A stretch of DNA of 64,000 nucleotides from an uncultured Butyrivibrio sp. (lineage in GTDB: Bacteria; Bacillota; Clostridia; Lachnospirales; Lachnospiraceae), in assembly GCA_946623755.1 (NCBI GenBank), contig CAMORK010000002.1, positions 1-64,000 on the forward strand, written 5' to 3'. The position numbers were made by a program, and so were the translations under genes. This document shows, one piece after another, positions 1 through 64,000 of the stretch; positions within the stretch are counted from its first letter, which is position 1, and each line of letters starts with the position of its first letter. The notes under the pieces were generated by a model, which saw nothing but the letters and a program-made list of their open reading frames with translations, made no database searches and was not told the origin of the DNA.

Positions 1-317
1 TTCATCCCGGTGCAACCATCGGTAAATACCTTATGATCGATCACGGAACCGGTATAGTTATCGGTGAAACTTCAGTCATTGGCGACAACGTCAAGATTTA
101 TCAGGGAGTCACCATCGGTGGTCTCTCAACCAAAGGTGGTCAGCAGCTCAAGGGAGTTAAGCGTCATCCCACTATCGAGAACAACGTCACCATTTATGCC
201 GGTGCTTCAATTCTCGGTGGTGAGACTGTCATCGGCGAAGGCTCGGTTATAGGGGCTAACGCTTTCATCACCTCATCCGTTCCGGCAGGAAGCAAGATCA
301 GCATGCAGAACCGCTGA
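1..317 (+). CDS. cysE: Serine O-acetyltransferase, C-terminal part (cut by window edge)
   Basis: The reading frame is open from base 3 and ends with TGA at 315-317, so only about the last 104 residues are present. Seen: left-handed beta-helix hexapeptide repeats, the HPGATIG turn, the [10 protein letters not shown] segment and GVTIGG, which are typical of CysE/EpsC serine acetyltransferases; the His of DHGTG is a known active-site position in the family. The enzyme makes O-acetylserine from serine and acetyl-CoA for cysteine synthesis in the cytoplasm. The track ORF at 33 begins at an internal Met and is not the real start. It is one of only two plus-strand genes here and converges on the dus gene with one base between the stop codons. 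Confidence 0.93.
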
Positions 318-318
318 C

Positions 319-1293
319 TCATACAAATTCACAACCGGCAAAGATATTATTGACCGCAGCATGGTACTCACCCTTGCTGCGGCTTTTTCTTATGGCCTTA
401 AGGTATTTTTCGCAGTCCTTGAAATGCACATGTAGAAATGCCCAGTGTTCCAGCATCTTGAAGATGACATTTCGGTCTTCGGGAATATACTGAGCATAGC
501 CGTCATAAAGTGCGTTCAGATAATCTCTCAGCTCTTTTGACTTAAGCCCCTCCCCTCCCTGCAATTGCCTTACAAGAGAGGGATCGGTCAAAAGACCTCT
601 TCCTATCATGACACTGTCATATGGCAGATCCTTTATTTTCTCAAACCTTTCAATACTGTCGATGTTTCCGTTATAGCAGACATCGGCCTTTCCGCCACTT
701 TCCCTGTAGACTTTTACAGCTCTTTCGTACGCCGCATATCTGGGGCTTTTCCCATAATAGTCCTCCCGGACCCTGGCATGGATTATCAGCTCTTTTACCG
801 GGTATGAAGCATAAATATTCATCAGTGCATCTGCCTCTTTGTCATCGCTAAATCCCAGCCTTGTCTTAAGAGATATACGGGGAAAAGAGTCTTTTGCCGC
901 CTCTTCAAATATCTCATCAAGCATCTGCTTTAAATACTCCGGATCCTGCAAAAGACCTGCTCCTTTATGTCTGTTCACAACAGTCGGCGCAGGGCATCCA
1001 AGATTCAGGTTTACCTCTTCATAGCCCAGCTTTTTGATCTCCTTCGCAGCCCAGAGAAAATCCGGAGCATTTCCCGCCATCAGTTGAGGAACCACCTGAT
1101 TCCCATAATCATCAAAAGCGATGTTCTTGTCGGGAAGCACGTCTTTCTTTTCCCTGTTCTTGAAATGATGGCTGTTTGTTGCAGTTAAAAAAGGCGTGAA
1201 GTATTTGTCTACTCCATCGCCCATAATCTGTCTGTGTATGTTACGGAGGGGATAAAGAGTTATCCCCTCCATTGGTGCATAGTAAAATCTCAT
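319..1293 (-). CDS. dus: tRNA-dihydrouridine synthase
   Basis: An FMN-dependent enzyme that reduces uridine to dihydrouridine in the tRNA D-loop. Seen: MRFYYAPMEGIT at the N-terminus (the flavin-binding YAPMEG of Dus proteins), the NLNLGCPAP motif with the catalytic Cys, IIHAR with the substrate/FMN His, and a VMIGRG phosphate-binding loop near the C-terminus. The track starts at 1428, but that extension has no family similarity and runs into the next gene; the Met at 1291-1293 gives a normal 324-residue protein. It starts 4 bases after the stop of the upstream GGDEF/EAL gene, so the two are probably co-transcribed. The Dus subfamily was not determined. Confidence 0.92.
   Translation of the reverse strand: MRFYYAPMEGITLYPLRNIHRQIMGDGVDKYFTPFLTATNSHHFKNREKKDVLPDKNIAFDDYGNQVVPQLMAGNAPDFLWAAKEIKKLGYEEVNLNLGCPAPTVVNRHKGAGLLQDPEYLKQMLDEIFEEAAKDSFPRISLKTRLGFSDDKEADALMNIYASYPVKELIIHARVREDYYGKSPRYAAYERAVKVYRESGGKADVCYNGNIDSIERFEKIKDLPYDSVMIGRGLLTDPSLVRQLQGGEGLKSKELRDYLNALYDGYAQYIPEDRNVIFKMLEHWAFLHVHFKDCEKYLKAIRKSRSKGEYHAAVNNIFAGCEFV
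354..391 (+). terminator. Rho-independent terminator of cysE, inside the 3' end of dus
   Basis: The stem CCGCAGCA / TGCTGCGG (354-361 and 375-382) has a 13-nt loop and is followed by CTTTTTCTT. It lies 37 bases past the cysE stop codon and therefore within the coding sequence of the convergent dihydrouridine synthase gene. Confidence 0.75.
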
Positions 1294-1297
1294 TGCC

Positions 1298-2956
1298 TTA
1301 CTTGTACTTCTCCTCAAATTCTTCAACCGGCATTGGCTTGTCGAAATAGTAGCCCTGGAACATCGTACAGCCCATGTCCTGCAAATATGCCAGCTGTTCC
1401 CCGGTCTCGACACCCTCGGTAACGACACTCATTCCGAGCTCGTGTGCCATGTCGATGGTATAGTTTAAAATAACCCTCGCTCTTTTCTGATTCTCGGTCT
1501 TTCTGAGAAAGCCCATATCAATCTTGAGCACATCGGCATTAATATCTTTTAACATATTAAGAGAAGAATATCCAGAGCCAAAATCATCAATCTCAACTTT
1601 AAATCCCGCTTTTTGCAGCTCAAGAATAAGTTTCGCGCACTTGTTTACATCTGATGTCACAGCAGTCTCTGTTATCTCAATATTCAAAAGTCTGGGCTCA
1701 ATCTTGTATCTGGTAATAAGCTCCGTGAATTCTTTCTTTATATCCAGATAGTACAGATCTTTTGGCGAAACATTTACTGATATCGCCAGATCTGGCCTTT
1801 TGGTACCTTTCCATCTGGCAAGCTGAAGTGCCGCAAGTTCCCAGATATACCGATCAAGCTTATAAATAAGATCCGCCCTTTCAAGTACATCAATAAATAC
1901 TCCGGGCTGGATCAGACCATTCTCAGGATGTAACCATCTCGCCAGAGCTTCTGCTCCAAACGGTGTCCCATCAGCATAAACCTGTGGCTGAAGATAGATT
2001 CCGAACTGCCTGTTTATGATGGCAAAGTCGAAACTCGATAAGATCTCTTTTTCCAAAAGGGCATTTACCAGCATTTCATCGCTGTACCAGGCTATCTCGC
2101 ATACACCGTCCTTCTTGATCGACTTGCACGCCATATAAGCCCTGTCGCACATAAGTGTGATATCCATGCTTGGGTCTTTGATCTCATAAACGCCAATCTG
2201 CATGTGAAGCGAATACGATTTACTTGTAACCTTACTGGTTATCTCCCTGACCATCTTCTTGAAGTCCTTCTCAACGAAGTTTTCTTTCGGAATGCAAAGA
2301 GCAAAGTGGTCCCCGTTTATTCTTCCGTAGATATCGTCTTCAGTGACATGCTGTATCATAAGATCAGCAATATTGATCAGTATATCATTGCCTCTCTCAA
2401 GACCAAAGAGCTGGTTAAAGAGCTTAAAATCCCTTATATTTGAGTACAAAAGAAGATATGGTTTTCTTGCGTCCTTAAGCTTATTCTGAGCAGCCTGAGC
2501 AAAGCCTTCTCTGTTGTAGAGCCCTGTCAGATCATCATGAGTAAGCCTGTACTGCTCACCACTTCCGTTCTCAACTATATCAGAGAGGTTCTGGATCGTA
2601 TACATATGACCGATAGTCTTGTTATTATCATCAAGCAGATGCCTGTAGCGAACCTTATAAAGCCTTTCTCTTTCCTGATTTTCAAAGAGCCTGGTCCAGG
2701 CTGCAGAGCTCCGTTCTATTCCAAGGCTGTTCATCCAGTCCTTAAAGGACTTATAAACACTATCAAGACTATACTCAGCATGGAGCAAACTAAAAGCGTG
2801 CCGATTGGCATAGACACACTTTTCGTTTTCATCCAGAAACAGTATGCCCAGTCCCATCTGTTGCACGCCAAAATTTAGAAGTCTTGCTATCTCACAAGGC
2901 TCCACAGTACTATCGACATAGTATGCATTTTTTCCAAAAGGGTTATTTGCATCCAT
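1298..2956 (-). CDS. PAS-GGDEF-EAL protein, probable c-di-GMP phosphodiesterase
   Basis: 552 residues with no obvious membrane segment. Rough layout: a PAS-like sensor region (about 20-130), a GGDEF domain (about 140-290) and an EAL domain (about 300-550). The GGDEF signature is replaced by NGDHF, so cyclase activity is unlikely. The EAL domain keeps EALARW, NVSPKDL, IEITETA and DDFGSGYSSL, the metal-binding and catalytic signatures, so hydrolysis of c-di-GMP to pGpG is likely. The degenerate GGDEF may serve as a GTP-responsive regulatory part, as described in other composite proteins (inference). No clear ribosome binding site precedes the ATG, so the start is less certain than the identity. 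It lies 4 bases upstream of dus. Confidence 0.9.
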   Translation of the reverse strand: MDANNPFGKNAYYVDSTVEPCEIARLLNFGVQQMGLGILFLDENEKCVYANRHAFSLLHAEYSLDSVYKSFKDWMNSLGIERSSAAWTRLFENQERERLYKVRYRHLLDDNNKTIGHMYTIQNLSDIVENGSGEQYRLTHDDLTGLYNREGFAQAAQNKLKDARKPYLLLYSNIRDFKLFNQLFGLERGNDILINIADLMIQHVTEDDIYGRINGDHFALCIPKENFVEKDFKKMVREITSKVTSKSYSLHMQIGVYEIKDPSMDITLMCDRAYMACKSIKKDGVCEIAWYSDEMLVNALLEKEILSSFDFAIINRQFGIYLQPQVYADGTPFGAEALARWLHPENGLIQPGVFIDVLERADLIYKLDRYIWELAALQLARWKGTKRPDLAISVNVSPKDLYYLDIKKEFTELITRYKIEPRLLNIEITETAVTSDVNKCAKLILELQKAGFKVEIDDFGSGYSSLNMLKDINADVLKIDMGFLRKTENQKRARVILNYTIDMAHELGMSVVTEGVETGEQLAYLQDMGCTMFQGYYFDKPMPVEEFEEKYK

Positions 2957-3011
2957 ACTATAATTTTACTGTTTTTTTGTTATAAAATCTATTAAATTTT
3001 AGGAAACGCTT

Positions 3012-3671
3012 TTACCTTCGTCTGTATCGTTTCTCCAAGGCCCACCATGCAAGCCCCAGCGCAAAAATAGCAGCGATAAACAGATGCTGGGTTTTCAACA
3101 CAAAGCCGGACTGATCGTTTTTTGCTCTATCCTTGCCGTCCTGATACAGAATCAGTGTTGTACCGATATTATGAGTACTGACCGAGAGTGTATCAGCATC
3201 CTTATCAACATCTTCCTCTAAAACGCACACACCCATAACATCTGTCATTGCATAATACGCCCTCTTCTCTGCTACCAGATAGCGAGGAATCTCGTATTGA
3301 AATTCAATATCATCATAAAGCGTTTCAATGGGATTTATCTCCTCCCCGTCGATACTCTTTTCAGCCCTTACCTCAAAATAGACACCGCTCTTAAGCGGCC
3401 CTGTAAGCATCTCTGCTTTCTCTATTCCGCTTTTAAAATGTGCAAGTTCTTCCTCATCATCCGGTTCATCAGTCATCACATAATGAAAATCAAGAGAAGC
3501 CGAACTTCCCTCACTAATCTCTTCAAGCTCCCTGACGGTAAAGCTTGCTTCCACAGCCTGATAATAATCACCAAACCTGATATCAGGTGCAGCAACTTCT
3601 GTTTCGCTCTCCGTGCTGACTACCAGCGTAACGGTTCCCTCACCATATGTAACCTGAGTCGTTTCCTGCAT
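3012..3671 (-). CDS. Hypothetical protein with one C-terminal membrane segment
   Basis: 219 residues, not recognised. The sequence is acidic and beta-rich for about 185 residues. A hydrophobic stretch (HLFIAAIFALGLAWWAL) is followed by EKRYRRR at the very end. No N-terminal signal peptide is visible, so it looks tail-anchored with a short basic cytoplasmic end, or it uses an unrecognised export route. The start is supported by GGAGGGG seven bases before ATG. It sits downstream of the fructokinase terminator and is probably a separate unit. Function unknown. Confidence 0.7.
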   Translation of the reverse strand: MQETTQVTYGEGTVTLVVSTESETEVAAPDIRFGDYYQAVEASFTVRELEEISEGSSASLDFHYVMTDEPDDEEELAHFKSGIEKAEMLTGPLKSGVYFEVRAEKSIDGEEINPIETLYDDIEFQYEIPRYLVAEKRAYYAMTDVMGVCVLEEDVDKDADTLSVSTHNIGTTLILYQDGKDRAKNDQSGFVLKTQHLFIAAIFALGLAWWALEKRYRRR

Positions 3672-3713
3672 CTACCCCTCCGGATGAATTTGTATTAATT
3701 AAATTATACAACA

Positions 3714-3742
3714 GAAAAAGCCCGCCAAAAAGCGAGCTTTTT
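3714..3742 (-). terminator. Terminator after the sucrose/fructan operon
   Basis: On the minus strand the hairpin AAGCTCGC-tttttg-GCGGGCTT is followed by TTTC and an AT-rich stretch. It lies 13 bases past the fructokinase stop codon and before the hypothetical gene at 3012-3671. Confidence 0.7.
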
Positions 3743-3754
3743 CATCTGCTTCCT

Positions 3755-4720
3755 TTAGATTGCAAGGAACTGTTCTACCTCATGCCTTGTGGGCATTACC
3801 GAGAGAGCTCCTCTCCTGGTGGTTATGACAGAAGCTGCTGCATTTGCAAAATTCAGGCATGAAAGGAGCATATCCTCACTTATGTCCTTTAATCCGTTTC
3901 TGCATATGTAGTCTATGGCACAGGCACAGAAGGTGTCTCCTGCTCCCGTAGTCTCTATCGTGGCAGGATTTTTGTAACCGTCCTTTTTGACCACCATATC
4001 ATCGTAAAATGCCATACTTCCGTCCGGCCCAAGTGTTGCAAAAACAAGCGGGATGCCAAAATCTTCCTTTATTTTGCGTGCTCCTGCTTCAATGTCACTC
4101 ATTCCTGTAAAGAGCTCCACTTCATTGTCTGAGATTTTTAAGATATCGCAGTTCTCAAAGCCGAATTTCATTGCGCCAAGAGCCTTTTCCTCGGACTCCC
4201 ACAGAGGTGCTCTGTAATTAGGGTCAAAAGAGATTAAGGCTTTGTTTTTCTTTGCAATGCCAATTGCCAGCTTTGTGGCCTCAGCAGCCGGTTCATCAGT
4301 CATTGACAAAGTTCCGAAATGGAACACTTTAGTATCTTCCAGAAGGTCTTTTACCCTGTCAACTTCTGCTGCTGTTAGCATCATATCAGCTCCGGGCTTT
4401 CTGTAAAAAGAAAAGTCGCGATCGCCGTTTGGAAGCTTATTAACAAAAGCAAGCGTAGTATGTACGTCACTGTCCAGAAAAAGACCTGTCGTATCAATTC
4501 CCTGCTTCTCAACACGTTCCTTTAACATTCTTCCGAAGAAGTCATCTCCGACCTTGCCGATAAAAGCTGTCTTATTTCCAAGATTGCCCAGCATGGAGAG
4601 AACATTGCAGGGTGCTCCTCCGGGATTGGCTTCAAACATCGGATTTCCCTGCTCGCTGTCTGCGTTGTTGGTAAAATCAATCAGCAGTTCTCCAAGGGCA
4701 ACCACATCAAATCTGCTCAT
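3755..4720 (-). CDS. scrK: Fructokinase, PfkB family
   Basis: 321 residues, normal for a ribokinase/PfkB sugar kinase. Seen: the N-terminal GELLIDF strand, NPGGAPCNV (PfkB signature 1, sugar binding), KVGDDFFG, and ETTGAGDTFCA near the C-terminus (PfkB signature 2 with the anion hole and catalytic Asp). The enzyme phosphorylates fructose to fructose-6-phosphate with ATP. Its gene overlaps the GH32 gene by 4 bases (ATGA), so it is translationally coupled to the enzyme that would release free fructose; this supports fructose over other PfkB substrates. SD GAGAGGAAAG precedes the ATG. Confidence 0.9.
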   Translation of the reverse strand: MSRFDVVALGELLIDFTNNADSEQGNPMFEANPGGAPCNVLSMLGNLGNKTAFIGKVGDDFFGRMLKERVEKQGIDTTGLFLDSDVHTTLAFVNKLPNGDRDFSFYRKPGADMMLTAAEVDRVKDLLEDTKVFHFGTLSMTDEPAAEATKLAIGIAKKNKALISFDPNYRAPLWESEEKALGAMKFGFENCDILKISDNEVELFTGMSDIEAGARKIKEDFGIPLVFATLGPDGSMAFYDDMVVKKDGYKNPATIETTGAGDTFCACAIDYICRNGLKDISEDMLLSCLNFANAAASVITTRRGALSVMPTRHEVEQFLAI

Positions 4721-6204
4721 CTGTCTTTCCTCTCAAGTTCGTACATCTCCACATCCATAAGCAGCTCACCTACCGCCTTGAAGCTGATGCCTTCAGCCCT
4801 GATGTCTGTGAGCACAACCATTGACATTACCTGTTCTCCGTCATTGATGAAAAGTTCACAGCTGTACCGGTCCAGAATAAGACGCAGTTTGATGTTGCCT
4901 TTATTTCCCGATACCCTGCATCGTCTCTGATGTACAATGGCTCTTCTGCTGCCCGAATGCTTTCTGTCTATCTTTACAATGTTCAGCTCAGGATCATACT
5001 CGATCGTTGAGAATGCCTTTCCGTTATCTGCAAAACGAAGTTCAAATTTCTTATAAGAAAGATCTTCCGAAAGGCTTCTGACATTTATTGTCATATCAAT
5101 ACATCTGCCCTCAATACTTGAGAGTGATGCGCTGTCGGATATAAGCACGTTCTTTCTGCTTATCCTTTTTCCGTAGTAATTCTCAATTTCTCTGACAGGC
5201 TTCTGGATAAGCTTACTGCCTCGAAGAGATATCTCCCTCGGAAAGCTCATCTGACCAAACCATGGAAAATCATCACGTCTGATACCACATGTATCCCAGT
5301 TCTGCATCCAACCTATCATTACTCTTCTGCCATCTTCGGTAAGGATGGTCTGAGGCGCATAGAAATCTATGCCATAGTCTACCGCCTGACAGTTTTCTTC
5401 GCAGAAATTGCCGTTTTCGTCAAGGGCCCCGATCACACAGAGTGTTCCGTTACCATTATGAAACTCAAGTTCCTCAGGCAGCATATCCTGCGGACTTGTA
5501 AGAAGAATCTGCTTGTCATCCAGAGCAAAGTAATCAGGGCACTCCCACATTGCTCCGAATCTGTGATTATTCTTGATGACCAGTCTGTCATAGGACCACT
5601 TGAATCCGTCATCACTGACAAACTGCAGAATCTGTCCGTCCTTGTCCGGAGTTTTGTTTCCGACTACCATGTAGTACTTTCCATTTTCTCTCCACACCTT
5701 AGGATCTCTGAAATCGAACTTTCCTGCTCCCTCGGGAAGAAGATCTGCGGTGATCACCGGATTACATTCATATTTCTCATAGTTTTCGCCGTCACCTACA
5801 GCCACACACTGAGTCTGATACTCCAGGATCTCTCCGCTCTCTGCCTCAACCTTGTTTACTCCGGTGTAAACAAGGAGCTGTCTTCCATCTTCCATCTCAA
5901 CAGCACTACCGGAGAAGCATCCATCTTTGTCATACTCTTCATCCGGTGCCATAGCTGCCGGAAGATACTCCCATGTTATAAGGTCGCTGCTCTTTGCATG
6001 TCCCCAATGCATCGGTCCCCAGACCGTATCGTAAGGATAATACTGGTAAAAGAGATGATACTCTCCCTTGTAGCTGCTGAATCCGTTGGGATCGTTCATC
6101 CATCCGCATCTTGGAGTAAGATGAAAGTTTGGTCTCATCTCCTCTGCAATGGTGCTTTCTTTTTTTACTTCATATTCCCTTGCCTTATCCAATTTGCTGC
6201 TCAT
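4717..6204 (-). CDS. GH32 beta-fructosidase (sucrose / fructo-oligosaccharide hydrolase)
   Basis: About 495 residues without a signal peptide, hence cytoplasmic. Seen: WMNDPNGF with the nucleophile Asp, FRDPKVW (the RDP transition-state motif) and WECPDYF with the acid/base Glu. These are the three catalytic motifs of GH32, followed by a C-terminal beta-sandwich. It would split imported sucrose or short fructans into fructose and glucose (or a shorter chain), and the coupled fructokinase would phosphorylate the fructose. Activity on sucrose-6-phosphate is less likely because uptake here is by ABC transporter, not PTS. The Met at 6202-6204 is chosen over 6216 because GAGG lies six bases before it. 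Confidence 0.92.
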   Translation of the reverse strand: MSSKLDKAREYEVKKESTIAEEMRPNFHLTPRCGWMNDPNGFSSYKGEYHLFYQYYPYDTVWGPMHWGHAKSSDLITWEYLPAAMAPDEEYDKDGCFSGSAVEMEDGRQLLVYTGVNKVEAESGEILEYQTQCVAVGDGENYEKYECNPVITADLLPEGAGKFDFRDPKVWRENGKYYMVVGNKTPDKDGQILQFVSDDGFKWSYDRLVIKNNHRFGAMWECPDYFALDDKQILLTSPQDMLPEELEFHNGNGTLCVIGALDENGNFCEENCQAVDYGIDFYAPQTILTEDGRRVMIGWMQNWDTCGIRRDDFPWFGQMSFPREISLRGSKLIQKPVREIENYYGKRISRKNVLISDSASLSSIEGRCIDMTINVRSLSEDLSYKKFELRFADNGKAFSTIEYDPELNIVKIDRKHSGSRRAIVHQRRCRVSGNKGNIKLRLILDRYSCELFINDGEQVMSMVVLTDIRAEGISFKAVGELLMDVEMYELERKDR

Positions 6205-6221
6205 AATATTCCTCATTGAAA

Positions 6222-6245
6222 CGGGGAGGAGATTCCTCCTCCCCG
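6222..6245 (-). other. Perfect 10-bp hairpin between binding-protein gene and GH32 gene
   Basis: CGGGGAGGAG-attc-CTCCTCCCCG is a perfect inverted repeat between the solute-binding-protein stop and the GH32 start. No T-run follows on either strand, so it does not look like a simple terminator. Structures of this kind after binding-protein genes often protect the upstream mRNA segment. It also buries the only AGGAGG-like sequence here inside the stem. Confidence 0.6.
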
Positions 6246-6256
6246 GTAATTAAATC

Positions 6257-7909
6257 TTATTTGTAGAACTCATCCAGATACTTCTGGTAGATTGTAAGGT
6301 AGTCCTCAAGTCCGTAAGCGTCAACCTGCTTAAGGTACTCATCCCACTCAGCATCTGAAAGACCGTTCATAACGAAGTTACTTCTGCTGGTGTTGATGTA
6401 GCTGATAAGATCCTGCTGAATTGTTGTAAGCTTCTCTGTGTCATCAGCTGTCATGAATACGTTAGGATATACGTACTTGCAGTTCATATCGTCTGTGTAA
6501 TACTCCTTGATCCAGTCAAGACGATACTGAGCATCATCAGGACATGTAACGTATACACCGTAATACTCGTCGAGGATTGCAAGAGGTCCACCTACAGCCT
6601 CAGCCTCACGAACCTCAACAGGTGAAGCATCTCCGAGAGGTGCATGCTTAAGCATCTTCCCACCGTTTGCATTCTCTGAAAGCTCAAAGATATCAAACTC
6701 ATCATCCTCACCGTATGTTCCCCAGTTGTTCTGAGGTGACTGGAAAGGATCGTACATAAGATCAAGCCATGCGCATACAAATGCAGGGTTGTCACACTTA
6801 GCAGTAACTACACATCTTCCGCGGTCAAAGCCTGATGTAAATGAACTGTTCATAGGAGTTACATTTACTGTATCAGCCTTAAGTGCTGCAAGAGGCTCGA
6901 AGTCCTCAAGGTTGTCGATGTTAGCAACATCCCATGTAAAGCATACGCCATATCTGTGAGATTTTCCCTTAGCTACATATGTTGACCAGTCCTGTGTAAA
7001 GCACTCGGGATCGATAAGTCCTTCTTCATAGAGCTTATGAAGCCACTGCATACCTGACTTGAAACCATCCTGTGTAGCTGTGCAGATAACCTTCTTGTCA
7101 TCTGTTACTGCAATGTGCTGTCCAATGTCGTTGTCACCGTAGCCCTCACCAAAACCGTTGATAAGAAGGCTTGGATCCTGATCGTTCATGATGCAGCTCA
7201 TAGGAATGATATCACCCTCGATGCCGAACTCAGCCTGAAGCTCTGAAGCGTGATCCTTGAATGCCTTAAGAACTTCTTCAAATTCATCAACTGTTGTGGG
7301 CTTCTCAAGTCCAAGGAAGTTGAGCCACTTTGTGTTGATATATGTGAAGTTGTTACCTACTGTCTGGATTGCTGTCTTGTTTGATCCGAGCTGTTCAATC
7401 CATGGAAGAGCCCAGATGTGTCCCTCAGAATCCTCACACATTGTGCGGTACTCAGGATACTTGTCAAATACTGCCTTTAAGTTAGGCATGTTGTTGTCGA
7501 TATAATCCTCCAGAGGAAGAATAACGCCCTGATCTGCGTATCTGATAAGATCAGAATTGCTGAAACCTGCGTTAAATACCATGTCGGTAAGAGTTCCCTT
7601 GTTGGCCATGTTAAGCTGGATCTTGTCTCCCCACTGATCATTTGAAATTGCTGTCCACTCAACATGTACGTTTGTTGCCTCTTCAAGTCTCTTGAAGATT
7701 GTTCTCTTGTTGGGATCTGACTCTGTTCCCGATGGATAGCTGATGGTACCTGTTATGGTAACCTTCTCTGCCAGCGGGAAGCTGATCTCATCTGCTGATA
7801 CTGCAGCAGCGTCGCTTGTTGTTGCCCCTTTGCCGCAGCCTGCGAGCATGCTTACTGACATAGCTGCTACCAGGGCTGCACTAAGTAACCTTGATGTTTT
7901 CTTTTTCAT
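6257..7909 (-). CDS. Sugar ABC transporter substrate-binding lipoprotein (LplA-like)
   Basis: 550 residues, the size of the large Firmicutes binding proteins that pair with LplB/LplC permeases. The N-terminus is a lipoprotein signal with lipobox MLAGC-GKG, then a short linker and a bacterial extracellular solute-binding protein family 1-type fold. It would capture sucrose or fructo-oligosaccharides outside the membrane and deliver them to the two permeases encoded just upstream. SD AAAGGAGAGG lies four bases before ATG. The substrate is inferred from the GH32 and fructokinase genes that follow; the sequence itself does not reveal it. Confidence 0.9.
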   Translation of the reverse strand: MKKKTSRLLSAALVAAMSVSMLAGCGKGATTSDAAAVSADEISFPLAEKVTITGTISYPSGTESDPNKRTIFKRLEEATNVHVEWTAISNDQWGDKIQLNMANKGTLTDMVFNAGFSNSDLIRYADQGVILPLEDYIDNNMPNLKAVFDKYPEYRTMCEDSEGHIWALPWIEQLGSNKTAIQTVGNNFTYINTKWLNFLGLEKPTTVDEFEEVLKAFKDHASELQAEFGIEGDIIPMSCIMNDQDPSLLINGFGEGYGDNDIGQHIAVTDDKKVICTATQDGFKSGMQWLHKLYEEGLIDPECFTQDWSTYVAKGKSHRYGVCFTWDVANIDNLEDFEPLAALKADTVNVTPMNSSFTSGFDRGRCVVTAKCDNPAFVCAWLDLMYDPFQSPQNNWGTYGEDDEFDIFELSENANGGKMLKHAPLGDASPVEVREAEAVGGPLAILDEYYGVYVTCPDDAQYRLDWIKEYYTDDMNCKYVYPNVFMTADDTEKLTTIQQDLISYINTSRSNFVMNGLSDAEWDEYLKQVDAYGLEDYLTIYQKYLDEFYK

Positions 7910-7975
7910 TTTCCTCTCCTTTATACCTTCTTTTTTATAAGATCATCCTTGAATAACAAGGAAGTTCTGCTCTCG

Positions 7976-8890
7976 TTAGCCTTTTACTGAACCCACCATA
8001 ATTCCTGAGTCGAAATACTTCTGGAAGAACGGATACATAACAACCAGCGGAAGGCTGGAAATAATAATTGTTGCGTACTTGAGAAGTTCTGCAAGCTGTG
8101 CTCTCTGAGCTGTGCTCTGCATATCCGCGATCATTCCCGGATCAGGCTCGTTCTGAATAAGAATCGCTCTGAGCACCAGCTGAAGCGGCTGCTTATTAGC
8201 AGAGTTCAAATAGATCATTGCGTCAAAATAGCTGTTCCACATTCCTACAAACTGCCACAGTGTGAGTACTGCGATAAGGGGCGTACACACCGGAAGCAGA
8301 ATTCTGAAGAAAAATACCAGCTCGTTGGCGCCATCTACATCTGCCGCTTCTCTGAGCTCAGTAGGGATTCCTTTGTAATAAGTTCTTGCAATTATCATGT
8401 TCCATACACTGAAGGAACCGGGAAGGATCACAGCCCACATGCTGTCCAATAGTCCCATGTTACTTATAAGAAGATATGTAGGGATGAGACCGCCACCGAA
8501 AAACATTGTAATGATAAAAATCGTGTTAAAGATCTTTTTCCCTTTAAAATCATCCCTTGACATGGGATATGCACACAGCAGTGTAATGAAAACCGAGATT
8601 GCTGCAAAAAGTACCGAGTACAGGACTGCGTTAAAGAATCCGGTCCAGATCTGTGAGTTTGTCATGACTCTCTCATAGGCTGTAAGTGTCCACTTGCTTG
8701 TATCGAAAACTATTCCTTTGTTCTGCAGCGTTATGGGATCCATGAATGATGCAATGATGATGTACACAACAGGTCCGATGATCGCTGCCACAAAAAGCCC
8801 CAGTAATATATATCCTGTTAAAAGAAATATCTTGTCCCCAATGGAGGCTCTTGCAAATTCACTTTTTTTCATGGTAAGTGTCTTTTCCAT
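7976..8890 (-). CDS. Carbohydrate ABC transporter permease (LplC/MalG-like)
   Basis: 304 residues with six predicted membrane segments. The EAA-type cytoplasmic loop ELREAADVDGANELVFFFRI, which contacts the ATPase, lies at about 195-215. It belongs to the CUT1-type sugar transporter permeases, usually second in the pair. GGAGG lies seven bases upstream of ATG. It starts 12 bases after the partner permease gene ends. Confidence 0.92.
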   Translation of the reverse strand: MEKTLTMKKSEFARASIGDKIFLLTGYILLGLFVAAIIGPVVYIIIASFMDPITLQNKGIVFDTSKWTLTAYERVMTNSQIWTGFFNAVLYSVLFAAISVFITLLCAYPMSRDDFKGKKIFNTIFIITMFFGGGLIPTYLLISNMGLLDSMWAVILPGSFSVWNMIIARTYYKGIPTELREAADVDGANELVFFFRILLPVCTPLIAVLTLWQFVGMWNSYFDAMIYLNSANKQPLQLVLRAILIQNEPDPGMIADMQSTAQRAQLAELLKYATIIISSLPLVVMYPFFQKYFDSGIMVGSVKG

Positions 8891-8902
8891 CTGAGTTCCT
8901 CC

Positions 8903-9823
8903 TTATAGTCCCTGTCCATCATTCATCTTCTCTACTATCTTATTGACAGTGATAAGAAGTATTACATTTATGATGGTGTTAAAAAGTCCAACGGCTGTTG
9001 AATAACTGTAGTCACCGTTCAAAAGACCTTTCTTGTACACGTAAGTTGCAATGATCTCAGATGATGCCAGGTTCATATCTGACTGAAGAGCATATGCCTT
9101 CTCAAATCCGATACTCATAATGTTTCCTGCCTGAAGTATGAACTGGATCACTACCATATCCTTGATGGCTGGCCATTCAACTGCCTTGATCTGCTGCCAG
9201 ATGTTGGCTCCGTCTATCTGTGCCGCTTCCTTGAGCTCCTTGCTGGCATTTGCCAGAGCTGCGGTGTACATGATGGATGCCCATCCGGCTCCCTGCCAGA
9301 TACCACTTATAATATAGATAGGTCTGAAAGCTGCCGGGATTGTCAGGAAGTTGATGTTAGTTCCCATCATCATGTTCAGCGGTCCTGTTACGGAAAGAAG
9401 GATTCTGACCATACCACAGAGGACGATAACTGAAATGAAGTTTGGCATGTACAGCACAAGCTGGATCTTCTGTTTGATCTTGCTGCTGGCTATTCTGTTA
9501 AGCAGCAGTGCCAGTATGATAGGCATCGGGAATCCCCAGAGAAGTCCGAAAATACTTAGTTTCAAAGTATTCATCAGATACTGAAGGAAATCCGGTGAGG
9601 ACAGGAACTGTTGAAAGTACTTAAGTCCTACCCACTCGCTTCCCAGGATTCCTTTAAAAGGATTGTATTTCTGGAATGCAATAAGAATTCCTCCCATAGG
9701 CAGATACTTAAACACAATGGTAAGTATCAGTGCCGGCCCCAAAAAGAATACATAAAGCTGCCAGTGCTGTCTTATATACACCAGCGTGTTATGCAGATTG
9801 TTGTCCTTTGCTTTCGCATTCAT
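8903..9823 (-). CDS. Carbohydrate ABC transporter permease (LplB/MalF-like)
   Basis: 306 residues from the Met at 9821-9823. The track start at 9904 is rejected because its extension crosses the operator and promoter, while GAGGGGAG lies six bases before the chosen ATG. Six membrane segments are visible, with the EAA loop ELKEAAQIDGANIWQQI. It is the first gene of the transporter operon. No ATP-binding gene is present in the locus, so the system probably borrows a shared MsmX-type ATPase encoded elsewhere, as is common in Firmicutes CUT1 systems. Confidence 0.92.
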   Translation of the reverse strand: MNAKAKDNNLHNTLVYIRQHWQLYVFFLGPALILTIVFKYLPMGGILIAFQKYNPFKGILGSEWVGLKYFQQFLSSPDFLQYLMNTLKLSIFGLLWGFPMPIILALLLNRIASSKIKQKIQLVLYMPNFISVIVLCGMVRILLSVTGPLNMMMGTNINFLTIPAAFRPIYIISGIWQGAGWASIMYTAALANASKELKEAAQIDGANIWQQIKAVEWPAIKDMVVIQFILQAGNIMSIGFEKAYALQSDMNLASSEIIATYVYKKGLLNGDYSYSTAVGLFNTIINVILLITVNKIVEKMNDGQGL

Positions 9824-9836
9824 ATAACTCCCCTCT

Positions 9837-9854
9837 CTTTTACATTTGTAAAAG
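9837..9854. promoter_or_regulatory. Primary operator of the fructan locus
   Basis: CTTTTACA-TT-TGTAAAAG is a perfect 18-bp palindrome just upstream of the permease start. It lies about 10-30 bases downstream of the expected transcription start of the transporter operon, a position where a bound LacI-type repressor would block elongation. Confidence 0.75.
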
Positions 9855-9872
9855 TTTTGTTTGCGTATGTAA

Positions 9873-9901
9873 AATATAACACGGTTAAAAATATGTGTCA
9901 A
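9873..9901 (-). promoter_or_regulatory. Promoter of the transporter-GH32-fructokinase operon
   Basis: On the minus strand, TTGACA (9896-9901) and TATATT (9873-9878) are separated by 17 bases. The -35 is exact and the -10 differs by one base. Half-copies of the TTTACA operator flank it. Confidence 0.7.
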
Positions 9902-9910
9902 CATAAATTT

Positions 9911-9922
9911 TTACATTTGTAA
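9911..9922. promoter_or_regulatory. Second operator copy in the divergent region
   Basis: TTACA-TT-TGTAA is a perfect 12-bp core of the 9837 palindrome, sitting between the two divergent promoters. Partial copies follow at 9932 (TTTACATTTGACA) and 9953 (TTTACATTTTATA). Confidence 0.6.
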
Positions 9923-9938
9923 CATTTTTAATTTACAT

Positions 9939-9967
9939 TTGACACACTTTATTTTACATTTTATAAT
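9939..9967 (+). promoter_or_regulatory. Consensus promoter of the LacI-family regulator gene
   Basis: TTGACA (9939-9944), a 17-base spacer, then TATAAT (9962-9967): an exact sigma-70/SigA-type consensus. The -35 and -10 overlap partial operator copies, which suggests autoregulation. Confidence 0.8.
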
Positions 9968-9978
9968 GAATACGGCGC

Positions 9979-9988
9979 TTACATGTAA
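9979..9988. promoter_or_regulatory. Operator-like palindrome downstream of the regulator promoter
   Basis: TTACATGTAA is a perfect 10-bp palindrome related to the TTTACA operator half-site, but with a 0-base centre instead of TT. It sits just after the expected transcription start of the regulator gene. Confidence 0.45.
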
Positions 9989-10021
9989 AAGCACACTTTT
10001 TAAATATATCGGAGAGAATCA

Positions 10022-11071
10022 ATGGCAACTAAAGTTACCCTTCAGGATATAGCGGACGCTCTGGGAGTATCTCGCAACACTGTTTCAAAAGCAATCAATA
10101 ATACGGGAGTTCTGGCAGAATCAACCAGACAGAAAGTCTTGGAAAAAGCTATAGAGATGGGTTACAAGCAGTTTTCTTATGCCAATTCCGTTTCAGAAAT
10201 AAGAAATCCTTCCGTGGCACGAACAAAAGCCTCCGGAGAGATAGCTCTTTTCACCGGAAACTTTCTGAATAATTCACACTTTGCATCTACCATGCTTGAT
10301 AAGTTTCAGCATGAGATTTCTATATTAGGATACAGTCTGACAATGCACAGGGTCGATGAGCACAATATAGCAGACCTTAGTCTTCCCATTTCCTTCAGGC
10401 CCGAAAACACAAAGGCCATCGCCTGCATCGAGATGTTTAACCATCCCTACTGCGAGATGCTATGTAGTCTCGGCATACCGGTACTTATGATCGATGCTCC
10501 GGTTGCCAGTTACTGGAAGCCTCTTAATGCAGACATTCTTTTGATGGATAACTTTTCAAGTATCTATACTGTTGTAAATGATATGAGCAAGAGAGGTATA
10601 ACCTCTATCGGCTTCGTCGGTCAGGTCACACACTGTCGCTCTTTCTATGAGAGATTTATGGCTTTCAGAGAGGCAATGTACATCAACAATCTCTCTGTTA
10701 ATGATGACTACTGTCTCACAGAGGTTCATCCTCACGACGCTGATTACAAAGACTATCTCTATAAAGCACTTGAGAACATGAAGGACTTACCTGAAATGTT
10801 TATCTGTGCCAACGATTTCGTAGCACTTGACCTCTTATACGGTCTCAAGAAGATGGGTGTGGAATGTCCTCGCGACATAAAGCTCTTTGGCTTTGATGAT
10901 TCTCCGGAGTCCAAGATAGTAACTCCTTCACTCTCAACCAGCCACATCCATAGCCAGATCATCGGCTACTCCGCCGCCAACCTTGTAATGTCCAGAATCG
11001 AACAGCCGGATCTTAACTACAGGATCACCTATACAGAAACAGATCTTATCTACAGACAATCAACGGATTGA
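10022..11071 (+). CDS. LacI-family transcriptional regulator of the sucrose/fructan locus
   Basis: 349 residues. The N-terminal LacI helix-turn-helix reads VTLQDIADALGVSRNTVSKAINNTG (quoted in part), followed by the hinge and a periplasmic-binding-protein-like effector domain ending in GFDDSPESKIVTPSLSTSHIH. It is divergent from the sugar operon and separated from it by a region full of TTTACA palindromes. The expected role is repression of the operon and of itself, relieved by sucrose, fructose or a fructan-derived sugar (inferred). GGAGAG lies five bases before ATG. The residues preceding the effector domain (about 60-75) are an unusually Ser/Arg-rich linker. Confidence 0.93.
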   Translation: MATKVTLQDIADALGVSRNTVSKAINNTGVLAESTRQKVLEKAIEMGYKQFSYANSVSEIRNPSVARTKASGEIALFTGNFLNNSHFASTMLDKFQHEISILGYSLTMHRVDEHNIADLSLPISFRPENTKAIACIEMFNHPYCEMLCSLGIPVLMIDAPVASYWKPLNADILLMDNFSSIYTVVNDMSKRGITSIGFVGQVTHCRSFYERFMAFREAMYINNLSVNDDYCLTEVHPHDADYKDYLYKALENMKDLPEMFICANDFVALDLLYGLKKMGVECPRDIKLFGFDDSPESKIVTPSLSTSHIHSQIIGYSAANLVMSRIEQPDLNYRITYTETDLIYRQSTD

Positions 11072-11094
11072 GGCTATTCCTCAATCCGTTTTAC
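11062..11094 (+). terminator. Terminator of the LacI-family gene
   Basis: The 12-bp perfect stem AACGGATTGAGG / CCTCAATCCGTT with a 5-base loop is followed by TTAC. The left arm includes the TGA stop codon of the gene. Confidence 0.85.
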
Positions 11095-11143
11095 TAATAT
11101 CACAGTAGAAACTCCGCTATTTTCCTTAGCCAAACAGGGCAAC

Positions 11144-11170
11144 AAAAAAACCGCTCAACTGAGCGGTTTT
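11144..11170 (-). terminator. Terminator of the tRNA-Pro gene
   Basis: On the minus strand, AACCGCTC-agtt-GAGCGGTT is followed by TTTTTGTTG, starting about 7 bases past the tRNA 3' end. It is symmetrical enough to act in both directions. Confidence 0.8.
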
Positions 11171-11176
11171 CATGAA

Positions 11177-11249
11177 TCGGAGTGACGTGATTCGAACACG
11201 CGGCCCCTACCTCCCTAAGATAGTGCTCTACCAACTGAGCCACACCCCG
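11177..11249 (-). tRNA. tRNA-Pro (anticodon AGG)
   Basis: A 73-base cloverleaf read by eye. The acceptor is CGGGGTG / CACTCCG with one G-T pair, and the first pair C1-G72 and discriminator A73 are as usual for proline tRNAs. The D-arm is GCTC...GAGC. The anticodon stem CTATC/GGTAG encloses loop TTAGGGA, giving AGG with G37. The T-arm is GCGTG-TTCGAAT-CACGT. CCA is not encoded. A34 would need deamination to inosine to read more than CCU; A34 outside tRNA-Arg(ACG) is uncommon in bacteria though known in some Firmicutes. Confidence 0.92.
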
Positions 11250-11289
11250 ATTTGGGTTGTCGCAGGTTTCTCAACCAGCGACAAAAGCT

Positions 11290-11318
11290 ATTATATAACG
11301 TCGTCGCCATAAAAGCAA
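11290..11318 (-). promoter_or_regulatory. Promoter of the tRNA-Pro gene
   Basis: On the minus strand, TTGCTT (11313-11318), a 17-base spacer and an exact TATAAT (11290-11295) lie about 40 bases upstream of the tRNA 5' end. The tRNA therefore has its own promoter after the large signalling block. Confidence 0.7.
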
Positions 11319-11368
11319 CTATAAATTTAAATTTCAGTCAGATAATCGTATTGCCGTATATTTCTCTT

Positions 11369-12967
11369 TTAAATTTCCCAATTCATATAAACTATGAGCG
11401 AACACAGCAATGTAGCGGCCATACAGAAGTTCACAATAAATCTCAGTGCGCTTCCCATAATGCTCTTAACACCTCCGGAGCTGTTCCCGTTACCTGCGTT
11501 TTCCTCATCGCCACTTTTTTGCAACAGCACATACCCCAGCGATGTGAACACCAGTGAAGCTGTCATATATCTGAAGTCGCTCGAGCAGGTATAAGGATAC
11601 TTGAAGACGTACAAACAGAAGCTAAGGAGCATAAACACATAAGTTGACCACAGGAACAGATCCCTTAAGGCCGTCCCTTCCCCTGCTCCCTTAAGCGCCT
11701 TAACAGCATAGTATCCGATAAATACTACAGTTGTTATAACCGCAAGAATAATTGAAGCCACATAGGCAATCTGAGCAAAGGCAAGAAGGAAATCCCCGAT
11801 GTTCGCAGGATATGCTTCTGCAAAAAGACCTGTCTGGAACAGTATTACCCATGTGTTGTGGATTGCCTTGGCACTGAGCGGGTGGAAAGGGAAACCGACA
11901 TGAAGATCTGCGATTGTAGGTATTCCGATAATTGACCAGACCGAGAACTCTCCTGTGTACATTACAGACTCATTGGGAATGAGCGCCGGAGAAGGAATTC
12001 CGGGCTTCTCACCAAAAAGTATCAGATTTCTCACAATGTATGAGAGCCCTATCGGAATACATATAACTCCAAACACCACATACTGCAAAATAGTCTTCCT
12101 GATCGGAACAAGGTTCTTTGACTTTATAACATCCACCAGAACTATAACAAATATCAGCGCAATAGAGAACGCGCAGATAGCTGTATTTAGCTTGCTTATC
12201 ATTCCAAAGCCAAGAGAGAGTGCTATCAGGATAATATTCCTGTAGGTCTTTTCCCTGATCCAGACAAGAGTGCGCCAGATGGTTGTAAGCAGTAAGAGCA
12301 GTGCCAGAATATCGTTGTTTACTGAACCTGCAAGCACCATCATTCTGGGGTGAAAGGCAAATAACAACATTCCGAAGGTCATGAGCTTTTTGGATACACC
12401 GCTCTCCTCCAGTATATGAAGCATAACCATCATGCAAAGTCCGGAGTATATAAGAGTCGGGATCTGAAGGTTCTCAAAAGCCAGCAATTCGGGCACGCCT
12501 ATAAGTCTCTGGATAGTCATCCAGATTGCCTCAATGATATGGTGAAGCGGCGGATGATAATATCCAAAATACTCATACGGATCCATGTCCGGTATATGGA
12601 AGAATTTGTAAATATACTCCACATATCCGATATGTCCGTTGTTGATATTGGGAGTTCCGAAACCGGTGAAGGTTCCTCCGTCGTTCTGAAGTGTCCAGAT
12701 GTCCATAAATAGCACATAAGAGACGCGCATCAGCATTCCAAGAAATATCACATAGAGAATGCTTTTTTCGGAATACATATTTCCTTTGGCGAGCCCTGCA
12801 ATATAAAATGCCACCGCCAAAAATCCTATCAAAAAGATCACTGCAATCTGTGGTTGTCTCTCTGCTCCCGCAACAACTGAGGTTACAGGATTGCCCTGCA
12901 AGAGCGCTGTTACAAGCGCCATTATAATGATCATTAAAGTCCCAACACGATAAATCTTTTTTTCCAT
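11369..12967 (-). CDS. Polytopic membrane protein, GT39/ArnT-like glycosyltransferase
   Basis: 532 residues with roughly 11-13 membrane segments. An early extracytoplasmic loop holds acidic residues and YYHPPLHHIIEA, resembling the catalytic loop of PMT/ArnT-type (GT-C fold) glycosyltransferases that use polyprenyl-linked sugars. The specific donor and acceptor cannot be told from the sequence. It follows the MglB-like lipoprotein gene by 7 bases and ends the minus-strand signalling block, an unusual partner for such genes. A different polytopic function is possible; the glycosyltransferase call rests on overall pattern rather than a diagnostic motif. Confidence 0.65.
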   Translation of the reverse strand: MEKKIYRVGTLMIIIMALVTALLQGNPVTSVVAGAERQPQIAVIFLIGFLAVAFYIAGLAKGNMYSEKSILYVIFLGMLMRVSYVLFMDIWTLQNDGGTFTGFGTPNINNGHIGYVEYIYKFFHIPDMDPYEYFGYYHPPLHHIIEAIWMTIQRLIGVPELLAFENLQIPTLIYSGLCMMVMLHILEESGVSKKLMTFGMLLFAFHPRMMVLAGSVNNDILALLLLLTTIWRTLVWIREKTYRNIILIALSLGFGMISKLNTAICAFSIALIFVIVLVDVIKSKNLVPIRKTILQYVVFGVICIPIGLSYIVRNLILFGEKPGIPSPALIPNESVMYTGEFSVWSIIGIPTIADLHVGFPFHPLSAKAIHNTWVILFQTGLFAEAYPANIGDFLLAFAQIAYVASIILAVITTVVFIGYYAVKALKGAGEGTALRDLFLWSTYVFMLLSFCLYVFKYPYTCSSDFRYMTASLVFTSLGYVLLQKSGDEENAGNGNSSGGVKSIMGSALRFIVNFCMAATLLCSLIVYMNWEI

Positions 12968-12974
12968 TTTCCAA

Positions 12975-14003
12975 TTACCTGCTTAAATATTTAATAATGT
13001 TAGATGAAGTAACCTTTTCGTAAGGAAGCCTTATATATCTTCCGTTCTCGATAGTATATCTGTCCGAAAGCTCTTCAATACTGCCCCCGCGGGCAAGGAC
13101 GCTGGCGAGTTCGAACATTGCTGTAGCCTGTCCTTCCTTGTCATTGTATACTGTCCCCAGCATCTTGTCATCCCTGACAGCCTCAAGCCCCACGTTCGTT
13201 CCGTCTATTCCAAATATCACCGGCCATTTATTTCTTGGCACAGCCTTAGCCTCATAAGCATCAATTGCCCCAAGAGCCATATCATCATTGTTGGAAAGCA
13301 CAAGTTCAATGTTATAGCCATAGTCCTCAATAAACTGTGTAGCCTTGGTCTGAGCCTGAGCCCTGTTCCAGTTTGCAATCGCATATCCGAGCTTATCAAT
13401 CTCAATGCCCTGTTTTTTCAAAGTGTTGACAGAAGCCTCGGTCCTTACTATTGCATCCTGATGTCCTGCCTCACCTTCAAGCACGACATACTGGATCACG
13501 CCATCGCCGTTTTTATCGATATCTTTCTTGGTAAGACACGCCCAGGCTGCCAGTTCCCCCTCCATGACTCCCGATTCCTCAGCATTTGCTCCCACATAAA
13601 AGAGCTTGTTCCATCTGCCAATATCTCCTTCAACCAGTTCTCTGTTAAAGAAGATAACAGGCACGTCACTCTTCCTTGCAGCGTCTATAACAGCTGTCGG
13701 ATCTGTCCTGTCCACCAGATTCACGCAAATGACATCCACACCGTCTTCGATCATCTTCTTGACCTGTGAATTCTGAATCTGCTGACTTTGAGCCGCATTG
13801 TAAATTGCAATCTCAACATCCTCACTTTGGAACGTCAAAAAGCAGTCCACAAGCTGTCCCACAAAGGTGTCGTACTGATCATATACAGTGACACCGATCT
13901 TCAGTTTTGATTCATTCTTATTTACAGTCTGCTTTCCGCAACCAGCCAGTGCCACGGTCAAAAGACATATCGCCAGAAGCAGCGATACATAAACCTTTTT
14001 CAT
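12975..14003 (-). CDS. MglB-like galactose/glucose-binding lipoprotein (second copy)
   Basis: About 342 residues. The signal peptide ends in the lipobox VALAGC. The mature part matches the galactose-binding protein family: VPVIFFNREL, YVGANAEESG, an EF-hand-like calcium loop DKNGDGVIQ and SNNDDMALGAIDA. It is clearly related to the MglB at 29310-30440 but has no ATPase or permease next to it. It follows the sensor, kinase and regulator genes, so a role in sensing, or as an extra binding protein for the mgl transporter, is likely. The track start at 14018 is a TTG; the Met at 14003 has GAGG six bases upstream and gives a normal signal peptide. Confidence 0.85.
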   Translation of the reverse strand: MKKVYVSLLLAICLLTVALAGCGKQTVNKNESKLKIGVTVYDQYDTFVGQLVDCFLTFQSEDVEIAIYNAAQSQQIQNSQVKKMIEDGVDVICVNLVDRTDPTAVIDAARKSDVPVIFFNRELVEGDIGRWNKLFYVGANAEESGVMEGELAAWACLTKKDIDKNGDGVIQYVVLEGEAGHQDAIVRTEASVNTLKKQGIEIDKLGYAIANWNRAQAQTKATQFIEDYGYNIELVLSNNDDMALGAIDAYEAKAVPRNKWPVIFGIDGTNVGLEAVRDDKMLGTVYNDKEGQATAMFELASVLARGGSIEELSDRYTIENGRYIRLPYEKVTSSNIIKYLSR

Positions 14004-14037
14004 ATTCATCCTCATCAATTCTTACTTCCAAAACAAA

Positions 14038-15015
14038 CTAGTGCTCTACAGGGAAAAGAATCCTCTGATTGCCCTCCTCAAACAGGTTATCCCTGTTCAC
14101 CACTCTGAAAGGGATCTTCTCATCCTGCATGGGTGTAAGCCTGTTATCAAGCCTTCCGGCAACTGCCGTCACCGACTGATAACCCATGTAATACTCATTT
14201 GGTACCACCATACTCTTTATCAGCCCATCATCCAGGTAACTGACATTTTTTATGGATGTTCCCACTCCGAAGATAGTCGGAATCTCCTCGATCTTTTGCG
14301 CGTATTCACACGCAGCCTCAAGTCCGTTGTTGTCGAGCGCAACAATTATATCTGCTTTTGTTTCGTTCTGTCGCCTTACAAGTCTGTCTGTCATACTTAC
14401 AGAATCATAATCCGACCAGGCAATCTCAGCTCCCGACGACTGAATGTTCTCGGTAAATCCCTGAAGTCTCTCAGAGAGAGCATTCTGTCTCAGATTTCCT
14501 GTTACTATTCCTATTGCTTTACCACTAAGGTCATTGCCGTAAGCAATCCTTACTTCATTGGCAAGAGCTCTTCCAAGTTCCACATTATCAGCCTGTATAC
14601 AGGCCGATCTTCCCTCTACATCTACGTCTGTATCCGCACTGGTATCAACGAGTAACAGAACTGCTTTTGAGCTTATATCCGATATGAGATTCTCAGTTCC
14701 TCTGCTTCCGGATATCTGCAAAACTATGCCGTCTGCGCCGTCGGAAATCTCCTCATTTATTATCTTGTACTGCTGGCTGAGTGTCAGATTTTTGCCTGTT
14801 GATACGATGTTCAGTTTAATATTTTTGTCCTTGGCCGCCTGTTCAAGCCCCGATATAAAAGAGGTCCACCTTCCCGAGCCGCTGTCGTCTATCACCACCG
14901 ATATTTCGGGAGAATCTTCTCTGATCCCGCTCAGGATCAGCGCCGAAGTCGAAGCCAGAAAGATAATGAACAAAAGGGTCGCCACCACAAGGATAAACAG
15001 ATTTCTATTTTTCAT
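14038..15015 (-). CDS. Membrane-anchored periplasmic-binding-type sugar sensor
   Basis: 325 residues. One N-terminal membrane helix (about 6-28) lacks a lipobox cysteine and a clear cleavage site, so it looks like a signal anchor. The rest is a type I periplasmic sugar-binding fold (ISVVIDDSGSG..., DGIVLQISGS, ADIIVALDNNGLEAACEYA). It overlaps the YesM-type kinase gene by 11 bases and has GGAGAAAGAGG before its ATG. The arrangement of anchored binding protein, LytS/YesM kinase and YesN regulator resembles the xylose sensor XylFII-LytS described in Clostridium. The likely role is to bind an extracellular sugar and signal to the kinase (inferred). Confidence 0.8.
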   Translation of the reverse strand: MKNRNLFILVVATLLFIIFLASTSALILSGIREDSPEISVVIDDSGSGRWTSFISGLEQAAKDKNIKLNIVSTGKNLTLSQQYKIINEEISDGADGIVLQISGSRGTENLISDISSKAVLLLVDTSADTDVDVEGRSACIQADNVELGRALANEVRIAYGNDLSGKAIGIVTGNLRQNALSERLQGFTENIQSSGAEIAWSDYDSVSMTDRLVRRQNETKADIIVALDNNGLEAACEYAQKIEEIPTIFGVGTSIKNVSYLDDGLIKSMVVPNEYYMGYQSVTAVAGRLDNRLTPMQDEKIPFRVVNRDNLFEEGNQRILFPVEH

Positions 15016-16876
15016 CCTCTTTCTCCTTTCCGGACTCCAGCATTTTCCGGTTATCCTCGTTGTATTCTATTGCAGGCAAATGAATGGTAACTGTCGTGCC
15101 CTCATCAGGCTCGCTCTCTATCTTAAGACCATACTGCTGCCCAAACCTGAGCTGAATTCTTCTCTGCACGTTGATAAGCCCAACTCCCGAGCCTTTCTTC
15201 CTTACTCTTGTATCATCAGTTAAAAGAAGCTCTGTCTGGCTGCTGCTCATTCCAAATCCGTTGTCGGAAACAGTGATGTAAATATCTCCGTCATCGCCTT
15301 TAAATCCCCTGACAACAATCTCTCCGTCCTCCATGTCTTTTACGCCATAGTAGACTGCATTTTCCAGGATAGGCTGCACGATAAGCTTAACCGTACAGTA
15401 GCTCTTTATCGCCTCGTCAATATCAAACTCTACAGAAAAAGCATCCTTGAATCTGACCTTCTGGATGTTCATATAATTGCTGGCGTGACGGATCTCATCA
15501 CCTATTGGAATGATGGTCTTACCGCTTGATAAGCTGACTCTGAAAAGAGAAGCCAGCTGAGTTATCATGAATACCGCCTCATTATATTTTTCGCCCTCGA
15601 TCATCCATACGATGGAATCCAGGGTATTATACAAAAAGTGAGGATTTATCTGAGACTGAAGGGCATCAAGTTCTGCCTTTCTCTTCTCTTCCTGTGATGC
15701 CACCATGTCCCGCATAAGCTCATTTATCTGATCATAACTGTCTCTGAGTGTCCTTCCCAGATGTTCAACCTCTGAAGGTCCTCCGATATAAACACTCGGA
15801 TCAGCTTTGCCCATCTCTATATCTCTGATTGAATCATTAAGTCTTACAAGCGGTCTTGTAACGCGCCTTGCCACAAATCTGTTAAGTATGAGCATGGCAA
15901 GGAGAGTGATCGAGATTACCATCATTACGAAATATCTTATATCTTTCATTCCCATATAAGAGTTACTTGTGGGAATTACACTCACCAGCTTCCATCCCGT
16001 GTAGCTCATGGTATCAACTGTGACAATTCTTTCGCTGCCCTCAAATATCTCCTTGTGACTTCCGTCATCGTAAGAAGCTGCATCCAGATTGTTTTCCTTA
16101 AACAGACCGGCACTTATCTGCATAAGCATCGGGTGATAGATGATAGATCCGCTGTTATCCATAAGATATACATACTGCTCGGAAGGGTTGTTGTTGACCG
16201 CCTCCATCATATCTTCAATAACAGCGTAGTTCATATCAACAAGAAGAACACCCTGCTCCGGTACGCCGCCGTTATTGAGCTCAACATTTCTGCTGAGGGA
16301 CGTAACCCAGTAGTACTTAAAAGTAGGGTCATCAACGAAAATATTCTGAACATGCGGAAGTGAAAAATGAAGGTTCTCAGGCTTGGCAAGTGCTGACACA
16401 AACCAGGACTGGTCTGTAACATCCACGCCTTCCTTTTGAACACCTACGGGAGAAGCTGCAATAAGTCTTCCATCCTCTGAAAAAAGTGCAAGACTTATAA
16501 GATAGTCCTTGTGAGCCTCATACAGAAGGTTCATCTGAGATATGGGTGTTTCCTTACTGATGTCCTGATCCTTGACTACGTTGTAGTAGATGGCATCGGA
16601 CATTCTTCGCATGCTGCGCAGGTAGTCCTCAAGGGTAATTACGCTTTGATCCAGAGTAAGTTCAGTTGAGTCTGTCAGCATTTTCTCAGACCTTACGGCA
16701 AATCTCTGATAAAGAGCCACTCCCATTGCGAGCATACAAACTAAAGCTACAACTGTAAATGAAACTGCAATTGTAGCCTGAATACTTCTTGTGGCTCCGG
16801 ACCTCATATATCTCGAGATCAGCCACTGCATTTTTAAGTTATCGAATTTTCCCTTCAAAAACTTTTTTAAACGCAC
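15005..16876 (-). CDS. YesM/LytS-type sensor histidine kinase
   Basis: 623 residues starting with GTG (AAGGA upstream). Layout: membrane helix at about 35-58, an extracytoplasmic Cache-like sensor domain (60-300), a second helix (about 310-330), HAMP (335-390), the His_kinase domain with QINPHFLYNTLDS (phospho-acceptor His), and HATPase_c with QPILENAVYYGV, SDNGFGM and GSGVGLINV. It autophosphorylates and passes phosphate to the YesN regulator encoded 6 bases upstream. The adjacent anchored binding protein probably contributes ligand sensing. Confidence 0.93.
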   Translation of the reverse strand: MRLKKFLKGKFDNLKMQWLISRYMRSGATRSIQATIAVSFTVVALVCMLAMGVALYQRFAVRSEKMLTDSTELTLDQSVITLEDYLRSMRRMSDAIYYNVVKDQDISKETPISQMNLLYEAHKDYLISLALFSEDGRLIAASPVGVQKEGVDVTDQSWFVSALAKPENLHFSLPHVQNIFVDDPTFKYYWVTSLSRNVELNNGGVPEQGVLLVDMNYAVIEDMMEAVNNNPSEQYVYLMDNSGSIIYHPMLMQISAGLFKENNLDAASYDDGSHKEIFEGSERIVTVDTMSYTGWKLVSVIPTSNSYMGMKDIRYFVMMVISITLLAMLILNRFVARRVTRPLVRLNDSIRDIEMGKADPSVYIGGPSEVEHLGRTLRDSYDQINELMRDMVASQEEKRKAELDALQSQINPHFLYNTLDSIVWMIEGEKYNEAVFMITQLASLFRVSLSSGKTIIPIGDEIRHASNYMNIQKVRFKDAFSVEFDIDEAIKSYCTVKLIVQPILENAVYYGVKDMEDGEIVVRGFKGDDGDIYITVSDNGFGMSSSQTELLLTDDTRVRKKGSGVGLINVQRRIQLRFGQQYGLKIESEPDEGTTVTIHLPAIEYNEDNRKMLESGKEKEDEK

Positions 16877-16882
16877 GACTAA

Positions 16883-18481
16883 TTATTCCTTGCCGTTTTT
16901 GTATTTTGACGGCGAGACCCCGAACTGTTTTTTGAATACATAACTGAAATAATTAGGATCCGAATATCCTACTTCCTGGGCTATTATATAGGTCTTTTCA
17001 TCGGTCTCAAGAAGCATTCTCTCCGCCTTCTCCATCCGGTAATCGGTGAGATAGCCTACAAAGGTCTTACCGGTTTCTTTTTTAAAGACAGTGGAGAAAT
17101 AAGCGCTGCTGACCCCGAGGTAATTACATATAAAATCCACCGACAGATCCTGATCCGCATAGTGGTCTGCCACATATTCCTGTGCCCTTGTGACAAAAGA
17201 CCTTGTGGTGTCATTTCTCTTATAGTCGATCAGCTCGTGTATTTTAACGCATACATCGCCAAACCATGCTGTGAGCTCTCCCGGCTCCAGCTGCTGAACT
17301 GTAGCATATACATCGGTGTTCATATCAAAAATCTCAGAAAGCTCGAGCTGATTGGTCTTGGCAAATTTGTACAGCTCACTCACCAGCTCCATGACAAAAA
17401 ACCTGTAATTCTGTATTGATGCCTGAACCCTGGTATTATTGTCGATATATCTTTCTGCGGCGCTGCGAACCTCATCAGCACCTGACATTTTCATTTTCTT
17501 GAAGATGTCAAACAAAGAGTCCTCATCTCCGAAGGATGAATCTTCTTTTTCCTTGGGAGAAATCTCGGAAATGTTGATAGCCTTGGTATGTCCGTAAAGT
17601 ACTCTGTAAGACACCGCATCTCTTGCGCCCTGATAGGATGTATCAATTCCTGAAAGACTGTCTGTTACACTGCCTACGCCAATCGTGATATTCGCCTTAC
17701 AGATACTCTCAGCCAGTCTGCAAAGTCTGTCACAGTCATCGGTGAAAGCAGATGCATCCTTCTTAGAAGAGAGCTGCGCGATCATAACGGTACTGCCCTG
17801 ATATGAAAAGAACTTGCAGCCCCATTTTTCGTTCATCCTCTCCTCAAGGAGCTTGCGCACCGACACAGAAAGAAGAACAGGATTCATTCCATCCGGGATA
17901 TTTGACTTGCTGACATGAACTATTGCAGCCAGATAAACAGGCCCCGTAAGTTCAATCCTGTAATCAGACATGAATTTCTCTATCCTGTCATCCTCTATCC
18001 TGCCTTCCACCAGGGATGCAAAGAAATCCTCCTGCAAAAGAGGCAGTGAATCCATATAATAATTCTCAAGTTTTGCTACGTTTTGCTTCTCGTCTATATC
18101 GCGGTCAAGAGCCTCATGAACTCTGGTAAATACAGCCTTGAGCTCGTCGGCATCTATAGGCTTTAAAATATACTCCTCAGCCTCAAGTCTGATGGCTTCC
18201 TTGGCGTATTCAAACTCATCAAATCCCGAAAAGAAAATGATCCTTATATTGGGATAGAGGCGCTTTAAATTCCTTGCAAGCTCCATTCCATCCATATAAG
18301 GCATCTTAATATCGGACATAACAACATCAGGCCTTAGTTCCTCAGCAAAATCCAGAGCTTCAAGACCGTTATGTGCGTATCTGGGAGTCTCAAATCCCAT
18401 GTTCTCCCAGTCAAGTTTTTTCATGATCGCCTGCGCTACATCTTCCTCATCGTCCACAAGCATGACTTTATATCTGTTCAT
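16883..18481 (-). CDS. YesN-type response regulator, REC plus AraC DNA-binding domain
   Basis: 532 residues. The N-terminal receiver has MLVDDEED and DVVMSDIKMPYMDG with the phospho-acceptor Asp. The middle region is long and helical. The C-terminal AraC/HTH_18 domain includes YLGVSSAYFSTVFKKETGKTF and YSDPNYFSYVFKKQFG. It is the only gene in the nine-gene block with an obvious DNA-binding output, so it is the most likely transcriptional effector, with the mglBAC operon as the natural target (inferred). It follows the small membrane gene by 15 bases. Confidence 0.93.
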   Translation of the reverse strand: MNRYKVMLVDDEEDVAQAIMKKLDWENMGFETPRYAHNGLEALDFAEELRPDVVMSDIKMPYMDGMELARNLKRLYPNIRIIFFSGFDEFEYAKEAIRLEAEEYILKPIDADELKAVFTRVHEALDRDIDEKQNVAKLENYYMDSLPLLQEDFFASLVEGRIEDDRIEKFMSDYRIELTGPVYLAAIVHVSKSNIPDGMNPVLLSVSVRKLLEERMNEKWGCKFFSYQGSTVMIAQLSSKKDASAFTDDCDRLCRLAESICKANITIGVGSVTDSLSGIDTSYQGARDAVSYRVLYGHTKAINISEISPKEKEDSSFGDEDSLFDIFKKMKMSGADEVRSAAERYIDNNTRVQASIQNYRFFVMELVSELYKFAKTNQLELSEIFDMNTDVYATVQQLEPGELTAWFGDVCVKIHELIDYKRNDTTRSFVTRAQEYVADHYADQDLSVDFICNYLGVSSAYFSTVFKKETGKTFVGYLTDYRMEKAERMLLETDEKTYIIAQEVGYSDPNYFSYVFKKQFGVSPSKYKNGKE

Positions 18482-18496
18482 AGTTCACCCGATAGT

Positions 18497-18808
18497 TTAC
18501 TCAGCATATTTTTCATGTACAAACTTCCACATGAATCCCATGATCACGACAGCCACCACAATAAGAATAAGTGCAGCTATCGGATCAAAGAAAGAAACGA
18601 TTCCCATTGTGATTGCCGCTATGCCCAGGAAAATAATGATCAGCCCTGCGAAAAAAGTATACTCTCTTGGGTGTTTGATACTCTCCGGATTATCCTTTTT
18701 GATGATCTTCACATCTCTTGTAACGATGAGTCTGATACCAAAAAACATGCAAACGAGAAATGCCAGTATTTCGATCCCCATGTGATTAATTATTGTCTGT
18801 ATGTTCAT
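18497..18808 (-). CDS. Small two-TM membrane protein
   Basis: 103 residues from the Met at 18806-18808, chosen because GGAGAG lies five bases upstream; the track start at 18832 lacks this. Hydrophobic helices are seen at about 8-28 and at about 52-95 (probably two closely spaced helices), with a basic segment VTRDVKIIKKDNPESIKHPRE between. It overlaps the upstream GGDEF-like gene by 23 bases, so translation is probably coupled. No family recognised. Its place inside the signalling block suggests an accessory membrane role, but nothing in the sequence defines it. Confidence 0.7.
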   Translation of the reverse strand: MNIQTIINHMGIEILAFLVCMFFGIRLIVTRDVKIIKKDNPESIKHPREYTFFAGLIIIFLGIAAITMGIVSFFDPIAALILIVVAVVIMGFMWKFVHEKYAE

Positions 18809-20927
18809 TTTTACTCTCCTGCTTTCTACCAATCAGGTCATCTGCCCTGTTTAGTACTATATTAATATCTTTTGTCCCATACAAACAATACACTGAAGAG
18901 ACGTTTGCTTCAATAGCATTTTCTTTAAACATCTTTTTGAGTCTCTCGACGTCGCTCTCAAAATAAGCTTCCTCTGTCTCAAATCCAAAGGCATAAAACT
19001 GTGTGCCGCTTATTCTGAACACGCCGGAATCACCGAATATCTCTGTAAGAATCCTTGCTGCAACCACAACAATCTGATCACCCACTTCAAATCCTTCCGA
19101 GATATTGACCTCATCAAGTTTGACAAGATCACAGCGAACCAGCCCAAATGGCTGAGACATATCAAGTCCGTGCTCTAAGTATTTTTTGAAAGCAGCATAA
19201 TTGCTTAAGCCCGAGAGTGCATCTTTATAGGTATAATTCAGCGCCCTGCTCTGTTCTTCTCTCTGTAGAACGAGCTGTGCAAGAAAATAGCTTATGAGAT
19301 TGATGATCTCAGACACTGTCTCGAGCTTCTTTGAAGTTGCTCCCACAACACCGCAGACACCAAAAAGATTGCCTCCCACTTCAAGAGGGCCAATTATCAT
19401 GTTATCTACTTTATTGGTTTTTAACAGGCTGTAAAAGCCCGGAATCGAATTTCTGAATTCTTCCGGATCCCTGACTATCAGCCTGTGATCGTTTTTATTG
19501 AATGCATCATATATCCTGTCAATTATATCCTCTGACGACAAATACATCATTTCAAGAGAAAAAGACTCCTCTCCTTCTTTGTACCATTCATAAGTGCCCT
19601 TGTATTTTCCGTTCTTCTGGTCTTCAAAGATAAAGATTCGCCTGGCATCAAGCTCTTTTCCCAAATAAGCAAGGATTGACCTTATATTCGAATCCGGGGA
19701 GTTGGATGAAAGTGCATACTGAAGCGCACGATTTATGAAGCGGTCACGCTCAATGGCAGCACTGTCCTTCATCCACCATCTGAGAAATTCAATCAGCTCA
19801 ATTGCCACGTAGACAGTAGCACCTATTCGGGTAAAGAGGCCAAATCGCTCAGTAGTCCTTCCGGCCATAAAGTACTGGGCAATATCCAGAAAACCGCTGC
19901 CGGCAAAGATGATCCCACTGATATACAGATATCTGAGTCTGTTTTTCTTTCCTGTTTTTCTGCAGTAAACAGCGTTATCCAGAACCATTATGATAAATAT
20001 TGCAAGGCCGATAATGATATATGCTCCGGCAAACCAGGGGAAGGAATCCATCATATCAATCCCTAATGCATAACGAATGGTTATAATGCCAAAGACACTG
20101 ACCATGGATAACCAAAAGCCCAGATGCTTATATATTTCCCGCTTCTTTTCTGTCTGCGAATTAAAAAAGAGTATGCTGGGATATGCGATCATAAACGGAA
20201 TTATCCTGTTGATATCTCTGCAGACATAAATATGACCTGTGATCAGCTGGAAGATATCCGTGCCGATCAGCAACCAGATTCCTGTAAGTACAGCACTGCT
20301 TCCAAGTGCAAGAACATTAAACGGAAATGCTGATTTATTGGATGATCCGACAAAGGCAATGAGGAATATCAGCCCCAGGAATATATTGAGAATACAGAAT
20401 ATGCATGAAAAGAGACTTTTCCTGATCACCAGCTGAATGAAATCCGAGGCAGAGCATAGATAAACATCAAAAACGGTTCCGTTTTTCTGACCTTCGTAGA
20501 CCTGCTCAAATTCAAGTCTTATGGTCTTTCCTGCATCGTCCTTGTTTATCCCTATTTCGTGAAATGCAACTCCGTAGCACATTCCAGTGAGATTAGACAT
20601 GCTGTAGAATCTGTATACCTGCCTCCCGCCTATGAAAACTCTGATATTTGTGTTCTTTGATTTAAAGCACAGTGCATCCTTGTCCGTTATGCCACCGGAC
20701 AGCTTTTTTTCAACCGCAATCCTTCCACCGTAGTCTTTGATATTAAGGTCATCAACATAAACCTTCTCACCGCCCGGAAGCATCCAGCCATCGGAATATC
20801 CGTCTATATTCTCATGGCTTGTGATCAGCCTGTCTGTAGACATAGGTATCCCGATGAGGATTATCGCAATAAGAATTGCAAAGAATACAGCATATATTAA
20901 GTTTATGAGTGACTGTTTACTCTTCAT
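18786..20927 (-). CDS. 7TM-GAF-degenerate GGDEF signalling protein
   Basis: 713 residues. The first helix is followed by an extracytoplasmic beta-rich domain (about 35-165) resembling the 7TMR-DISM extracellular type. A run of about seven membrane helices (170-390), a GAF-like domain (about 405-560) and a GGDEF fold (about 570-700) follow. The catalytic signature reads SGTQF instead of GGDEF, so diguanylate cyclase activity is unlikely and a binding or protein-interaction role is more probable. Its start overlaps the stop of the DegV-containing kinase by 4 bases (ATGA). Confidence 0.85.
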   Translation of the reverse strand: MKSKQSLINLIYAVFFAILIAIILIGIPMSTDRLITSHENIDGYSDGWMLPGGEKVYVDDLNIKDYGGRIAVEKKLSGGITDKDALCFKSKNTNIRVFIGGRQVYRFYSMSNLTGMCYGVAFHEIGINKDDAGKTIRLEFEQVYEGQKNGTVFDVYLCSASDFIQLVIRKSLFSCIFCILNIFLGLIFLIAFVGSSNKSAFPFNVLALGSSAVLTGIWLLIGTDIFQLITGHIYVCRDINRIIPFMIAYPSILFFNSQTEKKREIYKHLGFWLSMVSVFGIITIRYALGIDMMDSFPWFAGAYIIIGLAIFIIMVLDNAVYCRKTGKKNRLRYLYISGIIFAGSGFLDIAQYFMAGRTTERFGLFTRIGATVYVAIELIEFLRWWMKDSAAIERDRFINRALQYALSSNSPDSNIRSILAYLGKELDARRIFIFEDQKNGKYKGTYEWYKEGEESFSLEMMYLSSEDIIDRIYDAFNKNDHRLIVRDPEEFRNSIPGFYSLLKTNKVDNMIIGPLEVGGNLFGVCGVVGATSKKLETVSEIINLISYFLAQLVLQREEQSRALNYTYKDALSGLSNYAAFKKYLEHGLDMSQPFGLVRCDLVKLDEVNISEGFEVGDQIVVVAARILTEIFGDSGVFRISGTQFYAFGFETEEAYFESDVERLKKMFKENAIEANVSSVYCLYGTKDINIVLNRADDLIGRKQESKNEHTDNN

Positions 20928-23900
20928 AACATGTCTTCCGTAACATCTGACAACAGCTTTATCTCTTCATAATCCTGCCGCTTAAAAGCAATTTCTATCC
21001 TGTTCATTTTCTCCTGATGTTTTTCAGGGATGTCATATTCCGAAATATCCCTCAGCGTCATCCCGATCATCCTGTCATTGCGCTCCATTGCAGCTTTTCT
21101 AATGGTATCGTAAGCACTTTTGACCAGGATTTTGTCAAAATGGTCATCAACATCCTTTTTGCTGTTACAGAAAGGTTCAAGATTCCTTTTACAGTCTTTG
21201 AGTCTTTCCACAAAATCTTCATTATTATTCCGGATATAGTCCGTATCGTCATTCTTCCCGGCCATTTCAAGCTTTTCCGCATTGTTTCCGAGACTCATTG
21301 CTCCGATCAGCCTTGAAGAACTCTTAAGAGCATGAACCTTGATCGTATAGTCTTTCCAGTTTTCTGCAGCATAGAAATCTTCAAGCTCCTGTATCCTCTG
21401 ATCCAAAGAATCATAGAATATCTGAAGAACGGATTTAAATGCCTCTTCCGATCCGCTGTTTTCCATGGCCTTTTCTGAATCAATCCCGGGTATCTCTTCA
21501 TACCATTTTGTTTTGTCTTCATTTACTTCTTCATACTCTGAAACCGGAACCTGATCTTCGGTAAATTCTATATATTCAGCCTGATTGTTGTCACCGCCTT
21601 GATGAAGTGCATTTGACAGGACCTGACTTAGGCCATAAGGCTCATCTTTCTTTATCAGATACATGATACCCATAGCACCATGGCCACAGTTTAAAGACAT
21701 AACAGAAGAAACCTTCTGGAAGAGAATATGTTCAAAGTTATGCCTCTTCCTGATGGCTTTTTCGACAATCTCTTTTTCCTCATCTGTAAGCGAAATATAA
21801 TCTACTATCGCCACATCAAGATCAGGGTTTGCATTTCTCGGAAGAATAAAATCAAGGTACTTCTGATAGCACTCGTCCATCTCGCCTGTGAATATCCTGC
21901 CTATAGTCACCTTACCGCCTTTGATGTTGATGACAGGCCTTAATCCGAAGGTACTTACAAGTGCATAGGTTGACCTTCTTATACCTCCGCGCTTCATGAG
22001 GAACTCTGCATTCCCGGTAACGAAGCTGCATTTTAAGTTCTTTTTAACCTTTTCCAGATCACCTATTATCCTGTCAAACGCTCTTCCCTGTATTGACATC
22101 CTGTATGCCAAAAGAACGAGCATACCAAGGGCGCTGGAATTGGCTTCTGAATCTATTACCGATACATTTCCGTAAGCCCTTGCTGCTTCAAGTGCGTTTT
22201 CATACTCCTTACTGATTCCGGCAGATACCGCAATGTATATGATCTGATGGGCTTTTTTGACCTCCTGGGCAAAAAACCTCTCGAATTCCGGTACTGTAGG
22301 AGGTGATGACGTAAACTGCGCACCTTCCGCCACATAGCGCATCACTTCATCACTGCTTGCTTCATCATAATCGTAATAGGATTTTCCGTCAGACATAATG
22401 GAGAACGGAATTATATCTATCTGATGTTCCCACAGTGTCTTTCTTGGCAGATCGCACATGCTGCTGGTTGCGACAATGATAGGCATCTTCTTGATGTAAG
22501 CCCTTGAAGAATTCATTTTTGCCCCTTCAAGGTCAGACCCTTCTGTCCTTACAATCTTAGACTCCTGAAGGTGATCAAGGATCATTTCTTCAAGCTGTTC
22601 ACCTGATATCGGTTTTACCAGATATCCATCAAAACCGCTTCTTTCATACAGCTCCCTGCTCTCGGAATCGGCGTTTGCTGTAAGTGCAATGACAGGCGTA
22701 TGATTGTTATGGCCTCCAAGCTGCTTTCTGATCAACTGCAGACATTCAACGCCATCCATACCGGGCATGAGATGATCCATTAAAATAACATCATATGCCT
22801 CTGCATATGTCATGGAAAGAGCCTCAGGACCGCTTAAGGCAGTGTCAATAACAATCTCTGTACCATCAAGAAGTTTCTTTTCAACTTCAAGATTCATCTC
22901 ATTATCATCGACAATAAGTATCCTTGCTTCGGGTGCAATAAATCCCGGAATATATTTTCCCTTTAACTCTCTCTTTCCGTAGTTTTCAATGCTTATCTCA
23001 CCTACAGGCTCACGCCTTGTCACTTTCTGTTTAAGTGACACAATAAAGGTTGAACCTTCAGTATAGGTGCTGTTTACGGTGATTTTGCCGTCCATCAGCT
23101 CCACCAGCTGTTTAACGATAGACAGACCAAGACCTGTACCCTCTATCTTGGCATTTCTCTCCTCGTCCATTCTGGCAAAAGCATCAAAAAGATATGGAAT
23201 AACATCCTGCTTGATTCCCATACCGGTATCAATTACCGAGATCAGAAGAACAACCTCATCACCTTTTGTATTTTCTTCTTTCTCAATACGCAGTGTAACA
23301 GAGCCTTCCTGAGTATACTTGACCGCATTGTTGAGCAGATTTACAAGTATCTGCTTTAATCTCACTTCATCGCCAAAGAGCTCGGCGGGAATCGTCGGAT
23401 CAACTTCAAGATTAAGTGTCAGATCTTTTTGCTGGGCCCTTAACCAGATCATGTTTACAATCTCGGAGATCACGTTTCCAAGGTTATAGTTTACAGGCAC
23501 AATATCCATCTTGCCCGCTTCGATCTTGGACATATCCAGAATGTCATTTATAAGAGACAGCAACATTTTACCGGCTCCCTGAATGTTTTTGGCGTCATTT
23601 ATGATTTCATCGGAAGCATCTTCCTGCCGCAGGATGATCTCATTAAGTCCCAGGATAGAATTTATCGGAGTCCTTATCTCATGGCTCATATTGGAAAAGA
23701 ACCTGTTCTGAGATCTGTTGAGTTCTTCAACCTTTCTGGTCTCTTCCTTGGCTCTTTTATTCTCTTCATCATAAAGCCACTCCTCAAACCAGACCATGAA
23801 GCAGCATATGATACCTACAAGTACCATTGAAATAAGGGAATCGGCAAAGAAAGCCTCTCTTGTATGCTCTACAACCCATTCCGGGAAAAAGTAACCTATA

Positions 23901-24325
23901 GCATACAGAATGACGGACTCAATAGTGAGCACCACGAGCATCAGCGGTTTCCAGAAGCCACTGAGCACAAGTCCTGTATAAAGAAACGTGAATATCATCC
24001 AAAGGATTCCGCCGCCGTATATTCCGCCGCCGGAAAAGAACACCAGGGGAAGGGCAACAAAAACCTGGCCCAATACGATAAGTCTTACCGCAATGGACAC
24101 ATGATTTCTCCTGATCGACACTATGGTTACAATCGGAATTGCCAGCACAATAATAACCAGCGCAATTATCTCAACCATGTTCTCGCCGAGAATAATATCA
24201 CCCAGAAGTGCCAGGAAGATAAAGAAATCCGTAACCATTGTAAGCAGTATGAATACACGCTCTTTAAAACTTCTTGAGGGGTCTTTAAGAAGGTTTTTTA
24301 CCTTCTGTATGATCTTATGAATCAT
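20924..24325 (-). CDS. Hybrid histidine kinase with embedded DegV domain and Hpt
   Basis: 1133 residues from the Met at 24323-24325, which has GGAGGTG five bases upstream. Layout: six membrane helices (25-185), HisKA with SHEIRTPINS (His about 215), HATPase_c, a receiver with LIVDDNEMN and DVILMDHLMPGMDG, then about 285 residues of DegV fold (VATSSMCDLP, FTSSPPTVPEF, AVSAGISKEYENA, MLVLLAY, KRGGIRRS...RPVINIKGGKV), and a C-terminal Hpt domain with HALKSSSRLIGA. DegV proteins bind fatty acids. The reading frame is continuous through every boundary, so this is a genuine fusion and not adjacent genes. The lipid-binding module inside a phosphorelay protein is very unusual. Confidence 0.9.
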   Translation of the reverse strand: MIHKIIQKVKNLLKDPSRSFKERVFILLTMVTDFFIFLALLGDIILGENMVEIIALVIIVLAIPIVTIVSIRRNHVSIAVRLIVLGQVFVALPLVFFSGGGIYGGGILWMIFTFLYTGLVLSGFWKPLMLVVLTIESVILYAIGYFFPEWVVEHTREAFFADSLISMVLVGIICCFMVWFEEWLYDEENKRAKEETRKVEELNRSQNRFFSNMSHEIRTPINSILGLNEIILRQEDASDEIINDAKNIQGAGKMLLSLINDILDMSKIEAGKMDIVPVNYNLGNVISEIVNMIWLRAQQKDLTLNLEVDPTIPAELFGDEVRLKQILVNLLNNAVKYTQEGSVTLRIEKEENTKGDEVVLLISVIDTGMGIKQDVIPYLFDAFARMDEERNAKIEGTGLGLSIVKQLVELMDGKITVNSTYTEGSTFIVSLKQKVTRREPVGEISIENYGKRELKGKYIPGFIAPEARILIVDDNEMNLEVEKKLLDGTEIVIDTALSGPEALSMTYAEAYDVILMDHLMPGMDGVECLQLIRKQLGGHNNHTPVIALTANADSESRELYERSGFDGYLVKPISGEQLEEMILDHLQESKIVRTEGSDLEGAKMNSSRAYIKKMPIIVATSSMCDLPRKTLWEHQIDIIPFSIMSDGKSYYDYDEASSDEVMRYVAEGAQFTSSPPTVPEFERFFAQEVKKAHQIIYIAVSAGISKEYENALEAARAYGNVSVIDSEANSSALGMLVLLAYRMSIQGRAFDRIIGDLEKVKKNLKCSFVTGNAEFLMKRGGIRRSTYALVSTFGLRPVINIKGGKVTIGRIFTGEMDECYQKYLDFILPRNANPDLDVAIVDYISLTDEEKEIVEKAIRKRHNFEHILFQKVSSVMSLNCGHGAMGIMYLIKKDEPYGLSQVLSNALHQGGDNNQAEYIEFTEDQVPVSEYEEVNEDKTKWYEEIPGIDSEKAMENSGSEEAFKSVLQIFYDSLDQRIQELEDFYAAENWKDYTIKVHALKSSSRLIGAMSLGNNAEKLEMAGKNDDTDYIRNNNEDFVERLKDCKRNLEPFCNSKKDVDDHFDKILVKSAYDTIRKAAMERNDRMIGMTLRDISEYDIPEKHQEKMNRIEIAFKRQDYEEIKLLSDVTEDML

Positions 24326-26387
24326 GAGACACCTCCATTCCGGCCTTTTTGCCACCAGACATAACGTGCATCATGACTCTCTCAAAATCATTTATGTTTA
24401 TAGGCTTACTTATGAATCCGTCAAAGCCCTCTTTCAGGAACATCTCTCTTGCACCGCTGACAGCATTGGCTGTGAGTGCGATCACAATGAGCTTTCTGTC
24501 TTTCTGATCTGCGATAAACCTGAGTTTCTTCATCGCCTCAACGCCGTCCATTTCAGGCATCATGTGATCCATAAAGACTATGTCATATGCCTCATGGTCA
24601 TACTTTATCAGAGCTTCCCTGCCACTGTCTGCCGTATCAACCACCATCTTATAATCCTTAAAAAGACCTGTGGCAACAACCAGATTCATAGGCTCATCGT
24701 CAACTATAAGAGCTCTTATTCCTTCCAGATTAAGCGCCTTATTTTCGGCGGTCTTCATAAATGAAGTCACGTCACTCTCTCCGTTTAATACCTTAGCAAC
24801 CGTATATCCGTAAACCGGCTTGGGCATGACAATGATCCGGTTCTTGTTCTTCATAGCAAAACCGGGTTCATTATACATTGCGACAGTGACCCCACTTTCA
24901 GATAATTCATCGAAGAAACCGGGATCCTGTTTATATTCGTCGACTCCCAAAAATACATGCGAAATCTTCCCCGTATCCAAAAGTCTTTTCAGCTCTTTCA
25001 GGGACGGAGCTGAGTATAGATTGATCCTGAGTCCCGTGGCCAGATTGGTCGCCATCATCTCATAAGCTCCACCGACCCTGAAATCATCCAGTTTGTCTGC
25101 AAGCACATGGAAAGCTACACCCAGGAATTTATCAGTATTTACAGTTATGCACGGAGTCGGATCAATAACTTCCTGTACAATACTCACTTTGACAACAGTT
25201 CCCGCTCCAATATTACTTTCAATTGATACAAAGCCGTGCATAAGCCTTGTAAAGCCATAGACGATTGAAAGCCCCAGTCCTATACCGCCGGTACTTCTGT
25301 TTCTCTTTTTATCAGCCTGATAGCTTCCTGTGGCAACTCTTTCCCTGACTTTTTCAGTCATACCGATACCTGTATCCATAACCTCGATTATCAGGTTAAT
25401 GCCGTAATCCTTCTTAATGCAGAAGACTCGTAGAAGAACTCCACCTTTTTTGGTGAACTTAAATCCATTGTCCACAAGATGCATGATTATCTTTTTCAGC
25501 TTCTTGGAATCACCTTTCAAAACAGCAGGCACAGACGGATCCAGATCGATGGTGAAATCAAGGCCTTTTTGCTGATACAGCATCTCATAATTTACCGCAA
25601 TATCGCTAAGGACTGATGTGATCATATACTTTTCTTCCTCTAAGACCGCATCTCCTCTTTCTATTTCACTGTAATCCTGAATATCTTCAATCTGGTAGGA
25701 AAGACGCATACCGGCATCTCTGATTGCCTGTACGTCAGCTCTTGGCTCCCTTTTCATGATCAGTGTAGACATACCGTTTATTACATTGACAGGTGTTCTT
25801 AGTTCATGGGAAATGTTGGCAAGGAAATCCTCCATGCCTTTTTTGACGTTCTCCTCAGTGTCCTGAACAGATTCTATATCTCCTTCAATCCTGCTCATAT
25901 TTCTGAGAATCTCATGAAGAGCTCTGTATATGCTTATTTCAACAACAATATGGAGAATTATCCTTGATATGGTTAAAGGTTCAAGCATAATACTGTTAGT
26001 GATCAGTCCAAAGATCAGCTGACCTGCCATAATGACAAAGAATTCCACAAGAATAACAGGCAAAAATTTCTTTCTGCCCATAACAGACGCTGTGATCATA
26101 AGAAGAACCGAAATAATGATGATATCGTAGAGACTGGTCTGATGAACACCATGAAAGAAAGCCACCATCATCGAGAAGATCAAAAAGAAATTCTCTCTGA
26201 ACCTGACTTCACCATAACCGGTTATGTGAATGCCCCAGCATGCGATTATACCTCCGGCAATAAGAGGTATCACCCAGAGTTCCCACCTTTGGGATATACT
26301 TTCCAGGATTGCTCCGATACAGGTTATCGTAATAATAATTACAACCACATTGTGGGCTCTTAGTGTCCGATTCGCTTTTTCGTTCAA
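24315..26387 (-). CDS. Hybrid histidine kinase with pseudo-receiver and receiver
   Basis: About 690 residues. The TTG at 26385-26387 is favoured as start because AGAGGG lies seven bases upstream; the track start at 26441 is also TTG and falls inside a terminator hairpin. Layout: six membrane helices (10-170), HisKA with NISHELRTPVN, HATPase_c with DTGIGM and GGIGLGLSI, a degenerate receiver-like domain lacking a clear Asp pocket, and a true receiver with LIVDDEPMN and DIVFMDHMMPEMDG. There is no Hpt of its own. The next gene overlaps by 11 bases and encodes an Hpt, so cross-relay between the two is plausible. Confidence 0.9.
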   Translation of the reverse strand: MNEKANRTLRAHNVVVIIITITCIGAILESISQRWELWVIPLIAGGIIACWGIHITGYGEVRFRENFFLIFSMMVAFFHGVHQTSLYDIIIISVLLMITASVMGRKKFLPVILVEFFVIMAGQLIFGLITNSIMLEPLTISRIILHIVVEISIYRALHEILRNMSRIEGDIESVQDTEENVKKGMEDFLANISHELRTPVNVINGMSTLIMKREPRADVQAIRDAGMRLSYQIEDIQDYSEIERGDAVLEEEKYMITSVLSDIAVNYEMLYQQKGLDFTIDLDPSVPAVLKGDSKKLKKIIMHLVDNGFKFTKKGGVLLRVFCIKKDYGINLIIEVMDTGIGMTEKVRERVATGSYQADKKRNRSTGGIGLGLSIVYGFTRLMHGFVSIESNIGAGTVVKVSIVQEVIDPTPCITVNTDKFLGVAFHVLADKLDDFRVGGAYEMMATNLATGLRINLYSAPSLKELKRLLDTGKISHVFLGVDEYKQDPGFFDELSESGVTVAMYNEPGFAMKNKNRIIVMPKPVYGYTVAKVLNGESDVTSFMKTAENKALNLEGIRALIVDDEPMNLVVATGLFKDYKMVVDTADSGREALIKYDHEAYDIVFMDHMMPEMDGVEAMKKLRFIADQKDRKLIVIALTANAVSGAREMFLKEGFDGFISKPININDFERVMMHVMSGGKKAGMEVSHDS

Positions 26388-26421
26388 ATCGTTGCCCTCT
26401 TTTAAGAGACAAAAACAACAT

Positions 26422-26454
26422 AAAAAGGGATGCAGCCTCAAAAAGCTACATCCC
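26422..26454 (-). terminator. Terminator between mglC and the signalling block
   Basis: On the minus strand, GGGATGTAGC...GCTGCATCCC is followed by TTTTTATG. It separates the mgl transporter operon from the kinase genes downstream, which would then need read-through or a short promoter in the 30 bases that follow. Confidence 0.8.
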
Positions 26455-26521
26455 TATTATATCACGTCGTTATCGATATTGAGATAACTTCGTTAATAAT
26501 TATACATTAAATTTTAGTAAA

Positions 26522-27511
26522 TTACTTCTTAGCAACATACTTACGGATATCAAGTGAGATAGCTACGAAGATAACCAGTCCGATGAAGATGTACTGTGCG
26601 TTAGCATCAACACCAAGGTACTGAAGAGCTGCCTTCAAAAGCTCGAATACGGCAACACCGATGATGGCACTTGAAACCTTACCACGTCCACCTGTAACAG
26701 ATACACCACCGATTGTGCAGGCAGCGATAGCTTCCATCTCATAACCAAGACCAAGGTTTACTGATGCACCACCGGCCTTAGCACCAAGCATGAATCCTGC
26801 AAGGCCATACATCATAGCAGCCTTCATGTAGATGAGTACCATTGTAAGACGAACAGGAACACCGGCAACCTCTGCAGCCTGTGGGTTTCCACCGATTGCA
26901 TACATATACTTACCGTGACGTGTCATATTGAAGATGAACCATGTGATTGCTGCAACAATAATGGCAATCCAGATAAGGTAGCTTATGCCAAGGAACTTTC
27001 CTGTAGCGATGTTTGTGTACTGTGTTGTATATCCACCAAGAGGTGTAGCACCTGTGTAAATAAGAGCAAGTCCATAAACGATTTCCATCATGGCAAGTGT
27101 TGCGATGAATGGAGGAACGTGAAGGAATGCAATAAAGAATCCTGTGATCGCACCAAAGCATCCTGTGATTGCAAGTACAATAAGAAGTGCAACAAAGATG
27201 TTAAGTGGCTGCATATCAGGGAAGAACTTTCCTGAGTAGTCAATCTTCTGAAGAAGTGTACCTGCGATACATGCCGCAAAACCAATCATACGTCCTGCTG
27301 AAAGGTCACATCCTGCAGTGATAACACAACCTGCAATACCAAGGGCAATAACAAGTCTTGAACTCATATTCATAAGAATGTTGAACAGGTTGTTTGATGT
27401 AAGGAACCTGTCGTTTGTAATACCTGTGTAAATAACCAGGATGAACATAACGATGATAACACCGTTATTTATAAGAAAATCAATTGCTTTTTGCTGTTTT
27501 GTCTTAACCAT
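26522..27511 (-). CDS. mglC: Galactoside/ribose-type ABC transporter permease
   Basis: 329 residues with 8-10 membrane segments. It has the family pattern of MglC/RbsC, including NMSSRLVIALGIAGCVITAGCDLSAGR (quoted in part), FATIGGNPQAAEVAGV-like YAIGGNPQAAEVAGVP and GGVSVTGGRG near the C-terminus. It forms the channel for MglB-bound galactose or glucose and is energised by MglA, encoded 33 bases upstream. GAGAGG lies before ATG. Confidence 0.93.
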   Translation of the reverse strand: MVKTKQQKAIDFLINNGVIIVMFILVIYTGITNDRFLTSNNLFNILMNMSSRLVIALGIAGCVITAGCDLSAGRMIGFAACIAGTLLQKIDYSGKFFPDMQPLNIFVALLIVLAITGCFGAITGFFIAFLHVPPFIATLAMMEIVYGLALIYTGATPLGGYTTQYTNIATGKFLGISYLIWIAIIVAAITWFIFNMTRHGKYMYAIGGNPQAAEVAGVPVRLTMVLIYMKAAMMYGLAGFMLGAKAGGASVNLGLGYEMEAIAACTIGGVSVTGGRGKVSSAIIGVAVFELLKAALQYLGVDANAQYIFIGLVIFVAISLDIRKYVAKK

Positions 27512-27544
27512 TTCTTTTTCCTCTCTTATAATAGCCTGCGGATC

Positions 27545-29056
27545 TTAAAACTGAGTAGCGTAGCTCATAACCTTTTCCTGGGTCATGTCTGCTTCTTCTG
27601 TGATCTCGCCACGTAATTTACCGTTACACATTACATAAATTCGATCTGACATACCAAGAAGTTCCGCCATTTCGGAAGATATCATTATGATAGCCTTACC
27701 CTGCTTGGCAAGATCAGTCATGATCTCATAAATCTCATGCTTGGCACCTACGTCGATACCTCTTGTAGGCTCGTCCATTATAAGAATGTCAGGATCATTA
27801 GCAAGCCATCTTGATACGATAACCTTCTGCTGGTTACCACCGGAAAGGTTAGAGATGTGCTCCTGCATGCTTGGTGTCTTGATGCTGAGCTTTTCAATAC
27901 TGTCATCAACAACCTTGTTGATCTTAGGATGATCAAGAATGAATCCGCCGGTGAGATATTTGTTGTAAACAGATACACCAACGTTATCCTTGATTGAAAG
28001 GCATCCGAAGATACCGTTTCCTCTTCTGTCCTCAGTGATCATACCGATTCCGGCATTCATGGCATCTCTGGGGCTCTTTATCTTAACCTGTTTGCCATGA
28101 ATCTTGATCTCTCCGGCTGAAAGATTTCTGATACCGAACAGACCTTCCATAAGTTCTGTTCTCTGGGCTCCGACAAGTCCTCCAAATCCAAGGATCTCAC
28201 CCTTCTTCAAGTTGAAGGATACATTCTGGAAGGACTTCTCATGGATTGATGAAAGTCCGTTTACTTCCATAACCACCTCGCCCGGTGTTCTATCCTTTGG
28301 AGGATAGATATTTGTAAGCTCTCGACCTACCATCTTGGCAATAATATCGTCAATTGTAAGATCCTTGGCAGGCCATGTTCCGATGTATGTACCATCTCGC
28401 ATGATCGTAACATCATCAGCGATACGCTTGATCTCATCCATCTTGTGTGAGATATAGATCATGGCAACTCCCTTTTCTCTGAGCATTTCCATGATTCTGA
28501 AAAGTGCTTCTACCTCACTATCTGAAAGAGAAGATGTTGGCTCGTCGAAAATAATAACCTTGGCGTCATGTGATACAGCCTTGGCAATCTCTACTGACTG
28601 CATCTGTCCGATTGACAGTGTATCAAGCTGCGCCTTTGGATCAAAATCCATGTTGACTTCCTTGAGCCACTTCTCTGTTTCTTCGTACATCTTTTTATGG
28701 TCGATTACCTGAAATGGACCAAATTTCTTGACCGGGAATCTTCCAAGAAACATGTTCTCTCCAACGCTTCTTGCAAGTACCGGTTGCAATTCCTGATGCA
28801 CCATGGCTATACCTTTTTTCATAGCCTCATCAGGGTTGTCGATTGTTGTCTTTTCTCCGTCGATATAGATCTCTCCGGCATCCATCTTGTAAATACCGAA
28901 AAGACACTTCATAAGTGTTGATTTGCCGGCTCCGTTCTCTCCCATAAGTGCATGGACGGTACCGGGCCTAACTGCCAATTGTACGTTATCCAGTGCCTTT
29001 ACACCGGGAAAGGACTTGGATACGCCCCGTAGTTCCAATTTGTACTCTGATGCCAT
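27545..29056 (-). CDS. mglA: Galactoside/ribose-type ABC transporter ATP-binding protein, duplicated
   Basis: 503 residues with two ABC domains in tandem. The first has Walker A GENGAGKST, signature LSIGQMQ and Walker B IIFDEPTSSLS. The second has a degenerate Walker A (GLVGAQRTE), intact LSGGNQQK and LIMDEPTRGIDVGAK. This asymmetric pattern is typical of MglA/RbsA/XylG. The two sites together power uptake through MglC. It is separated from mglB by 253 bases containing strong hairpins, so its level may be set independently of the binding protein. Confidence 0.95.
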   Translation of the reverse strand: MASEYKLELRGVSKSFPGVKALDNVQLAVRPGTVHALMGENGAGKSTLMKCLFGIYKMDAGEIYIDGEKTTIDNPDEAMKKGIAMVHQELQPVLARSVGENMFLGRFPVKKFGPFQVIDHKKMYEETEKWLKEVNMDFDPKAQLDTLSIGQMQSVEIAKAVSHDAKVIIFDEPTSSLSDSEVEALFRIMEMLREKGVAMIYISHKMDEIKRIADDVTIMRDGTYIGTWPAKDLTIDDIIAKMVGRELTNIYPPKDRTPGEVVMEVNGLSSIHEKSFQNVSFNLKKGEILGFGGLVGAQRTELMEGLFGIRNLSAGEIKIHGKQVKIKSPRDAMNAGIGMITEDRRGNGIFGCLSIKDNVGVSVYNKYLTGGFILDHPKINKVVDDSIEKLSIKTPSMQEHISNLSGGNQQKVIVSRWLANDPDILIMDEPTRGIDVGAKHEIYEIMTDLAKQGKAIIMISSEMAELLGMSDRIYVMCNGKLRGEITEEADMTQEKVMSYATQF

Positions 29057-29309
29057 ATCGTGTCCCTTTCTACTTCCACTATCTATCTTGTGTTCCCTTT
29101 AAAAAGTGGTGCGGATGCCTGGCATCCGCGCCACCGTATGATGTATAAACAAAACCCGTGATATTCGGATTGCTCCGCTTTGCTCTCGCAATCCTACATA
29201 CATTCAGAATTCGCACCATAGTGCTACTTCTTCATGTATGTTCGGTCTTCAAGGTCAATCAGTTATCTGTGCAAGCACAGAACTACTTGACTTTGAATCC
29301 CTATATCAC
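29057..29309 (-). other. Structured mglB-mglA intergenic region
   Basis: No ORF is seen in these 253 bases. Several inverted repeats are visible: GTGGCGCGGATGCC/GGCATCCGCACCAC (listed separately), GGATTGC/GCAATCC at 29167-29194, the perfect palindrome TCTGTGCAAGCACAGA near 29266-29281, and an outer stem TTCAAGGTCAA/TTGACTTTGAA around it. Together these would fold into a multi-stem 3' structure on the mglB transcript. It may stabilise mglB mRNA and lower mglAC expression. Confidence 0.6.
29106..29134 (-). terminator. Strong hairpin with T-run between mglB and mglA (attenuator-like)
   Basis: On the minus strand the 14-bp stem GTGGCGCGGATGCC/GGCATCCGCACCAC (one G-T pair) is followed by TTTTT. 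It looks like a partial terminator that would leave abundant mglB transcript and less mglAC. Confidence 0.7.
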
Positions 29310-30440
29310 TCACTTAAGTGAATCAAGAACTGACTGTGCGTTGTCAGTTGTAACCTTTACATAGTCACATCCGATGTAGTACTCGTTGCCTGCACCTGTG
29401 ATGTAGTTGATAGCTGCATCAGCTGCACCGTGAGACTGAGCGATGTGATCGTTGAATACTGTACCTGTCATTGTTCCGGCAAGTACATCCTCAAGAGCCT
29501 CTGTAAGAGCGTCAACACCTACAAGGTAAATGTCCTCACCAACCTTACGTCCGGCTGCCTCGATTGACTGAAGAGCACCAAGTGCCATAGCATCGTTGTT
29601 GCAGAATACTACTTCTGTCTCAGGATTAGCTGAAAGTGCGTTGGCAACGAGCTGCTGAGCTGTAGCCTGATCCCAGTTACCTACCTCGTCATCAAGACAC
29701 TCAACTGTCCAACCGGCATCCTCAAGAGCCTTAACTGAGAACTCTGTTCTGTACTGAGCATCAACGTTCTCAGGGTCACCCTCGATCATGATGTACTGGA
29801 TCTTGCCATCGCCGTTGAGGTCAACCTTCTCCTGGCCGAGGTCAACGATGATCTCGCCCTGCATTGTTCCTGACTGACGAGCGTCACATCCAACATAAGT
29901 TACGTTCCAGTTATTAGCTGACCATCTTGCTTCCTCGTCAGCGTCTGGCTCACGGTTGATGTAAACAAGAGGGATATCAGCGCCAACTACGAGATCTGTA
30001 ATTGTAGCAGCTGAAGATGAGTTAACGGGATTGATGATAAGAACATCAACACCCTGTGTGATAAAGTTCTGAATCTGGTTTGTCTGTGTTGCCTGGTCAT
30101 TAGCACCATCAACGATTGTAATGTTGTCCTTTGAGAATCCCTGTGATACAAGGTAGTTCTCAAGCTCTGTTCTGAAGAGTGTCATGAAGTTATCAGCGAA
30201 CTGATAGATACATACACCAACCTTCTTGTCTGCAAGATCAGCATTTCCTGCTGTCTCTGTTACTGCCTCAGCAGCTGTCTCTGCTGTCTCTGCAGCAGGA
30301 GCCTCTGTTGCTGTCTCTGCGGCAGGAGTCTCTGTTGCTGTCTCTGCAGCAGGAGCTTCAGTAGCTGAGTTTCCGCATCCTGCAAGCATTGCCATAGTCA
30401 TTGCAGAAACTGTCAAAAGACTTACCAATTTCTTTTTCAT
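29310..30440 (-). CDS. mglB: Galactose/glucose-binding lipoprotein
   Basis: 376 residues from the Met at 30440, which has GGAGG eight bases upstream; the track Met at 30449 touches the SD. The signal peptide ends in the lipobox MLAGC. A Thr/Glu/Ala/Pro linker made of three 9-residue repeats joins it to a type I sugar-binding fold with IPLVYINREP, YVGCDARQSG, the calcium loop DLNGDGKIQ and CNNDAMALGALQS. These match the MglB family. It captures galactose, glucose or a related sugar for the MglA/MglC transporter that follows, and may also feed the sensor system downstream. Confidence 0.95.
   Translation of the reverse strand: MKKKLVSLLTVSAMTMAMLAGCGNSATEAPAAETATETPAAETATEAPAAETAETAAEAVTETAGNADLADKKVGVCIYQFADNFMTLFRTELENYLVSQGFSKDNITIVDGANDQATQTNQIQNFITQGVDVLIINPVNSSSAATITDLVVGADIPLVYINREPDADEEARWSANNWNVTYVGCDARQSGTMQGEIIVDLGQEKVDLNGDGKIQYIMIEGDPENVDAQYRTEFSVKALEDAGWTVECLDDEVGNWDQATAQQLVANALSANPETEVVFCNNDAMALGALQSIEAAGRKVGEDIYLVGVDALTEALEDVLAGTMTGTVFNDHIAQSHGAADAAINYITGAGNEYYIGCDYVKVTTDNAQSVLDSLK
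30282..30362 (-). repeat. Three 27-bp tandem repeats in the mglB linker
   Basis: Encodes TEAPAAETA, TETPAAETA, TEAPAAETA immediately after the lipidated Cys. The repeat is a flexible tether between lipid anchor and binding domain; repeat number could vary by slippage. Confidence 0.85.
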
Positions 30441-30466
30441 TTGTAACATCCTCCTTAAAGTAAGTT

Positions 30467-30496
30467 ATTGGAGCGTAGCTTAAGCAAAGCCCCAAT
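30467..30496 (-). promoter_or_regulatory. 5' UTR hairpin of mglB
   Basis: ATTGGGGC...GCTCCAAT (one G-T pair) encloses GCTTAAGC, about 15 bases upstream of the mglB SD. It may stabilise the transcript or affect translation. Confidence 0.4.
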
Positions 30497-30591
30497 GTTT
30501 GTTTACATGGATAATCTTATCAAAAGCATTTGTGCAAAAACATAGAGAATTCTTCTTTTTATCTTAGAAATCCTTTTGTTTTTTGTTCTTA

Positions 30592-30610
30592 ATTGTGAGT
30601 TTTACACAAT
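30592..30610. promoter_or_regulatory. Operator-like inverted repeat upstream of mglB
   Basis: ATTGTG-agtttta-CACAAT is a perfect 6-bp inverted repeat with a 7-base centre, about 150 bases upstream of the mglB start. No convincing -35/-10 pair was found near it. Confidence 0.45.
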
Positions 30611-30670
30611 AAAAAACACTCCCTTTTGGTAACATTTACTTTACAGAAACGTTTTTTCAAAAAGGAGTGT
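30610..30670 (-). terminator. Long-loop terminator after the surface-protein block
   Basis: On the minus strand, ACACTCCTTTTTG...CCAAAAGGGAGTGT followed by TTTTTTATTG sits 39 bases past the stop of the gene at 30709. The loop is about 25-30 bases, longer than usual. Confidence 0.6.
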
Positions 30671-30708
30671 CGTCATGTTGTAGTATTGTATGAAATTATC
30701 TGTTATTT

Positions 30709-31095
30709 TCACTCAATTTCAGTAGTGCCATCGTCATAGGTTATGACCCAGTAACCTTTGCCTGTACCGCAGTCTTCATGATACTGCTTGTCTACTATCA
30801 CCGGTTCCTTCTGCGCAGGTTTGTCATCAAGGGCAACAGAATCGTTGTCAATATAAGTAATCTTATAATATGAAGCGGGTTTCATTTCAGTTTCTGCCTG
30901 GACATTTTCAGTATCCGGATTTTCATATTCTATCGGCTGTTCGGTTACAGTAACCACCGGTATATTGTCATCAGATACCATCCCGGACAGAAAATGTTTA
31001 TATGCCGGCATCAGAGAATACAGCACTATGTTGAAAATAAACACACATGATATTGTCCCTGCAAATATGAATGTAAATGTCAGTACTTTCCTCAT
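30709..31095 (-). CDS. Small membrane-anchored hypothetical protein
   Basis: 128 residues, not recognised. An N-terminal helix (about 5-29) is followed by an extracytoplasmic Glu/Pro/Thr-rich stretch and a small C-terminal domain containing HEDCGTGKGYWVITYDDGTTEIE. GAGG lies before ATG. It is the last gene of the surface block with the two transglutaminase-like proteins, 12 bases after the LRR-transglutaminase gene. Confidence 0.7.
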   Translation of the reverse strand: MRKVLTFTFIFAGTISCVFIFNIVLYSLMPAYKHFLSGMVSDDNIPVVTVTEQPIEYENPDTENVQAETEMKPASYYKITYIDNDSVALDDKPAQKEPVIVDKQYHEDCGTGKGYWVITYDDGTTEIE

Positions 31096-31107
31096 ATCTT
31101 TTCCTCT

Positions 31108-32082
31108 TTAATAATTTACAGGATAGCTGGCTTCTTTTTTTATAGGCCCGGCCGGATAACTCTCGTAGGTCTGCTTGTAATATCCGCTTCCCTTCGCTCT
31201 TTGCATCTCAGCGTCAAATACATACCAGTTTCTTCCAACCTTGACTTCCGTCCAGGCATGTGGTGTTCTGCCGCCAAGAGCCGATGTCACTGTTCCGGTA
31301 CATACCATGGCATCGTAACCAAGGCCTTTGGCTATATATGCAAATGCAGCAGCATATCCGTAGCAGTTGCCTTTATGTTCGCTCATGGTATTCATGGCAT
31401 AGGAACCGGTCCAGTCTCCACTTGGAACTTCCATGCTTCTTTCATATACCACTGATTTTGCAAGATAATCAAAAGAAGCTTCAAGCTGCTCAGCCCGGGT
31501 CATGGAAAATGTGGTGCAAACGTTGACCAGATCTGCTGCCATCTTCATCAACTCTGAAGGAGGATCGACAATATCACCGTTTTCCAGAACCCATTTCACA
31601 GAGCCTGTCGAGTGGATAAAATGCTCTCCCGGAGCATCCCATTCCATACCATTTACAGATCCGTTGTCCTCTACTACTGCTACAATCTCCCTGCGAAGCT
31701 TTTCAGGCACCCCCGAGAGTGCGTTCTTACTTATTGAAACTACAGTGTTGGGAATATATGATGCCGAAAGAGCCGGTGGATAACACACAAGCTCTGTCTG
31801 CATCTTGTCGTAAAGGCATCCGCTGTAAGATGAATAAAACGGGTTATTCTTACTTACTGTAATGCACTTTAAGTGTCCCATTCCTCTGAAGGCCGTTGAT
31901 GTGATCTCATATACATCACTTCCTATATGAATAGAAGTGATACTGTGATCAGGAAAACTTGAGTAATCTAGCACTTCATAATCACCGGCGCTTACTGTAA
32001 GGGAATTTGTACCGAGCATCAACAGAATCAAAATAAGCGATATTAATTTATGGCCATTTCTGAGGATTTTTGTCAGTATCAT
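31108..32082 (-). CDS. Secreted LRR (BspA-type) plus transglutaminase-like protein
   Basis: About 324 residues. The signal peptide or N-terminal helix ends near LTVSAG. A short BspA-type leucine-rich region (ITSIHIGSDVYEITSTAF, ...IPNTVVSISKNALSG) covers about 45-125. A transglutaminase-like core has GNCYGYAAAF (candidate Cys), RTPHAWTEV (His) and WYVFDAEM (Asp), the usual catalytic triad order. Such domains act as proteases, transglutaminases or peptidases at the cell surface; which one applies here cannot be told. The start is uncertain: Met at 32082 is preferred to 32118, which would overlap the upstream gene by 71 bases. Confidence 0.82.
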   Translation of the reverse strand: MILTKILRNGHKLISLILILLMLGTNSLTVSAGDYEVLDYSSFPDHSITSIHIGSDVYEITSTAFRGMGHLKCITVSKNNPFYSSYSGCLYDKMQTELVCYPPALSASYIPNTVVSISKNALSGVPEKLRREIVAVVEDNGSVNGMEWDAPGEHFIHSTGSVKWVLENGDIVDPPSELMKMAADLVNVCTTFSMTRAEQLEASFDYLAKSVVYERSMEVPSGDWTGSYAMNTMSEHKGNCYGYAAAFAYIAKGLGYDAMVCTGTVTSALGGRTPHAWTEVKVGRNWYVFDAEMQRAKGSGYYKQTYESYPAGPIKKEASYPVNY

Positions 32083-33193
32083 AATAGGTGTCTGTCTGCC
32101 CTCCCATAGGATTAGCATTACTATGTATCGGTTGTCCTGTTAACTGATAGTCACCATCAACATATCTCGGTCTGGTGTTAATAATGTCACTTTCAAATGC
32201 ATATCCGTAATATTCTCTGAAGTCCTGCCTCTTGCCACCCCAGTTGGGATGTACTCCGTATCCTGCCCAGGATTTTATAGGATCTGCATAGGCCTCATGG
32301 TTGTCACAGACTATCTGGCACCATTGATCTTCCCATTTATTTGCATTTACATGGACCCATTTAAGCGGTGGGTATTCTGCCTTAATTCCTGCCAGAAAGT
32401 CCGCATACCATAATTGATCAAGATAATCAAGGATAAGGCCCAAAGCTCTGGTTGATCCGGCACATGTATACTCATGGCCGATAAAAACACCATATGCAGT
32501 TCTGTATAGCTTGTTGTTTGTACTTTCTACCTCATCCCGAGTCAGTTCCTTACCGGCTGCACAATATGCGTTTACAATACCTGTGGCATAGGCCACCATC
32601 TCTATCTGAGTTCCGCTGCCAAAATTATTAACACGATTATATACATGTCTTGCAAGCTGAAGGGCAACGCTCCTTGCCTCATTTTCCTGACGCCTGTTCA
32701 TTCCACCGTTACTGTGGATCTCATCGGGAATAACCGACATTCCGTCCTTCTGCGTTTGTGTCTTTTGATATCTCGGAACAACATATTCAAATTTACTTCT
32801 GGAAGTTCTTGCCGCGGGATTTATAACCATGCTGGCTTCACGGTTCTCATCGAAACCGTGATCTACATAATGCTGATATAACGCAAACGGATTAGCTCCG
32901 ATACCCGGATCTTCTCTCAAATCCTGGTAATTCAGGAAATAGCATAGTGCATTGAAATTTTTGCCATTATATGTTTTGTTAAATTTTTCAAGCGCAAGCA
33001 TTGTATCTTCATCAATTTCTACGCTTGTTGTTGTGGGATCCTTGACTGTGGTTCCGTTAGGAGTCGGTGTTGGAAATGTCACGTTAGCTGTAGCATAAGA
33101 CCTGAAAGGAAACAGTAAAGTCAGAATTAAAACCCCAAGCACAATACTCTCAGCTGCTTTAGCAATTCTTGTAAGTGTAGATCTGCAGAACAT
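32048..33193 (-). CDS. Secreted transglutaminase-like superfamily protein
   Basis: 381 residues from the Met at 33193, where GGAGG lies six bases upstream; the track start at 33262 falls in a terminator. An N-terminal signal peptide or helix ends near SYATA and is followed by a Thr/Pro linker. A central segment HEYTCAGSTRALGLILDYL and KWVHVNANKWEDQWCQIVCD...YADP recalls the Cys-His-Asp core of transglutaminase-like proteins in a divergent form. The region ALYQHYVDHGFDENREAS resembles a short repeat found in other surface proteins of this group. It overlaps the next gene by about 35 bases. Enzyme function is not established. Confidence 0.7.
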   Translation of the reverse strand: MFCRSTLTRIAKAAESIVLGVLILTLLFPFRSYATANVTFPTPTPNGTTVKDPTTTSVEIDEDTMLALEKFNKTYNGKNFNALCYFLNYQDLREDPGIGANPFALYQHYVDHGFDENREASMVINPAARTSRSKFEYVVPRYQKTQTQKDGMSVIPDEIHSNGGMNRRQENEARSVALQLARHVYNRVNNFGSGTQIEMVAYATGIVNAYCAAGKELTRDEVESTNNKLYRTAYGVFIGHEYTCAGSTRALGLILDYLDQLWYADFLAGIKAEYPPLKWVHVNANKWEDQWCQIVCDNHEAYADPIKSWAGYGVHPNWGGKRQDFREYYGYAFESDIINTRPRYVDGDYQLTGQPIHSNANPMGGQTDTYYDTDKNPQKWP

Positions 33194-33233
33194 TTTTCGC
33201 CTCCGTCTAAAGATTTTTTGGCTAAAAAACACA

Positions 33234-33277
33234 ACAAAAAAAGCCAACAAGATTTCATACATTAATCTTATCGGCTT
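33234..33277 (-). terminator. Terminator after the repeat-bearing surface protein
   Basis: On the minus strand, AAGCCGATAAGATT/AATCTTGTTGGCTT pairs over 14 bp (two G-T) with a 9-base loop and is followed by TTTTTTTG. It separates the gene at 33298 from the transglutaminase-like genes. Confidence 0.8.
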
Positions 33278-33297
33278 AATTTTATGAATTGTTTATA

Positions 33298-35202
33298 CTA
33301 ATTTATATGTTTTCCGTTTTTTAAAACAAATATCGCACATACAAGACATAACAGCAATATAAACAGTCTTGCGTGCTCCGGTCTTCCGGAATCTGAGGTT
33401 TCTGACCTTCTGGCTCCCAGAACCTGAGGCTTAGCACTGTAAGTTGTTGCTGCCTCCAGACTGTTTGGGACTACATTACCGGTTGTGGCTGTTAATCCGG
33501 AATCTGTCTGCGTCACGGATACGATCGTAGAAGCATATGAGATTGCTACCCCATCACTGTTATCTGATGCTTTGACATTGCTTCCTGTATTCTCAGACTC
33601 TCCGTTTTTTGTATCTACAAGAATAAGTTGTCCGTTAACTTTGCTGATATTATAAAGATAATTAACGGAATTACCATTCTCATCAACTATATCAATACCG
33701 GCTATCTCATTGACCGACCTGCCGGCCCCGGTCTGACTACCGTTTATTACTACTCTCTCTATTCTGTGTCCTTCCATGAGTGAGCCGGAAGTGATTTCAA
33801 AGCTGTCATCCGTAAGGGTCTGTCCATCATCATTTTTGACTGTCGTACCTGCTTCTATAGTGATGTCTTTTGCCTTGATGCTTACGGTTCCCGTATTAGG
33901 AAGTACATTGAACTTGGCCGGAAGGATGTTTCCTGCAGAATCCCTGATTATGAAATCTGCCGCCGTCCTTAGCGGATGGTCCTCTGCATCATAGAAGACC
34001 ACTTCCTGTGAATCTCCGGGATTGGTAACCCTGGCAAAGGCCTTGACTACATTTATCCAGAAATCCTGACCGCGATAAGAAAACTCTGTGCCAAGTCCCA
34101 CATCAGCGTAGGACCTGGTTCCAATAAACCTTCCGTAGCACTCATACAGATAACCTATGATAGGATTTCCTGTCTCTTTGTCATGAATTACGATTTCAAA
34201 ACCGCCTACTATATGCTCTTTGCCGTCAAACTCGATTTCCCTGCACTCTTTACCGTCTTCCAGAAAAAGAGCTCTGATCTCAATCGTAACATCCGGGATC
34301 GGATCCTCTGCGGGAACTTCTGCCGAGTCTTGAGCCGTGTCCTGCACCGGATTTTGAATAAGTTCTTCCTGCTGCACCGGCACTTTAGAAATATCAGTCT
34401 GATCTGAGCCCGAAGTCTTCCCAGTATCTGCAGTTGTCCCAGTATCCTTTGGTTGCCCGGGAAGTGTAGACTCTCCGGAGTCAGCTGTCTGTCCGGCCTT
34501 CTCGGTATCTGTCTTTTTATCAGCCTGACCCGGCTTCTCAGCATCTACCGGTTTCTCAGTCTGACCGGACTTTTCAGCATCTTCAGGCTTATCAATCTCT
34601 CCGGGTTCTTCCGGATTATCAGGACTATCTGCTTCTCCGGGTTCTTCCGGATCATCAGCTGTTTCCTGCGTTCTTTCTCTTATAACGCCGTCAACATGGA
34701 TACCAACGTCAGCATTAGGATAACTTGTTGACGCAGATTTTATCACATACCATACCACATAGTGTCTGGACGGATCAAAATCTTCAACCTCGCCTCTGAT
34801 ATCCGATACTTGCGGGAGTTTATCCAGCATCTGTGAAACCCCGTTTGATGCTGTGAATCCGTCTGTCAAAAGAGATTCATCTGAGCCGTCAATCGCCCCG
34901 GTACTCGGAGAGTACCTAAATGATGACAGCGCACCATTCACTCTGATAGCTGATGAATACAAGTCTGTTGGGTAGTTTCCGGGTTCTGCCGGTATATCTG
35001 CCCCAATGCCTCTGCCTCTGATAAAGAAGCATACGTCCAGGTATTCCTCTTTATCATCAGTATCATCAGCCTGAATCTCTTCCTGCTCGTTATTTAATTC
35101 TTCTGCACCGGCAATAATGGTCATGCCCCTGTTCCCCAGCACGGCAATAAAGACTATCAATGCCATCAGAACGCTAAGTGCGCTTCCGGCAAAGCTTTTC
35201 AT
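33298..35202 (-). CDS. Large secreted surface protein with 12-residue repeats
   Basis: 634 residues from the Met at 35202 (GGAGTG upstream). A signal peptide (about 1-32) is followed by a globular domain (about 50-180, with YVVWYVIKSAS and VGIHVDGVI) and then a repeat region of five 12-residue units rich in Glu, Lys, Gln, Pro and Gly. Further beta-rich Ig-like regions follow. A C-terminal hydrophobic helix is preceded by VLGARRSETSDSG and followed by KNGKHIN. No classical LPXTG motif is present; a non-canonical anchor is possible. Likely cell-wall or membrane associated. Function unknown. Confidence 0.75.
   Translation of the reverse strand: MKSFAGSALSVLMALIVFIAVLGNRGMTIIAGAEELNNEQEEIQADDTDDKEEYLDVCFFIRGRGIGADIPAEPGNYPTDLYSSAIRVNGALSSFRYSPSTGAIDGSDESLLTDGFTASNGVSQMLDKLPQVSDIRGEVEDFDPSRHYVVWYVIKSASTSYPNADVGIHVDGVIRERTQETADDPEEPGEADSPDNPEEPGEIDKPEDAEKSGQTEKPVDAEKPGQADKKTDTEKAGQTADSGESTLPGQPKDTGTTADTGKTSGSDQTDISKVPVQQEELIQNPVQDTAQDSAEVPAEDPIPDVTIEIRALFLEDGKECREIEFDGKEHIVGGFEIVIHDKETGNPIIGYLYECYGRFIGTRSYADVGLGTEFSYRGQDFWINVVKAFARVTNPGDSQEVVFYDAEDHPLRTAADFIIRDSAGNILPAKFNVLPNTGTVSIKAKDITIEAGTTVKNDDGQTLTDDSFEITSGSLMEGHRIERVVINGSQTGAGRSVNEIAGIDIVDENGNSVNYLYNISKVNGQLILVDTKNGESENTGSNVKASDNSDGVAISYASTIVSVTQTDSGLTATTGNVVPNSLEAATTYSAKPQVLGARRSETSDSGRPEHARLFILLLCLVCAIFVLKNGKHIN
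34471..34650 (-). repeat. Five 36-bp imperfect tandem repeats in the surface protein
   Basis: Encodes units of the form PEEPGEADSPDN, PEEPGEIDKPED, AEKSGQTEKPVD, AEKPGQADKKTD, TEKAGQTADSGE. The first two are acidic; the last three carry Gln and Lys side by side. Confidence 0.85.
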
Positions 35203-35299
35203 AACGAATTTCACTCCCATGATCTATATAAAACATACTGAAATATCATAACAAATAATCTATCATATCACTCATCATAATATGGCAATTTTTTGTTTA

Positions 35300-36679
35300 T
35301 CAGAATATCTTCATAGCATCAGAAATGGATGACACACCGATTATCTCCACATCTTTAAAAGTGCTCTTAAGCTTGGACTCAAGGGCTCTTGGAACAATAC
35401 AGGTCTTAAATCCGAGCTTTCTGGCTTCGGACACTCTGGCCTCAGCCATATTCACAGAGCGCACTTCTCCTGAAAGGCCAACCTCTCCAAATGCGATCAC
35501 ATCACCACTTATGGGCTTATTCTTGAAGCTCGAAATAAGCGCAAGGCATATTCCCAGATCAAGTGATGGCTCAGCAATCCTCATACCACCCGCAAGATTT
35601 ACATAGGCATCAGACTCTCCCATCTGCAATCCGACCCTCTTTTCAAGAACTGCCATAAGAAGGTTAACTCTGTTGTAGTCGGTTCCATTTGCCTGCCTCT
35701 TGGGGAAGCCGAAATTACTCCTGCAGACAAGAGCCTGAATTTCTATAAGGATAGGTCTTGTCCCCTCAACCGAGCAGGTTACGATTGAACCACTGGCATT
35801 TTCAGGTCTTCCGTCCAGCATGAACTCCGATGGATTGGTCACTTCAACAAGTCCCTTTTCCTGCATCTCAAAAACACCGATCTCGTTGGTGGATCCAAAA
35901 CGGTTCTTGACAGCACGTAAAATTCTGTAGGATGCATGCCTGTCACCCTCAAAATAAAGCACGGTATCAACCATATGCTCAAGAACTCTGGGGCCTGCCA
36001 CCTGTCCTTCCTTGGTCACATGACCAACGATAAATATCGAGATATTCATGCTCTTGGCAATCCTAAGAAGAACCGATGTTGACTCTCTTACCTGAGAGAC
36101 ACTGCCCGGTGCTGAAGATACAACCTCATTATACATAGTCTGAATTGAATCTATTATGACAACAGAAGGTTTGGCCCTGGTTATGGCCTCTTCTATATTA
36201 CCAAGATTGGTCTCACACATAAATTTCAGCTTGTCAGAAAAATCCCCTATTCTATTGGCTCTTAGCTTGATCTGTCTGAGGGACTCCTCACCTGAAATAT
36301 ATAATATATCCCGTCCGTCAGCTGAAATATTGCCTGCCACCTGCAAAAGAATTGTGGATTTACCTATACCGGGGTCTCCTCCCACAAGTATAAGAGACCC
36401 CCTGACCAGTCCTCCACCAAGGACTCTGTTCAGTTCCCCAATATGCGTGTCATATCTCTCCTCGTCATTCATCTCAATGTCTGACAGGGATTTGGGTGCC
36501 TCATATGCTCCGGACTGCGCCTGTGCAGCACTTACACCCTTAGTAGCTTTAGCCGCAGGTTTAACTGTTTCCTCAACAAATGTATTCCATTCCCTGCACC
36601 CCGGACACTGTCCCATCCATTTGGATGATTCATACCCGCAATTCTGGCAGAAAAATACAGATTTGATCTTTGTAGCCAT
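35300..36679 (-). CDS. radA: DNA repair protein RadA
   Basis: 459 residues. An N-terminal zinc finger (CQNCG...CPGC), a RecA-like ATPase with Walker A GGDPGIGKST, the RadA-specific KNRFGSTNEIGVFEM motif, and a C-terminal Lon-protease-like domain are all present. RadA drives branch migration in homologous recombination. GGAGG lies before ATG. It is downstream of clpC with one small gene between, as in many Firmicutes, but ctsR and mcsAB are missing from the neighbourhood. Confidence 0.96.
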   Translation of the reverse strand: MATKIKSVFFCQNCGYESSKWMGQCPGCREWNTFVEETVKPAAKATKGVSAAQAQSGAYEAPKSLSDIEMNDEERYDTHIGELNRVLGGGLVRGSLILVGGDPGIGKSTILLQVAGNISADGRDILYISGEESLRQIKLRANRIGDFSDKLKFMCETNLGNIEEAITRAKPSVVIIDSIQTMYNEVVSSAPGSVSQVRESTSVLLRIAKSMNISIFIVGHVTKEGQVAGPRVLEHMVDTVLYFEGDRHASYRILRAVKNRFGSTNEIGVFEMQEKGLVEVTNPSEFMLDGRPENASGSIVTCSVEGTRPILIEIQALVCRSNFGFPKRQANGTDYNRVNLLMAVLEKRVGLQMGESDAYVNLAGGMRIAEPSLDLGICLALISSFKNKPISGDVIAFGEVGLSGEVRSVNMAEARVSEARKLGFKTCIVPRALESKLKSTFKDVEIIGVSSISDAMKIF

Positions 36680-36704
36680 TTATCCTCCACATCCCCAATA
36701 AACT

Positions 36705-36734
36705 AAAAAGAGCTTTCCTGTAAGGGAAAGCTCT
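36705..36734 (-). terminator. Terminator upstream of radA
   Basis: On the minus strand, AGAGCTTTCCC-ttaca-GGAAAGCTCT is followed by TTTTAGTTT. It ends the clpC-side transcript before radA. Confidence 0.8.
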
Positions 36735-36748
36735 AAAATGTTATTTTG

Positions 36749-37159
36749 TTATTTACAGACCTTGACCTCTACAGGGCCCTCGCCTGAGAGTTCCACGCTG
36801 ATGTTCAGCTTGCCTCCAAGATTTGTTGCCATCTTGCCGATGCTGTTTCCACCAACGGATACACTGTATTCAGTGTTCTCCAGAAGTCCTAATGTGATCT
36901 GTGCATCATTATCACCTTCAACACTAAACTCCACTCCGTTGTCTGTCTCCTTAAATCCTGTGACAGCAGTTCCGGGAACTGATTCATAAACAAAGTTTTC
37001 ATTGCTCTCGAGCTTCGTTATATCCTTGTAGGTCTTTACCTTGAGAATATTACCGTTGTGCTCAAAATTCTCCAGCTTCTTCTTTTCCGGAAGCTTGTAA
37101 TTGCCAAAGCTTATAGTGCCATCACTTTCAGCTTTGATCAACTGTTCTACGACAGCCAT
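36749..37159 (-). CDS. Conserved small protein of unknown function (endosialidase-like label in relatives)
   Basis: 136 residues from the Met at 37159, with AGGAGGG six bases upstream. The start MAVVEQLIKAESDGTISFGNY and the later VYESVPGTAVTGF and NLGGKLNISVEL segments are typical of a conserved Clostridia family that databases sometimes label endosialidase. From memory, that label has no catalytic basis in this short protein. It is beta-rich with no signal peptide or membrane segment. It lies between clpC and radA. Function unknown. Confidence 0.75.
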   Translation of the reverse strand: MAVVEQLIKAESDGTISFGNYKLPEKKKLENFEHNGNILKVKTYKDITKLESNENFVYESVPGTAVTGFKETDNGVEFSVEGDNDAQITLGLLENTEYSVSVGGNSIGKMATNLGGKLNISVELSGEGPVEVKVCK

Positions 37160-37248
37160 AGTAGCCCTCCTAAGCATGTTGCACTTTTTATAAGTAACTC
37201 ATATATAAAGTATATCCTACTCCGACACATTATTAAATTAAAATTTTC

Positions 37249-39825
37249 TTATTTTTTAGCCGGTTTTTTTGTAGTCTTCTTAACAGGCTTTTTTGTGGTA
37301 ACTGTGGACTTTGTCTTAGTTGCAGACCTGGCTTTGGTGGTCTTTACGGACACCTTTTTTACAGATGAGCTCTTGCCGTCCTTGCCGACAAAGACAATCT
37401 TGTCATCCTTAAGAGTTACCGTCACATCCATTCCTGCCTTGATATTGCCCCTGAGGAGTTCCTCTGCCATCGCATCCTCAATGGTCGACTGGATGGCTCT
37501 CTTAAGAGGTCTTGCACCCATCTTGGCATCTGAATACTTAGCAACAAGATGCTTCTTAACAGCAGGAGATATTGTGAGGTTTATATCCAGCTGAGTCTTG
37601 CATCTCTTGGCCAGATTGGATGAAAGAAGAGTAACGATATCCATCATCTCTTTTTCGGTCAGAGTATGGAATACCATGATCTCATCAATACGGTTGATGA
37701 ACTCCGGTTTAAAGAGCTTTTTGACCTCATCCATTACTCCGGACTTCATGTCCTCGTAGTCTCTCTTGGCATCTGGACCTGAGCCAAAGCCAAGCTTCTT
37801 GGGATCTACAATCCTCTGAGCTCCGACATTGGATGTCATGATAAGGATGGTATTCTTAAAGCTTACCTTCCTGCCCTTAGAATCCGTGATATGTCCGTCA
37901 TCAAGCACCTGAAGCAGGATATTGAATACATCAGGATGTGCCTTCTCAATCTCATCAAAAAGAATAACTGAGTAAGGGTGACGACGTACCTTCTCAGACA
38001 GCTGACCGCCATCATCAAATCCCACATATCCGGGCGGTGATCCGATCATCTTGGATACCGAATGACCTTCCATGTACTCTGACATATCAACTCTTATAAG
38101 AGCGTTCTCATCACCGAACATGGCCTCTGCCAGGGCCTTGGACAATTCTGTCTTACCTACACCTGTAGGTCCCAGGAAAAGAAATGATCCAATAGGCCTG
38201 TTGGGATCCTGAAGCCCTACTCTTCCTCTTCTGATAGCCTTGGATACAGCCTTGACAGCATCCTCCTGTCCGATAACTCTCTTGTGAAGGACAGATTCAA
38301 GTTTAAGAAGCTTCTCTGTCTCTTTCTCGGCAATCTTCTTAACAGGGATTCTGGTCCATTCAGCCACAACCTCTGCAATATCATTTTCATTTACAATAAA
38401 TCCCGATGTCTGATTTTTCTTTTTCTCAGCATTTCTGACCTTCTGAAGCTTGCCAAGAAGCAGATTCTGCTGTTTGTTGTAGGCACCGGCCTTTTCAAAA
38501 TCACTTTCCTTAAGGGCAGTCTCTATGCTGATATCAAGGTCCTTGATCTGCTGCTCAAGGTCTTTTACCTTGGATGAAACACCCATAGTGCGTAGTCTGA
38601 CCGCCGAAGCCGCCTCATCAATAAGGTCAATGGCCTTATCAGGAAGGTTTCTATCGTTGATATATCTCTCAGAGAGCTCCACGGCAGCCTTAATAGCCTC
38701 AGGTGTTATTGTAACCCTGTGGTGCTCCTCATACTTACTGACAATACCCTGCAAAATCTCAGTGGCCTCTTCCTTGGTGGGTTCATCCACATTGACAGGC
38801 TGGAATCTCCTCTCAAGAGCTGCATCCTTCTCAACATACTTGCGGTACTCAGTGATCGTAGTCGCACCGATCATCTGTATCTCGCCTCTTGCAAGAGATG
38901 GCTTTAAAATATTGGAAGCATCGATCGCACCCTCTGCGCCACCGGCGCCGATAAGTGTATGCATCTCATCTACAAAGAGGATGATATTGCCATCATCGGC
39001 CACTTCCTTGATGACCTTCTTGATCCTCTCCTCAAATTCACCTCTGTACTTGGATCCGGCAATCATTCCCGAAAGATCGAGAGTAACAAGTCTCTTGTTC
39101 TGCACTGTAAGCGGAACGTCGCCGGAGGCAATCCTCTGGGCAAGACCTTCCACAACAGCAGTCTTACCTACACCCGGTTCACCGATAAGACATGGATTAT
39201 TCTTGGTTCTCCTGGAGAGGATCTGGATAACTCTCTTTATCTCCCTCTGCCTTCCGATTACAGGATCGAGCTTGCCTTCCATAGCAAGCGCTGTCATATC
39301 ACGGCTGTACTGAGCCAGGATTGAAGCTTTCTTGCCGGCCTTGGGTGACATTGTCTTTTTGCCAAGATCCTCTTTTACCAGATTGGGGTCCTCACCCATG
39401 GCTGCCAGAGTCTCCGCATATATTTTCTGAGCCGGCACATTGAGGGTGCTGATAAGCCTTACAGCTACATTCTCCCCTTCCTTGATAAGTGCAAGAAGAA
39501 TATGCTCTGTTCCTGTCTTGTTGGCATGGAAGCGTTCTGCAAGCTTGTGTGCTTCCTCAAGAACCTTCTCTGCCCTCGGAGAAAATCCGTCTCTGTCGAG
39601 GGTCCTGACATTGCTGTCCGGCACGATCAGATCCCTTATCATATCCATCATCCTGTTCTCATCGATCCCATTATCAATAAGAATCCTGGATGCCACACAA
39701 CCATCCTCAAGAATAAGTCCCATGAGGATGTGCTCGGTACCTACGTAATTGAGTTTGAGTGTTCTGGCTGTCTTCTTGGCGAGCTTAAGAACATCAGCTG
39801 CCATTGCTGTAAATTTAGATTCCAT
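37249..39825 (-). CDS. clpC: ATP-dependent Clp protease ATPase subunit ClpC
   Basis: 858 residues. Two Clp-N repeats (about 1-145), first AAA+ module with GEPGVGKTAVVEG, a middle domain, second AAA+ module with GPTGVGKTELSKAL and a D2-small domain. It unfolds substrates for ClpP and shapes heat-shock and regulatory proteolysis. After the normal end of the protein a tail of about 45 residues is added, very rich in Lys, Thr and Ala (TKTKSTVTTKKPVKKTTKK, quoted in part), which resembles a histone-H1-type basic tail and is not usual for ClpC. AAGGATT precedes ATG; the GntR gene lies 16 bases upstream. Confidence 0.95.
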   Translation of the reverse strand: MESKFTAMAADVLKLAKKTARTLKLNYVGTEHILMGLILEDGCVASRILIDNGIDENRMMDMIRDLIVPDSNVRTLDRDGFSPRAEKVLEEAHKLAERFHANKTGTEHILLALIKEGENVAVRLISTLNVPAQKIYAETLAAMGEDPNLVKEDLGKKTMSPKAGKKASILAQYSRDMTALAMEGKLDPVIGRQREIKRVIQILSRRTKNNPCLIGEPGVGKTAVVEGLAQRIASGDVPLTVQNKRLVTLDLSGMIAGSKYRGEFEERIKKVIKEVADDGNIILFVDEMHTLIGAGGAEGAIDASNILKPSLARGEIQMIGATTITEYRKYVEKDAALERRFQPVNVDEPTKEEATEILQGIVSKYEEHHRVTITPEAIKAAVELSERYINDRNLPDKAIDLIDEAASAVRLRTMGVSSKVKDLEQQIKDLDISIETALKESDFEKAGAYNKQQNLLLGKLQKVRNAEKKKNQTSGFIVNENDIAEVVAEWTRIPVKKIAEKETEKLLKLESVLHKRVIGQEDAVKAVSKAIRRGRVGLQDPNRPIGSFLFLGPTGVGKTELSKALAEAMFGDENALIRVDMSEYMEGHSVSKMIGSPPGYVGFDDGGQLSEKVRRHPYSVILFDEIEKAHPDVFNILLQVLDDGHITDSKGRKVSFKNTILIMTSNVGAQRIVDPKKLGFGSGPDAKRDYEDMKSGVMDEVKKLFKPEFINRIDEIMVFHTLTEKEMMDIVTLLSSNLAKRCKTQLDINLTISPAVKKHLVAKYSDAKMGARPLKRAIQSTIEDAMAEELLRGNIKAGMDVTVTLKDDKIVFVGKDGKSSSVKKVSVKTTKARSATKTKSTVTTKKPVKKTTKKPAKK

Positions 39826-39841
39826 ATATTAATCCTTTCTG

Positions 39842-40225
39842 TTAAAGGTTTGTGTTTGCTTCGTAATTGTCATAAAGTTCATCTACCAGTGAATGGATAT
39901 CATCTCTTCCGATACCCTTACATATTCCCCTGGCAAGCACCACTGCCAGTTCTTCTCTTGCTTCCTTAAGTGCCTTGAGCTTGTTGATATCGATGGCTAT
40001 GACAGCTCCCCTTCTCCTGTCGATCTTGACAAATCCGTCCTGCTGAAGAATTGAGTAGGCCTTGTTGACCGTATGCATATTGATGCCGATAGTCTCAGCC
40101 AGCTGTCTCACACTTGGAAGCTGCTCTCCCTCTCTGAACTGAGACGTTGCAATTCCCAGTATAATCTGATTACAGAGCTGGACGTAAATCGCTTCATCAC
40201 TGTTAAAATCAATTTCAATTATCAT
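39842..40225 (-). CDS. GntR-family regulator, YtrA-type
   Basis: 127 residues from the Met at 40225 (GGGAG six bases upstream). The N-terminal GntR winged helix (YVQLCNQIILGIATSQF, LPSVRQLAETIGINMHTVNKAY quoted in part) is followed by a short C-terminal region of about 55 residues, the size of the YtrA subgroup that usually represses ABC transporter operons. Here it sits 16 bases before clpC, in the place normally held by ctsR-mcsA-mcsB. A role in controlling clpC is inferred from position only. Confidence 0.88.
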   Translation of the reverse strand: MIIEIDFNSDEAIYVQLCNQIILGIATSQFREGEQLPSVRQLAETIGINMHTVNKAYSILQQDGFVKIDRRRGAVIAIDINKLKALKEAREELAVVLARGICKGIGRDDIHSLVDELYDNYEANTNL

Positions 40226-40471
40226 TTCGATCTCCCTGATAAAGAAGTTCTGCCTGGTGTGACACATTTAGTATAACACATATTACAGATTTTTCCTACT
40301 TCGGAAGAAAATCCCGTAAGTGTGCTGCATATGCCCGCATTCGCCACAGACTTCTGCCTGAGGCAGTTCCTTGTGCAAGCTTTTTTCATGTCCCAATCAT
40401 GGATATGCAGCTATTTGCCACAAATGGAATTCCATTTTCATTTCCGGCAAGTAAACAAACTGTGCATAGTG
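40226..40471. other. Intergenic region between GntR gene and SH3b gene
   Basis: About 250 bases with no supported gene. It should hold the minus-strand promoter of the GntR-clpC unit; a TATACT-like -10 is seen near 40271-40276, but no good -35 was found. The short track ORFs across it have no recognisable content. Confidence 0.4.
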
Positions 40472-40504
40472 ACAAAATCCCCTCCGCGCTATGCGGAGGG
40501 GATT
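40472..40504 (-). terminator. Terminator of the SH3b protein gene
   Basis: The perfect 12-bp stem AATCCCCTCCGC/GCGGAGGGGATT with a 5-base loop is followed by TTTG on the minus strand. It lies about 30 bases past the stop codon. Confidence 0.85.
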
Positions 40505-40532
40505 CCATCAGACAGATTATCTGTCACGCTTT

Positions 40533-42026
40533 TCATTTATCATCATCAAGATCAAGGAACTCAAACTCAAAATCATCTTCATCTCCGATGAAGTTCTTAG
40601 CCTTACGTCTTGGTGCCTCTTCTCTTCTTGACTGCTCTGCTTCAGCTCTTTCAGGTCTTCTTGTAGAGCGCTCCTGTGCATCATCTCTTACAGGCCTTCT
40701 TGCAGGTCTGTCTTCAGGATTTCTCCTTGACTGACGTTCCTGACGTTCTTCATCGTACTCTGCTGATCTTCTTGGTCTTGCAGGCCTCTCCTCAGGCTCT
40801 TCTTCTCTTCTTGCCCTTGAAGATCTTACATTCTCTTCTCTTGAAGCTCTTACATTCTCTTCTCTTGAAGGTCTTACTGTTCTCTCTTCAGCAGCCTGCC
40901 TTCTAACAGGTCTGCGCTCTTCCTCTTCATCATCATCGTCATCACGTGCTCTTCTTCTGGAAGTCTGTGAATAACGATCATACTCTTCATTTTCGTCCTC
41001 ATCATCTTCATAATAGAGTGAATCGCGAAGCTTAAGAGCAAGAAGGATAAGTCCTACTACAAGTGCAGCAATTACTACTGCAAGGATGATAAGAATTGTC
41101 TTGTAATTGTTATTTGATTTAACGAGCTTGCTAACCTCATCACTGCTCTTAGCTGCATCAATGAGTTCATTAACCTTTACTCTGTAACCCTCAATGTTGT
41201 CATAGAGGTACCATACTGCGCCGTTTTCACCGTCCTCAAGGTATACAAGTGAATAATGTCCGTCACCTGCATCACTGGCTGATTCCGTCTGCTGGCTCTC
41301 CTCCGGCTGCTCCTCTGCAGGAGCCTCTGCGTTCTCTCCCTCGCCCTCTACGGCTTCAGATGCCTCACCACCCTCAGGAGTCTCTGTAGTCTCTGCAGGA
41401 GCTGCCTCACTAACCTCTAAAAGGTCACTTCTGATAAATCCTGTCTTATTGCTGCTTCCAAATGTAACCTGATACCATGTCTTGTTGTCTGAATCTGTTG
41501 CCTCGCCTGTAATTGTAACGGTATCGCCTTTTGTTACCTTACCAACTGAATTGTAAGCTGTACCTGCACCTTCACGAACATTTACGCTGTCCTGAGTGAT
41601 AGTTGCGGGTCTTGCTTCTGTAGCTGTTGCTGTTGTTGCAGGGAGTGACGCTGCAGCAGCATTGCTCTCTGTAGTATTGGTGGTTGTAGTTGTTGTAGTC
41701 TCAGCTTTGGCCGATGAATCTCCGGACTTCTTGATAAGATCACTTCTTACATAGCCTTTTTCGGTCTTGTTGACACGAATTTTGTACCACACATATCCCG
41801 AAGCATCTGTTGCCTCATCGATGATCTCTACAGTATCTCCCTCTCTTAAACTGGAAATCTGAGATGCTGTTGTGCTGGCTTCTGATCTTACCTTAACATT
41901 AGATGTAGCAACAGTTCCGGTAGTCTCTGTATAGGCAAACGCCTGTACTCCCATTGACACGAATATAGTCGCTGATAATACGGCTGAAAGGCCGAGCGAC
42001 ATCAGTCTCTTTCCTATTCTTTTCAT
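40533..42026 (-). CDS. SH3b-repeat membrane protein with Arg/Glu-rich cytoplasmic tail
   Basis: 497 residues. The signal peptide ends near VQAFA. Two bacterial SH3 domains follow (about 35-100 and 138-205, each with VRSEAS/VREGAG, WY and GY/FIRSDL), then an acidic Glu/Ala linker, a membrane helix (about 310-333) and a 160-residue tail packed with Arg, Glu and Asp. The outer part would bind cell-wall peptides, the tail would face the cytoplasm. The tail contains SREENVR repeats. It is encoded just after purD but is unlikely to act in purine synthesis. Such a wall-sensing protein with a highly charged inner tail is not a known family to me. Confidence 0.82.
   Translation of the reverse strand: MKRIGKRLMSLGLSAVLSATIFVSMGVQAFAYTETTGTVATSNVKVRSEASTTASQISSLREGDTVEIIDEATDASGYVWYKIRVNKTEKGYVRSDLIKKSGDSSAKAETTTTTTTNTTESNAAAASLPATTATATEARPATITQDSVNVREGAGTAYNSVGKVTKGDTVTITGEATDSDNKTWYQVTFGSSNKTGFIRSDLLEVSEAAPAETTETPEGGEASEAVEGEGENAEAPAEEQPEESQQTESASDAGDGHYSLVYLEDGENGAVWYLYDNIEGYRVKVNELIDAAKSSDEVSKLVKSNNNYKTILIILAVVIAALVVGLILLALKLRDSLYYEDDEDENEEYDRYSQTSRRRARDDDDDEEEERRPVRRQAAEERTVRPSREENVRASREENVRSSRARREEEPEERPARPRRSAEYDEERQERQSRRNPEDRPARRPVRDDAQERSTRRPERAEAEQSRREEAPRRKAKNFIGDEDDFEFEFLDLDDDK
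40825..40894 (-). repeat. 24-bp direct repeats in the SH3b protein tail
   Basis: CTTACATTCTCTTCTCTTGAAG occurs twice (40825-40846 and 40849-40870) and a third degenerate copy follows; they encode SREENVRA/SREENVRS. Confidence 0.8.
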
Positions 42027-42029
42027 ATT

Positions 42030-43307
42030 TTACTCCTCCATTTCATCAATCGCCTTACCAATGTCATGACGCATGTATTTATTGTCAAAGTCTACCCACT
42101 CTGTAGCCTCATAAGCCTTTTTGCGAGCCTCTGAGAGAGTGTCACCTTTAGCTGTGATGCCGAGCACTCTGCCACCGTTTGTAACAATGCCTTCAGGTGT
42201 GAGCTTTGTTCCTGCATGGAAACAGTAATATCCGTCCTTGTTCTTGAAATTCTCAAGTCCTCTTATGAGCTTGCCCTTCTCATAGCTGAGAGGATATCCG
42301 TCACTGGCGAGTACAACGCATACTGCTGCCTTGTCTTCAAATTCAAGATCAAGGTCAGAGAGTGTACCGTCTATGCAGGCATTACAAACATCAATTATAT
42401 CAGTTTTAAGTCTCGGAAGCACTACCTGAGCCTCCGGGTCACCAAATCTTGCATTATATTCAAGAACCTTAGGGCCATCCTCGGTCAGCATAAGTCCGAA
42501 GAAAATAACTCCCTTGAACTCTCTTCCCTCTTTGGCCATAGCTTCTACAGTTCTGCCGTAGATATTGTCGCGACAGAACTTGTCAATCTCATCAGTATAG
42601 AACGGACTGGGTGAGAAGTTACCCATACCGCCCGTGTTGAGTCCTGTATCCCCATCCCCTGCTCTCTTGTGATCCTGAGCGCTGGACATGAGCTTGTATG
42701 TCTTACCGTCCACAAATGACAGAACAGAAACCTCCCTGCCTGTCATGAACTCTTCGATTACCATGTGATTGCCGGCATCTCCGAATTTCTTGTCTTGCAT
42801 TATCTGCTTAACACCGGCCTTCGCTTCATCAAGGTCCTGGCAGATAAGAACTCCCTTGCCAAGAGCAAGACCATCAGCCTTAAGAACAATCGGGAATTTG
42901 GCGTTCTCGAGATATTTAAGTGCTTCTTCTGCATTATCAAATGTCTCATAGGCAGCGGTAGGAATGTTGTACTTCTTCATAAGATCCTTGGAAAAAGCTT
43001 TACTTCCTTCAAGGATTGCTGCATTTTTACGAGGGCCGAATACCCTGAGCCCCTCTGCCTCAAATGCATCTACAATACCGCCAACAAGCGGATCGTCCAT
43101 TCCAATTATGGTAAGATCGATCTCTTTCTCTTTTGCAAAAGAAGTGAGCTTATCAAATTCCATTGGAGTAATGGGCACACATTCGGCAAGCTCCGCAATT
43201 CCGCCGTTGCCCGGCGCACAGTATATCTTGTCTACCTGAGGTGATCTAGAAACCGCCTCAGCTATTGCATGCTCACGTCCGCCTCCGCCAACAATCAAAA
43301 CTTTCAT
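42030..43307 (-). CDS. purD: Phosphoribosylamine-glycine ligase
   Basis: 425 residues, normal for PurD. N-terminal VLIVGGGGREHA, central ATP-grasp fold with KADGLALGKGV, and FNARFGDPEAQ near the active site. Makes GAR from phosphoribosylamine and glycine with ATP. Its ATG overlaps the purN stop by one base (TGATG). Confidence 0.97.
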   Translation of the reverse strand: MKVLIVGGGGREHAIAEAVSRSPQVDKIYCAPGNGGIAELAECVPITPMEFDKLTSFAKEKEIDLTIIGMDDPLVGGIVDAFEAEGLRVFGPRKNAAILEGSKAFSKDLMKKYNIPTAAYETFDNAEEALKYLENAKFPIVLKADGLALGKGVLICQDLDEAKAGVKQIMQDKKFGDAGNHMVIEEFMTGREVSVLSFVDGKTYKLMSSAQDHKRAGDGDTGLNTGGMGNFSPSPFYTDEIDKFCRDNIYGRTVEAMAKEGREFKGVIFFGLMLTEDGPKVLEYNARFGDPEAQVVLPRLKTDIIDVCNACIDGTLSDLDLEFEDKAAVCVVLASDGYPLSYEKGKLIRGLENFKNKDGYYCFHAGTKLTPEGIVTNGGRVLGITAKGDTLSEARKKAYEATEWVDFDNKYMRHDIGKAIDEMEE

Positions 43308-43951
43308 CAGAAAACTGTCTCCTCTTCATAACCTTCAATAAATACTCTGTTTTCCCTGATCTGAACTTTATTGTTGGCAATCAGATCAATTGCCATCGGA
43401 AGAATCTTCCATTCAGCCTGCTCCATGATCCTCTTCTGAAGAGTCTCGGGAGTATCATCCTGTCTGATCATTACAGGCTTTTGTAAAATGATAGGTCCTG
43501 TATCGGTGCCCTCATCCACAAAGTGAACGGTTGCCCCTGAAACTCTTACACCTCTCTCCAAAGCCTTCTCGTGAACTTTAAGGCCATAATAGCCCGTTCC
43601 GCAGAAGGAAGGGATAAGCGAAGGATGGATGTTTATTATCCTGCCTTCATAAGCTCTGACAACAATATCCGGAATAACAACAAGACACCCCGCCAGTACG
43701 ATCAGATCCGGATCAGCATCCTGAAGGATCTGCAAAAGAGCTTTATTGAAGTCCTCTCTGTTATCAAACTCCTTAGGGCTCTTGCAAACACTCTTTATAC
43801 CGGCTTTCCTGGCTCTTTCAAGAGCATAAGCATTGGGATTGTTGCTGTATACCAGACAAATCTCCGTATTGGTAATAGTTTTATTCTCTATAGCATCGAT
43901 AATAGCCTGAAGGTTAGTACCTCCCCCAGACACGAGAACCGCTATTCTCAT
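43307..43951 (-). CDS. purN: Phosphoribosylglycinamide formyltransferase
   Basis: 214 residues. VSGGGTNLQAI at the N-terminus and the catalytic trio in INIHPSLIPSF and GATVHFVDEGTDTG (Asn, His, Asp). Transfers a formyl group from 10-formyl-THF to GAR. It lies between purM and purD in one operon. Confidence 0.96.
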   Translation of the reverse strand: MRIAVLVSGGGTNLQAIIDAIENKTITNTEICLVYSNNPNAYALERARKAGIKSVCKSPKEFDNREDFNKALLQILQDADPDLIVLAGCLVVIPDIVVRAYEGRIINIHPSLIPSFCGTGYYGLKVHEKALERGVRVSGATVHFVDEGTDTGPIILQKPVMIRQDDTPETLQKRIMEQAEWKILPMAIDLIANNKVQIRENRVFIEGYEEETVF

Positions 43952-43962
43952 ACTCGTACCTC

Positions 43963-44997
43963 TTATACCAGTTCAGCGCACTTCTCGCCGCTCTCACATG
44001 AGCCTACTACCCATGCCTTGTCTCCTGAAGCCTCAATAGCCTTCAGAGCAGCCTCTGCGTCTTTCTTATCAACTGCAAGAACCATTCCCAGTCCCATATT
44101 GAAGGTGTTGTACATCATCTTCTCATCAATTCCGCCCTTTTTCTGCATAAGCGGGAAGATAGGCGGAATGTCGTAACTGTCTTTTTTGATCACTGCCTTG
44201 ATCCCATCCGGAAGCATTCTCGGAATATTCTCGTAGAATCCGCCACCGGTAATATGTGAGCAGCCCTTAACTTTGACACCTGAAGTCTTTAGTGACTTCA
44301 TCATCTTTACATATATTCTTGTGGGTGTAAGAAGACACTCGCCAAGAGTCTGGCCAAGTTCATCATAATAAGTCTCAAGATTTTCTTTGGTCACATCAAA
44401 GACCTTACGAACCAGTGAAAATCCGTTGGAGTGAACGCCACTGCTTGCAACTCCTATAAGTACATCGCCGGCCTTAATGCTGCTGCCGTCTATCATATCT
44501 TTTCTGTCAACAACGCCTACGGTAAATCCGGCAACATCGTACTCATCCTCAGGCATAAGGCCGGGATGCTCAGCTGTCTCACCACCGATAAGTGCGCAAT
44601 CGGACTGCTTGCAGCCCTCAGCAACACCCTTTACGATTGCTGCAATCTTCTCAGGAATATTCCTTCCGCAGGCAATATAGTCAAGGAAGAATAATGGCTC
44701 ACCACCGGCGCATGCAACGTCGTTTACGCACATTGCAACCGCATCAATTCCGATAGTGTCGTGCTTATCCAGAAGAAATGCCAGCTTGATCTTAGTGCCG
44801 ACACCGTCTGTTCCCGATAAAAGTACAGGATCCTCCATATTCTTGATCGCAGCCATGGAAAAGGCTCCCGAGAATCCGCCAAGCCCGCCTAAAACCTCGG
44901 GCCTGTTTGTCTGTTTAACATAATCCTTGATAAGTTCAACTGATTTGTAGCCTGCTTCTATATCTACTCCGGCTGATTTGTAATCCAGTGCCATCAT
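43963..44997 (-). CDS. purM: Phosphoribosylformylglycinamidine cyclo-ligase
   Basis: 344 residues. Typical PurM: DYKSAGVDIEAG at the start, LSGTDGVGTKIKLA, IGGETAEHPG and HITGGGFYENIPRML. Closes FGAM to AIR with ATP. GAGGAG precedes the tandem ATG-ATG; either could be used. Confidence 0.97.
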   Translation of the reverse strand: MMALDYKSAGVDIEAGYKSVELIKDYVKQTNRPEVLGGLGGFSGAFSMAAIKNMEDPVLLSGTDGVGTKIKLAFLLDKHDTIGIDAVAMCVNDVACAGGEPLFFLDYIACGRNIPEKIAAIVKGVAEGCKQSDCALIGGETAEHPGLMPEDEYDVAGFTVGVVDRKDMIDGSSIKAGDVLIGVASSGVHSNGFSLVRKVFDVTKENLETYYDELGQTLGECLLTPTRIYVKMMKSLKTSGVKVKGCSHITGGGFYENIPRMLPDGIKAVIKKDSYDIPPIFPLMQKKGGIDEKMMYNTFNMGLGMVLAVDKKDAEAALKAIEASGDKAWVVGSCESGEKCAELV

Positions 44998-45013
44998 TCA
45001 CTCCTCATAATTC

Positions 45014-45517
45014 TTATTTGTAATTCTTGTATCCGACTTCCTGCAGCTTCTTGTCCTTGGCTACAACCGCATCCTTAAGAGATGCTGAATAATCCTTGAG
45101 TTTTCCAAGAAGTTCATCATCAGATGTTGCAAGGATCTTAGCAGCAAGTAATCCCGCATTTGCCCCGCCATTAATTGCGACGGTGGCAACAGGAATGCCT
45201 GAAGGCATCTGTACTATACTGTACAGAGAATCTCTTCCTCCCAGGGAAGTCGTGTGCATTGGTATTCCGATAACGGGCATCGGAAAAATCGCAGCGCACA
45301 TACCGGGCAAATGAGCTGCCATGCCTGCTCCTGCTATTATAACTTTAAAGCCCTTTTTCTCAGCTGACCTTGCGTATTCAAAGAACTCATCAGGCTCTCT
45401 GTGCGCAGAAATTATACGCATCTCATACGAAATCCCCAGCTGATCAAGAACATCTGCTGCCTTACTCATTACGGGCATATCTGAATCACTGCCCATTACA
45501 ATTCCTACTTTTGGCAT
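45014..45517 (-). CDS. purE: N5-carboxyaminoimidazole ribonucleotide mutase / AIR carboxylase
   Basis: 167 residues. GIVMGSDSDMPVM, SAHREPDEFF and GAGMAAHLPGM are PurE active-site signatures. It converts N5-CAIR (or AIR plus CO2) to CAIR. No purK is seen in this window, so the class was not settled. AGGAGG lies before ATG. First gene of the purE-purM-purN-purD operon. Confidence 0.96.
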   Translation of the reverse strand: MPKVGIVMGSDSDMPVMSKAADVLDQLGISYEMRIISAHREPDEFFEYARSAEKKGFKVIIAGAGMAAHLPGMCAAIFPMPVIGIPMHTTSLGGRDSLYSIVQMPSGIPVATVAINGGANAGLLAAKILATSDDELLGKLKDYSASLKDAVVAKDKKLQEVGYKNYK

Positions 45518-45544
45518 TGTATCCTCCTATATTTAGTCACACGT

Positions 45545-45573
45545 ATCATAACATAATACTAAATATTGTGCCA
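45545..45573 (-). promoter_or_regulatory. Promoter of the purE-M-N-D operon
   Basis: On the minus strand, an extended -10 TGTTATGAT (TATGAT at 45545-45550) and a weak -35 TGGCAC (45568-45573) are 17 bases apart. The expected leader is only about 20 bases, so no riboswitch fits. Confidence 0.55.
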
Positions 45574-45620
45574 CTAAAATCTTACAAAAAAATTAACATT
45601 TACGCCTGCAAAAATCCCGG

Positions 45621-45971
45621 TCACATAAAGCCCAAAACCAGCAAAAATACGATAAAAATAATGGATAAAAGGTTTAGTATGATTCCAAGATTAGGAAAAA
45701 GCTTGAAAATATCTCGTTCAAATCTTGACATTATTCCGAGTATAATTCCCGCAACAGAAAAAATGGCCGCAACTAAAGCCGCTGCGGCGTATCTGATCTG
45801 CGCCTGGCCTCCGTCCCTGTAGGTAAAAACGACGGAAACAACCAGTGCCGTAACAGATATACATCCCAAGATTGCGGACATAACGCCTTTCTCGGGATGC
45901 CTGTTATCGGTAAACATATAACGGTCTCTGACCGGTTCGAATTTTTTAATACGAAACTTGAACTTTTTCAT
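45621..45971 (-). CDS. Small membrane protein (DUF6142-like)
   Basis: 116 residues from the Met at 45969-45971, which lies one base after the stop of the 50-residue ORF; the track start at 46043 would overlap that ORF almost fully. A basic N-terminus is followed by RYMFTDNRHPEKGVMSAILG and three or four membrane helices. From memory the pattern resembles the DUF6142 group of Lachnospiraceae; that was not checked. No SD is visible, so translation is probably coupled to the small upstream ORF. Function unknown. Confidence 0.72.
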   Translation of the reverse strand: MKKFKFRIKKFEPVRDRYMFTDNRHPEKGVMSAILGCISVTALVVSVVFTYRDGGQAQIRYAAAALVAAIFSVAGIILGIMSRFERDIFKLFPNLGIILNLLSIIFIVFLLVLGFM

Positions 45972-45972
45972 A

Positions 45973-46125
45973 TCAGAATATAATTTTCTTTCTTGATGCA
46001 AGGAGTTTAGCTCCGCTGATGATAAGAAGAACTCCTGTTGCAACTCCTACAATTATTGAGATGATTCCGAAAGCGATGTTAAGTGCTCCGGATCCTCCCA
46101 AAACCTTATATACATGCTCGTCCAT
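45973..46125 (-). CDS. 50-residue membrane protein missed by the ORF track
   Basis: Starts with ATG at 46125 preceded by CAGGAGGTCATT (strong SD) and ends with TGA at 45973. Sequence pattern: MDEHVYKVLGGSGALNIAFG, then a Gly/Ile/Val-rich helix pair and a basic end ASRKK. It is 14 bases after pyrE and one base before the DUF6142-like gene. It is too short for the track but has all the marks of a real gene. Function unknown. Confidence 0.75.
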   Translation of the reverse strand: MDEHVYKVLGGSGALNIAFGIISIIVGVATGVLLIISGAKLLASRKKIIF

Positions 46126-46139
46126 AATGACCTCCTGTA

Positions 46140-46817
46140 TTATTTAGCGCCGTACTCAGCGTAGTATTCATCAATAGATTTCTTGATCTCTTTTGTCAAA
46201 AGAACTTCTCCGTCTATTGGTCTGTTGTAGAGATATTCAACAACGTCTGACATATTCACGATCGCATGAGCCCCAAAGCCGTATCTCTCCTTGATCTCAT
46301 CAAGAGCGCTCATGTCGGAATCCTGACCCTTTTCCTGTCTGTTAAGCGAAACCATAAGTCCTACGATATCGCAGTCAGCCTGAGCCTGAATGATAGGAAC
46401 AGTCTCTTCGATGGATTTACCGGAAGTTGTAACATCCTCAATGATCAGAACCCTGTCGCCGTCACGAAGCTTGGATCCCAAAAGGATTCCCTTATCTCCA
46501 TGGTCCTTGATCTCTTTTCTGTTAGAGCAGTATCTGATCTCTCTTCCGTAGAGTTCGCTGATGGCAACGCTTGTTACAACAGCCAGCGGAATTCCCTTGT
46601 ATGCAGGTCCGAAAAGCACATCAAACTCAAGACCATAGGTATCATGGATCGCTCTTGCATAGTACTCACCAAGTTTTCGAAGCTGAGAACCTGTTACATA
46701 AGCTCCGGCATTCATGAAAAACGGAGACTTGCGTCCGCTCTTAAGTGTGAACTCCCCAAACTTAAGAACATTGCTGTCCACCATAAACTCAATAAACTCT
46801 TCCTTGTACCTCTCCAT
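46140..46817 (-). CDS. pyrE: Orotate phosphoribosyltransferase
   Basis: 225 residues. PRPP-binding motif RVLIIEDVTTSGKS and GPAYKGIPLA are typical of PyrE. Joins orotate and PRPP to make OMP. GGAGAG lies before ATG; it follows pyrF by 2 bases. Confidence 0.97.
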   Translation of the reverse strand: MERYKEEFIEFMVDSNVLKFGEFTLKSGRKSPFFMNAGAYVTGSQLRKLGEYYARAIHDTYGLEFDVLFGPAYKGIPLAVVTSVAISELYGREIRYCSNRKEIKDHGDKGILLGSKLRDGDRVLIIEDVTTSGKSIEETVPIIQAQADCDIVGLMVSLNRQEKGQDSDMSALDEIKERYGFGAHAIVNMSDVVEYLYNRPIDGEVLLTKEIKKSIDEYYAEYGAK

Positions 46818-46819
46818 AA

Positions 46820-47749
46820 CTATACTCTCCTTTGTAATGCATCTTCAATGTCTTTTTTCATATCAAGAGCAGCTGCTCTTGCAGCTTCTCCGACTCGTCC
46901 GTCTGAAAATTCCTTGTACGCATCACTCTTCCATGCAGCAATTATACCTCTTGAAGAGTTAACGATGGCTCCGAGGCCGTCTTTGTTAAAGAAATGAACC
47001 AGGTCTTTTCCCTTACCACCCTGAGCTCCATAGCCCGGAACAAGTATATAGGCCTTAGGCATTATCTCTCTTAATATCTTACCCATCTCGGGATAGGTTG
47101 CGCCTACAACCGCACCGACATTACTGTATGCACCGTCCATGGAGTCAAGTCCCCATTTGTCAACCTGCTCTCCGACAACCTCATAGAGCGGCTTACCATC
47201 TATAAGTCTGTCCTGGAACTCGCCACTGGAGGGGTTTGAAGTCTTAACAAGCACAAATATGCCCTTGTCAGCGCTGTTACAAACATCTATGAAAGGCTTA
47301 ACGCCGTCTGATCCAAGATAGGGATTTACTGTGGCGAAATCTGCATCGAAGCCGCTGAATGTAGAATCCCCGATTTTAACTCCTCCCAAATGAGCCTGTG
47401 CATATGAAAGAGATGTTGAACCTATATCACCTCTCTTGACATCCGCAATTACCACAAGGCCTTTTTCCTTACAGTAATCAACTGTTTTCTTGTAAGTAAT
47501 AAGTCCCGGTATACCAAGTTCCTCATACATCGCTATCTGAGGCTTAACAGCCGGAACAATGTCACATATACTGTCAACGATCTCCTTGTTATACTGCCAG
47601 AAGGCTTCAGCTGCGCCTTCAAGGTTCTTGCCTTTTTCTTCGAAACATTTGTCCTTGATCCTGTCCGGGATATAATCCAGCTTCGGGTCAAGCCCCACTA
47701 CAATCGGAGCATTAGTCTTTTGAATCTTGTCAATAAGTCTGGAGATCAT
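46820..47749 (-). CDS. pyrF: Orotidine-5'-phosphate decarboxylase (long form)
   Basis: 309 residues from the Met at 47749; the track start at 47818 runs into the receiver gene. VVGLDPKLD and DVKRGDIGSTS with the catalytic Lys are seen. This is the longer type of PyrF found in Clostridia and actinobacteria. It converts OMP to UMP. AAAAGG lies about eight bases before ATG. Confidence 0.95.
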   Translation of the reverse strand: MISRLIDKIQKTNAPIVVGLDPKLDYIPDRIKDKCFEEKGKNLEGAAEAFWQYNKEIVDSICDIVPAVKPQIAMYEELGIPGLITYKKTVDYCKEKGLVVIADVKRGDIGSTSLSYAQAHLGGVKIGDSTFSGFDADFATVNPYLGSDGVKPFIDVCNSADKGIFVLVKTSNPSSGEFQDRLIDGKPLYEVVGEQVDKWGLDSMDGAYSNVGAVVGATYPEMGKILREIMPKAYILVPGYGAQGGKGKDLVHFFNKDGLGAIVNSSRGIIAAWKSDAYKEFSDGRVGEAARAAALDMKKDIEDALQRRV

Positions 47750-47768
47750 GAAATTTACCTTTTCCTTT

Positions 47769-48548
47769 TTAATTATTAGATTTGTTCCTGTTTTCAAGAA
47801 CCGTAAAAAAGTCATCAATTGCGCCGATAAGCTTTTCTTTGGGCATTGATTTCAAAAGATATTTGGCAGGCTTTAGGCTTACGACCTTCATTACGCTTTC
47901 CTTGTCATCCTTGGCTGTAAGGAAAATAACAGGAATATTCCTTAGAGTAGGGGTCTCTCTGATCTCTTTGAGCACATCGGGTCCGCTCATGACGGGCATC
48001 TCATAGTCCAAAAGAATGAGGTCCACCGGATTCTGCATCAAAAAGCTCATAGCTATCTTACCTGAGCTTGCCATATATACGTGATACTTGACCGAGAGCC
48101 ATGTTCTCATCATTCTGAGCATCGCTCCGTCGTCATCTATGATAAGCACTTTTTTCCTGAGGCTTTCGTCCACTGCACTGTAATCAAATACTACGTTAAG
48201 ATCCTGTACAAGGAGTTTGACATCAAGAGGTCTTAGATATGTTTCCTGGATCTTTTCCTTGGGAATTATACACATTGCAAGGTCGAGCTCCTCTTTGTTA
48301 CCGATAAGGTAAAGCATGAATCGCTCTGAATCGATTGCTTCATTGAGATACTTCAGAACACTGATATGGTCCTCAGTAAAATCCCCGAGATACAGAACGT
48401 AAACCTTGGGTCTGTCCGCCATCTCACTGATTGAACTCTTACTGGGGCCTGCAGTCTCTACCTGGAAATCCTCTTTGCGAAGTCCGATCATTATTGCATT
48501 TATCATAAAACTCTTTTGTATTCCGATAAGCAATACTCTTTTGTCCAT
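47769..48548 (-). CDS. Tandem receiver protein without output domain
   Basis: 259 residues. The N-terminal half (about 1-115) has a receiver-like fold without the conserved acidic pocket. The C-terminal half (about 128-255) is a full receiver with VLIIDDDGAM, DLILLDYEMPVMSG (phospho-acceptor Asp), VIFLTAKDD and KPAKYLLK. There is no DNA-binding or enzymatic output. It follows a hybrid kinase with Hpt domain by 28 bases, so it is probably a phosphate sink, a shuttle, or an output by protein contact (inferred). Confidence 0.88.
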   Translation of the reverse strand: MDKRVLLIGIQKSFMINAIMIGLRKEDFQVETAGPSKSSISEMADRPKVYVLYLGDFTEDHISVLKYLNEAIDSERFMLYLIGNKEELDLAMCIIPKEKIQETYLRPLDVKLLVQDLNVVFDYSAVDESLRKKVLIIDDDGAMLRMMRTWLSVKYHVYMASSGKIAMSFLMQNPVDLILLDYEMPVMSGPDVLKEIRETPTLRNIPVIFLTAKDDKESVMKVVSLKPAKYLLKSMPKEKLIGAIDDFFTVLENRNKSNN

Positions 48549-48576
48549 CCGCCAGCGCCTCTCACTTATATTTACT

Positions 48577-51500
48577 CTACAATATATTTAAAAGTCCATC
48601 CCTGTCAACTGCTGCCATAAGTCTTTTTACTTCGTGGTATTTGTTCCTGTATTCCGCAGGAATGCTGTAATCTTCCAGCATTTTCATAATATCATCCGCA
48701 CTGTCGAAGTATGATGCCGATACAAATTCTTTTATCGTAGCGAAGGCATTTTCCAGCTCTTCAGGTGATATTTCGGTTTTTTTGTCTTCATCTTCCTTAA
48801 AGAGCGGTTCAAGTCTTCTGTTATAACTTCTGTACATAGCAAGAAGATCCGGAGTCAACATTCTTATATTATCAACATCTGCGTTGTTTCCGCAACTCTC
48901 AAGAAATTCCGCTTTTTCCGCAAGATCAAGAGCTCCGATTGCCCTTGCCGAGCTCTTTAGGCCATGAACGTAAATGGTATAATTCTTAATATCATTTTCC
49001 ATCTCATAGCGCTCAATAGCACCGGATCTCTCATCGATAGACAGCCAGAAGTCCTTCATTACATCTCTTGCCAGAGCTGCTGATCCGCATCTCTCAATGG
49101 CGGCATTTATGTCCACGCCTGTTATCTTCAAAAGATCCTGAAATGCAATCTTATCCTCTTTGTCCGTTTCGGCACCCGCAGAGATGAACCCCTCATCTGA
49201 AGATCTCATAACCATGTCTTTTGGCAGATAAAGGAGGATCATTTCCTCAAGCTTCTCCGGATCCACCGGTTTTGACATATAATTTGCAAATCCCTCACCC
49301 AGGTACATTTCCCTGGAGCCGGAGATTGCATTGGCTGTAAGCGCCACAACCGGTGTATTCTTATTAGGATTGTCAGGCATCTCTTCCATGGCATGGAAGG
49401 TCTGGATTCCGTCCATTTCAGGCATTCTGTGATCCAAAAAGATTATATCGTATTTATTGTTTTTTACCATCTCAAGTGCATCCATACCACTGATTGCAGT
49501 ATCCACCTGCATTCTGGTCTGTTTTAAGAGGCCCTTGATAACAGTAAGATTAGTTTTCGTATCGTCAACCACAAGTATCCTGGCGTTTTCCGCGTGGAAG
49601 CTCTCCTGATATACCCCCATTGCTTTTTGGACTTCACCGGCCTTCTGAGTGAAATCTCCGACAGGCTCCCAGTCCACAACCCGTTGTTTTATAGCAAAAG
49701 AGAAGACGCTTCCCTCGCCATACTTACTGCTGACATCCAGTTTGGAGCCCATAAGTTCAAGAAGCGAAACCACAATATTTATACCAAGGCCCGATCCCTC
49801 AATAGTCCTGTTCTTTTTGGCATCTATTCTCTCAAAAGCAGACATGAGTTTATCCATGTCTTCTTCCCTGATACCTATTCCGGTATCACGGACACTTATC
49901 TTTAGCATGATATCCTGAACATCATCATATTCAGGATTCTCAGGTTCTACTTCCTCATAGTCAACATCAAGCACAACAGATCCGACCTCTGTATACTTGA
50001 CAGCATTGGTAACAATGTTCAGTATACACTGCTTTATCCTGATCTCATCGCCAAAAAGAATATGCGGGATTTTCTCGTTAACATTGATGGAAAGATCAAG
50101 ATTCTTTTCCCTTGCTCTTACATCAGACATATTAAAGAGGTCGTTGAGCAGCGATCCGAGCTCGTATTCCACCGGAATGATCTCCATCTTGCCGGCTTCT
50201 ATTTTGGAGAAGTCAAGGATATCGTTGATCAGTGCCAGAAGAGTCTTACCTGATCCCTGAATATCTCTGGCATACCCCAGTATTGTATCATCTGTAGACT
50301 CCCTGAGGATCATTTCATCAAAGCCCAGAACAGCATTGATAGGAGTTCTGATCTCATGCGAAATGGCAGACAGGAATCTGGATTTGGCTTCGTTGGCTGA
50401 TTTGGCTATCTGGAGCTGATCTTCAATGTTCTGTCTGGCCTTAACCAGTTCAATGTACTCCACAAGCCTGTACACAGTGAGGTCAACAGCATGATACAGC
50501 CCTTCAATTTCATCTTTGGTCCTGATGTCAAGGTTGTGAACCTCATCAACTGCCGCATTCAGATTATTGTCATTGGAATTGTAAATACTTGACACAGCTT
50601 TGGACAACACCCTGATCGGCCTTGCAATTCTCCACTGGGCATATCTGTTTACGAAAACAGCCATTGGAATGACAATGACAGAAATCAGCATGGCCAGCTG
50701 AATGCTGAATTTATAATCTATCCGTCTCTGTCCTGATACCTGTTCATTAAAATATGTTGTTTCATCCTGGAACACGCCTTCCATCTCACGGCTGACGATC
50801 AGTTCCATCCTGTCTGCGCTTCCAACATCCCTCAGTGAATTCTCCCTCACCGACTGTTCCAGGTTAGAATCGTTTTTTACAATCGGCAAAATGGTATTGG
50901 AAGCAAGCTCTGCTGATATTCCGATTACCAGAGCTTCAAAAATAATGATATTCATAATGATAAGGCTGATCCTGGAAGTTGATTCCACAGTATATCTCTC
51001 ATCTTCGGAGAGCTTGGAAGGATCCACATAGTATTTGCCGTTACCAAATAAAAGTTTAATCTTATCAGGAAGTTTTTTGAATATTAAATAGACAATAAAG
51101 CTGCTTAAAAGACATCCCGGCAGCTCATTTAAAAAAAAGAGCAACTGCTGCTCCGGTGAAATAGCAGCAATTCCTTCATCACTAAGCAGTATAAGAATGA
51201 TACCCCAAAAGTTACCGACCAGTATCTGCAGGAAAACAGATGCCAGAAAGGTTTTATGCTTTTTGGCATAGAACCCTCTTCTGGCAAACAAATCCACGAC
51301 GCACACCACAAGAAGGTACACAAATGTCATATATGAAAAAGAGCTGCTGACATAAGACCTGTGAAGAAACACCAGAAGGACGCATGTCATCCCCGGAATG
51401 TTACCGCCGAGAGCGGTAACAATTACCAGGGGAATATATCTGACTGCATATAAAAGTCCGGCAGTAAAATAGCCTGATCTTTCAACATAGAGTACGTTTT

Positions 51501-51612
51501 CGTTGTACAGTATGATAAAAGCTGCAGTAAGCAGCACCATCAGAGCTGTTATGATTCTCTTTATGATCTGTTTCGGATTTCGGGGTCGTTTGAACATTCC
51601 GGCTATTTCCAT
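48577..51612 (-). CDS. Hybrid histidine kinase with receiver and Hpt
   Basis: 1011 residues from the ATG at 51612 (GAGGG eight bases upstream; 51621 is a GTG alternative). Layout: five or six membrane helices (about 20-190), a further helix pair flanking an extracytoplasmic loop (225-325), a HAMP-like region, HisKA with AISHEIRTPINAV, HATPase_c with DTGIGI and EGSGLGINI, a receiver with LVVDDTKTN and DIIFLDHRMPEMDG, and a C-terminal Hpt with VHGLKSSARAIGA. It follows the [FeFe] hydrogenase gene by 17 bases and precedes the double-receiver gene. The ligand is unknown; the hydrogenase context hints at redox or H2 sensing. Confidence 0.93.
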   Translation of the reverse strand: MEIAGMFKRPRNPKQIIKRIITALMVLLTAAFIILYNENVLYVERSGYFTAGLLYAVRYIPLVIVTALGGNIPGMTCVLLVFLHRSYVSSSFSYMTFVYLLVVCVVDLFARRGFYAKKHKTFLASVFLQILVGNFWGIILILLSDEGIAAISPEQQLLFFLNELPGCLLSSFIVYLIFKKLPDKIKLLFGNGKYYVDPSKLSEDERYTVESTSRISLIIMNIIIFEALVIGISAELASNTILPIVKNDSNLEQSVRENSLRDVGSADRMELIVSREMEGVFQDETTYFNEQVSGQRRIDYKFSIQLAMLISVIVIPMAVFVNRYAQWRIARPIRVLSKAVSSIYNSNDNNLNAAVDEVHNLDIRTKDEIEGLYHAVDLTVYRLVEYIELVKARQNIEDQLQIAKSANEAKSRFLSAISHEIRTPINAVLGFDEMILRESTDDTILGYARDIQGSGKTLLALINDILDFSKIEAGKMEIIPVEYELGSLLNDLFNMSDVRAREKNLDLSINVNEKIPHILFGDEIRIKQCILNIVTNAVKYTEVGSVVLDVDYEEVEPENPEYDDVQDIMLKISVRDTGIGIREEDMDKLMSAFERIDAKKNRTIEGSGLGINIVVSLLELMGSKLDVSSKYGEGSVFSFAIKQRVVDWEPVGDFTQKAGEVQKAMGVYQESFHAENARILVVDDTKTNLTVIKGLLKQTRMQVDTAISGMDALEMVKNNKYDIIFLDHRMPEMDGIQTFHAMEEMPDNPNKNTPVVALTANAISGSREMYLGEGFANYMSKPVDPEKLEEMILLYLPKDMVMRSSDEGFISAGAETDKEDKIAFQDLLKITGVDINAAIERCGSAALARDVMKDFWLSIDERSGAIERYEMENDIKNYTIYVHGLKSSARAIGALDLAEKAEFLESCGNNADVDNIRMLTPDLLAMYRSYNRRLEPLFKEDEDKKTEISPEELENAFATIKEFVSASYFDSADDIMKMLEDYSIPAEYRNKYHEVKRLMAAVDRDGLLNIL

Positions 51613-51629
51613 ATATGGCACCCTCAGTA

Positions 51630-53102
51630 TTACATATGACCGTCTCTATGCATCGAAAACTTATCCATAGGATAATTCTTGAGATTTTCCAAAACTTTTC
51701 TGTCATCCGCTTTTGCAAGAAGAGCTTCTCTCGGCTTATTGATATCGCTGATATTCTTGTGCCTTGAAGGTCCTCCTACACAGCCTCCGGGACAAACCAT
51801 ACCTTCGATGAAGTCCTCTGGAAGCTTGCCAACCTTAAGAAGCGTGAGAGCTTTTTTACACTCTGCTCCGCCGGCTGCTCTGTGGAGCTTGATACCCTCG
51901 GTATCTTCTCCTCTCTCATGCATACATTCGATAACAGCATTTGCAACTCCGCCACTGGCTGCGAATCTCTTTCCCCAGATTGAAGACTCCTGATAATCCT
52001 CAGGAACAGGCTCAAATTTGGCATCCCTGGATCTCATAAGAGCCCGGAGTTCTCCATAGGTTACAACATAATCCGCATTGTCCGGAACTGATTTATCCTG
52101 AGCCTCAGATTTCTTGGCGATACATGGTCCGATAAATACCGTCACACATCCGGGTCTTGTTGCCTTCAGATATCTGGAAATAGCACACATCGGAGAAACA
52201 GTGGATGACATGTTCTCCTTGTACTGCTCAGGGAAATGCTTCTTTAACATATTGATGAATGCAGGACAGCATGAAGTTGTCATCTTTCTGCCTTCTTTGT
52301 ATGCCTCAGACCACTCTGCAGACTCATAGGCAGCTGTCATGTCACCGCCAAGTCCTACTTCTACCATATCTGCAAAACCAATCTTTTTAAGCCCTTCCCT
52401 GATGGAACCCATGGTGATCTCCTCACCGAACTGTCCCTCAGTCGCAGGTGCACACATTGCGATAACTTCTTTACCAGCCTTGATCTCTTTAATGATATCT
52501 ACCAGGAAGGTCTTGCTTCCGATAGCTGCGAAAGGACAGCTGTGGATACAATGGCCGCACTGTATGCACTTATCCTCGTCAATCTTGCAATATCCGTACT
52601 CATCGTAGGTAATTGCGCCTACAGGGCAAGCCTTCTTGCAAGGTCTCTCAAGGTGAACGATAGCGTTATAAGGACACGCATTGGCACACATTCCGCACTC
52701 CTTGCACTTGGCAGGATCGATGTGCATATGTGTATCACCCGGTGTGATAGCTCCGAATTTACAGGAACTAAGACATGCCTTACCCATACAGAATCTGCAG
52801 TTATCTGTTACCGAATATGCGGCAATAGGACACTCGTCACAGGCCGGATCGATAACCTGAACAATATTCTCGGATTCAGGATTGTAGCTGGGAGCCTTGG
52901 CATTTGCCAGATTGATCCTCTGCCTTACGATCTCCCTCTCCTTATATACGCAGCAACGATACTCGGGCTTGGGTCCCGGTATCATCTTGAGCACAAGCTG
53001 CTCAATGTGCTCCTGGTCATTTTCACCATTCCACTCCAGTCTGCACACTTCCTCCATGATCTTGTGCTTGAAGCTGTTCATACTCGCATCATTTGTTACC
53101 AT
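51630..53102 (-). CDS. Monomeric [FeFe] hydrogenase, group B-type
   Basis: 490 residues. An N-terminal part has several 4Fe-4S sites (CDECPIAAYS, CRFCMGKACLSSC, CKECGMCANACP, CIQCGHCIHSCP). The H-cluster domain shows modified motifs: TSCCPAF, IGPCIAKKSEA and GMVCPGGCVGGPS, in place of TSCCPxW, MPCxxKxxE and the group A ExMACxxGCxxGGG. This pattern fits the poorly studied group B hydrogenases. All H-cluster Cys are present. There is no N-terminal 2Fe-2S domain and no PAS sensor. Maturation genes hydEFG are not in this window. GGAGA lies before ATG. It is grouped with a NitT/TauT importer and a hybrid kinase. Confidence 0.88.
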   Translation of the reverse strand: MVTNDASMNSFKHKIMEEVCRLEWNGENDQEHIEQLVLKMIPGPKPEYRCCVYKEREIVRQRINLANAKAPSYNPESENIVQVIDPACDECPIAAYSVTDNCRFCMGKACLSSCKFGAITPGDTHMHIDPAKCKECGMCANACPYNAIVHLERPCKKACPVGAITYDEYGYCKIDEDKCIQCGHCIHSCPFAAIGSKTFLVDIIKEIKAGKEVIAMCAPATEGQFGEEITMGSIREGLKKIGFADMVEVGLGGDMTAAYESAEWSEAYKEGRKMTTSCCPAFINMLKKHFPEQYKENMSSTVSPMCAISRYLKATRPGCVTVFIGPCIAKKSEAQDKSVPDNADYVVTYGELRALMRSRDAKFEPVPEDYQESSIWGKRFAASGGVANAVIECMHERGEDTEGIKLHRAAGGAECKKALTLLKVGKLPEDFIEGMVCPGGCVGGPSRHKNISDINKPREALLAKADDRKVLENLKNYPMDKFSMHRDGHM

Positions 53103-53118
53103 AAAAAATCTCCTTTTT

Positions 53119-53700
53119 TCATACCATCTGAATTACACGGCCAAAGCCAAGCCCTCTTGTGTCATGAGTCGTAAGGACCAGCGGTCCCGACCCCTGCTTG
53201 TGTCTTATGTATTCAATACACTTCTCCCTTGACTCATCGTCAAGTCCCGTGAAAGGTTCATCCATTATCAGAATATCACTGGGAATGGCACAGGCTCTGA
53301 CGATTGCCACTCGTCTTCTCTGGCCTCCCGACAGCTCTTTTACCGGTTTATGAATTGCCTCCTCCGGAAGGAGCTTAAGCAGTTCCTCCGTTACCGTCTC
53401 CTTAAAGACCTTCCTGCTGACCATCGTCACATTTGTGACTGCATCATATTCCTCACAGAGCCTGTCTTCCTGAAAAACAGTTCCCGAATTGATAAATGGA
53501 TATTTATAATCGCCAAGGAGCTTCACTGTCCCCGCATCCGGCTTCTCAAGTCCCAGTATAAGACGCAGGAGAGTTGTCTTGCCACAACCGGAAGGTCCTG
53601 TGATTATGTAGCTGTGCTCTGATTCTATATTTAAGCTGAAGTCCTCAAGTACGACCTTGCCATCGTATGACTTCTTCACATCTTTTACTTCAATTGTCAT
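53119..53700 (-). CDS. NitT/TauT-type ABC transporter ATP-binding protein
   Basis: 193 residues, shorter than the usual 240-260 for this family. Walker A GPSGCGKTTLLRL, signature LSGGQRRR and Walker B ILIMDEPFTGLD are intact. It ends shortly after the H-loop (LVLTTHDTRG), so the missing part is the usual C-terminal extension. Its start overlaps the permease stop by 4 bases. Confidence 0.92.
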   Translation of the reverse strand: MTIEVKDVKKSYDGKVVLEDFSLNIESEHSYIITGPSGCGKTTLLRLILGLEKPDAGTVKLLGDYKYPFINSGTVFQEDRLCEEYDAVTNVTMVSRKVFKETVTEELLKLLPEEAIHKPVKELSGGQRRRVAIVRACAIPSDILIMDEPFTGLDDESREKCIEYIRHKQGSGPLVLTTHDTRGLGFGRVIQMV

Positions 53701-54434
53701 TTTGTTTCCCCCGCTATCAGGGCAAGTATCTTTTCACAGATAAAAGAGATCAGGACTATAACTATAGTCCAGGCAAAAAGCTCGCCGGTCTCCAGATAAA
53801 CCTTGGCAAGATACAGGCCGTTGCCCATTGTGTGAAGGGGCTGTCCGATAACCTCTGCAGCTATTCCGCTCTTAAAGCTCATACCGATTGCCAGTTTAAA
53901 GGCGCTCTGGAAAAAGGGACGCAGCTGCGGCAAAAAGATATATCTGATAACCCGGGTTCTCGGCATCCTGAAAACACCGGCCATCTCAAGGAGTTTGACA
54001 TCTGTAGAAAGAAGTCCCTCAAGTGTGCTTAGATAGAGTATCGGAAAAACTACCATTGCACAGATTATCACGGATATATTCCTGCTTCCGAACCATATCA
54101 GCAAAAGTATTACAAAACTTGCTACAGGTACGGATTTCAAAGTTACAACAAAGGGCTGTAAAAAATCTCTGATAAACTCTTTTGTGTACGCCAGATATGC
54201 GGCTCCTGTTCCAAGAACCGCTCCCACAAAGAATCCAAGTAGTATTCGCCATGTGCTCTCTGCTACTGACTCCCAGAAATCTGCTGTCCCAGAGAGGCTT
54301 ATCAGCGCCCTGACAGTCTCTATCGGTCCTGCCAGAAGTATTTTATTATGTATTATCAGGGCTACCATCTGCCAGATTGCAAGCCATAAAAGCACCGGAA
54401 TACCCTTCTTTAAAACTTTTTTCAACAAGTCCAT
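53697..54434 (-). CDS. NitT/TauT-type ABC transporter permease
   Basis: 245 residues, six membrane segments. The EAA loop FRMPRTRVIRYIFLPQLRPFF (quoted in part) and LAIGMSFKSGIAAEVIG are typical of SsuC/TauC-like permeases. It overlaps the ATPase gene and follows the binding-protein gene by 8 bases. Confidence 0.93.
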   Translation of the reverse strand: MDLLKKVLKKGIPVLLWLAIWQMVALIIHNKILLAGPIETVRALISLSGTADFWESVAESTWRILLGFFVGAVLGTGAAYLAYTKEFIRDFLQPFVVTLKSVPVASFVILLLIWFGSRNISVIICAMVVFPILYLSTLEGLLSTDVKLLEMAGVFRMPRTRVIRYIFLPQLRPFFQSAFKLAIGMSFKSGIAAEVIGQPLHTMGNGLYLAKVYLETGELFAWTIVIVLISFICEKILALIAGETK

Positions 54435-54442
54435 CCCCCAGG

Positions 54443-55444
54443 TCAGGCTCCATAGTAAAACTCATCGCCGGGAACATTTCCTCCAACGGATTTGGGATCC
54501 TGCTCGAATAAAACCTTCAGATACCCTGCGAGAGTATCCTTCATCTCTTTTCCGGTAATACATGTTATGCTGCAGTTCGGAATAGCCTTCTTAGCCAGTG
54601 GCTCCTTGGCTATGATTCCCTGCTCCACTACAAGGGCTGCTGTGGTATCCACATCTGAAAGTGCCTTATCAGCGCTATCCTTGTGATCTTTAAGGAATGA
54701 ATCTACAAGGCTTTTATGCTCCTTGATGAAGGAATTGGCCGCCACCGTAACTCCTGTGACGATCTTGCAGTCAGTATTAACCTTGTTCCACTCGTCATTT
54801 AAGTCAAAGGCAATCTTCAGCGACTCATTCTGAGCAAGTGCTGCGGTCACAAAGGGCTGCGGAAGGATTGCAACTGCGTCGGGGTTTTCAGCAAATATAG
54901 AAACAATCTCAGTGGGCTCTGACTTGAACTCGAGGTTGCAGTCCGTTACGCCATTTGCCTCAAGAAGGTATCTGATAGTATATTCAGGAACCGCTCCCTG
55001 CCCTGTTGCATATACCGTCTTGCCTGACAGATCGGATATACCTGTGATCTGATCACCGGCTGATATGCAGTTTAAAACCCCAAGAGTGTTGATATCTATT
55101 ACCGATACTCCGCCCTCTACTTTGGTGTTCATAACACATGCCACATTGGCCGGTACAGTGGCTATATCGACTTCTCCGGCCACCATTGCTGCCATGACAT
55201 CGCTGCCTGCGGTGTACATCTCAAAACTATAATTTGAAGCCTCTCCTTTGTTTATCTTATCAACCAGGTTGACGAGTCCAATTGTGGTGGCACCCTTCAT
55301 GCCTCCGATTCTAATTACTGTGTCATCCTTCTTTTCTACTGCCCCACACCCCATAAGTGCACTGGCAATTGTCCCGATAACCATAGCCAGAATAAGAATA
55401 AGTGCAACACTTGACAGTATCCTTTTTGATTTGTTCATTCTCAT
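54443..55444 (-). CDS. NitT/TauT-type ABC transporter substrate-binding protein
   Basis: 333 residues. An N-terminal helix ends in ALMGC, a possible lipobox. The mature part follows the NMT1/ThiY/SsuA-like pattern (IRIGGMKGATTIGLVNLVDK, AGDQITGISDLSGKTVYATGQG quoted in part, FVTAALAQN). Substrate unknown; the neighbours (larB, [FeFe] hydrogenase) leave open a metal, cofactor precursor or organosulfur compound. Not a confident nickel binder: no His-rich site is visible. No clear SD was found. Confidence 0.88.
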   Translation of the reverse strand: MRMNKSKRILSSVALILILAMVIGTIASALMGCGAVEKKDDTVIRIGGMKGATTIGLVNLVDKINKGEASNYSFEMYTAGSDVMAAMVAGEVDIATVPANVACVMNTKVEGGVSVIDINTLGVLNCISAGDQITGISDLSGKTVYATGQGAVPEYTIRYLLEANGVTDCNLEFKSEPTEIVSIFAENPDAVAILPQPFVTAALAQNESLKIAFDLNDEWNKVNTDCKIVTGVTVAANSFIKEHKSLVDSFLKDHKDSADKALSDVDTTAALVVEQGIIAKEPLAKKAIPNCSITCITGKEMKDTLAGYLKVLFEQDPKSVGGNVPGDEFYYGA

Positions 55445-55472
55445 TTTGCGAAAAAATCCAGCCTTTCTGTAT

Positions 55473-56282
55473 TTATTTTTGGTTTATCATGCCTGCAAGA
55501 TATCCGGCACCAAAACCATTATCTATATTTACCACGCTCACTCCGCTGGCGCAGGAATTAAGCATGGCTAAAAGAGCTGCAACACCTCCGAAAGAAGCTC
55601 CGTATCCGACACTTGTCGGCACAGCAATAACCGGCACTGACGCAAGTCCTCCTATAACACTCGGCAGAGCGCCTTCCATTCCGGCAATTGCTATGATCAC
55701 ATTAGCCGTCATTATCTCTTCCATAGGTTCCTGTGCAAGCAGTCTGTGTATGCCCGAAACACCCACATCATAGAGCCTTACGACCTTATTACCAAAAAAC
55801 TCAGCAGTAAGAGCCGCTTCCTCTGCTATCGGAATATCACTTGTTCCGCCTGTAGCAACTACTATCTTGCCTTCACCCTCAAAAGGAGAAGCCTTTACAT
55901 CATGAGGAACGGTGAACCCGGGTTTACCCTCATCTGTGTAGGCTATTCCGACTTTGCTGTGTCTGTCATATATGAAAAAGCCTGCTGCTTCCGATAAATT
56001 ACACTCATAGTACTGTGCTGCTTCTTCTGACATTCTGGTTATAAGCACCCTGTTCTGGCCATGACCAAGGAGAGCCTTTGATATTTCGAATATCTGCTCG
56101 GGAGTCTTGCCGGCACCGTATATTACCTCAGGTTTGCCCTGTCTGATTCCTCTGTGAAAATCGGGTCTTGCAAACCCCATGTCTTCAAACGGCTCTTCCT
56201 TCAAACTCAGGACTGCCTCATCAATCGAAATTTCACCTGATTTTACAAGGTTTAAAAGTTCCTTGACACTTCTCTCATCCAT
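55473..56282 (-). CDS. larB: Nickel-pincer cofactor biosynthesis protein LarB
   Basis: 269 residues from the Met at 56282 (GGAG seven bases upstream; 56288 is also possible). An N-terminal helical part (about 1-55) precedes a PurE-like domain with VIYGAGKTPEQI, VATGGTSDIPIAEEA, DVGVSGIHRLL, AIAGMEGALPSVIGGLA (quoted in part) and GYGASFGGVAALLAMLNSC. LarB carboxylates and hydrolyses nicotinate adenine dinucleotide as the first step to the nickel-pincer nucleotide of lactate racemase-type enzymes. larC, larE and larA are not in this window. It is first in the group leading to the NitT/TauT importer and the hydrogenase. Confidence 0.95.
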   Translation of the reverse strand: MDERSVKELLNLVKSGEISIDEAVLSLKEEPFEDMGFARPDFHRGIRQGKPEVIYGAGKTPEQIFEISKALLGHGQNRVLITRMSEEAAQYYECNLSEAAGFFIYDRHSKVGIAYTDEGKPGFTVPHDVKASPFEGEGKIVVATGGTSDIPIAEEAALTAEFFGNKVVRLYDVGVSGIHRLLAQEPMEEIMTANVIIAIAGMEGALPSVIGGLASVPVIAVPTSVGYGASFGGVAALLAMLNSCASGVSVVNIDNGFGAGYLAGMINQK

Positions 56283-56317
56283 AGCCATTCTCCATATCAG
56301 CGCATAATAGCCTGATA

Positions 56318-58591
56318 TTATTCTACCACAGAATTTATCTGATCCAGCAATTTCTGAACATCGTCTACGCTCATCATTCCGAAGCTGGCCAGACTAAGAA
56401 CAGGCATTTCCATTATCATCTTCTCAAACATTTTTTTGCCTGCTTCGCCAAGGGATTCATCGTTTCCGCCCTCAGCATCGTTTGCATCAAGCACCTTTTT
56501 AATGACAGGTCCGAGTATCTCTTTTCCCTTTCTGTTCTCGAGAATATCCTCAATAGGAGTAAACGTGATAAAGTTTCCTGGAAGGTCAGTCGTTCCCTCA
56601 ACATGAACCTGCACAGCATGTCTGATGTCAGCTGAGGAAGCACCGATCATGATACTGTAGTCATCACTCGGTACATAGAAGTCATGAAGTCTCTCATCGT
56701 AGTAGGCAAAAGACCTCTTGTCTAAAGTAAAGGTTACAGTCGTACTCTCACCGGGATTCAGTTCGATCTTTTTAAAGCCCTTAAGTTCTTTATGCGGTCT
56801 TGAAACCCTGGGAGCATTCTCAGAAACATAGAGCTGGACTACTTCCTTGCCGGGATATCTTCCTACATTCCATACATCAATGCTGACATTCACCGTATCC
56901 TGATCTGTGATGCTATCCTTGTCTATACTTATATTGGAATACTCAAACTCCGAATAGCTAAGGCCATGTCCGAAGGGGAACAGTACCTGCATTCTCTTCT
57001 TTTCATAATACCTGTAGCCTATGTAAACGCCCTCAGCATAGACAGGATTACCGTGTTCTCCCGGGAAATTCAAAAAGCTTGGGTTGTCAGAAAGCTTGAG
57101 GGGATATGTCTCTGCAAGCTTACCCGAAGGATTTACCTCTCCCCATAAAAGTCTTACAGTGGCCTCTCCCACTGCATCTCCAGCCAGCATCATATCAAGC
57201 ACCGCATCAACGTTGTCGATCCATGGCATTGCCACAGCACCTCCGTTGTGAAGCACCACAACAACCTTTTTACCGGTGTGAGAAAGGTCATCGATAAGCT
57301 TGTCCTGCTCTCTCGGGAGATTGATATCTTCTCTGTCAAAGCCTTCTGATTCGTAAGATGCGGGAAGTCCGGCAAATACAACTATCACATCTGCATCTTC
57401 TGCAGCCTGCATTGCCTCTTCTCTGAGAATGTAACTGTCTTTGCTGTTTGAAGTGTCATATCCTCTTACATAAGAAACACCTTTGTCTGCTGCCGCATCA
57501 AGAGCATTGGAAACACGGATACTGTTGATGTGCGAAGAGCCCGATCCCTGATATCTGGGATTTTTTGCAAACTCGCCCACAAAAAGGATTTTCTTATCCT
57601 TCTTAAGCGGAAGCACTTTGTTGTTTTTAAGAAGAACCGCACTGTTTTCTGCAAGTTCCCGGGCAAGTTCATAGTCAGCCCTGCTTGTATCCTCATTGGA
57701 TGGCTCAGCATTCTTATCGGCATTGTCATCATTCCAGAAGAACACATCGAGTATGCGTCCTGCCGCTTTATCAACCAATGCCTCATCCAGCTCTCCCGCT
57801 TCAACAGCAGCGATGATTGCCTTCTCGTGATCCTTTGGTCCGCCGGGCATAACAAGATCAAGTCCTGCCTCAACGCCCTTTGCAGGTCCTTTTCCTGCGC
57901 CCCAGTCAGTTACAACAAAGCCTTCAAATCCCCACTTGTCCCTCAGGACATCGGTGAGCATGTATTTATTCTCTGAAAGATAGGTTCCGTTAAGCTGGTT
58001 ATAAGCACACATGATGGACTTAGGTCCTGCCTCTTTAACCAGCATCTCGAATGCGGTCAGATATATCTCATGAAGTGTCCTCTCATCTACGATTGAATTG
58101 CCGGACATTCTCCTGTATTCCTGGTTATTGGTGGCAAAATGCTTGGGGCAGGCAGCAACGCCTTTTGACTGAACACCCTTAACAAAGGCAGAAGCCAGTT
58201 TTCCCGCAAGGTAAGGATCCTCAGAAAAATACTCAAAGTTTCTTCCGCATACAGGACTTCTCTTCATGTTAAGTCCGGGACCCAGAAGCATGCTTATATG
58301 CTCCCTGTTGCACTCATCGCCAAGGCTCTCTCCAAGCTTTTTCTCAAGCTTTACATCAAAGCTTGATGCAAGGGTATTGGCTGAAGGATAGCAGACAGTT
58401 TTGATACTCTCCTTTTTGCCGAGATGATCAGGGCTGCCCTCCTGCTTTCTGAGACCGTTAGGGCCGTCGCACATCATATATCCCTTGATGCCAAGCCTTT
58501 CTATAGCCTGTGTATGCCAAAAGTCACCTCCCGAAAGAAGAGATGCTTTTTCCTGTAATGTCATTTTTGATATAAGTTCCGCTGATTTCAC
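56318..58591 (-). CDS. GH3 beta-glucosidase-type glycosidase
   Basis: 757 residues from a GTG start (AAGGAGGATCAGC upstream). Domains: GH3 N-terminal barrel (about 30-290) with the nucleophile Asp in VTDWGA, GH3 C-terminal alpha/beta domain (about 320-540), fibronectin III-like domain (about 575-650), and a C-terminal helical extension of about 90 residues. No signal peptide, so it is cytoplasmic and acts on imported beta-linked oligosaccharides, such as cellodextrins or related sugars. The exact linkage specificity is not readable from sequence. Confidence 0.93.
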   Translation of the reverse strand: MKSAELISKMTLQEKASLLSGGDFWHTQAIERLGIKGYMMCDGPNGLRKQEGSPDHLGKKESIKTVCYPSANTLASSFDVKLEKKLGESLGDECNREHISMLLGPGLNMKRSPVCGRNFEYFSEDPYLAGKLASAFVKGVQSKGVAACPKHFATNNQEYRRMSGNSIVDERTLHEIYLTAFEMLVKEAGPKSIMCAYNQLNGTYLSENKYMLTDVLRDKWGFEGFVVTDWGAGKGPAKGVEAGLDLVMPGGPKDHEKAIIAAVEAGELDEALVDKAAGRILDVFFWNDDNADKNAEPSNEDTSRADYELARELAENSAVLLKNNKVLPLKKDKKILFVGEFAKNPRYQGSGSSHINSIRVSNALDAAADKGVSYVRGYDTSNSKDSYILREEAMQAAEDADVIVVFAGLPASYESEGFDREDINLPREQDKLIDDLSHTGKKVVVVLHNGGAVAMPWIDNVDAVLDMMLAGDAVGEATVRLLWGEVNPSGKLAETYPLKLSDNPSFLNFPGEHGNPVYAEGVYIGYRYYEKKRMQVLFPFGHGLSYSEFEYSNISIDKDSITDQDTVNVSIDVWNVGRYPGKEVVQLYVSENAPRVSRPHKELKGFKKIELNPGESTTVTFTLDKRSFAYYDERLHDFYVPSDDYSIMIGASSADIRHAVQVHVEGTTDLPGNFITFTPIEDILENRKGKEILGPVIKKVLDANDAEGGNDESLGEAGKKMFEKMIMEMPVLSLASFGMMSVDDVQKLLDQINSVVE

Positions 58592-58604
58592 GCTGATCCT
58601 CCTT

Positions 58605-59180
58605 TTACCTGATATCCTCTAAAAGTCTGTGTCTGCCATCTATGGATTCGTAGACAAAAATCTCGCAGTTCTTGGGCCTTGGGCGCCAGATAACCCCGCT
58701 TTTTCTGTTTTCAAGATATCCTCTTATGGGTCTTATTATTCCGCCATGGCAGGCAACAAGTACATTTTCGTAATCCTTTTGCTCCAGCTCCTTAAGAAAA
58801 GAACTTGTCCTGTCTATCATTTCCCGAAGGGTCTCAACGCCTTTCGGTGCCTTGAATATCTCCGGAAAAGACCAGTACGACATCATGGGAAGTCCTGTCA
58901 TGTAGTAGTTCTTGAGCTCATATTTTCCGAAGTCTGCCTCGATGATCCTCTCATCTTTTATGATCTCATCTTCGGACACATTTCCAATAATCTCTGCTGT
59001 CCTGACTGCTCTTATAAGAGGGCTTGAATAAACCGCATCAAACTTTATACTGCCAAGAAGTTCTCTCTTTGCCCGAGCCTGGGAAAGCCCCGCTTCGTTT
59101 AAGGGAATATCACTTCTCCCCTGCATCATTCTGTGTTTGTTATAGTCTGTCTGACCATGTCTTACGACATAAATCTTCAT
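58605..59180 (-). CDS. Histidine phosphatase superfamily protein
   Basis: 191 residues. RHGQTDYN holds the phospho-acceptor His, and VACHGGIIR the second His. A phosphoglycerate-mutase-like phosphatase, cytoplasmic; substrate not known. It lies 13 bases after rsgA and 14 before the GH3 gene. Confidence 0.93.
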   Translation of the reverse strand: MKIYVVRHGQTDYNKHRMMQGRSDIPLNEAGLSQARAKRELLGSIKFDAVYSSPLIRAVRTAEIIGNVSEDEIIKDERIIEADFGKYELKNYYMTGLPMMSYWSFPEIFKAPKGVETLREMIDRTSSFLKELEQKDYENVLVACHGGIIRPIRGYLENRKSGVIWRPRPKNCEIFVYESIDGRHRLLEDIR

Positions 59181-59192
59181 CGGGTAAAAACC

Positions 59193-60104
59193 TCATTTCT
59201 TCTTTGAATAATCGGGTCTTGCATTTTTCAGATCCCTATAAATGATCCTGTAATTGTCATACCTTACTCCCGAGAGCTTTCCTTCTTCAAGAGCTGCCTT
59301 GACTCCGCAATCAGGCTCTGCAATATGGGAGCACCCTCCAAATCTGCAAAGAGGCTCAAATTCCTCAAATTCAGGATAGTACCCCATAAGTTCATCGGCA
59401 CCGACATCCCTGAGTTCCAGTGATGTAAAGCCGGGAGTATCTATTATAAAGGTATCCTGTCCCTCTTCTGAGAGCTCTTTTACGAAAAAGAGCTCTGAAT
59501 GTCTTGTAGTATTCTTGCCCCTGTCAATCTTTCTGCTGAGTTCTCCTATCTGCATATCAGCATCGGGAACCAGTTTGTTTAAAAGAGATGACTTGCCGAC
59601 GCCGCTGGGTCCTGCCAAAGTTGAAGTCTTGCCCTTTAAAAGGCTCCTCAGCTCATCGAGGCCGCGTTCTTCCTTAACACTTACAAACAGAACCTTGTAG
59701 CCACACTTCTCGTAGGCGTCGTGAAGTTCTTTTTGCTCCTCTTTAGTTGCAATATCCTGCTTGTTGAAGCAGATGATGACCGGGAGATTCTGCTGTCTCA
59801 TCATGATAAGAAAGCGGTCTAACAGATTGTAATTGGGATCCGGCTTAACAATTGCGAACAAAATAACCGCCTGGTCAACATTTGCAACAGGCGGTCTGTA
59901 AAGACAATTTTTTCGAGGCAGGATATCCGTAAGATTTCCCTGCCTGTTTTCTTCATCAATAATCTCGATCTCAACATTATCGCCTACTATTGGTTTTATA
60001 CCGGACCTTCTGAAGATCCCTTTAGCCTTGCATTCATAGACCTTGAGATCTCTGGTCTCCACATAATAAAACCCGGCGATGCCCTTAAGTATCCTACCTC
60101 GCAT
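59193..60104 (-). CDS. rsgA: Ribosome small subunit-dependent GTPase A
   Basis: 303 residues. OB-fold N-terminus, circularly permuted GTPase with CFNKQD (G4) before GPSGVGKSSLLN (G1), DTPGF (G3), and a zinc-binding C-terminus (CRFGGCSHIAEPDCGV). Late 30S assembly factor. Same order as in other Firmicutes, following prkC by 5 bases. Confidence 0.96.
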   Translation of the reverse strand: MRGRILKGIAGFYYVETRDLKVYECKAKGIFRRSGIKPIVGDNVEIEIIDEENRQGNLTDILPRKNCLYRPPVANVDQAVILFAIVKPDPNYNLLDRFLIMMRQQNLPVIICFNKQDIATKEEQKELHDAYEKCGYKVLFVSVKEERGLDELRSLLKGKTSTLAGPSGVGKSSLLNKLVPDADMQIGELSRKIDRGKNTTRHSELFFVKELSEEGQDTFIIDTPGFTSLELRDVGADELMGYYPEFEEFEPLCRFGGCSHIAEPDCGVKAALEEGKLSGVRYDNYRIIYRDLKNARPDYSKKK

Positions 60105-60109
60105 AAGGG

Positions 60110-62152
60110 TTAGTTCTCCTGCGTAAAAGTAACCGCTCTGGTTACTGTGTACTCCTGAGTCTCTCCACCTGTTGTCTCTCCTGTTTCAGGATTGGTGGAT
60201 GTAGGAGCAGTTGCTGTGTAAACAAAGGTGAGTGTTCCGGTTGGTGCTGTTATCCCCTTGTATGTACCCTGTACAGGGAAGTCAGTAGTTGTCGTACTAA
60301 GAAGTGTTGTTCCGTCTGATGTTACCAGCGTCACCTTTACAGGAATTCCGTATGTATAATTCTCTCCCTCTGTGGGAGCTGCTATCTCTGCATTGTAACT
60401 GTATGTAACCTTGGCAGGGCCCGTTGAAAGCTCCATATTTATAACTGTACCCTGTGAAACCGAAGTCTGAGGAGCTATGCTCTGTGCACAGATAAGGCCT
60501 GTAAGATTTGAATCCTCATTGGTAGTTTCTACAACCTTACCGGCTTCAAGTCCGGCTTCTACCAGAGTTATAACTGCATCTTCAGAAGTCATTCCAATTA
60601 TATTCGGAACCGTAACCTGTCCCTCTGACTTGGCTGTTGAAACCTCTGCAGTTGCCGCCTGTGTGCTATAATTTGAACCGTCACTTATGTAAATTGTGAC
60701 CTTTGATCCGCTCTGTGTCTTGTCGCCTGCTGCCGGACTCATTGAAACAACAGTGTCCTTGGCTGCAGTATTTGCAGAATCAGCTGCTTTCTCCACATCA
60801 AATCCCTTGTCGTCATGAAGTATGGAAACAGCTTCTGCCACAGTCTTGCCCACTACATCCGGAACCTCAATTCCATCAGATGACTCAGTGACCTCCTCTA
60901 CAGAGCTGAGCTCAGTGCTGGCACCCTCTATAGGCTCTTCCTCGCCGCCGAATATTCCAAGGCTTCTACCGAGAAGGAGCAGAACAATAAAGCCCACAAG
61001 AGCCGCTGAAATGATTGCCATCACTATAGTCAGCTTCTCAACTCTTGACTGTGAAGAGTTTGAACCCGAACCTGACCTTCTTTTGTTTGGTGACTTGGAA
61101 TATCCGTAAAAATCGTCATCATCGTCGTAGGTTCTTCTTCTGGGTCTCTTTTTATCGTAATCATCGTAGTTATCGTCTCTGTCATAGTCCTTCATAACAT
61201 CGGACTTGAGCCTCATCTGCTCTGTATCGGAAAGTCTTCCGCTGCCGCCATGAAGCATCTCTTCCTCTTCCTCAGAGGCAACCCTTGTAGCTCCCTCCTC
61301 ATCGGGATCCACCAAAGACACAAAGTCTTTGTCGGGCGTGATCAGTGATCTCTTAAGGTCCGCTATAAGCTCGGCAGCGCTCTGATAACGTCTGTCCGGG
61401 CTCTTCTGGCAGCACTTAAGCACGATCTTCTCAACACTTATCGGTATCTCATCATTGAACTCAGCAGGGCTTGGAAGCTCTTCCTGAATATGCTTGATGG
61501 CAATTGCAACTGTAGTGTCCCCGTTGAAAGGAACTCTTCCTGTCAGCATCTCAAAGAGCGTGATTCCCAGTGAATAGATATCACTCTTGGCATCACTGTA
61601 TCCGCCTCTTGCCTGCTCAGGAGATGTATAGTGAACCGATCCCATAACATTGGAAGTAATGGTGTTACTGGTTGCAGCCTTGGCAATACCAAAGTCTGTT
61701 ACCTTAACCTTACCGTCTCTTGAGATCATGATATTCTGCGGTTTGATATCTCTGTGGATGATACCGTTATTGTGAGCAGCCTCCAGTCCCATAGCCACCT
61801 GGATTGCTATACTGACCGCTTCCTTGACTGAGAGCCTTGACTTTTTCTCGATGTATTTCTTGAGAGTAATTCCGTCAACCAGCTCCATTACGATATAGTT
61901 TATTCCATCTTCATCACCTACATCATATACATTAACTGTGTTCGGATGAAGAAGACCTGCTGTTGACTGTGCTTCTACCCTGAACTTTGATACGAAATTC
62001 TCATTCTCTGAGAATTCCTGTTTAAGTACTTTCACAGCAACAAGTCTATTAAGCTTATGATCTTTTGCTTTGTAAACATCGGACATGCCGCCGGTGCCAA
62101 TCTTCTCCAGCACCTCATAGCGATCTCCGATCACCATTCCAATCTTAACCAT
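60110..62152 (-). CDS. prkC: PASTA-domain Ser/Thr protein kinase
   Basis: 680 residues. Cytoplasmic kinase domain (about 10-275) with GTGGMSDVYKA, HRDIKPQNIM and TDFGIAKA; a charged juxtamembrane linker with RRRTYDDDDD; one membrane helix (about 375-398); two PASTA domains (VPDVVGKTVAEAV, VPNIIGMTSEDAV), then a Thr-rich C-terminal beta domain of about 100 residues. It senses muropeptide or lipid II-like ligands and phosphorylates proteins of wall synthesis and translation. Its start overlaps the phosphatase stop by 8 bases. Two PASTA repeats are fewer than the three or four in many relatives. Confidence 0.96.
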   Translation of the reverse strand: MVKIGMVIGDRYEVLEKIGTGGMSDVYKAKDHKLNRLVAVKVLKQEFSENENFVSKFRVEAQSTAGLLHPNTVNVYDVGDEDGINYIVMELVDGITLKKYIEKKSRLSVKEAVSIAIQVAMGLEAAHNNGIIHRDIKPQNIMISRDGKVKVTDFGIAKAATSNTITSNVMGSVHYTSPEQARGGYSDAKSDIYSLGITLFEMLTGRVPFNGDTTVAIAIKHIQEELPSPAEFNDEIPISVEKIVLKCCQKSPDRRYQSAAELIADLKRSLITPDKDFVSLVDPDEEGATRVASEEEEEMLHGGSGRLSDTEQMRLKSDVMKDYDRDDNYDDYDKKRPRRRTYDDDDDFYGYSKSPNKRRSGSGSNSSQSRVEKLTIVMAIISAALVGFIVLLLLGRSLGIFGGEEEPIEGASTELSSVEEVTESSDGIEVPDVVGKTVAEAVSILHDDKGFDVEKAADSANTAAKDTVVSMSPAAGDKTQSGSKVTIYISDGSNYSTQAATAEVSTAKSEGQVTVPNIIGMTSEDAVITLVEAGLEAGKVVETTNEDSNLTGLICAQSIAPQTSVSQGTVINMELSTGPAKVTYSYNAEIAAPTEGENYTYGIPVKVTLVTSDGTTLLSTTTTDFPVQGTYKGITAPTGTLTFVYTATAPTSTNPETGETTGGETQEYTVTRAVTFTQEN

Positions 62153-62906
62153 TTAGTCCTCCAATGTGCCCCGGTTCATCTGCATAAGGCTCAATAAGAA
62201 TAACTGCTATATTGTCCTTGCCTCCGTTGTTATTGGCGTGGTCAACCAGCTTTTGCGCCTTTTCGATAATATCCCTCTGACCACTTACTATCATGCGGAT
62301 TTCTTCATCCTCCAGCATGTTTGTAAGTCCGTCAGAACACATGAGAACGATGTCCCCACGGTTTAATTCCACATTAAAAAAGTCGATGTCTACTGTCTCA
62401 GTGGCACCGATAGCCCTGGTAATTATATTCTTATCAAGGTGAGTCCTTGCGGTTTCTCTGTCTATTCCACCCATGCGGACCATCTCTTCCACAAGGGAAT
62501 GGTCTCTGGTTATCTGAGTGATCTTGTCGTTAATGACATAAAGCCTTGAATCTCCGACATTTGCAACCTGCAGATATCTTCCGAGAACAGTAGCTGCAAC
62601 TACAGTTGTACCCATTCCAAAGAGACTGGGATCCTCTGCTGCTCTCTCGCGGAGCTTTTTGTTGGCTGTCTTAATAGCATTTTCCAGGATCTTGACAGGG
62701 CTCTGTTCAAAAGACTTCTCAATCTCCTCCACCATTGTTTCAACGGTAAAGCGCGATGCATAATCACCTGCATTGTGGCCTCCCATACCGTCTGCAACAA
62801 TAAAGACGTTGGAGAGATTACCGATCCTGGTGTCGGATGAAAAGACATAATCCTGATTTAGTTTTCTCTTTTTTCCGATATCCGTAATGGAAAAAGTCTT
62901 AAGCAA
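62145..62906 (-). CDS. prpC: PP2C-type Ser/Thr phosphatase (PrpC/Stp)
   Basis: 253 residues from a TTG start (AGGAGG five bases upstream). Metal-binding motifs VADGMGGHNAGD, GDSRLYV and CSDGLTNMLED, GGKDNIAVILI are intact. It reverses phosphorylation by the adjacent PrkC. Confidence 0.96.
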   Translation of the reverse strand: MLKTFSITDIGKKRKLNQDYVFSSDTRIGNLSNVFIVADGMGGHNAGDYASRFTVETMVEEIEKSFEQSPVKILENAIKTANKKLRERAAEDPSLFGMGTTVVAATVLGRYLQVANVGDSRLYVINDKITQITRDHSLVEEMVRMGGIDRETARTHLDKNIITRAIGATETVDIDFFNVELNRGDIVLMCSDGLTNMLEDEEIRMIVSGQRDIIEKAQKLVDHANNNGGKDNIAVILIEPYADEPGHIGGLNG

Positions 62907-62954
62907 AACTGCCTCCTAAGAGTACATTTATTCATGGAAAAAAAGCAGGTGGTA

Positions 62955-63998
62955 CTATTTCTCTTCCAGATGGCGCCTCCTGAGCTGTCCACAGGCTCCG
63001 TCTATATCCCTGCCCATTTCTCTTCTAATAGTAACATTTATATGGCTTTTTTCAAGTTTATTTTTGAACTGCTCCGCCCCTTTGCGATCCGTAGGTTTGA
63101 ATGTTCTCTCCTTGATTGGATTGACCGGGATCAGGTTAACAACAGCATTGAGCCCTTTAAGAAGATCCGAAAGCTCCGCAGCGTCTCTGTCAGTATCATT
63201 GACCCCGCTCACCAGCGAATACTCAAAGGTAAGCTGTCTTCCGGTCTTGTCAAAATATGCCCTGCAGGCATCAAGCACTTCCTTGATTGTGTATGTGTTG
63301 GCGATAGGCATAAGCTCTTTTCTCTTCTCATCGTTAGATGCATGGAGGGAAAGCGCAAGGTTAATGGCAAAGTCTTCATCTGCCAGCTTGTATATGTTAG
63401 GGACAATACCGCATGTGGATACCGTTAGATTTCTCTGGCCAAGATTGTGACCATCGGGATCACTTACAAGCCTGATAAACTTCACCACATTGTCATAGTT
63501 GTCCAGCGGTTCTCCGCTTCCCATTACTACAACTCTTGCTACTTTTTCCCCTGTGATCCTGGAGATGGCATATATCTGGTCAAGCATCTCCGATGGCAAA
63601 AGACCTCTTACCACTCCGTCAATAGTCGACGCACAGAACTTACATCCCATCCTGCATCCCACCTGGGATGAGATACATACGCTGACGCCGAATTTGTACT
63701 TCATGAAAACACTCTCGATGACATTGCCATCGGAGAGTGCAAATAAAAACTTTTTGGTCTCGTCCAGTTTGGACTCCTGAAGATCCACCTGCTCAAGGGA
63801 TGTAAAATCAAAACTCTCAGAAAGCTTGCTCTTTAAAGACGTCGGAATATTGGTCATCTCATCGTAGCTTCTGGCCATCTTCACGTGCATCCACTGATAG
63901 AGCTGCTTTGCCCTGAATGCAGGTTCTCCCATCTCCCTCATCGCAGCTGTTAATTCGTCAAGGTTCAGAGACTTTATATCTCTATTTAAATCGTACAT
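62955..63998 (-). CDS. rlmN: 23S rRNA (adenine-2503-C2)-methyltransferase
   Basis: 347 residues. Radical-SAM motif CRMGCKFCAS (CxxxCxxC), GSGEPLDNYDNV, and a C-terminal CGQL with the second catalytic Cys. Methylates A2503 of 23S rRNA and A37 of some tRNAs. The ATG is complete, two bases inside the window end, so the gene is whole. Confidence 0.97.
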   Translation of the reverse strand: MYDLNRDIKSLNLDELTAAMREMGEPAFRAKQLYQWMHVKMARSYDEMTNIPTSLKSKLSESFDFTSLEQVDLQESKLDETKKFLFALSDGNVIESVFMKYKFGVSVCISSQVGCRMGCKFCASTIDGVVRGLLPSEMLDQIYAISRITGEKVARVVVMGSGEPLDNYDNVVKFIRLVSDPDGHNLGQRNLTVSTCGIVPNIYKLADEDFAINLALSLHASNDEKRKELMPIANTYTIKEVLDACRAYFDKTGRQLTFEYSLVSGVNDTDRDAAELSDLLKGLNAVVNLIPVNPIKERTFKPTDRKGAEQFKNKLEKSHINVTIRREMGRDIDGACGQLRRRHLEEK

Positions 63999-64000
63999 CA

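Follow-up and report, generated by a model that had tools for sequence, protein, structure and literature searches.

A hybrid kinase pair with a DegV domain, inserted as a cassette beside a probable three-component sugar sensor in one Butyrivibrio lineage

In known three-component sugar systems, such as CuaDSR of R. cellulolyticum, which has been compared with XylFII-LytS, a binding protein, a YesM/LytS kinase and a YesN regulator are encoded beside a transporter (PMC10384115). Tripartite hybrid kinases of the BarA/ArcB/TorS type have the domain order HisKA-HATPase-REC-HPt. The known proteins of the DegV/FakB family are stand-alone carriers, which deliver fatty acids to a kinase in lipid synthesis. 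Each of these three kinds is thus known, whereas the fusion of a DegV domain with a kinase is, as far as we found, apparently undescribed. A search of open-licence full texts yielded no description of a histidine kinase with a DegV domain, this absence being weak evidence.

The window considered here, a stretch of 64,000 nucleotides from an uncultured Butyrivibrio sp. (contig CAMORK010000002.1), contains nine consecutive open reading frames on the minus strand, running from 26387 down to 11369 after the genes mglC, mglA and mglB. In the order of transcription, the features are:

26522..30449, minus strand: mglC, mglA and mglB, an ABC transporter of the galactose/glucose type, upstream of the block
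26426..26455, minus strand: hairpin resembling an intrinsic terminator, in the interval between mglC and HK1
24315..26387, minus strand: HK1, hybrid kinase 5-6TM-HisKA-HATPase-pseudo-receiver-REC with no HPt, 690 aa from TTG 26387
20924..24325, minus strand: HKdegV, hybrid kinase 6TM-HisKA-HATPase-REC-DegV-HPt-C-terminal helical domain, 1133 aa from ATG 24325
18786..20927, minus strand: GGDEF7TM, receptor with an extracellular beta-sandwich, about 8 TM helices, GAF and a degenerate GGDEF domain
18497..18808, minus strand: smTM, small protein with three TM segments, a member of the sugar module and not of the kinase cassette
16883..18481, minus strand: YesN-type response regulator, REC-GGDEF_2-AraC HTH (domain scan)
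15005..16876, minus strand: YesM-type kinase, dCache-HAMP-His_kinase-HATPase (domain scan)
14038..15015, minus strand: SugSens, membrane-anchored sugar-binding sensor, Peripla_BP_4 with an N-terminal TM segment
12975..14018, minus strand: MglB2, an MglB paralog, the second substrate-binding lipoprotein
11369..12967, minus strand: PMT/GT39-like membrane protein

The starts of HK1 (TTG 26387), HKdegV (ATG 24325) and the small TM protein (ATG 18808) were fixed from relatives. The successive joints between the nine frames are then -11, -4, -23, +15, +6, -11, +19 and +7 bases. An earlier sequence-only reading had described nine minus-strand genes spaced by less than 40 bases downstream of mglBAC, and much of this description stands: all nine genes are there, the joints range from -23 to +19 bases, and mglC, mglA and mglB do precede the block. 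Domain scans bear out its identification of the YesM kinase, the YesN regulator, the anchored sugar sensor, the MglB paralog and the GT39-like protein. The degenerate GGDEF receptor is also real, its degeneracy holding in all 26 aligned members. Both hybrid kinases are real as well, but the DegV and HPt domains of the 1133-aa kinase had been missed. Between mglC and the block there is a strong terminator hairpin (26455-26426), and thus continuity of the transcript with mglBAC is not a given. A TATAAT-like -10 box immediately precedes this hairpin (26426-26470, minus strand) and is conserved in four genomes, so that a terminator and a possible promoter overlap here. Directly after the block there is a tRNA-Pro (AGG) gene (11176-11250, minus strand).

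The sugar half, smTM-yesN-yesM-SugSens-MglB2, is a conserved unit in 18 further Butyrivibrio regions, found by searching the genomes of the genus with YesM; it is followed by the GT39-like gene in some relatives only. In most of these regions the unit is preceded by mglBAC where the contig allows. A more distant transporter replaces mglBAC in two regions, and smTM is undetectable in a few. The latter gene lies ahead of yesN in most relatives without the kinase trio. The linkage of the binding protein, the kinase, the YesN regulator and the sugar ABC transporter is therefore conserved, as in a three-component sensor. Similarly to XylFII-LytS-YesN of C. beijerinckii and to CuaDSR, a sugar-binding protein is encoded beside a kinase and a YesN/AraC regulator, in linkage with a sugar ABC transporter. 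Unlike these systems, the window has two binding proteins, one anchored in the membrane and one MglB-like, and a small TM protein, and it carries the kinase cassette, inserted at this place in five genomes. The two binding proteins and smTM aside, the sugar half is ordinary. By analogy with XylFII-LytS-YesN and CuaDSR, the anchored sugar binder would activate YesM, YesM would phosphorylate YesN, and YesN would control the transporter. One genome contains two facing copies of the sugar module (L048:460-18184), and in one copy the MglB paralog lies within a frame of 952 aa.

The sequence-only reading regarded all nine genes as a single sugar-sensing system and proposed gene order in related genomes as the test. 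In these genomes the parts are scattered, in two pieces. The kinase trio neighbours the sugar half in only one of the 18 further regions (L063), and of the loci that carry HK1-HKdegV, with or without GGDEF7TM, 78 of the 80 named ones and 18 of 20 Butyrivibrio regions contain no mgl or YesNM gene. Among 49 genomes of the genus, 14 have both modules, four only the sugar module, 16 only the fused kinase and 15 neither; there is no significant association between the modules (simple Fisher test, p=0.13, relatedness ignored). Inheritance of the block as one operon is ruled out by this gene order. As each half is conserved apart from the other, the sugar half is indeed an integrated sensor, but the kinase half is a separate system, and in most relatives each half stands alone.

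Only five closely related genomes have the joined form, those of the window, L025 (NC2007), L026, L063 and L095 (XPD2006). In this one Butyrivibrio lineage, the cassette HK1-HKdegV-GGDEF7TM was inserted behind the mglC terminator. At the empty sites (L050, L053, L054), a hairpin follows mglC and smTM comes next, without intervening kinases; at the occupied sites (the window, L025, L026, L095), the trio lies between an equivalent hairpin and smTM. In L063, where the contig is cut short, GGDEF7TM adjoins smTM.

An integrated system in which the two hybrid kinases and the GGDEF receptor all perceive sugars and feed YesN is improbable. The tight, overlapping coupling into yesN, kept in L025, L026 and L095 and partly in L063, points in that direction, and because of it cross-talk is possible in the five genomes. 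However, most relatives have one half without the other, and the kinases contain no extracytoplasmic sugar-binding domain. Moreover, YesN had been called the only obvious DNA-binding output, which is true within the block, but the kinase cassette normally has its own receiver protein alongside as an output. The idea of integration survives only as a lineage-specific hypothesis for the five genomes. A tidy block of overlapping genes can thus be two systems of different origin.

The kinase half is built around a pair of hybrid kinases. HK1 directly precedes HKdegV in 76 of the 80 named loci, with a 4-base overlap in 63. Of the loci lacking a detected HK1, L139, L140 and L155 lie close to or at the end of their contigs, and in L141 the frame of the DegV kinase is split. 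The kinase and receiver catalytic residues of HK1 are invariant in 73 relatives. In HKdegV, the HisKA histidine, the N and G boxes, the aspartate and lysine of the receiver and the HPt histidine are all invariant in 22 sequences. The domains following its kinase core are:

22580..22921, minus strand: REC of HKdegV, with invariant Asp527 and Lys581
21656..22477, minus strand: DegV (FakB-type) domain of HKdegV (PF02645, E 3e-43; TIGR00762)
21242..21430, minus strand: HPt of HKdegV, phospho-acceptor His1008 (numbered from GTG 24355), invariant in 22 relatives

HKdegV thus has the phosphorelay domain order of the BarA/ArcB/TorS-type kinases, with invariant catalytic residues. It differs from them in a DegV domain of about 275 residues between REC and HPt, in the second hybrid kinase that is nearly always next door, and in that the HPt may be on either member of the pair. 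Two classes are seen. Proteins of the long class (about 1100-1200 aa), to which the window kinase belongs, end with REC-DegV-HPt. Those of the short class (about 890-900 aa) end with DegV, and a longer partner kinase carries the HPt. As each pair examined has its HPt on one of its two members, the relay is complete either way and both kinases appear to share it, and the swap of HPt between partners is a natural example of a phosphorelay seemingly shared across a kinase pair. The parts of such a relay are present in the pair. The phosphate would pass from both HisKA domains through the receiver of each kinase to the HPt of the pair and finally to a separate receiver protein. The window genome has a second DegV-kinase pair, in the order REC-GGDEF - HK1 - HKdegV (L202:3740-10526, contig C8), with a likely c-di-GMP output.

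The DegV domain scores well above the curated cut-offs (148.7 bits against 27 for PF02645, 159.5 against 99.7 for TIGR00762) and matches FakB structures by sequence. The predicted model has pLDDT 81.7 and pTM 0.48. In a Foldseek search, the best PDB matches of the modelled domain are all DegV/FakB proteins, with TM scores by target of up to 0.89 (FakB2, 4x9x). Residue positions were mapped on 4x9x with a 20-residue tag offset inferred from the chain length, which reproduces Thr61, Ser93, Arg170 and His266. In FakB1, the carboxylate is held by a network of Thr62, Ser95 and His270, the counterparts of Thr61, Ser93 and His266, and phosphorylation by FakA needs Arg173, the counterpart of Arg170 (PMC8892158, PMC9136124). 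The position of Thr61 is occupied by serine or threonine in 89 of 95 long-class domains, and Ser93 is kept as serine in 88 of them. The position of His266 is asparagine in 71 of 95 long-class and 21 of 25 short-class domains, histidine remaining in two and one, respectively. Arginine at the position of Arg170 is found in 12 of 95 long-class and 15 of 25 short-class domains; in a pairwise alignment, the window domain has glycine there. Thus, like the DegV/FakB proteins (PF02645; FakB2 4x9x and FakB1 5uto of S. aureus), the domain is full-length, with the fold predicted and the carboxylate-binding hydroxyls kept. Unlike these proteins, it resides within a hybrid histidine kinase and is not a separate soluble carrier, and unlike FakB2, it has lost Arg170 in most of the long class and mostly has asparagine for His266. 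The retention of the hydroxyls together with the frequent loss of Arg170 agrees with a ligand-binding domain that has ceased to work with FakA, the long class being the clearest case. The prevalence of asparagine means that the chemistry of the pocket may differ and that something other than a free fatty acid may be bound.

One possibility is that the domain is still a fatty-acid carrier handing its ligand to FakA, so that the kinase would be a bifunctional lipid-uptake protein. FakA genes are present in two close relatives, and in the window genome, which is 60% complete, only a partial, sub-cut-off match to FakA was found. The short-class domains that keep the arginine could have a FakA-linked role. 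However, in the class of the window kinase this residue, needed for phosphorylation by FakA (PMC9136124), is kept in only 12 of 95 domains, and such a role is highly improbable.

Neither kinase has a sizeable extracytoplasmic domain, and hence DegV is the obvious soluble candidate for a sensor, the membrane segments being the only rival input. We consider it nearly an even chance that DegV is a cytoplasmic sensor derived from FakB that binds a fatty acid or a similar acyl ligand. Positioned between REC and HPt, it would sense this ligand and gate the transfer of phosphate to the HPt. The membrane segments rather than DegV could be the true sensor, in which case DegV would bind no ligand and serve structurally, as a spacer or for dimerisation. 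The 6TM segment of HKdegV is conserved in length and sequence, and the frequent replacement of His266 and Arg170 in the long class agrees with a spacer as well. Nevertheless, the hydroxyls of Thr61/Ser and Ser93 and the region of the GPG loop stay conserved, the DegV fold is predicted to be intact, and the domain persists in all fused members despite their long divergence, which makes a mere spacer rather unlikely.

The acyl-sensing relay would usually deliver its signal to stand-alone receivers or c-di-GMP enzymes. A receiver protein is encoded near the DegV kinase in 73 of the 98 loci where the contig allows (55 of 76 long-class and 18 of 22 short-class loci). A counterpoint to a relay sensing through DegV is that about a quarter of the loci show no receiver nearby. 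A dual receiver without an output domain is present in 47 of the 80 named loci, most often directly downstream; other types are REC-GGDEF, REC-HD of the HD-GYP kind, REC-EAL-GGDEF and single receivers. Neighbour clustering revealed no constant lipid-gene neighbours, but only receiver proteins, the GGDEF receptor and a third kinase-like protein. A kinase-like protein (L142:2445-4751), one of five of this kind near DegV kinases, contains HisKA, REC and HPt and no ATPase domain by Pfam; it is possibly a relay hub unable to phosphorylate itself. The window cassette has no receiver of its own alongside, and several dual receivers are encoded elsewhere in the genome, one of them at 47769-48548. There (47769-51621, minus strand) a 1014-aa hybrid kinase TM-HisKA-HATPase-REC, with a sub-cut-off HPt match, is followed by the dual receiver, which belongs to the same family as the companion of many DegV kinases. 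In the five-genome lineage, the coupling into smTM-yesN could let the HPt reach YesN, and YesN is a conceivable, if doubtful, additional phosphate acceptor there.

The third member of the cassette, GGDEF7TM, resembles what we take to be its nearest known class, the 7TMR-DISM receptors with a GGDEF output, as its model has an extracellular beta-sandwich, about 8 TM helices, GAF and GGDEF. It has no match to the Pfam 7TMR-DISM families, and unlike the receptors with a GGDEF output, it has a degenerate motif, ISGTQF in the window and intact in none of the 26 aligned members. Thus it is probably not a cyclase, and diguanylate cyclase activity was rejected on the basis of the motif. Given its outside domain, it may report an external signal to the kinase pair.

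In a sample of 299 genomes from across Lachnospiraceae, 46 have a DegV match in a frame of at least 700 aa; in a class-wide sample, the fusion is present in two genomes, both from one other family. Among 31 genomes from the rest of the order, none showed the fusion. Only the best candidates were scored, and these counts are thus lower bounds. The named loci come mostly from Butyrivibrio and other rumen and gut Lachnospiraceae, isolates included. Misassembly of metagenomes was rejected as an origin of the fusion, as it is present in the Butyrivibrio sp. isolates XPD2006, NC2007, MC2021, INlla14, CB08 and LC3010 and recurs in a single reading frame. In the first DegV tree, which was distorted by one wrongly picked frame (L212), the 19 long-class domains are on one side of a branch with support 100/100, and the stand-alone domain L093 is among short-class fusions. 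The rebuilt tree requires two label changes between fused and stand-alone domains. Given the position of L093, one fusion and one later loss suffice, and a single origin is possible.

Taken together, a three-component sugar sensor joined by an inserted phosphorelay of two kinases, with DegV as the acyl-sensing domain, has in our estimate an even chance of being the correct reading of the locus. With a DegV domain as part of a signalling kinase, these bacteria would have a lipid sensor inside the cell, and the arrangement suggests a phosphate relay by which these inhabitants of rumen and gut perceive lipids. More tentatively, and with the balance somewhat against it, paired hybrid kinases, widespread in Lachnospiraceae, may sense cytoplasmic fatty acids or related lipids via a catalytically retired FakB domain and act on c-di-GMP and receiver outputs, and in this Butyrivibrio lineage the relay may be wired into a galactose/glucose operon, linking lipid status to sugar uptake. 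Butyrivibrio carries out biohydrogenation in the rumen and is inhibited by polyunsaturated fatty acids (PMC2836310). Fatty-acid sensing in this genus is therefore of practical interest, and HKdegV is a specific candidate gene for it.

Follow-up and report, generated by a model that had tools for sequence, protein, structure and literature searches.

A cell-surface gene block of Butyrivibrio with a transglutaminase-fold protein and a Cys-containing tail protein as its probable core

On its minus strand, the window (the whole stretch of 64,000 nucleotides analyzed here, from an uncultured Butyrivibrio sp.) holds four consecutive genes between 30709 and 35220. These open reading frames, here called A, B, C, and D, are flanked by radA and a gene for a sugar-binding protein. 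The explanation that we prefer, with a probability of about one half, is that the block is a cell-surface module with C and D as its core and that it is a reduced form of an envelope-acylation operon of the Lachnospiraceae. C would be an exported transglutaminase-fold cysteine enzyme that forms an acyl-enzyme at Cys252. D would be anchored in the membrane and would show a Cys-containing tail outside the cell, as a docking partner, regulator, or substrate of C. B would have a degenerate form of the transglutaminase fold and probably serve as a binding or adaptor subunit; A would be an optional surface protein. The C-D pair may have descended, or been recruited, from an operon encoding a transglutaminase-like protein, an MBOAT protein, an SGNH-AlgX acyltransferase, and the tail. 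The Butyrivibrio locus would then retain the first and last genes of that operon, with B (and A) in place of the two acyltransferases. What the analysis shows directly is the gene order, the conservation, the folds, the state of the triads, and the distribution of the tail and its fusions to SGNH proteins; that C works on or with the tail of D, that B is inactive, and that the block is linked to modification of the envelope are inferences.

Gut and rumen Clostridia commonly encode proteins with a transglutaminase fold, for most of which, to our knowledge, no substrate is known. A conserved tail partner, a recurring MBOAT-SGNH operon, and natural fusions together provide a concrete and testable candidate for such proteins.

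RESULTS AND DISCUSSION

Layout of the block

All features given below are on the minus strand unless another locus is named. Gene A (33298 to 35220) encodes an exported surface protein of 640 residues if it starts at 35220; the conserved Met7 at 35202, where the interval of an earlier note on this DNA ended, is the more likely start and would give 634 residues. Gene B (32048 to 33262) encodes an exported protein of 404 residues whose N-terminal part carries a surface repeat and whose core has a divergent transglutaminase fold. The product of gene C (31108 to 32118), also exported, has 336 residues, with a possible start at Met13, and combines a BspA-type LRR segment with a Transglut_core domain. 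Gene D (30709 to 31095) encodes 128 residues, arranged as an N-terminal membrane helix, a variable linker, and a nearly invariant C-terminal tail. The N-terminal export signals of A, B, and C were read by eye. A hairpin followed by a T run (30615 to 30671; z = -4.1) lies after D and is the likely end of the transcription unit, and a terminator-like site is found before radA. These two features suggest that radA-A-B-C-D may be a single transcription unit.

C is the intact transglutaminase-type protein

C matched the Pfam family Transglut_core (PF01841) with an E value of 2.8e-14, above the cut-off. Its AlphaFold model had a pLDDT of 89.5, and the top PDB match in Foldseek was TglA (9CRN; 5.5e-7). 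The catalytic residues, namely, the nucleophile Cys252 (31363 to 31365), His287 (31258 to 31260), and Asp302 (31213 to 31215), are all present and lie where the PF01841 superfamily has them; unlike that superfamily, C also carries an LRR-like segment. Of the 46 copies of C that aligned at these positions, 43 had an intact triad, which is also conserved across genera. The earlier note had described two secreted proteins with Cys-His-Asp cores of the transglutaminase type. For C, the export signal, the triad, and the modeled core all bear this out, and C is the only protein of the block that looks like a working transglutaminase-type enzyme.

The PDB matches of C included TglA, the pseudomurein endo-isopeptidases PeiP and PeiW, LapG, a putative cysteine protease, transglutaminases, and arylamine N-acyltransferases. 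Since these span several activities, the reaction of C is not readable from its fold. We think it more likely that C cleaves an envelope component or carries out acyl transfer on it than that it cross-links A through Gln and Lys. A narrower explanation, which we consider possible but on the unlikely side, makes C a cysteine protease or isopeptidase at the cell surface, where it would trim surface proteins or the peptides of the envelope, with the tail of D guiding or regulating it and A and B as cargo. The matches to PeiP/PeiW, LapG, and the putative cysteine protease point in this direction, as do the choline-binding-type wall repeats carried by C-type relatives, but transglutaminases and arylamine N-acyltransferases are among the fold matches as well. 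This explanation is a more specific version of the C-D module proposed above, and the two overlap.

B is probably a pseudoenzyme

B gave no transglutaminase match in Pfam or NCBIfam, its homologues from other genera gave none in Pfam either, and sequence searches of the PDB with B returned nothing useful. The earlier note had assigned B a core of the same kind as that of C. The model of B does resemble a transglutaminase-like fold, with Streptococcus pyogenes TglA as the top PDB match in Foldseek (E = 1e-3; probability, 1.00), but the TM-score to TglA was only 0.21 over the whole model; of the two models, that of B is the weaker. In the model, a helix starting at residue 267 is followed by three strands, an order that fits transglutaminases. 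When the cores of B and C were compared with hhalign, Cys267 (32462 to 32464) was paired with the catalytic Cys and Asp312 (32327 to 32329) with the catalytic His, at a low probability (13.7%; E = 0.002); the full proteins gave an unrelated alignment, and only the cores produced this pairing. The spacing of 15 residues to the final Asp is identical in B and C. The placement of Asp312 at the canonical His position is thus drawn from a weak alignment, the common spacing, and the order of the secondary structure elements.

The nucleophile position of B is Cys in 28 of 48 Butyrivibrio copies and Ser in the other 20, and it changed at least five times on the tree. Position 312 is D, Q, L, or N in all 48 copies and never His; in homologues from other genera it is His in 7 of 7. 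A standard triad, and with it a second active enzyme, was rejected for B because the canonical His position is not His and the Cys is often Ser. The second of the two proposed Cys-His-Asp cores was not confirmed, and B is probably a pseudoenzyme. This assignment is uncertain because His304 (32351 to 32353), which precedes the canonical His position by eight residues, is invariant and could substitute for the missing His. Both His304 and Asp327 were found in 48 of 48 copies and in every homologue from other genera. These two residues, the replacement of Cys267 by Ser only, and the position of residue 267 at the start of a helix, as in transglutaminases, would suit an active B with an exchangeable Cys/Ser nucleophile. 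We regard such an activity as unlikely, given that the canonical His has been lost throughout Butyrivibrio and that the Cys/Ser switch fits relaxed constraint.

The N-terminal surface repeat of B (residues 95 to 147; 32822 to 32980) follows the pattern Y.LN..DLR...G.NP..L..HYV.HG..E.R and reads YFLNYQDLR...HYVDHGF... in the window. Many other proteins of the family also carry it, either as short copies or in tandem.

D is the constant partner of C

The last 24 residues of D, YHEDCGTGKGYWVITYDDGTTEIE (30712 to 30783), are nearly invariant and contain one Cys, the invariant Cys109, in the pattern DCG...GYW.I.Y.DG. With a profile of this tail, matches were obtained in 16 other genera of the Lachnospiraceae, almost always a single one per genome. 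At 14 of the 15 other-genus loci that were fetched, a transglutaminase-like gene lay near the tail; the remaining locus ends at a contig end. In four loci from two lineages (L239, L241, L243, and L258), the tail was fused to an SGNH/AlgX protein.

In these fusions, a low-complexity spacer, which is Gln rich in L239, separates the SGNH/AlgX protein from the tail at its C terminus (L239, 11939 to 14434; L258, 2829 to 4595). Ala/Gln-rich spacers also stand directly before the tail in several genera (L187, L188, L189, L190, and L239). Gln is the donor residue for transglutaminases; this spacer is not conserved in D of Butyrivibrio.

To examine co-occurrence, we searched 79 Butyrivibrio genomes and, for B, also 24 further families of the order, and then mapped the genes. 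The conserved order in Butyrivibrio was clpC-(small gene)-radA-[A]-B-C-D-sugar-binding gene. With the window counted, B, C, and D were adjacent in 43 blocks, and A was also present in 34 of these, so that the co-occurrence in other genomes by which the earlier note proposed to check its idea was indeed found. Nine blocks had B, C, and D but no A, and in about ten genomes A was inverted. In three genomes (L156 to L158), B and C are located elsewhere without D, and it is exactly in these three that C has lost its catalytic Cys and His. Because these genomes are related, the coupled loss is possibly a single event. In all three, the B-C pair adjoins a histidine-kinase-like gene.

The co-occurrence, adjacency, and co-loss suggest that C may act on or with the tail of D, and D, rather than the Gln/Lys repeat protein A, is the constant partner of C. 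Neighborhood and co-loss of C and D are no proof of contact or catalysis. From these comparisons, C and D together make up the conserved unit, to which B would have been added in Butyrivibrio, and A is optional.

Relatives of C and D are found with acyltransferase genes in other genera

A search seeded with the catalytic domain of C recovered 33 Butyrivibrio loci, all of which had B-C-D and neither an MBOAT nor an SGNH gene. Among the 45 loci outside Butyrivibrio, an MBOAT gene was found in 31, an SGNH gene in 32, and the tail in 27, and the transglutaminase gene directly preceded the MBOAT gene in 28. The usual order there was a transglutaminase, an MBOAT protein ending in FIYFRF, an SGNH protein (Pfam ALGX/DHHW), and the tail protein. 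Both sequence and triad are conserved between C of the window and the MBOAT-linked forms. MBOAT proteins have an FXYXXF acyl-shuttle motif (PMC12148441), which the terminal FIYFRF fits. In adjoining MBOAT and SGNH/AlgX genes, the C and D relatives of other Lachnospiraceae resemble the MBOAT-SGNH acylation systems PatA/PatB and DltB/DltD (PMC12148441); unlike these systems, the block in the window has no MBOAT or SGNH gene. Other MBOAT proteins are encoded elsewhere in the genome that holds the window, and DHHW had no match in this assembly, which is 60% complete.

In 12 of the 14 C-like loci of other genera without an MBOAT gene, no tail was detected either, so it is possible that the tail goes with the acyltransferases and not with C; several of these loci are short contigs, which makes the count weak either way. 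In another member of the Lachnospiraceae (L276), the tail gene directly follows the transglutaminase gene, as in Butyrivibrio. The operon with a transglutaminase, an MBOAT protein ending in FIYFRF, an SGNH/AlgX protein, and the tail recurs in Lachnospiraceae and other Clostridia (L212, L215, L217 to L225, L231 to L234, L286 to L305, and others). A search with partial coverage of the open-access papers did not find this association of transglutaminase, tail, MBOAT, and SGNH proteins described, and literature searches on TglA and on Butyrivibrio transglutaminases returned nothing on point.

More speculatively, C-type enzymes and the Cys-containing tail could constitute a new system for peptide recognition or ligation outside the cell; the enzyme would covalently modify the tail, attach it, or be docked by it. 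Such a system would place acyltransferases at the cell surface of Lachnospiraceae and would have been reused in Butyrivibrio without the acyltransferases; we hold this to be improbable as it stands.

The block might also consist of four unrelated envelope genes inherited vertically behind radA and sharing no pathway. Its single conserved chromosomal site is what plain synteny of this kind predicts, but B-C-D stay together away from radA in one genome (G007; L160), relatives of C and D occur as pairs in differently ordered loci of other genera, and fusions of the tail to SGNH proteins exist. On this evidence, mere synteny has a low probability, and the C-D module remains the preferred explanation.

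The spacer of A does not look like a cross-linking substrate

A matched no family in Pfam. Its N-terminal domain is followed by a low-complexity spacer, by further domains, which are also found in very large proteins of Butyrivibrio, and by a C-terminal motif with a membrane helix. The spacer (residues 188 to 316; 34273 to 34659) contains the repeats in which the earlier note saw Gln and Lys placed close together. Short repeats do exist (EEPGE, EEPGE, EKSGQ, EKPGQ, and EKAGQ), the first two without Gln, as had been stated, and the spacer in the window has 10 Gln and 10 Lys. The proximity, however, was that of a shuffled sequence: in A of the window, Gln within four residues of Lys was observed 5 times, versus 4.8 expected (P = 0.57). 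Among 33 A homologues, the spacer ranged from 13 to 205 residues and was variably acidic, Pro rich, or Ser rich, with a Gln content of 0 to 16% and often no Gln at all. Gln near Lys was usually absent, including from the spacer of the closest homologue (L122), and no conserved Gln or Lys site was found in these 33 spacers. The Gln/Lys pairing was rejected as a substrate signature because its proximity equals that of shuffled sequence and the spacer is hypervariable.

The transglutaminase of Streptomyces mobaraensis has its own fold. The cross-linking cascade of that organism (PMC4757070) resembles the Butyrivibrio block in combining a secreted transglutaminase with secreted protein partners and differs from it in that no conserved Gln/Lys substrate was found at the block. 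The earlier note's model, in which B and C cross-link A through its Gln/Lys repeats into a self-contained surface mesh, is very unlikely, for although the C triad is intact, A adjoins B-C-D in most blocks, and the spacer in the window contains both residues, A is dispensable while B-C-D stay, many homologues have no Gln in the spacer, and B has no canonical His and often no Cys. What survives of that model is the presence of secreted transglutaminase-fold proteins beside a surface protein and their strong co-occurrence; the two active enzymes and the role of A as substrate do not.

At its C terminus, A has the conserved, sorting-signal-like motif VLGARRSETSD followed by a membrane helix (33301 to 33426), and Gly602, Arg604, and Thr608 are invariant. 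A resembles sortase-sorted proteins in its export signal, modular domains, variable spacer, and C-terminal motif with a helix, and differs from them in that the motif is VLGARRxxTxD, not LPXTG, and its anchoring is putative. The VLGARRxxTxD motif and membrane helix that end A and its homologues are a possible non-LPXTG sorting signal. Elsewhere in the window, a tandem repeat with a 24-base unit in 2.9 copies was found at 40816 to 40885.
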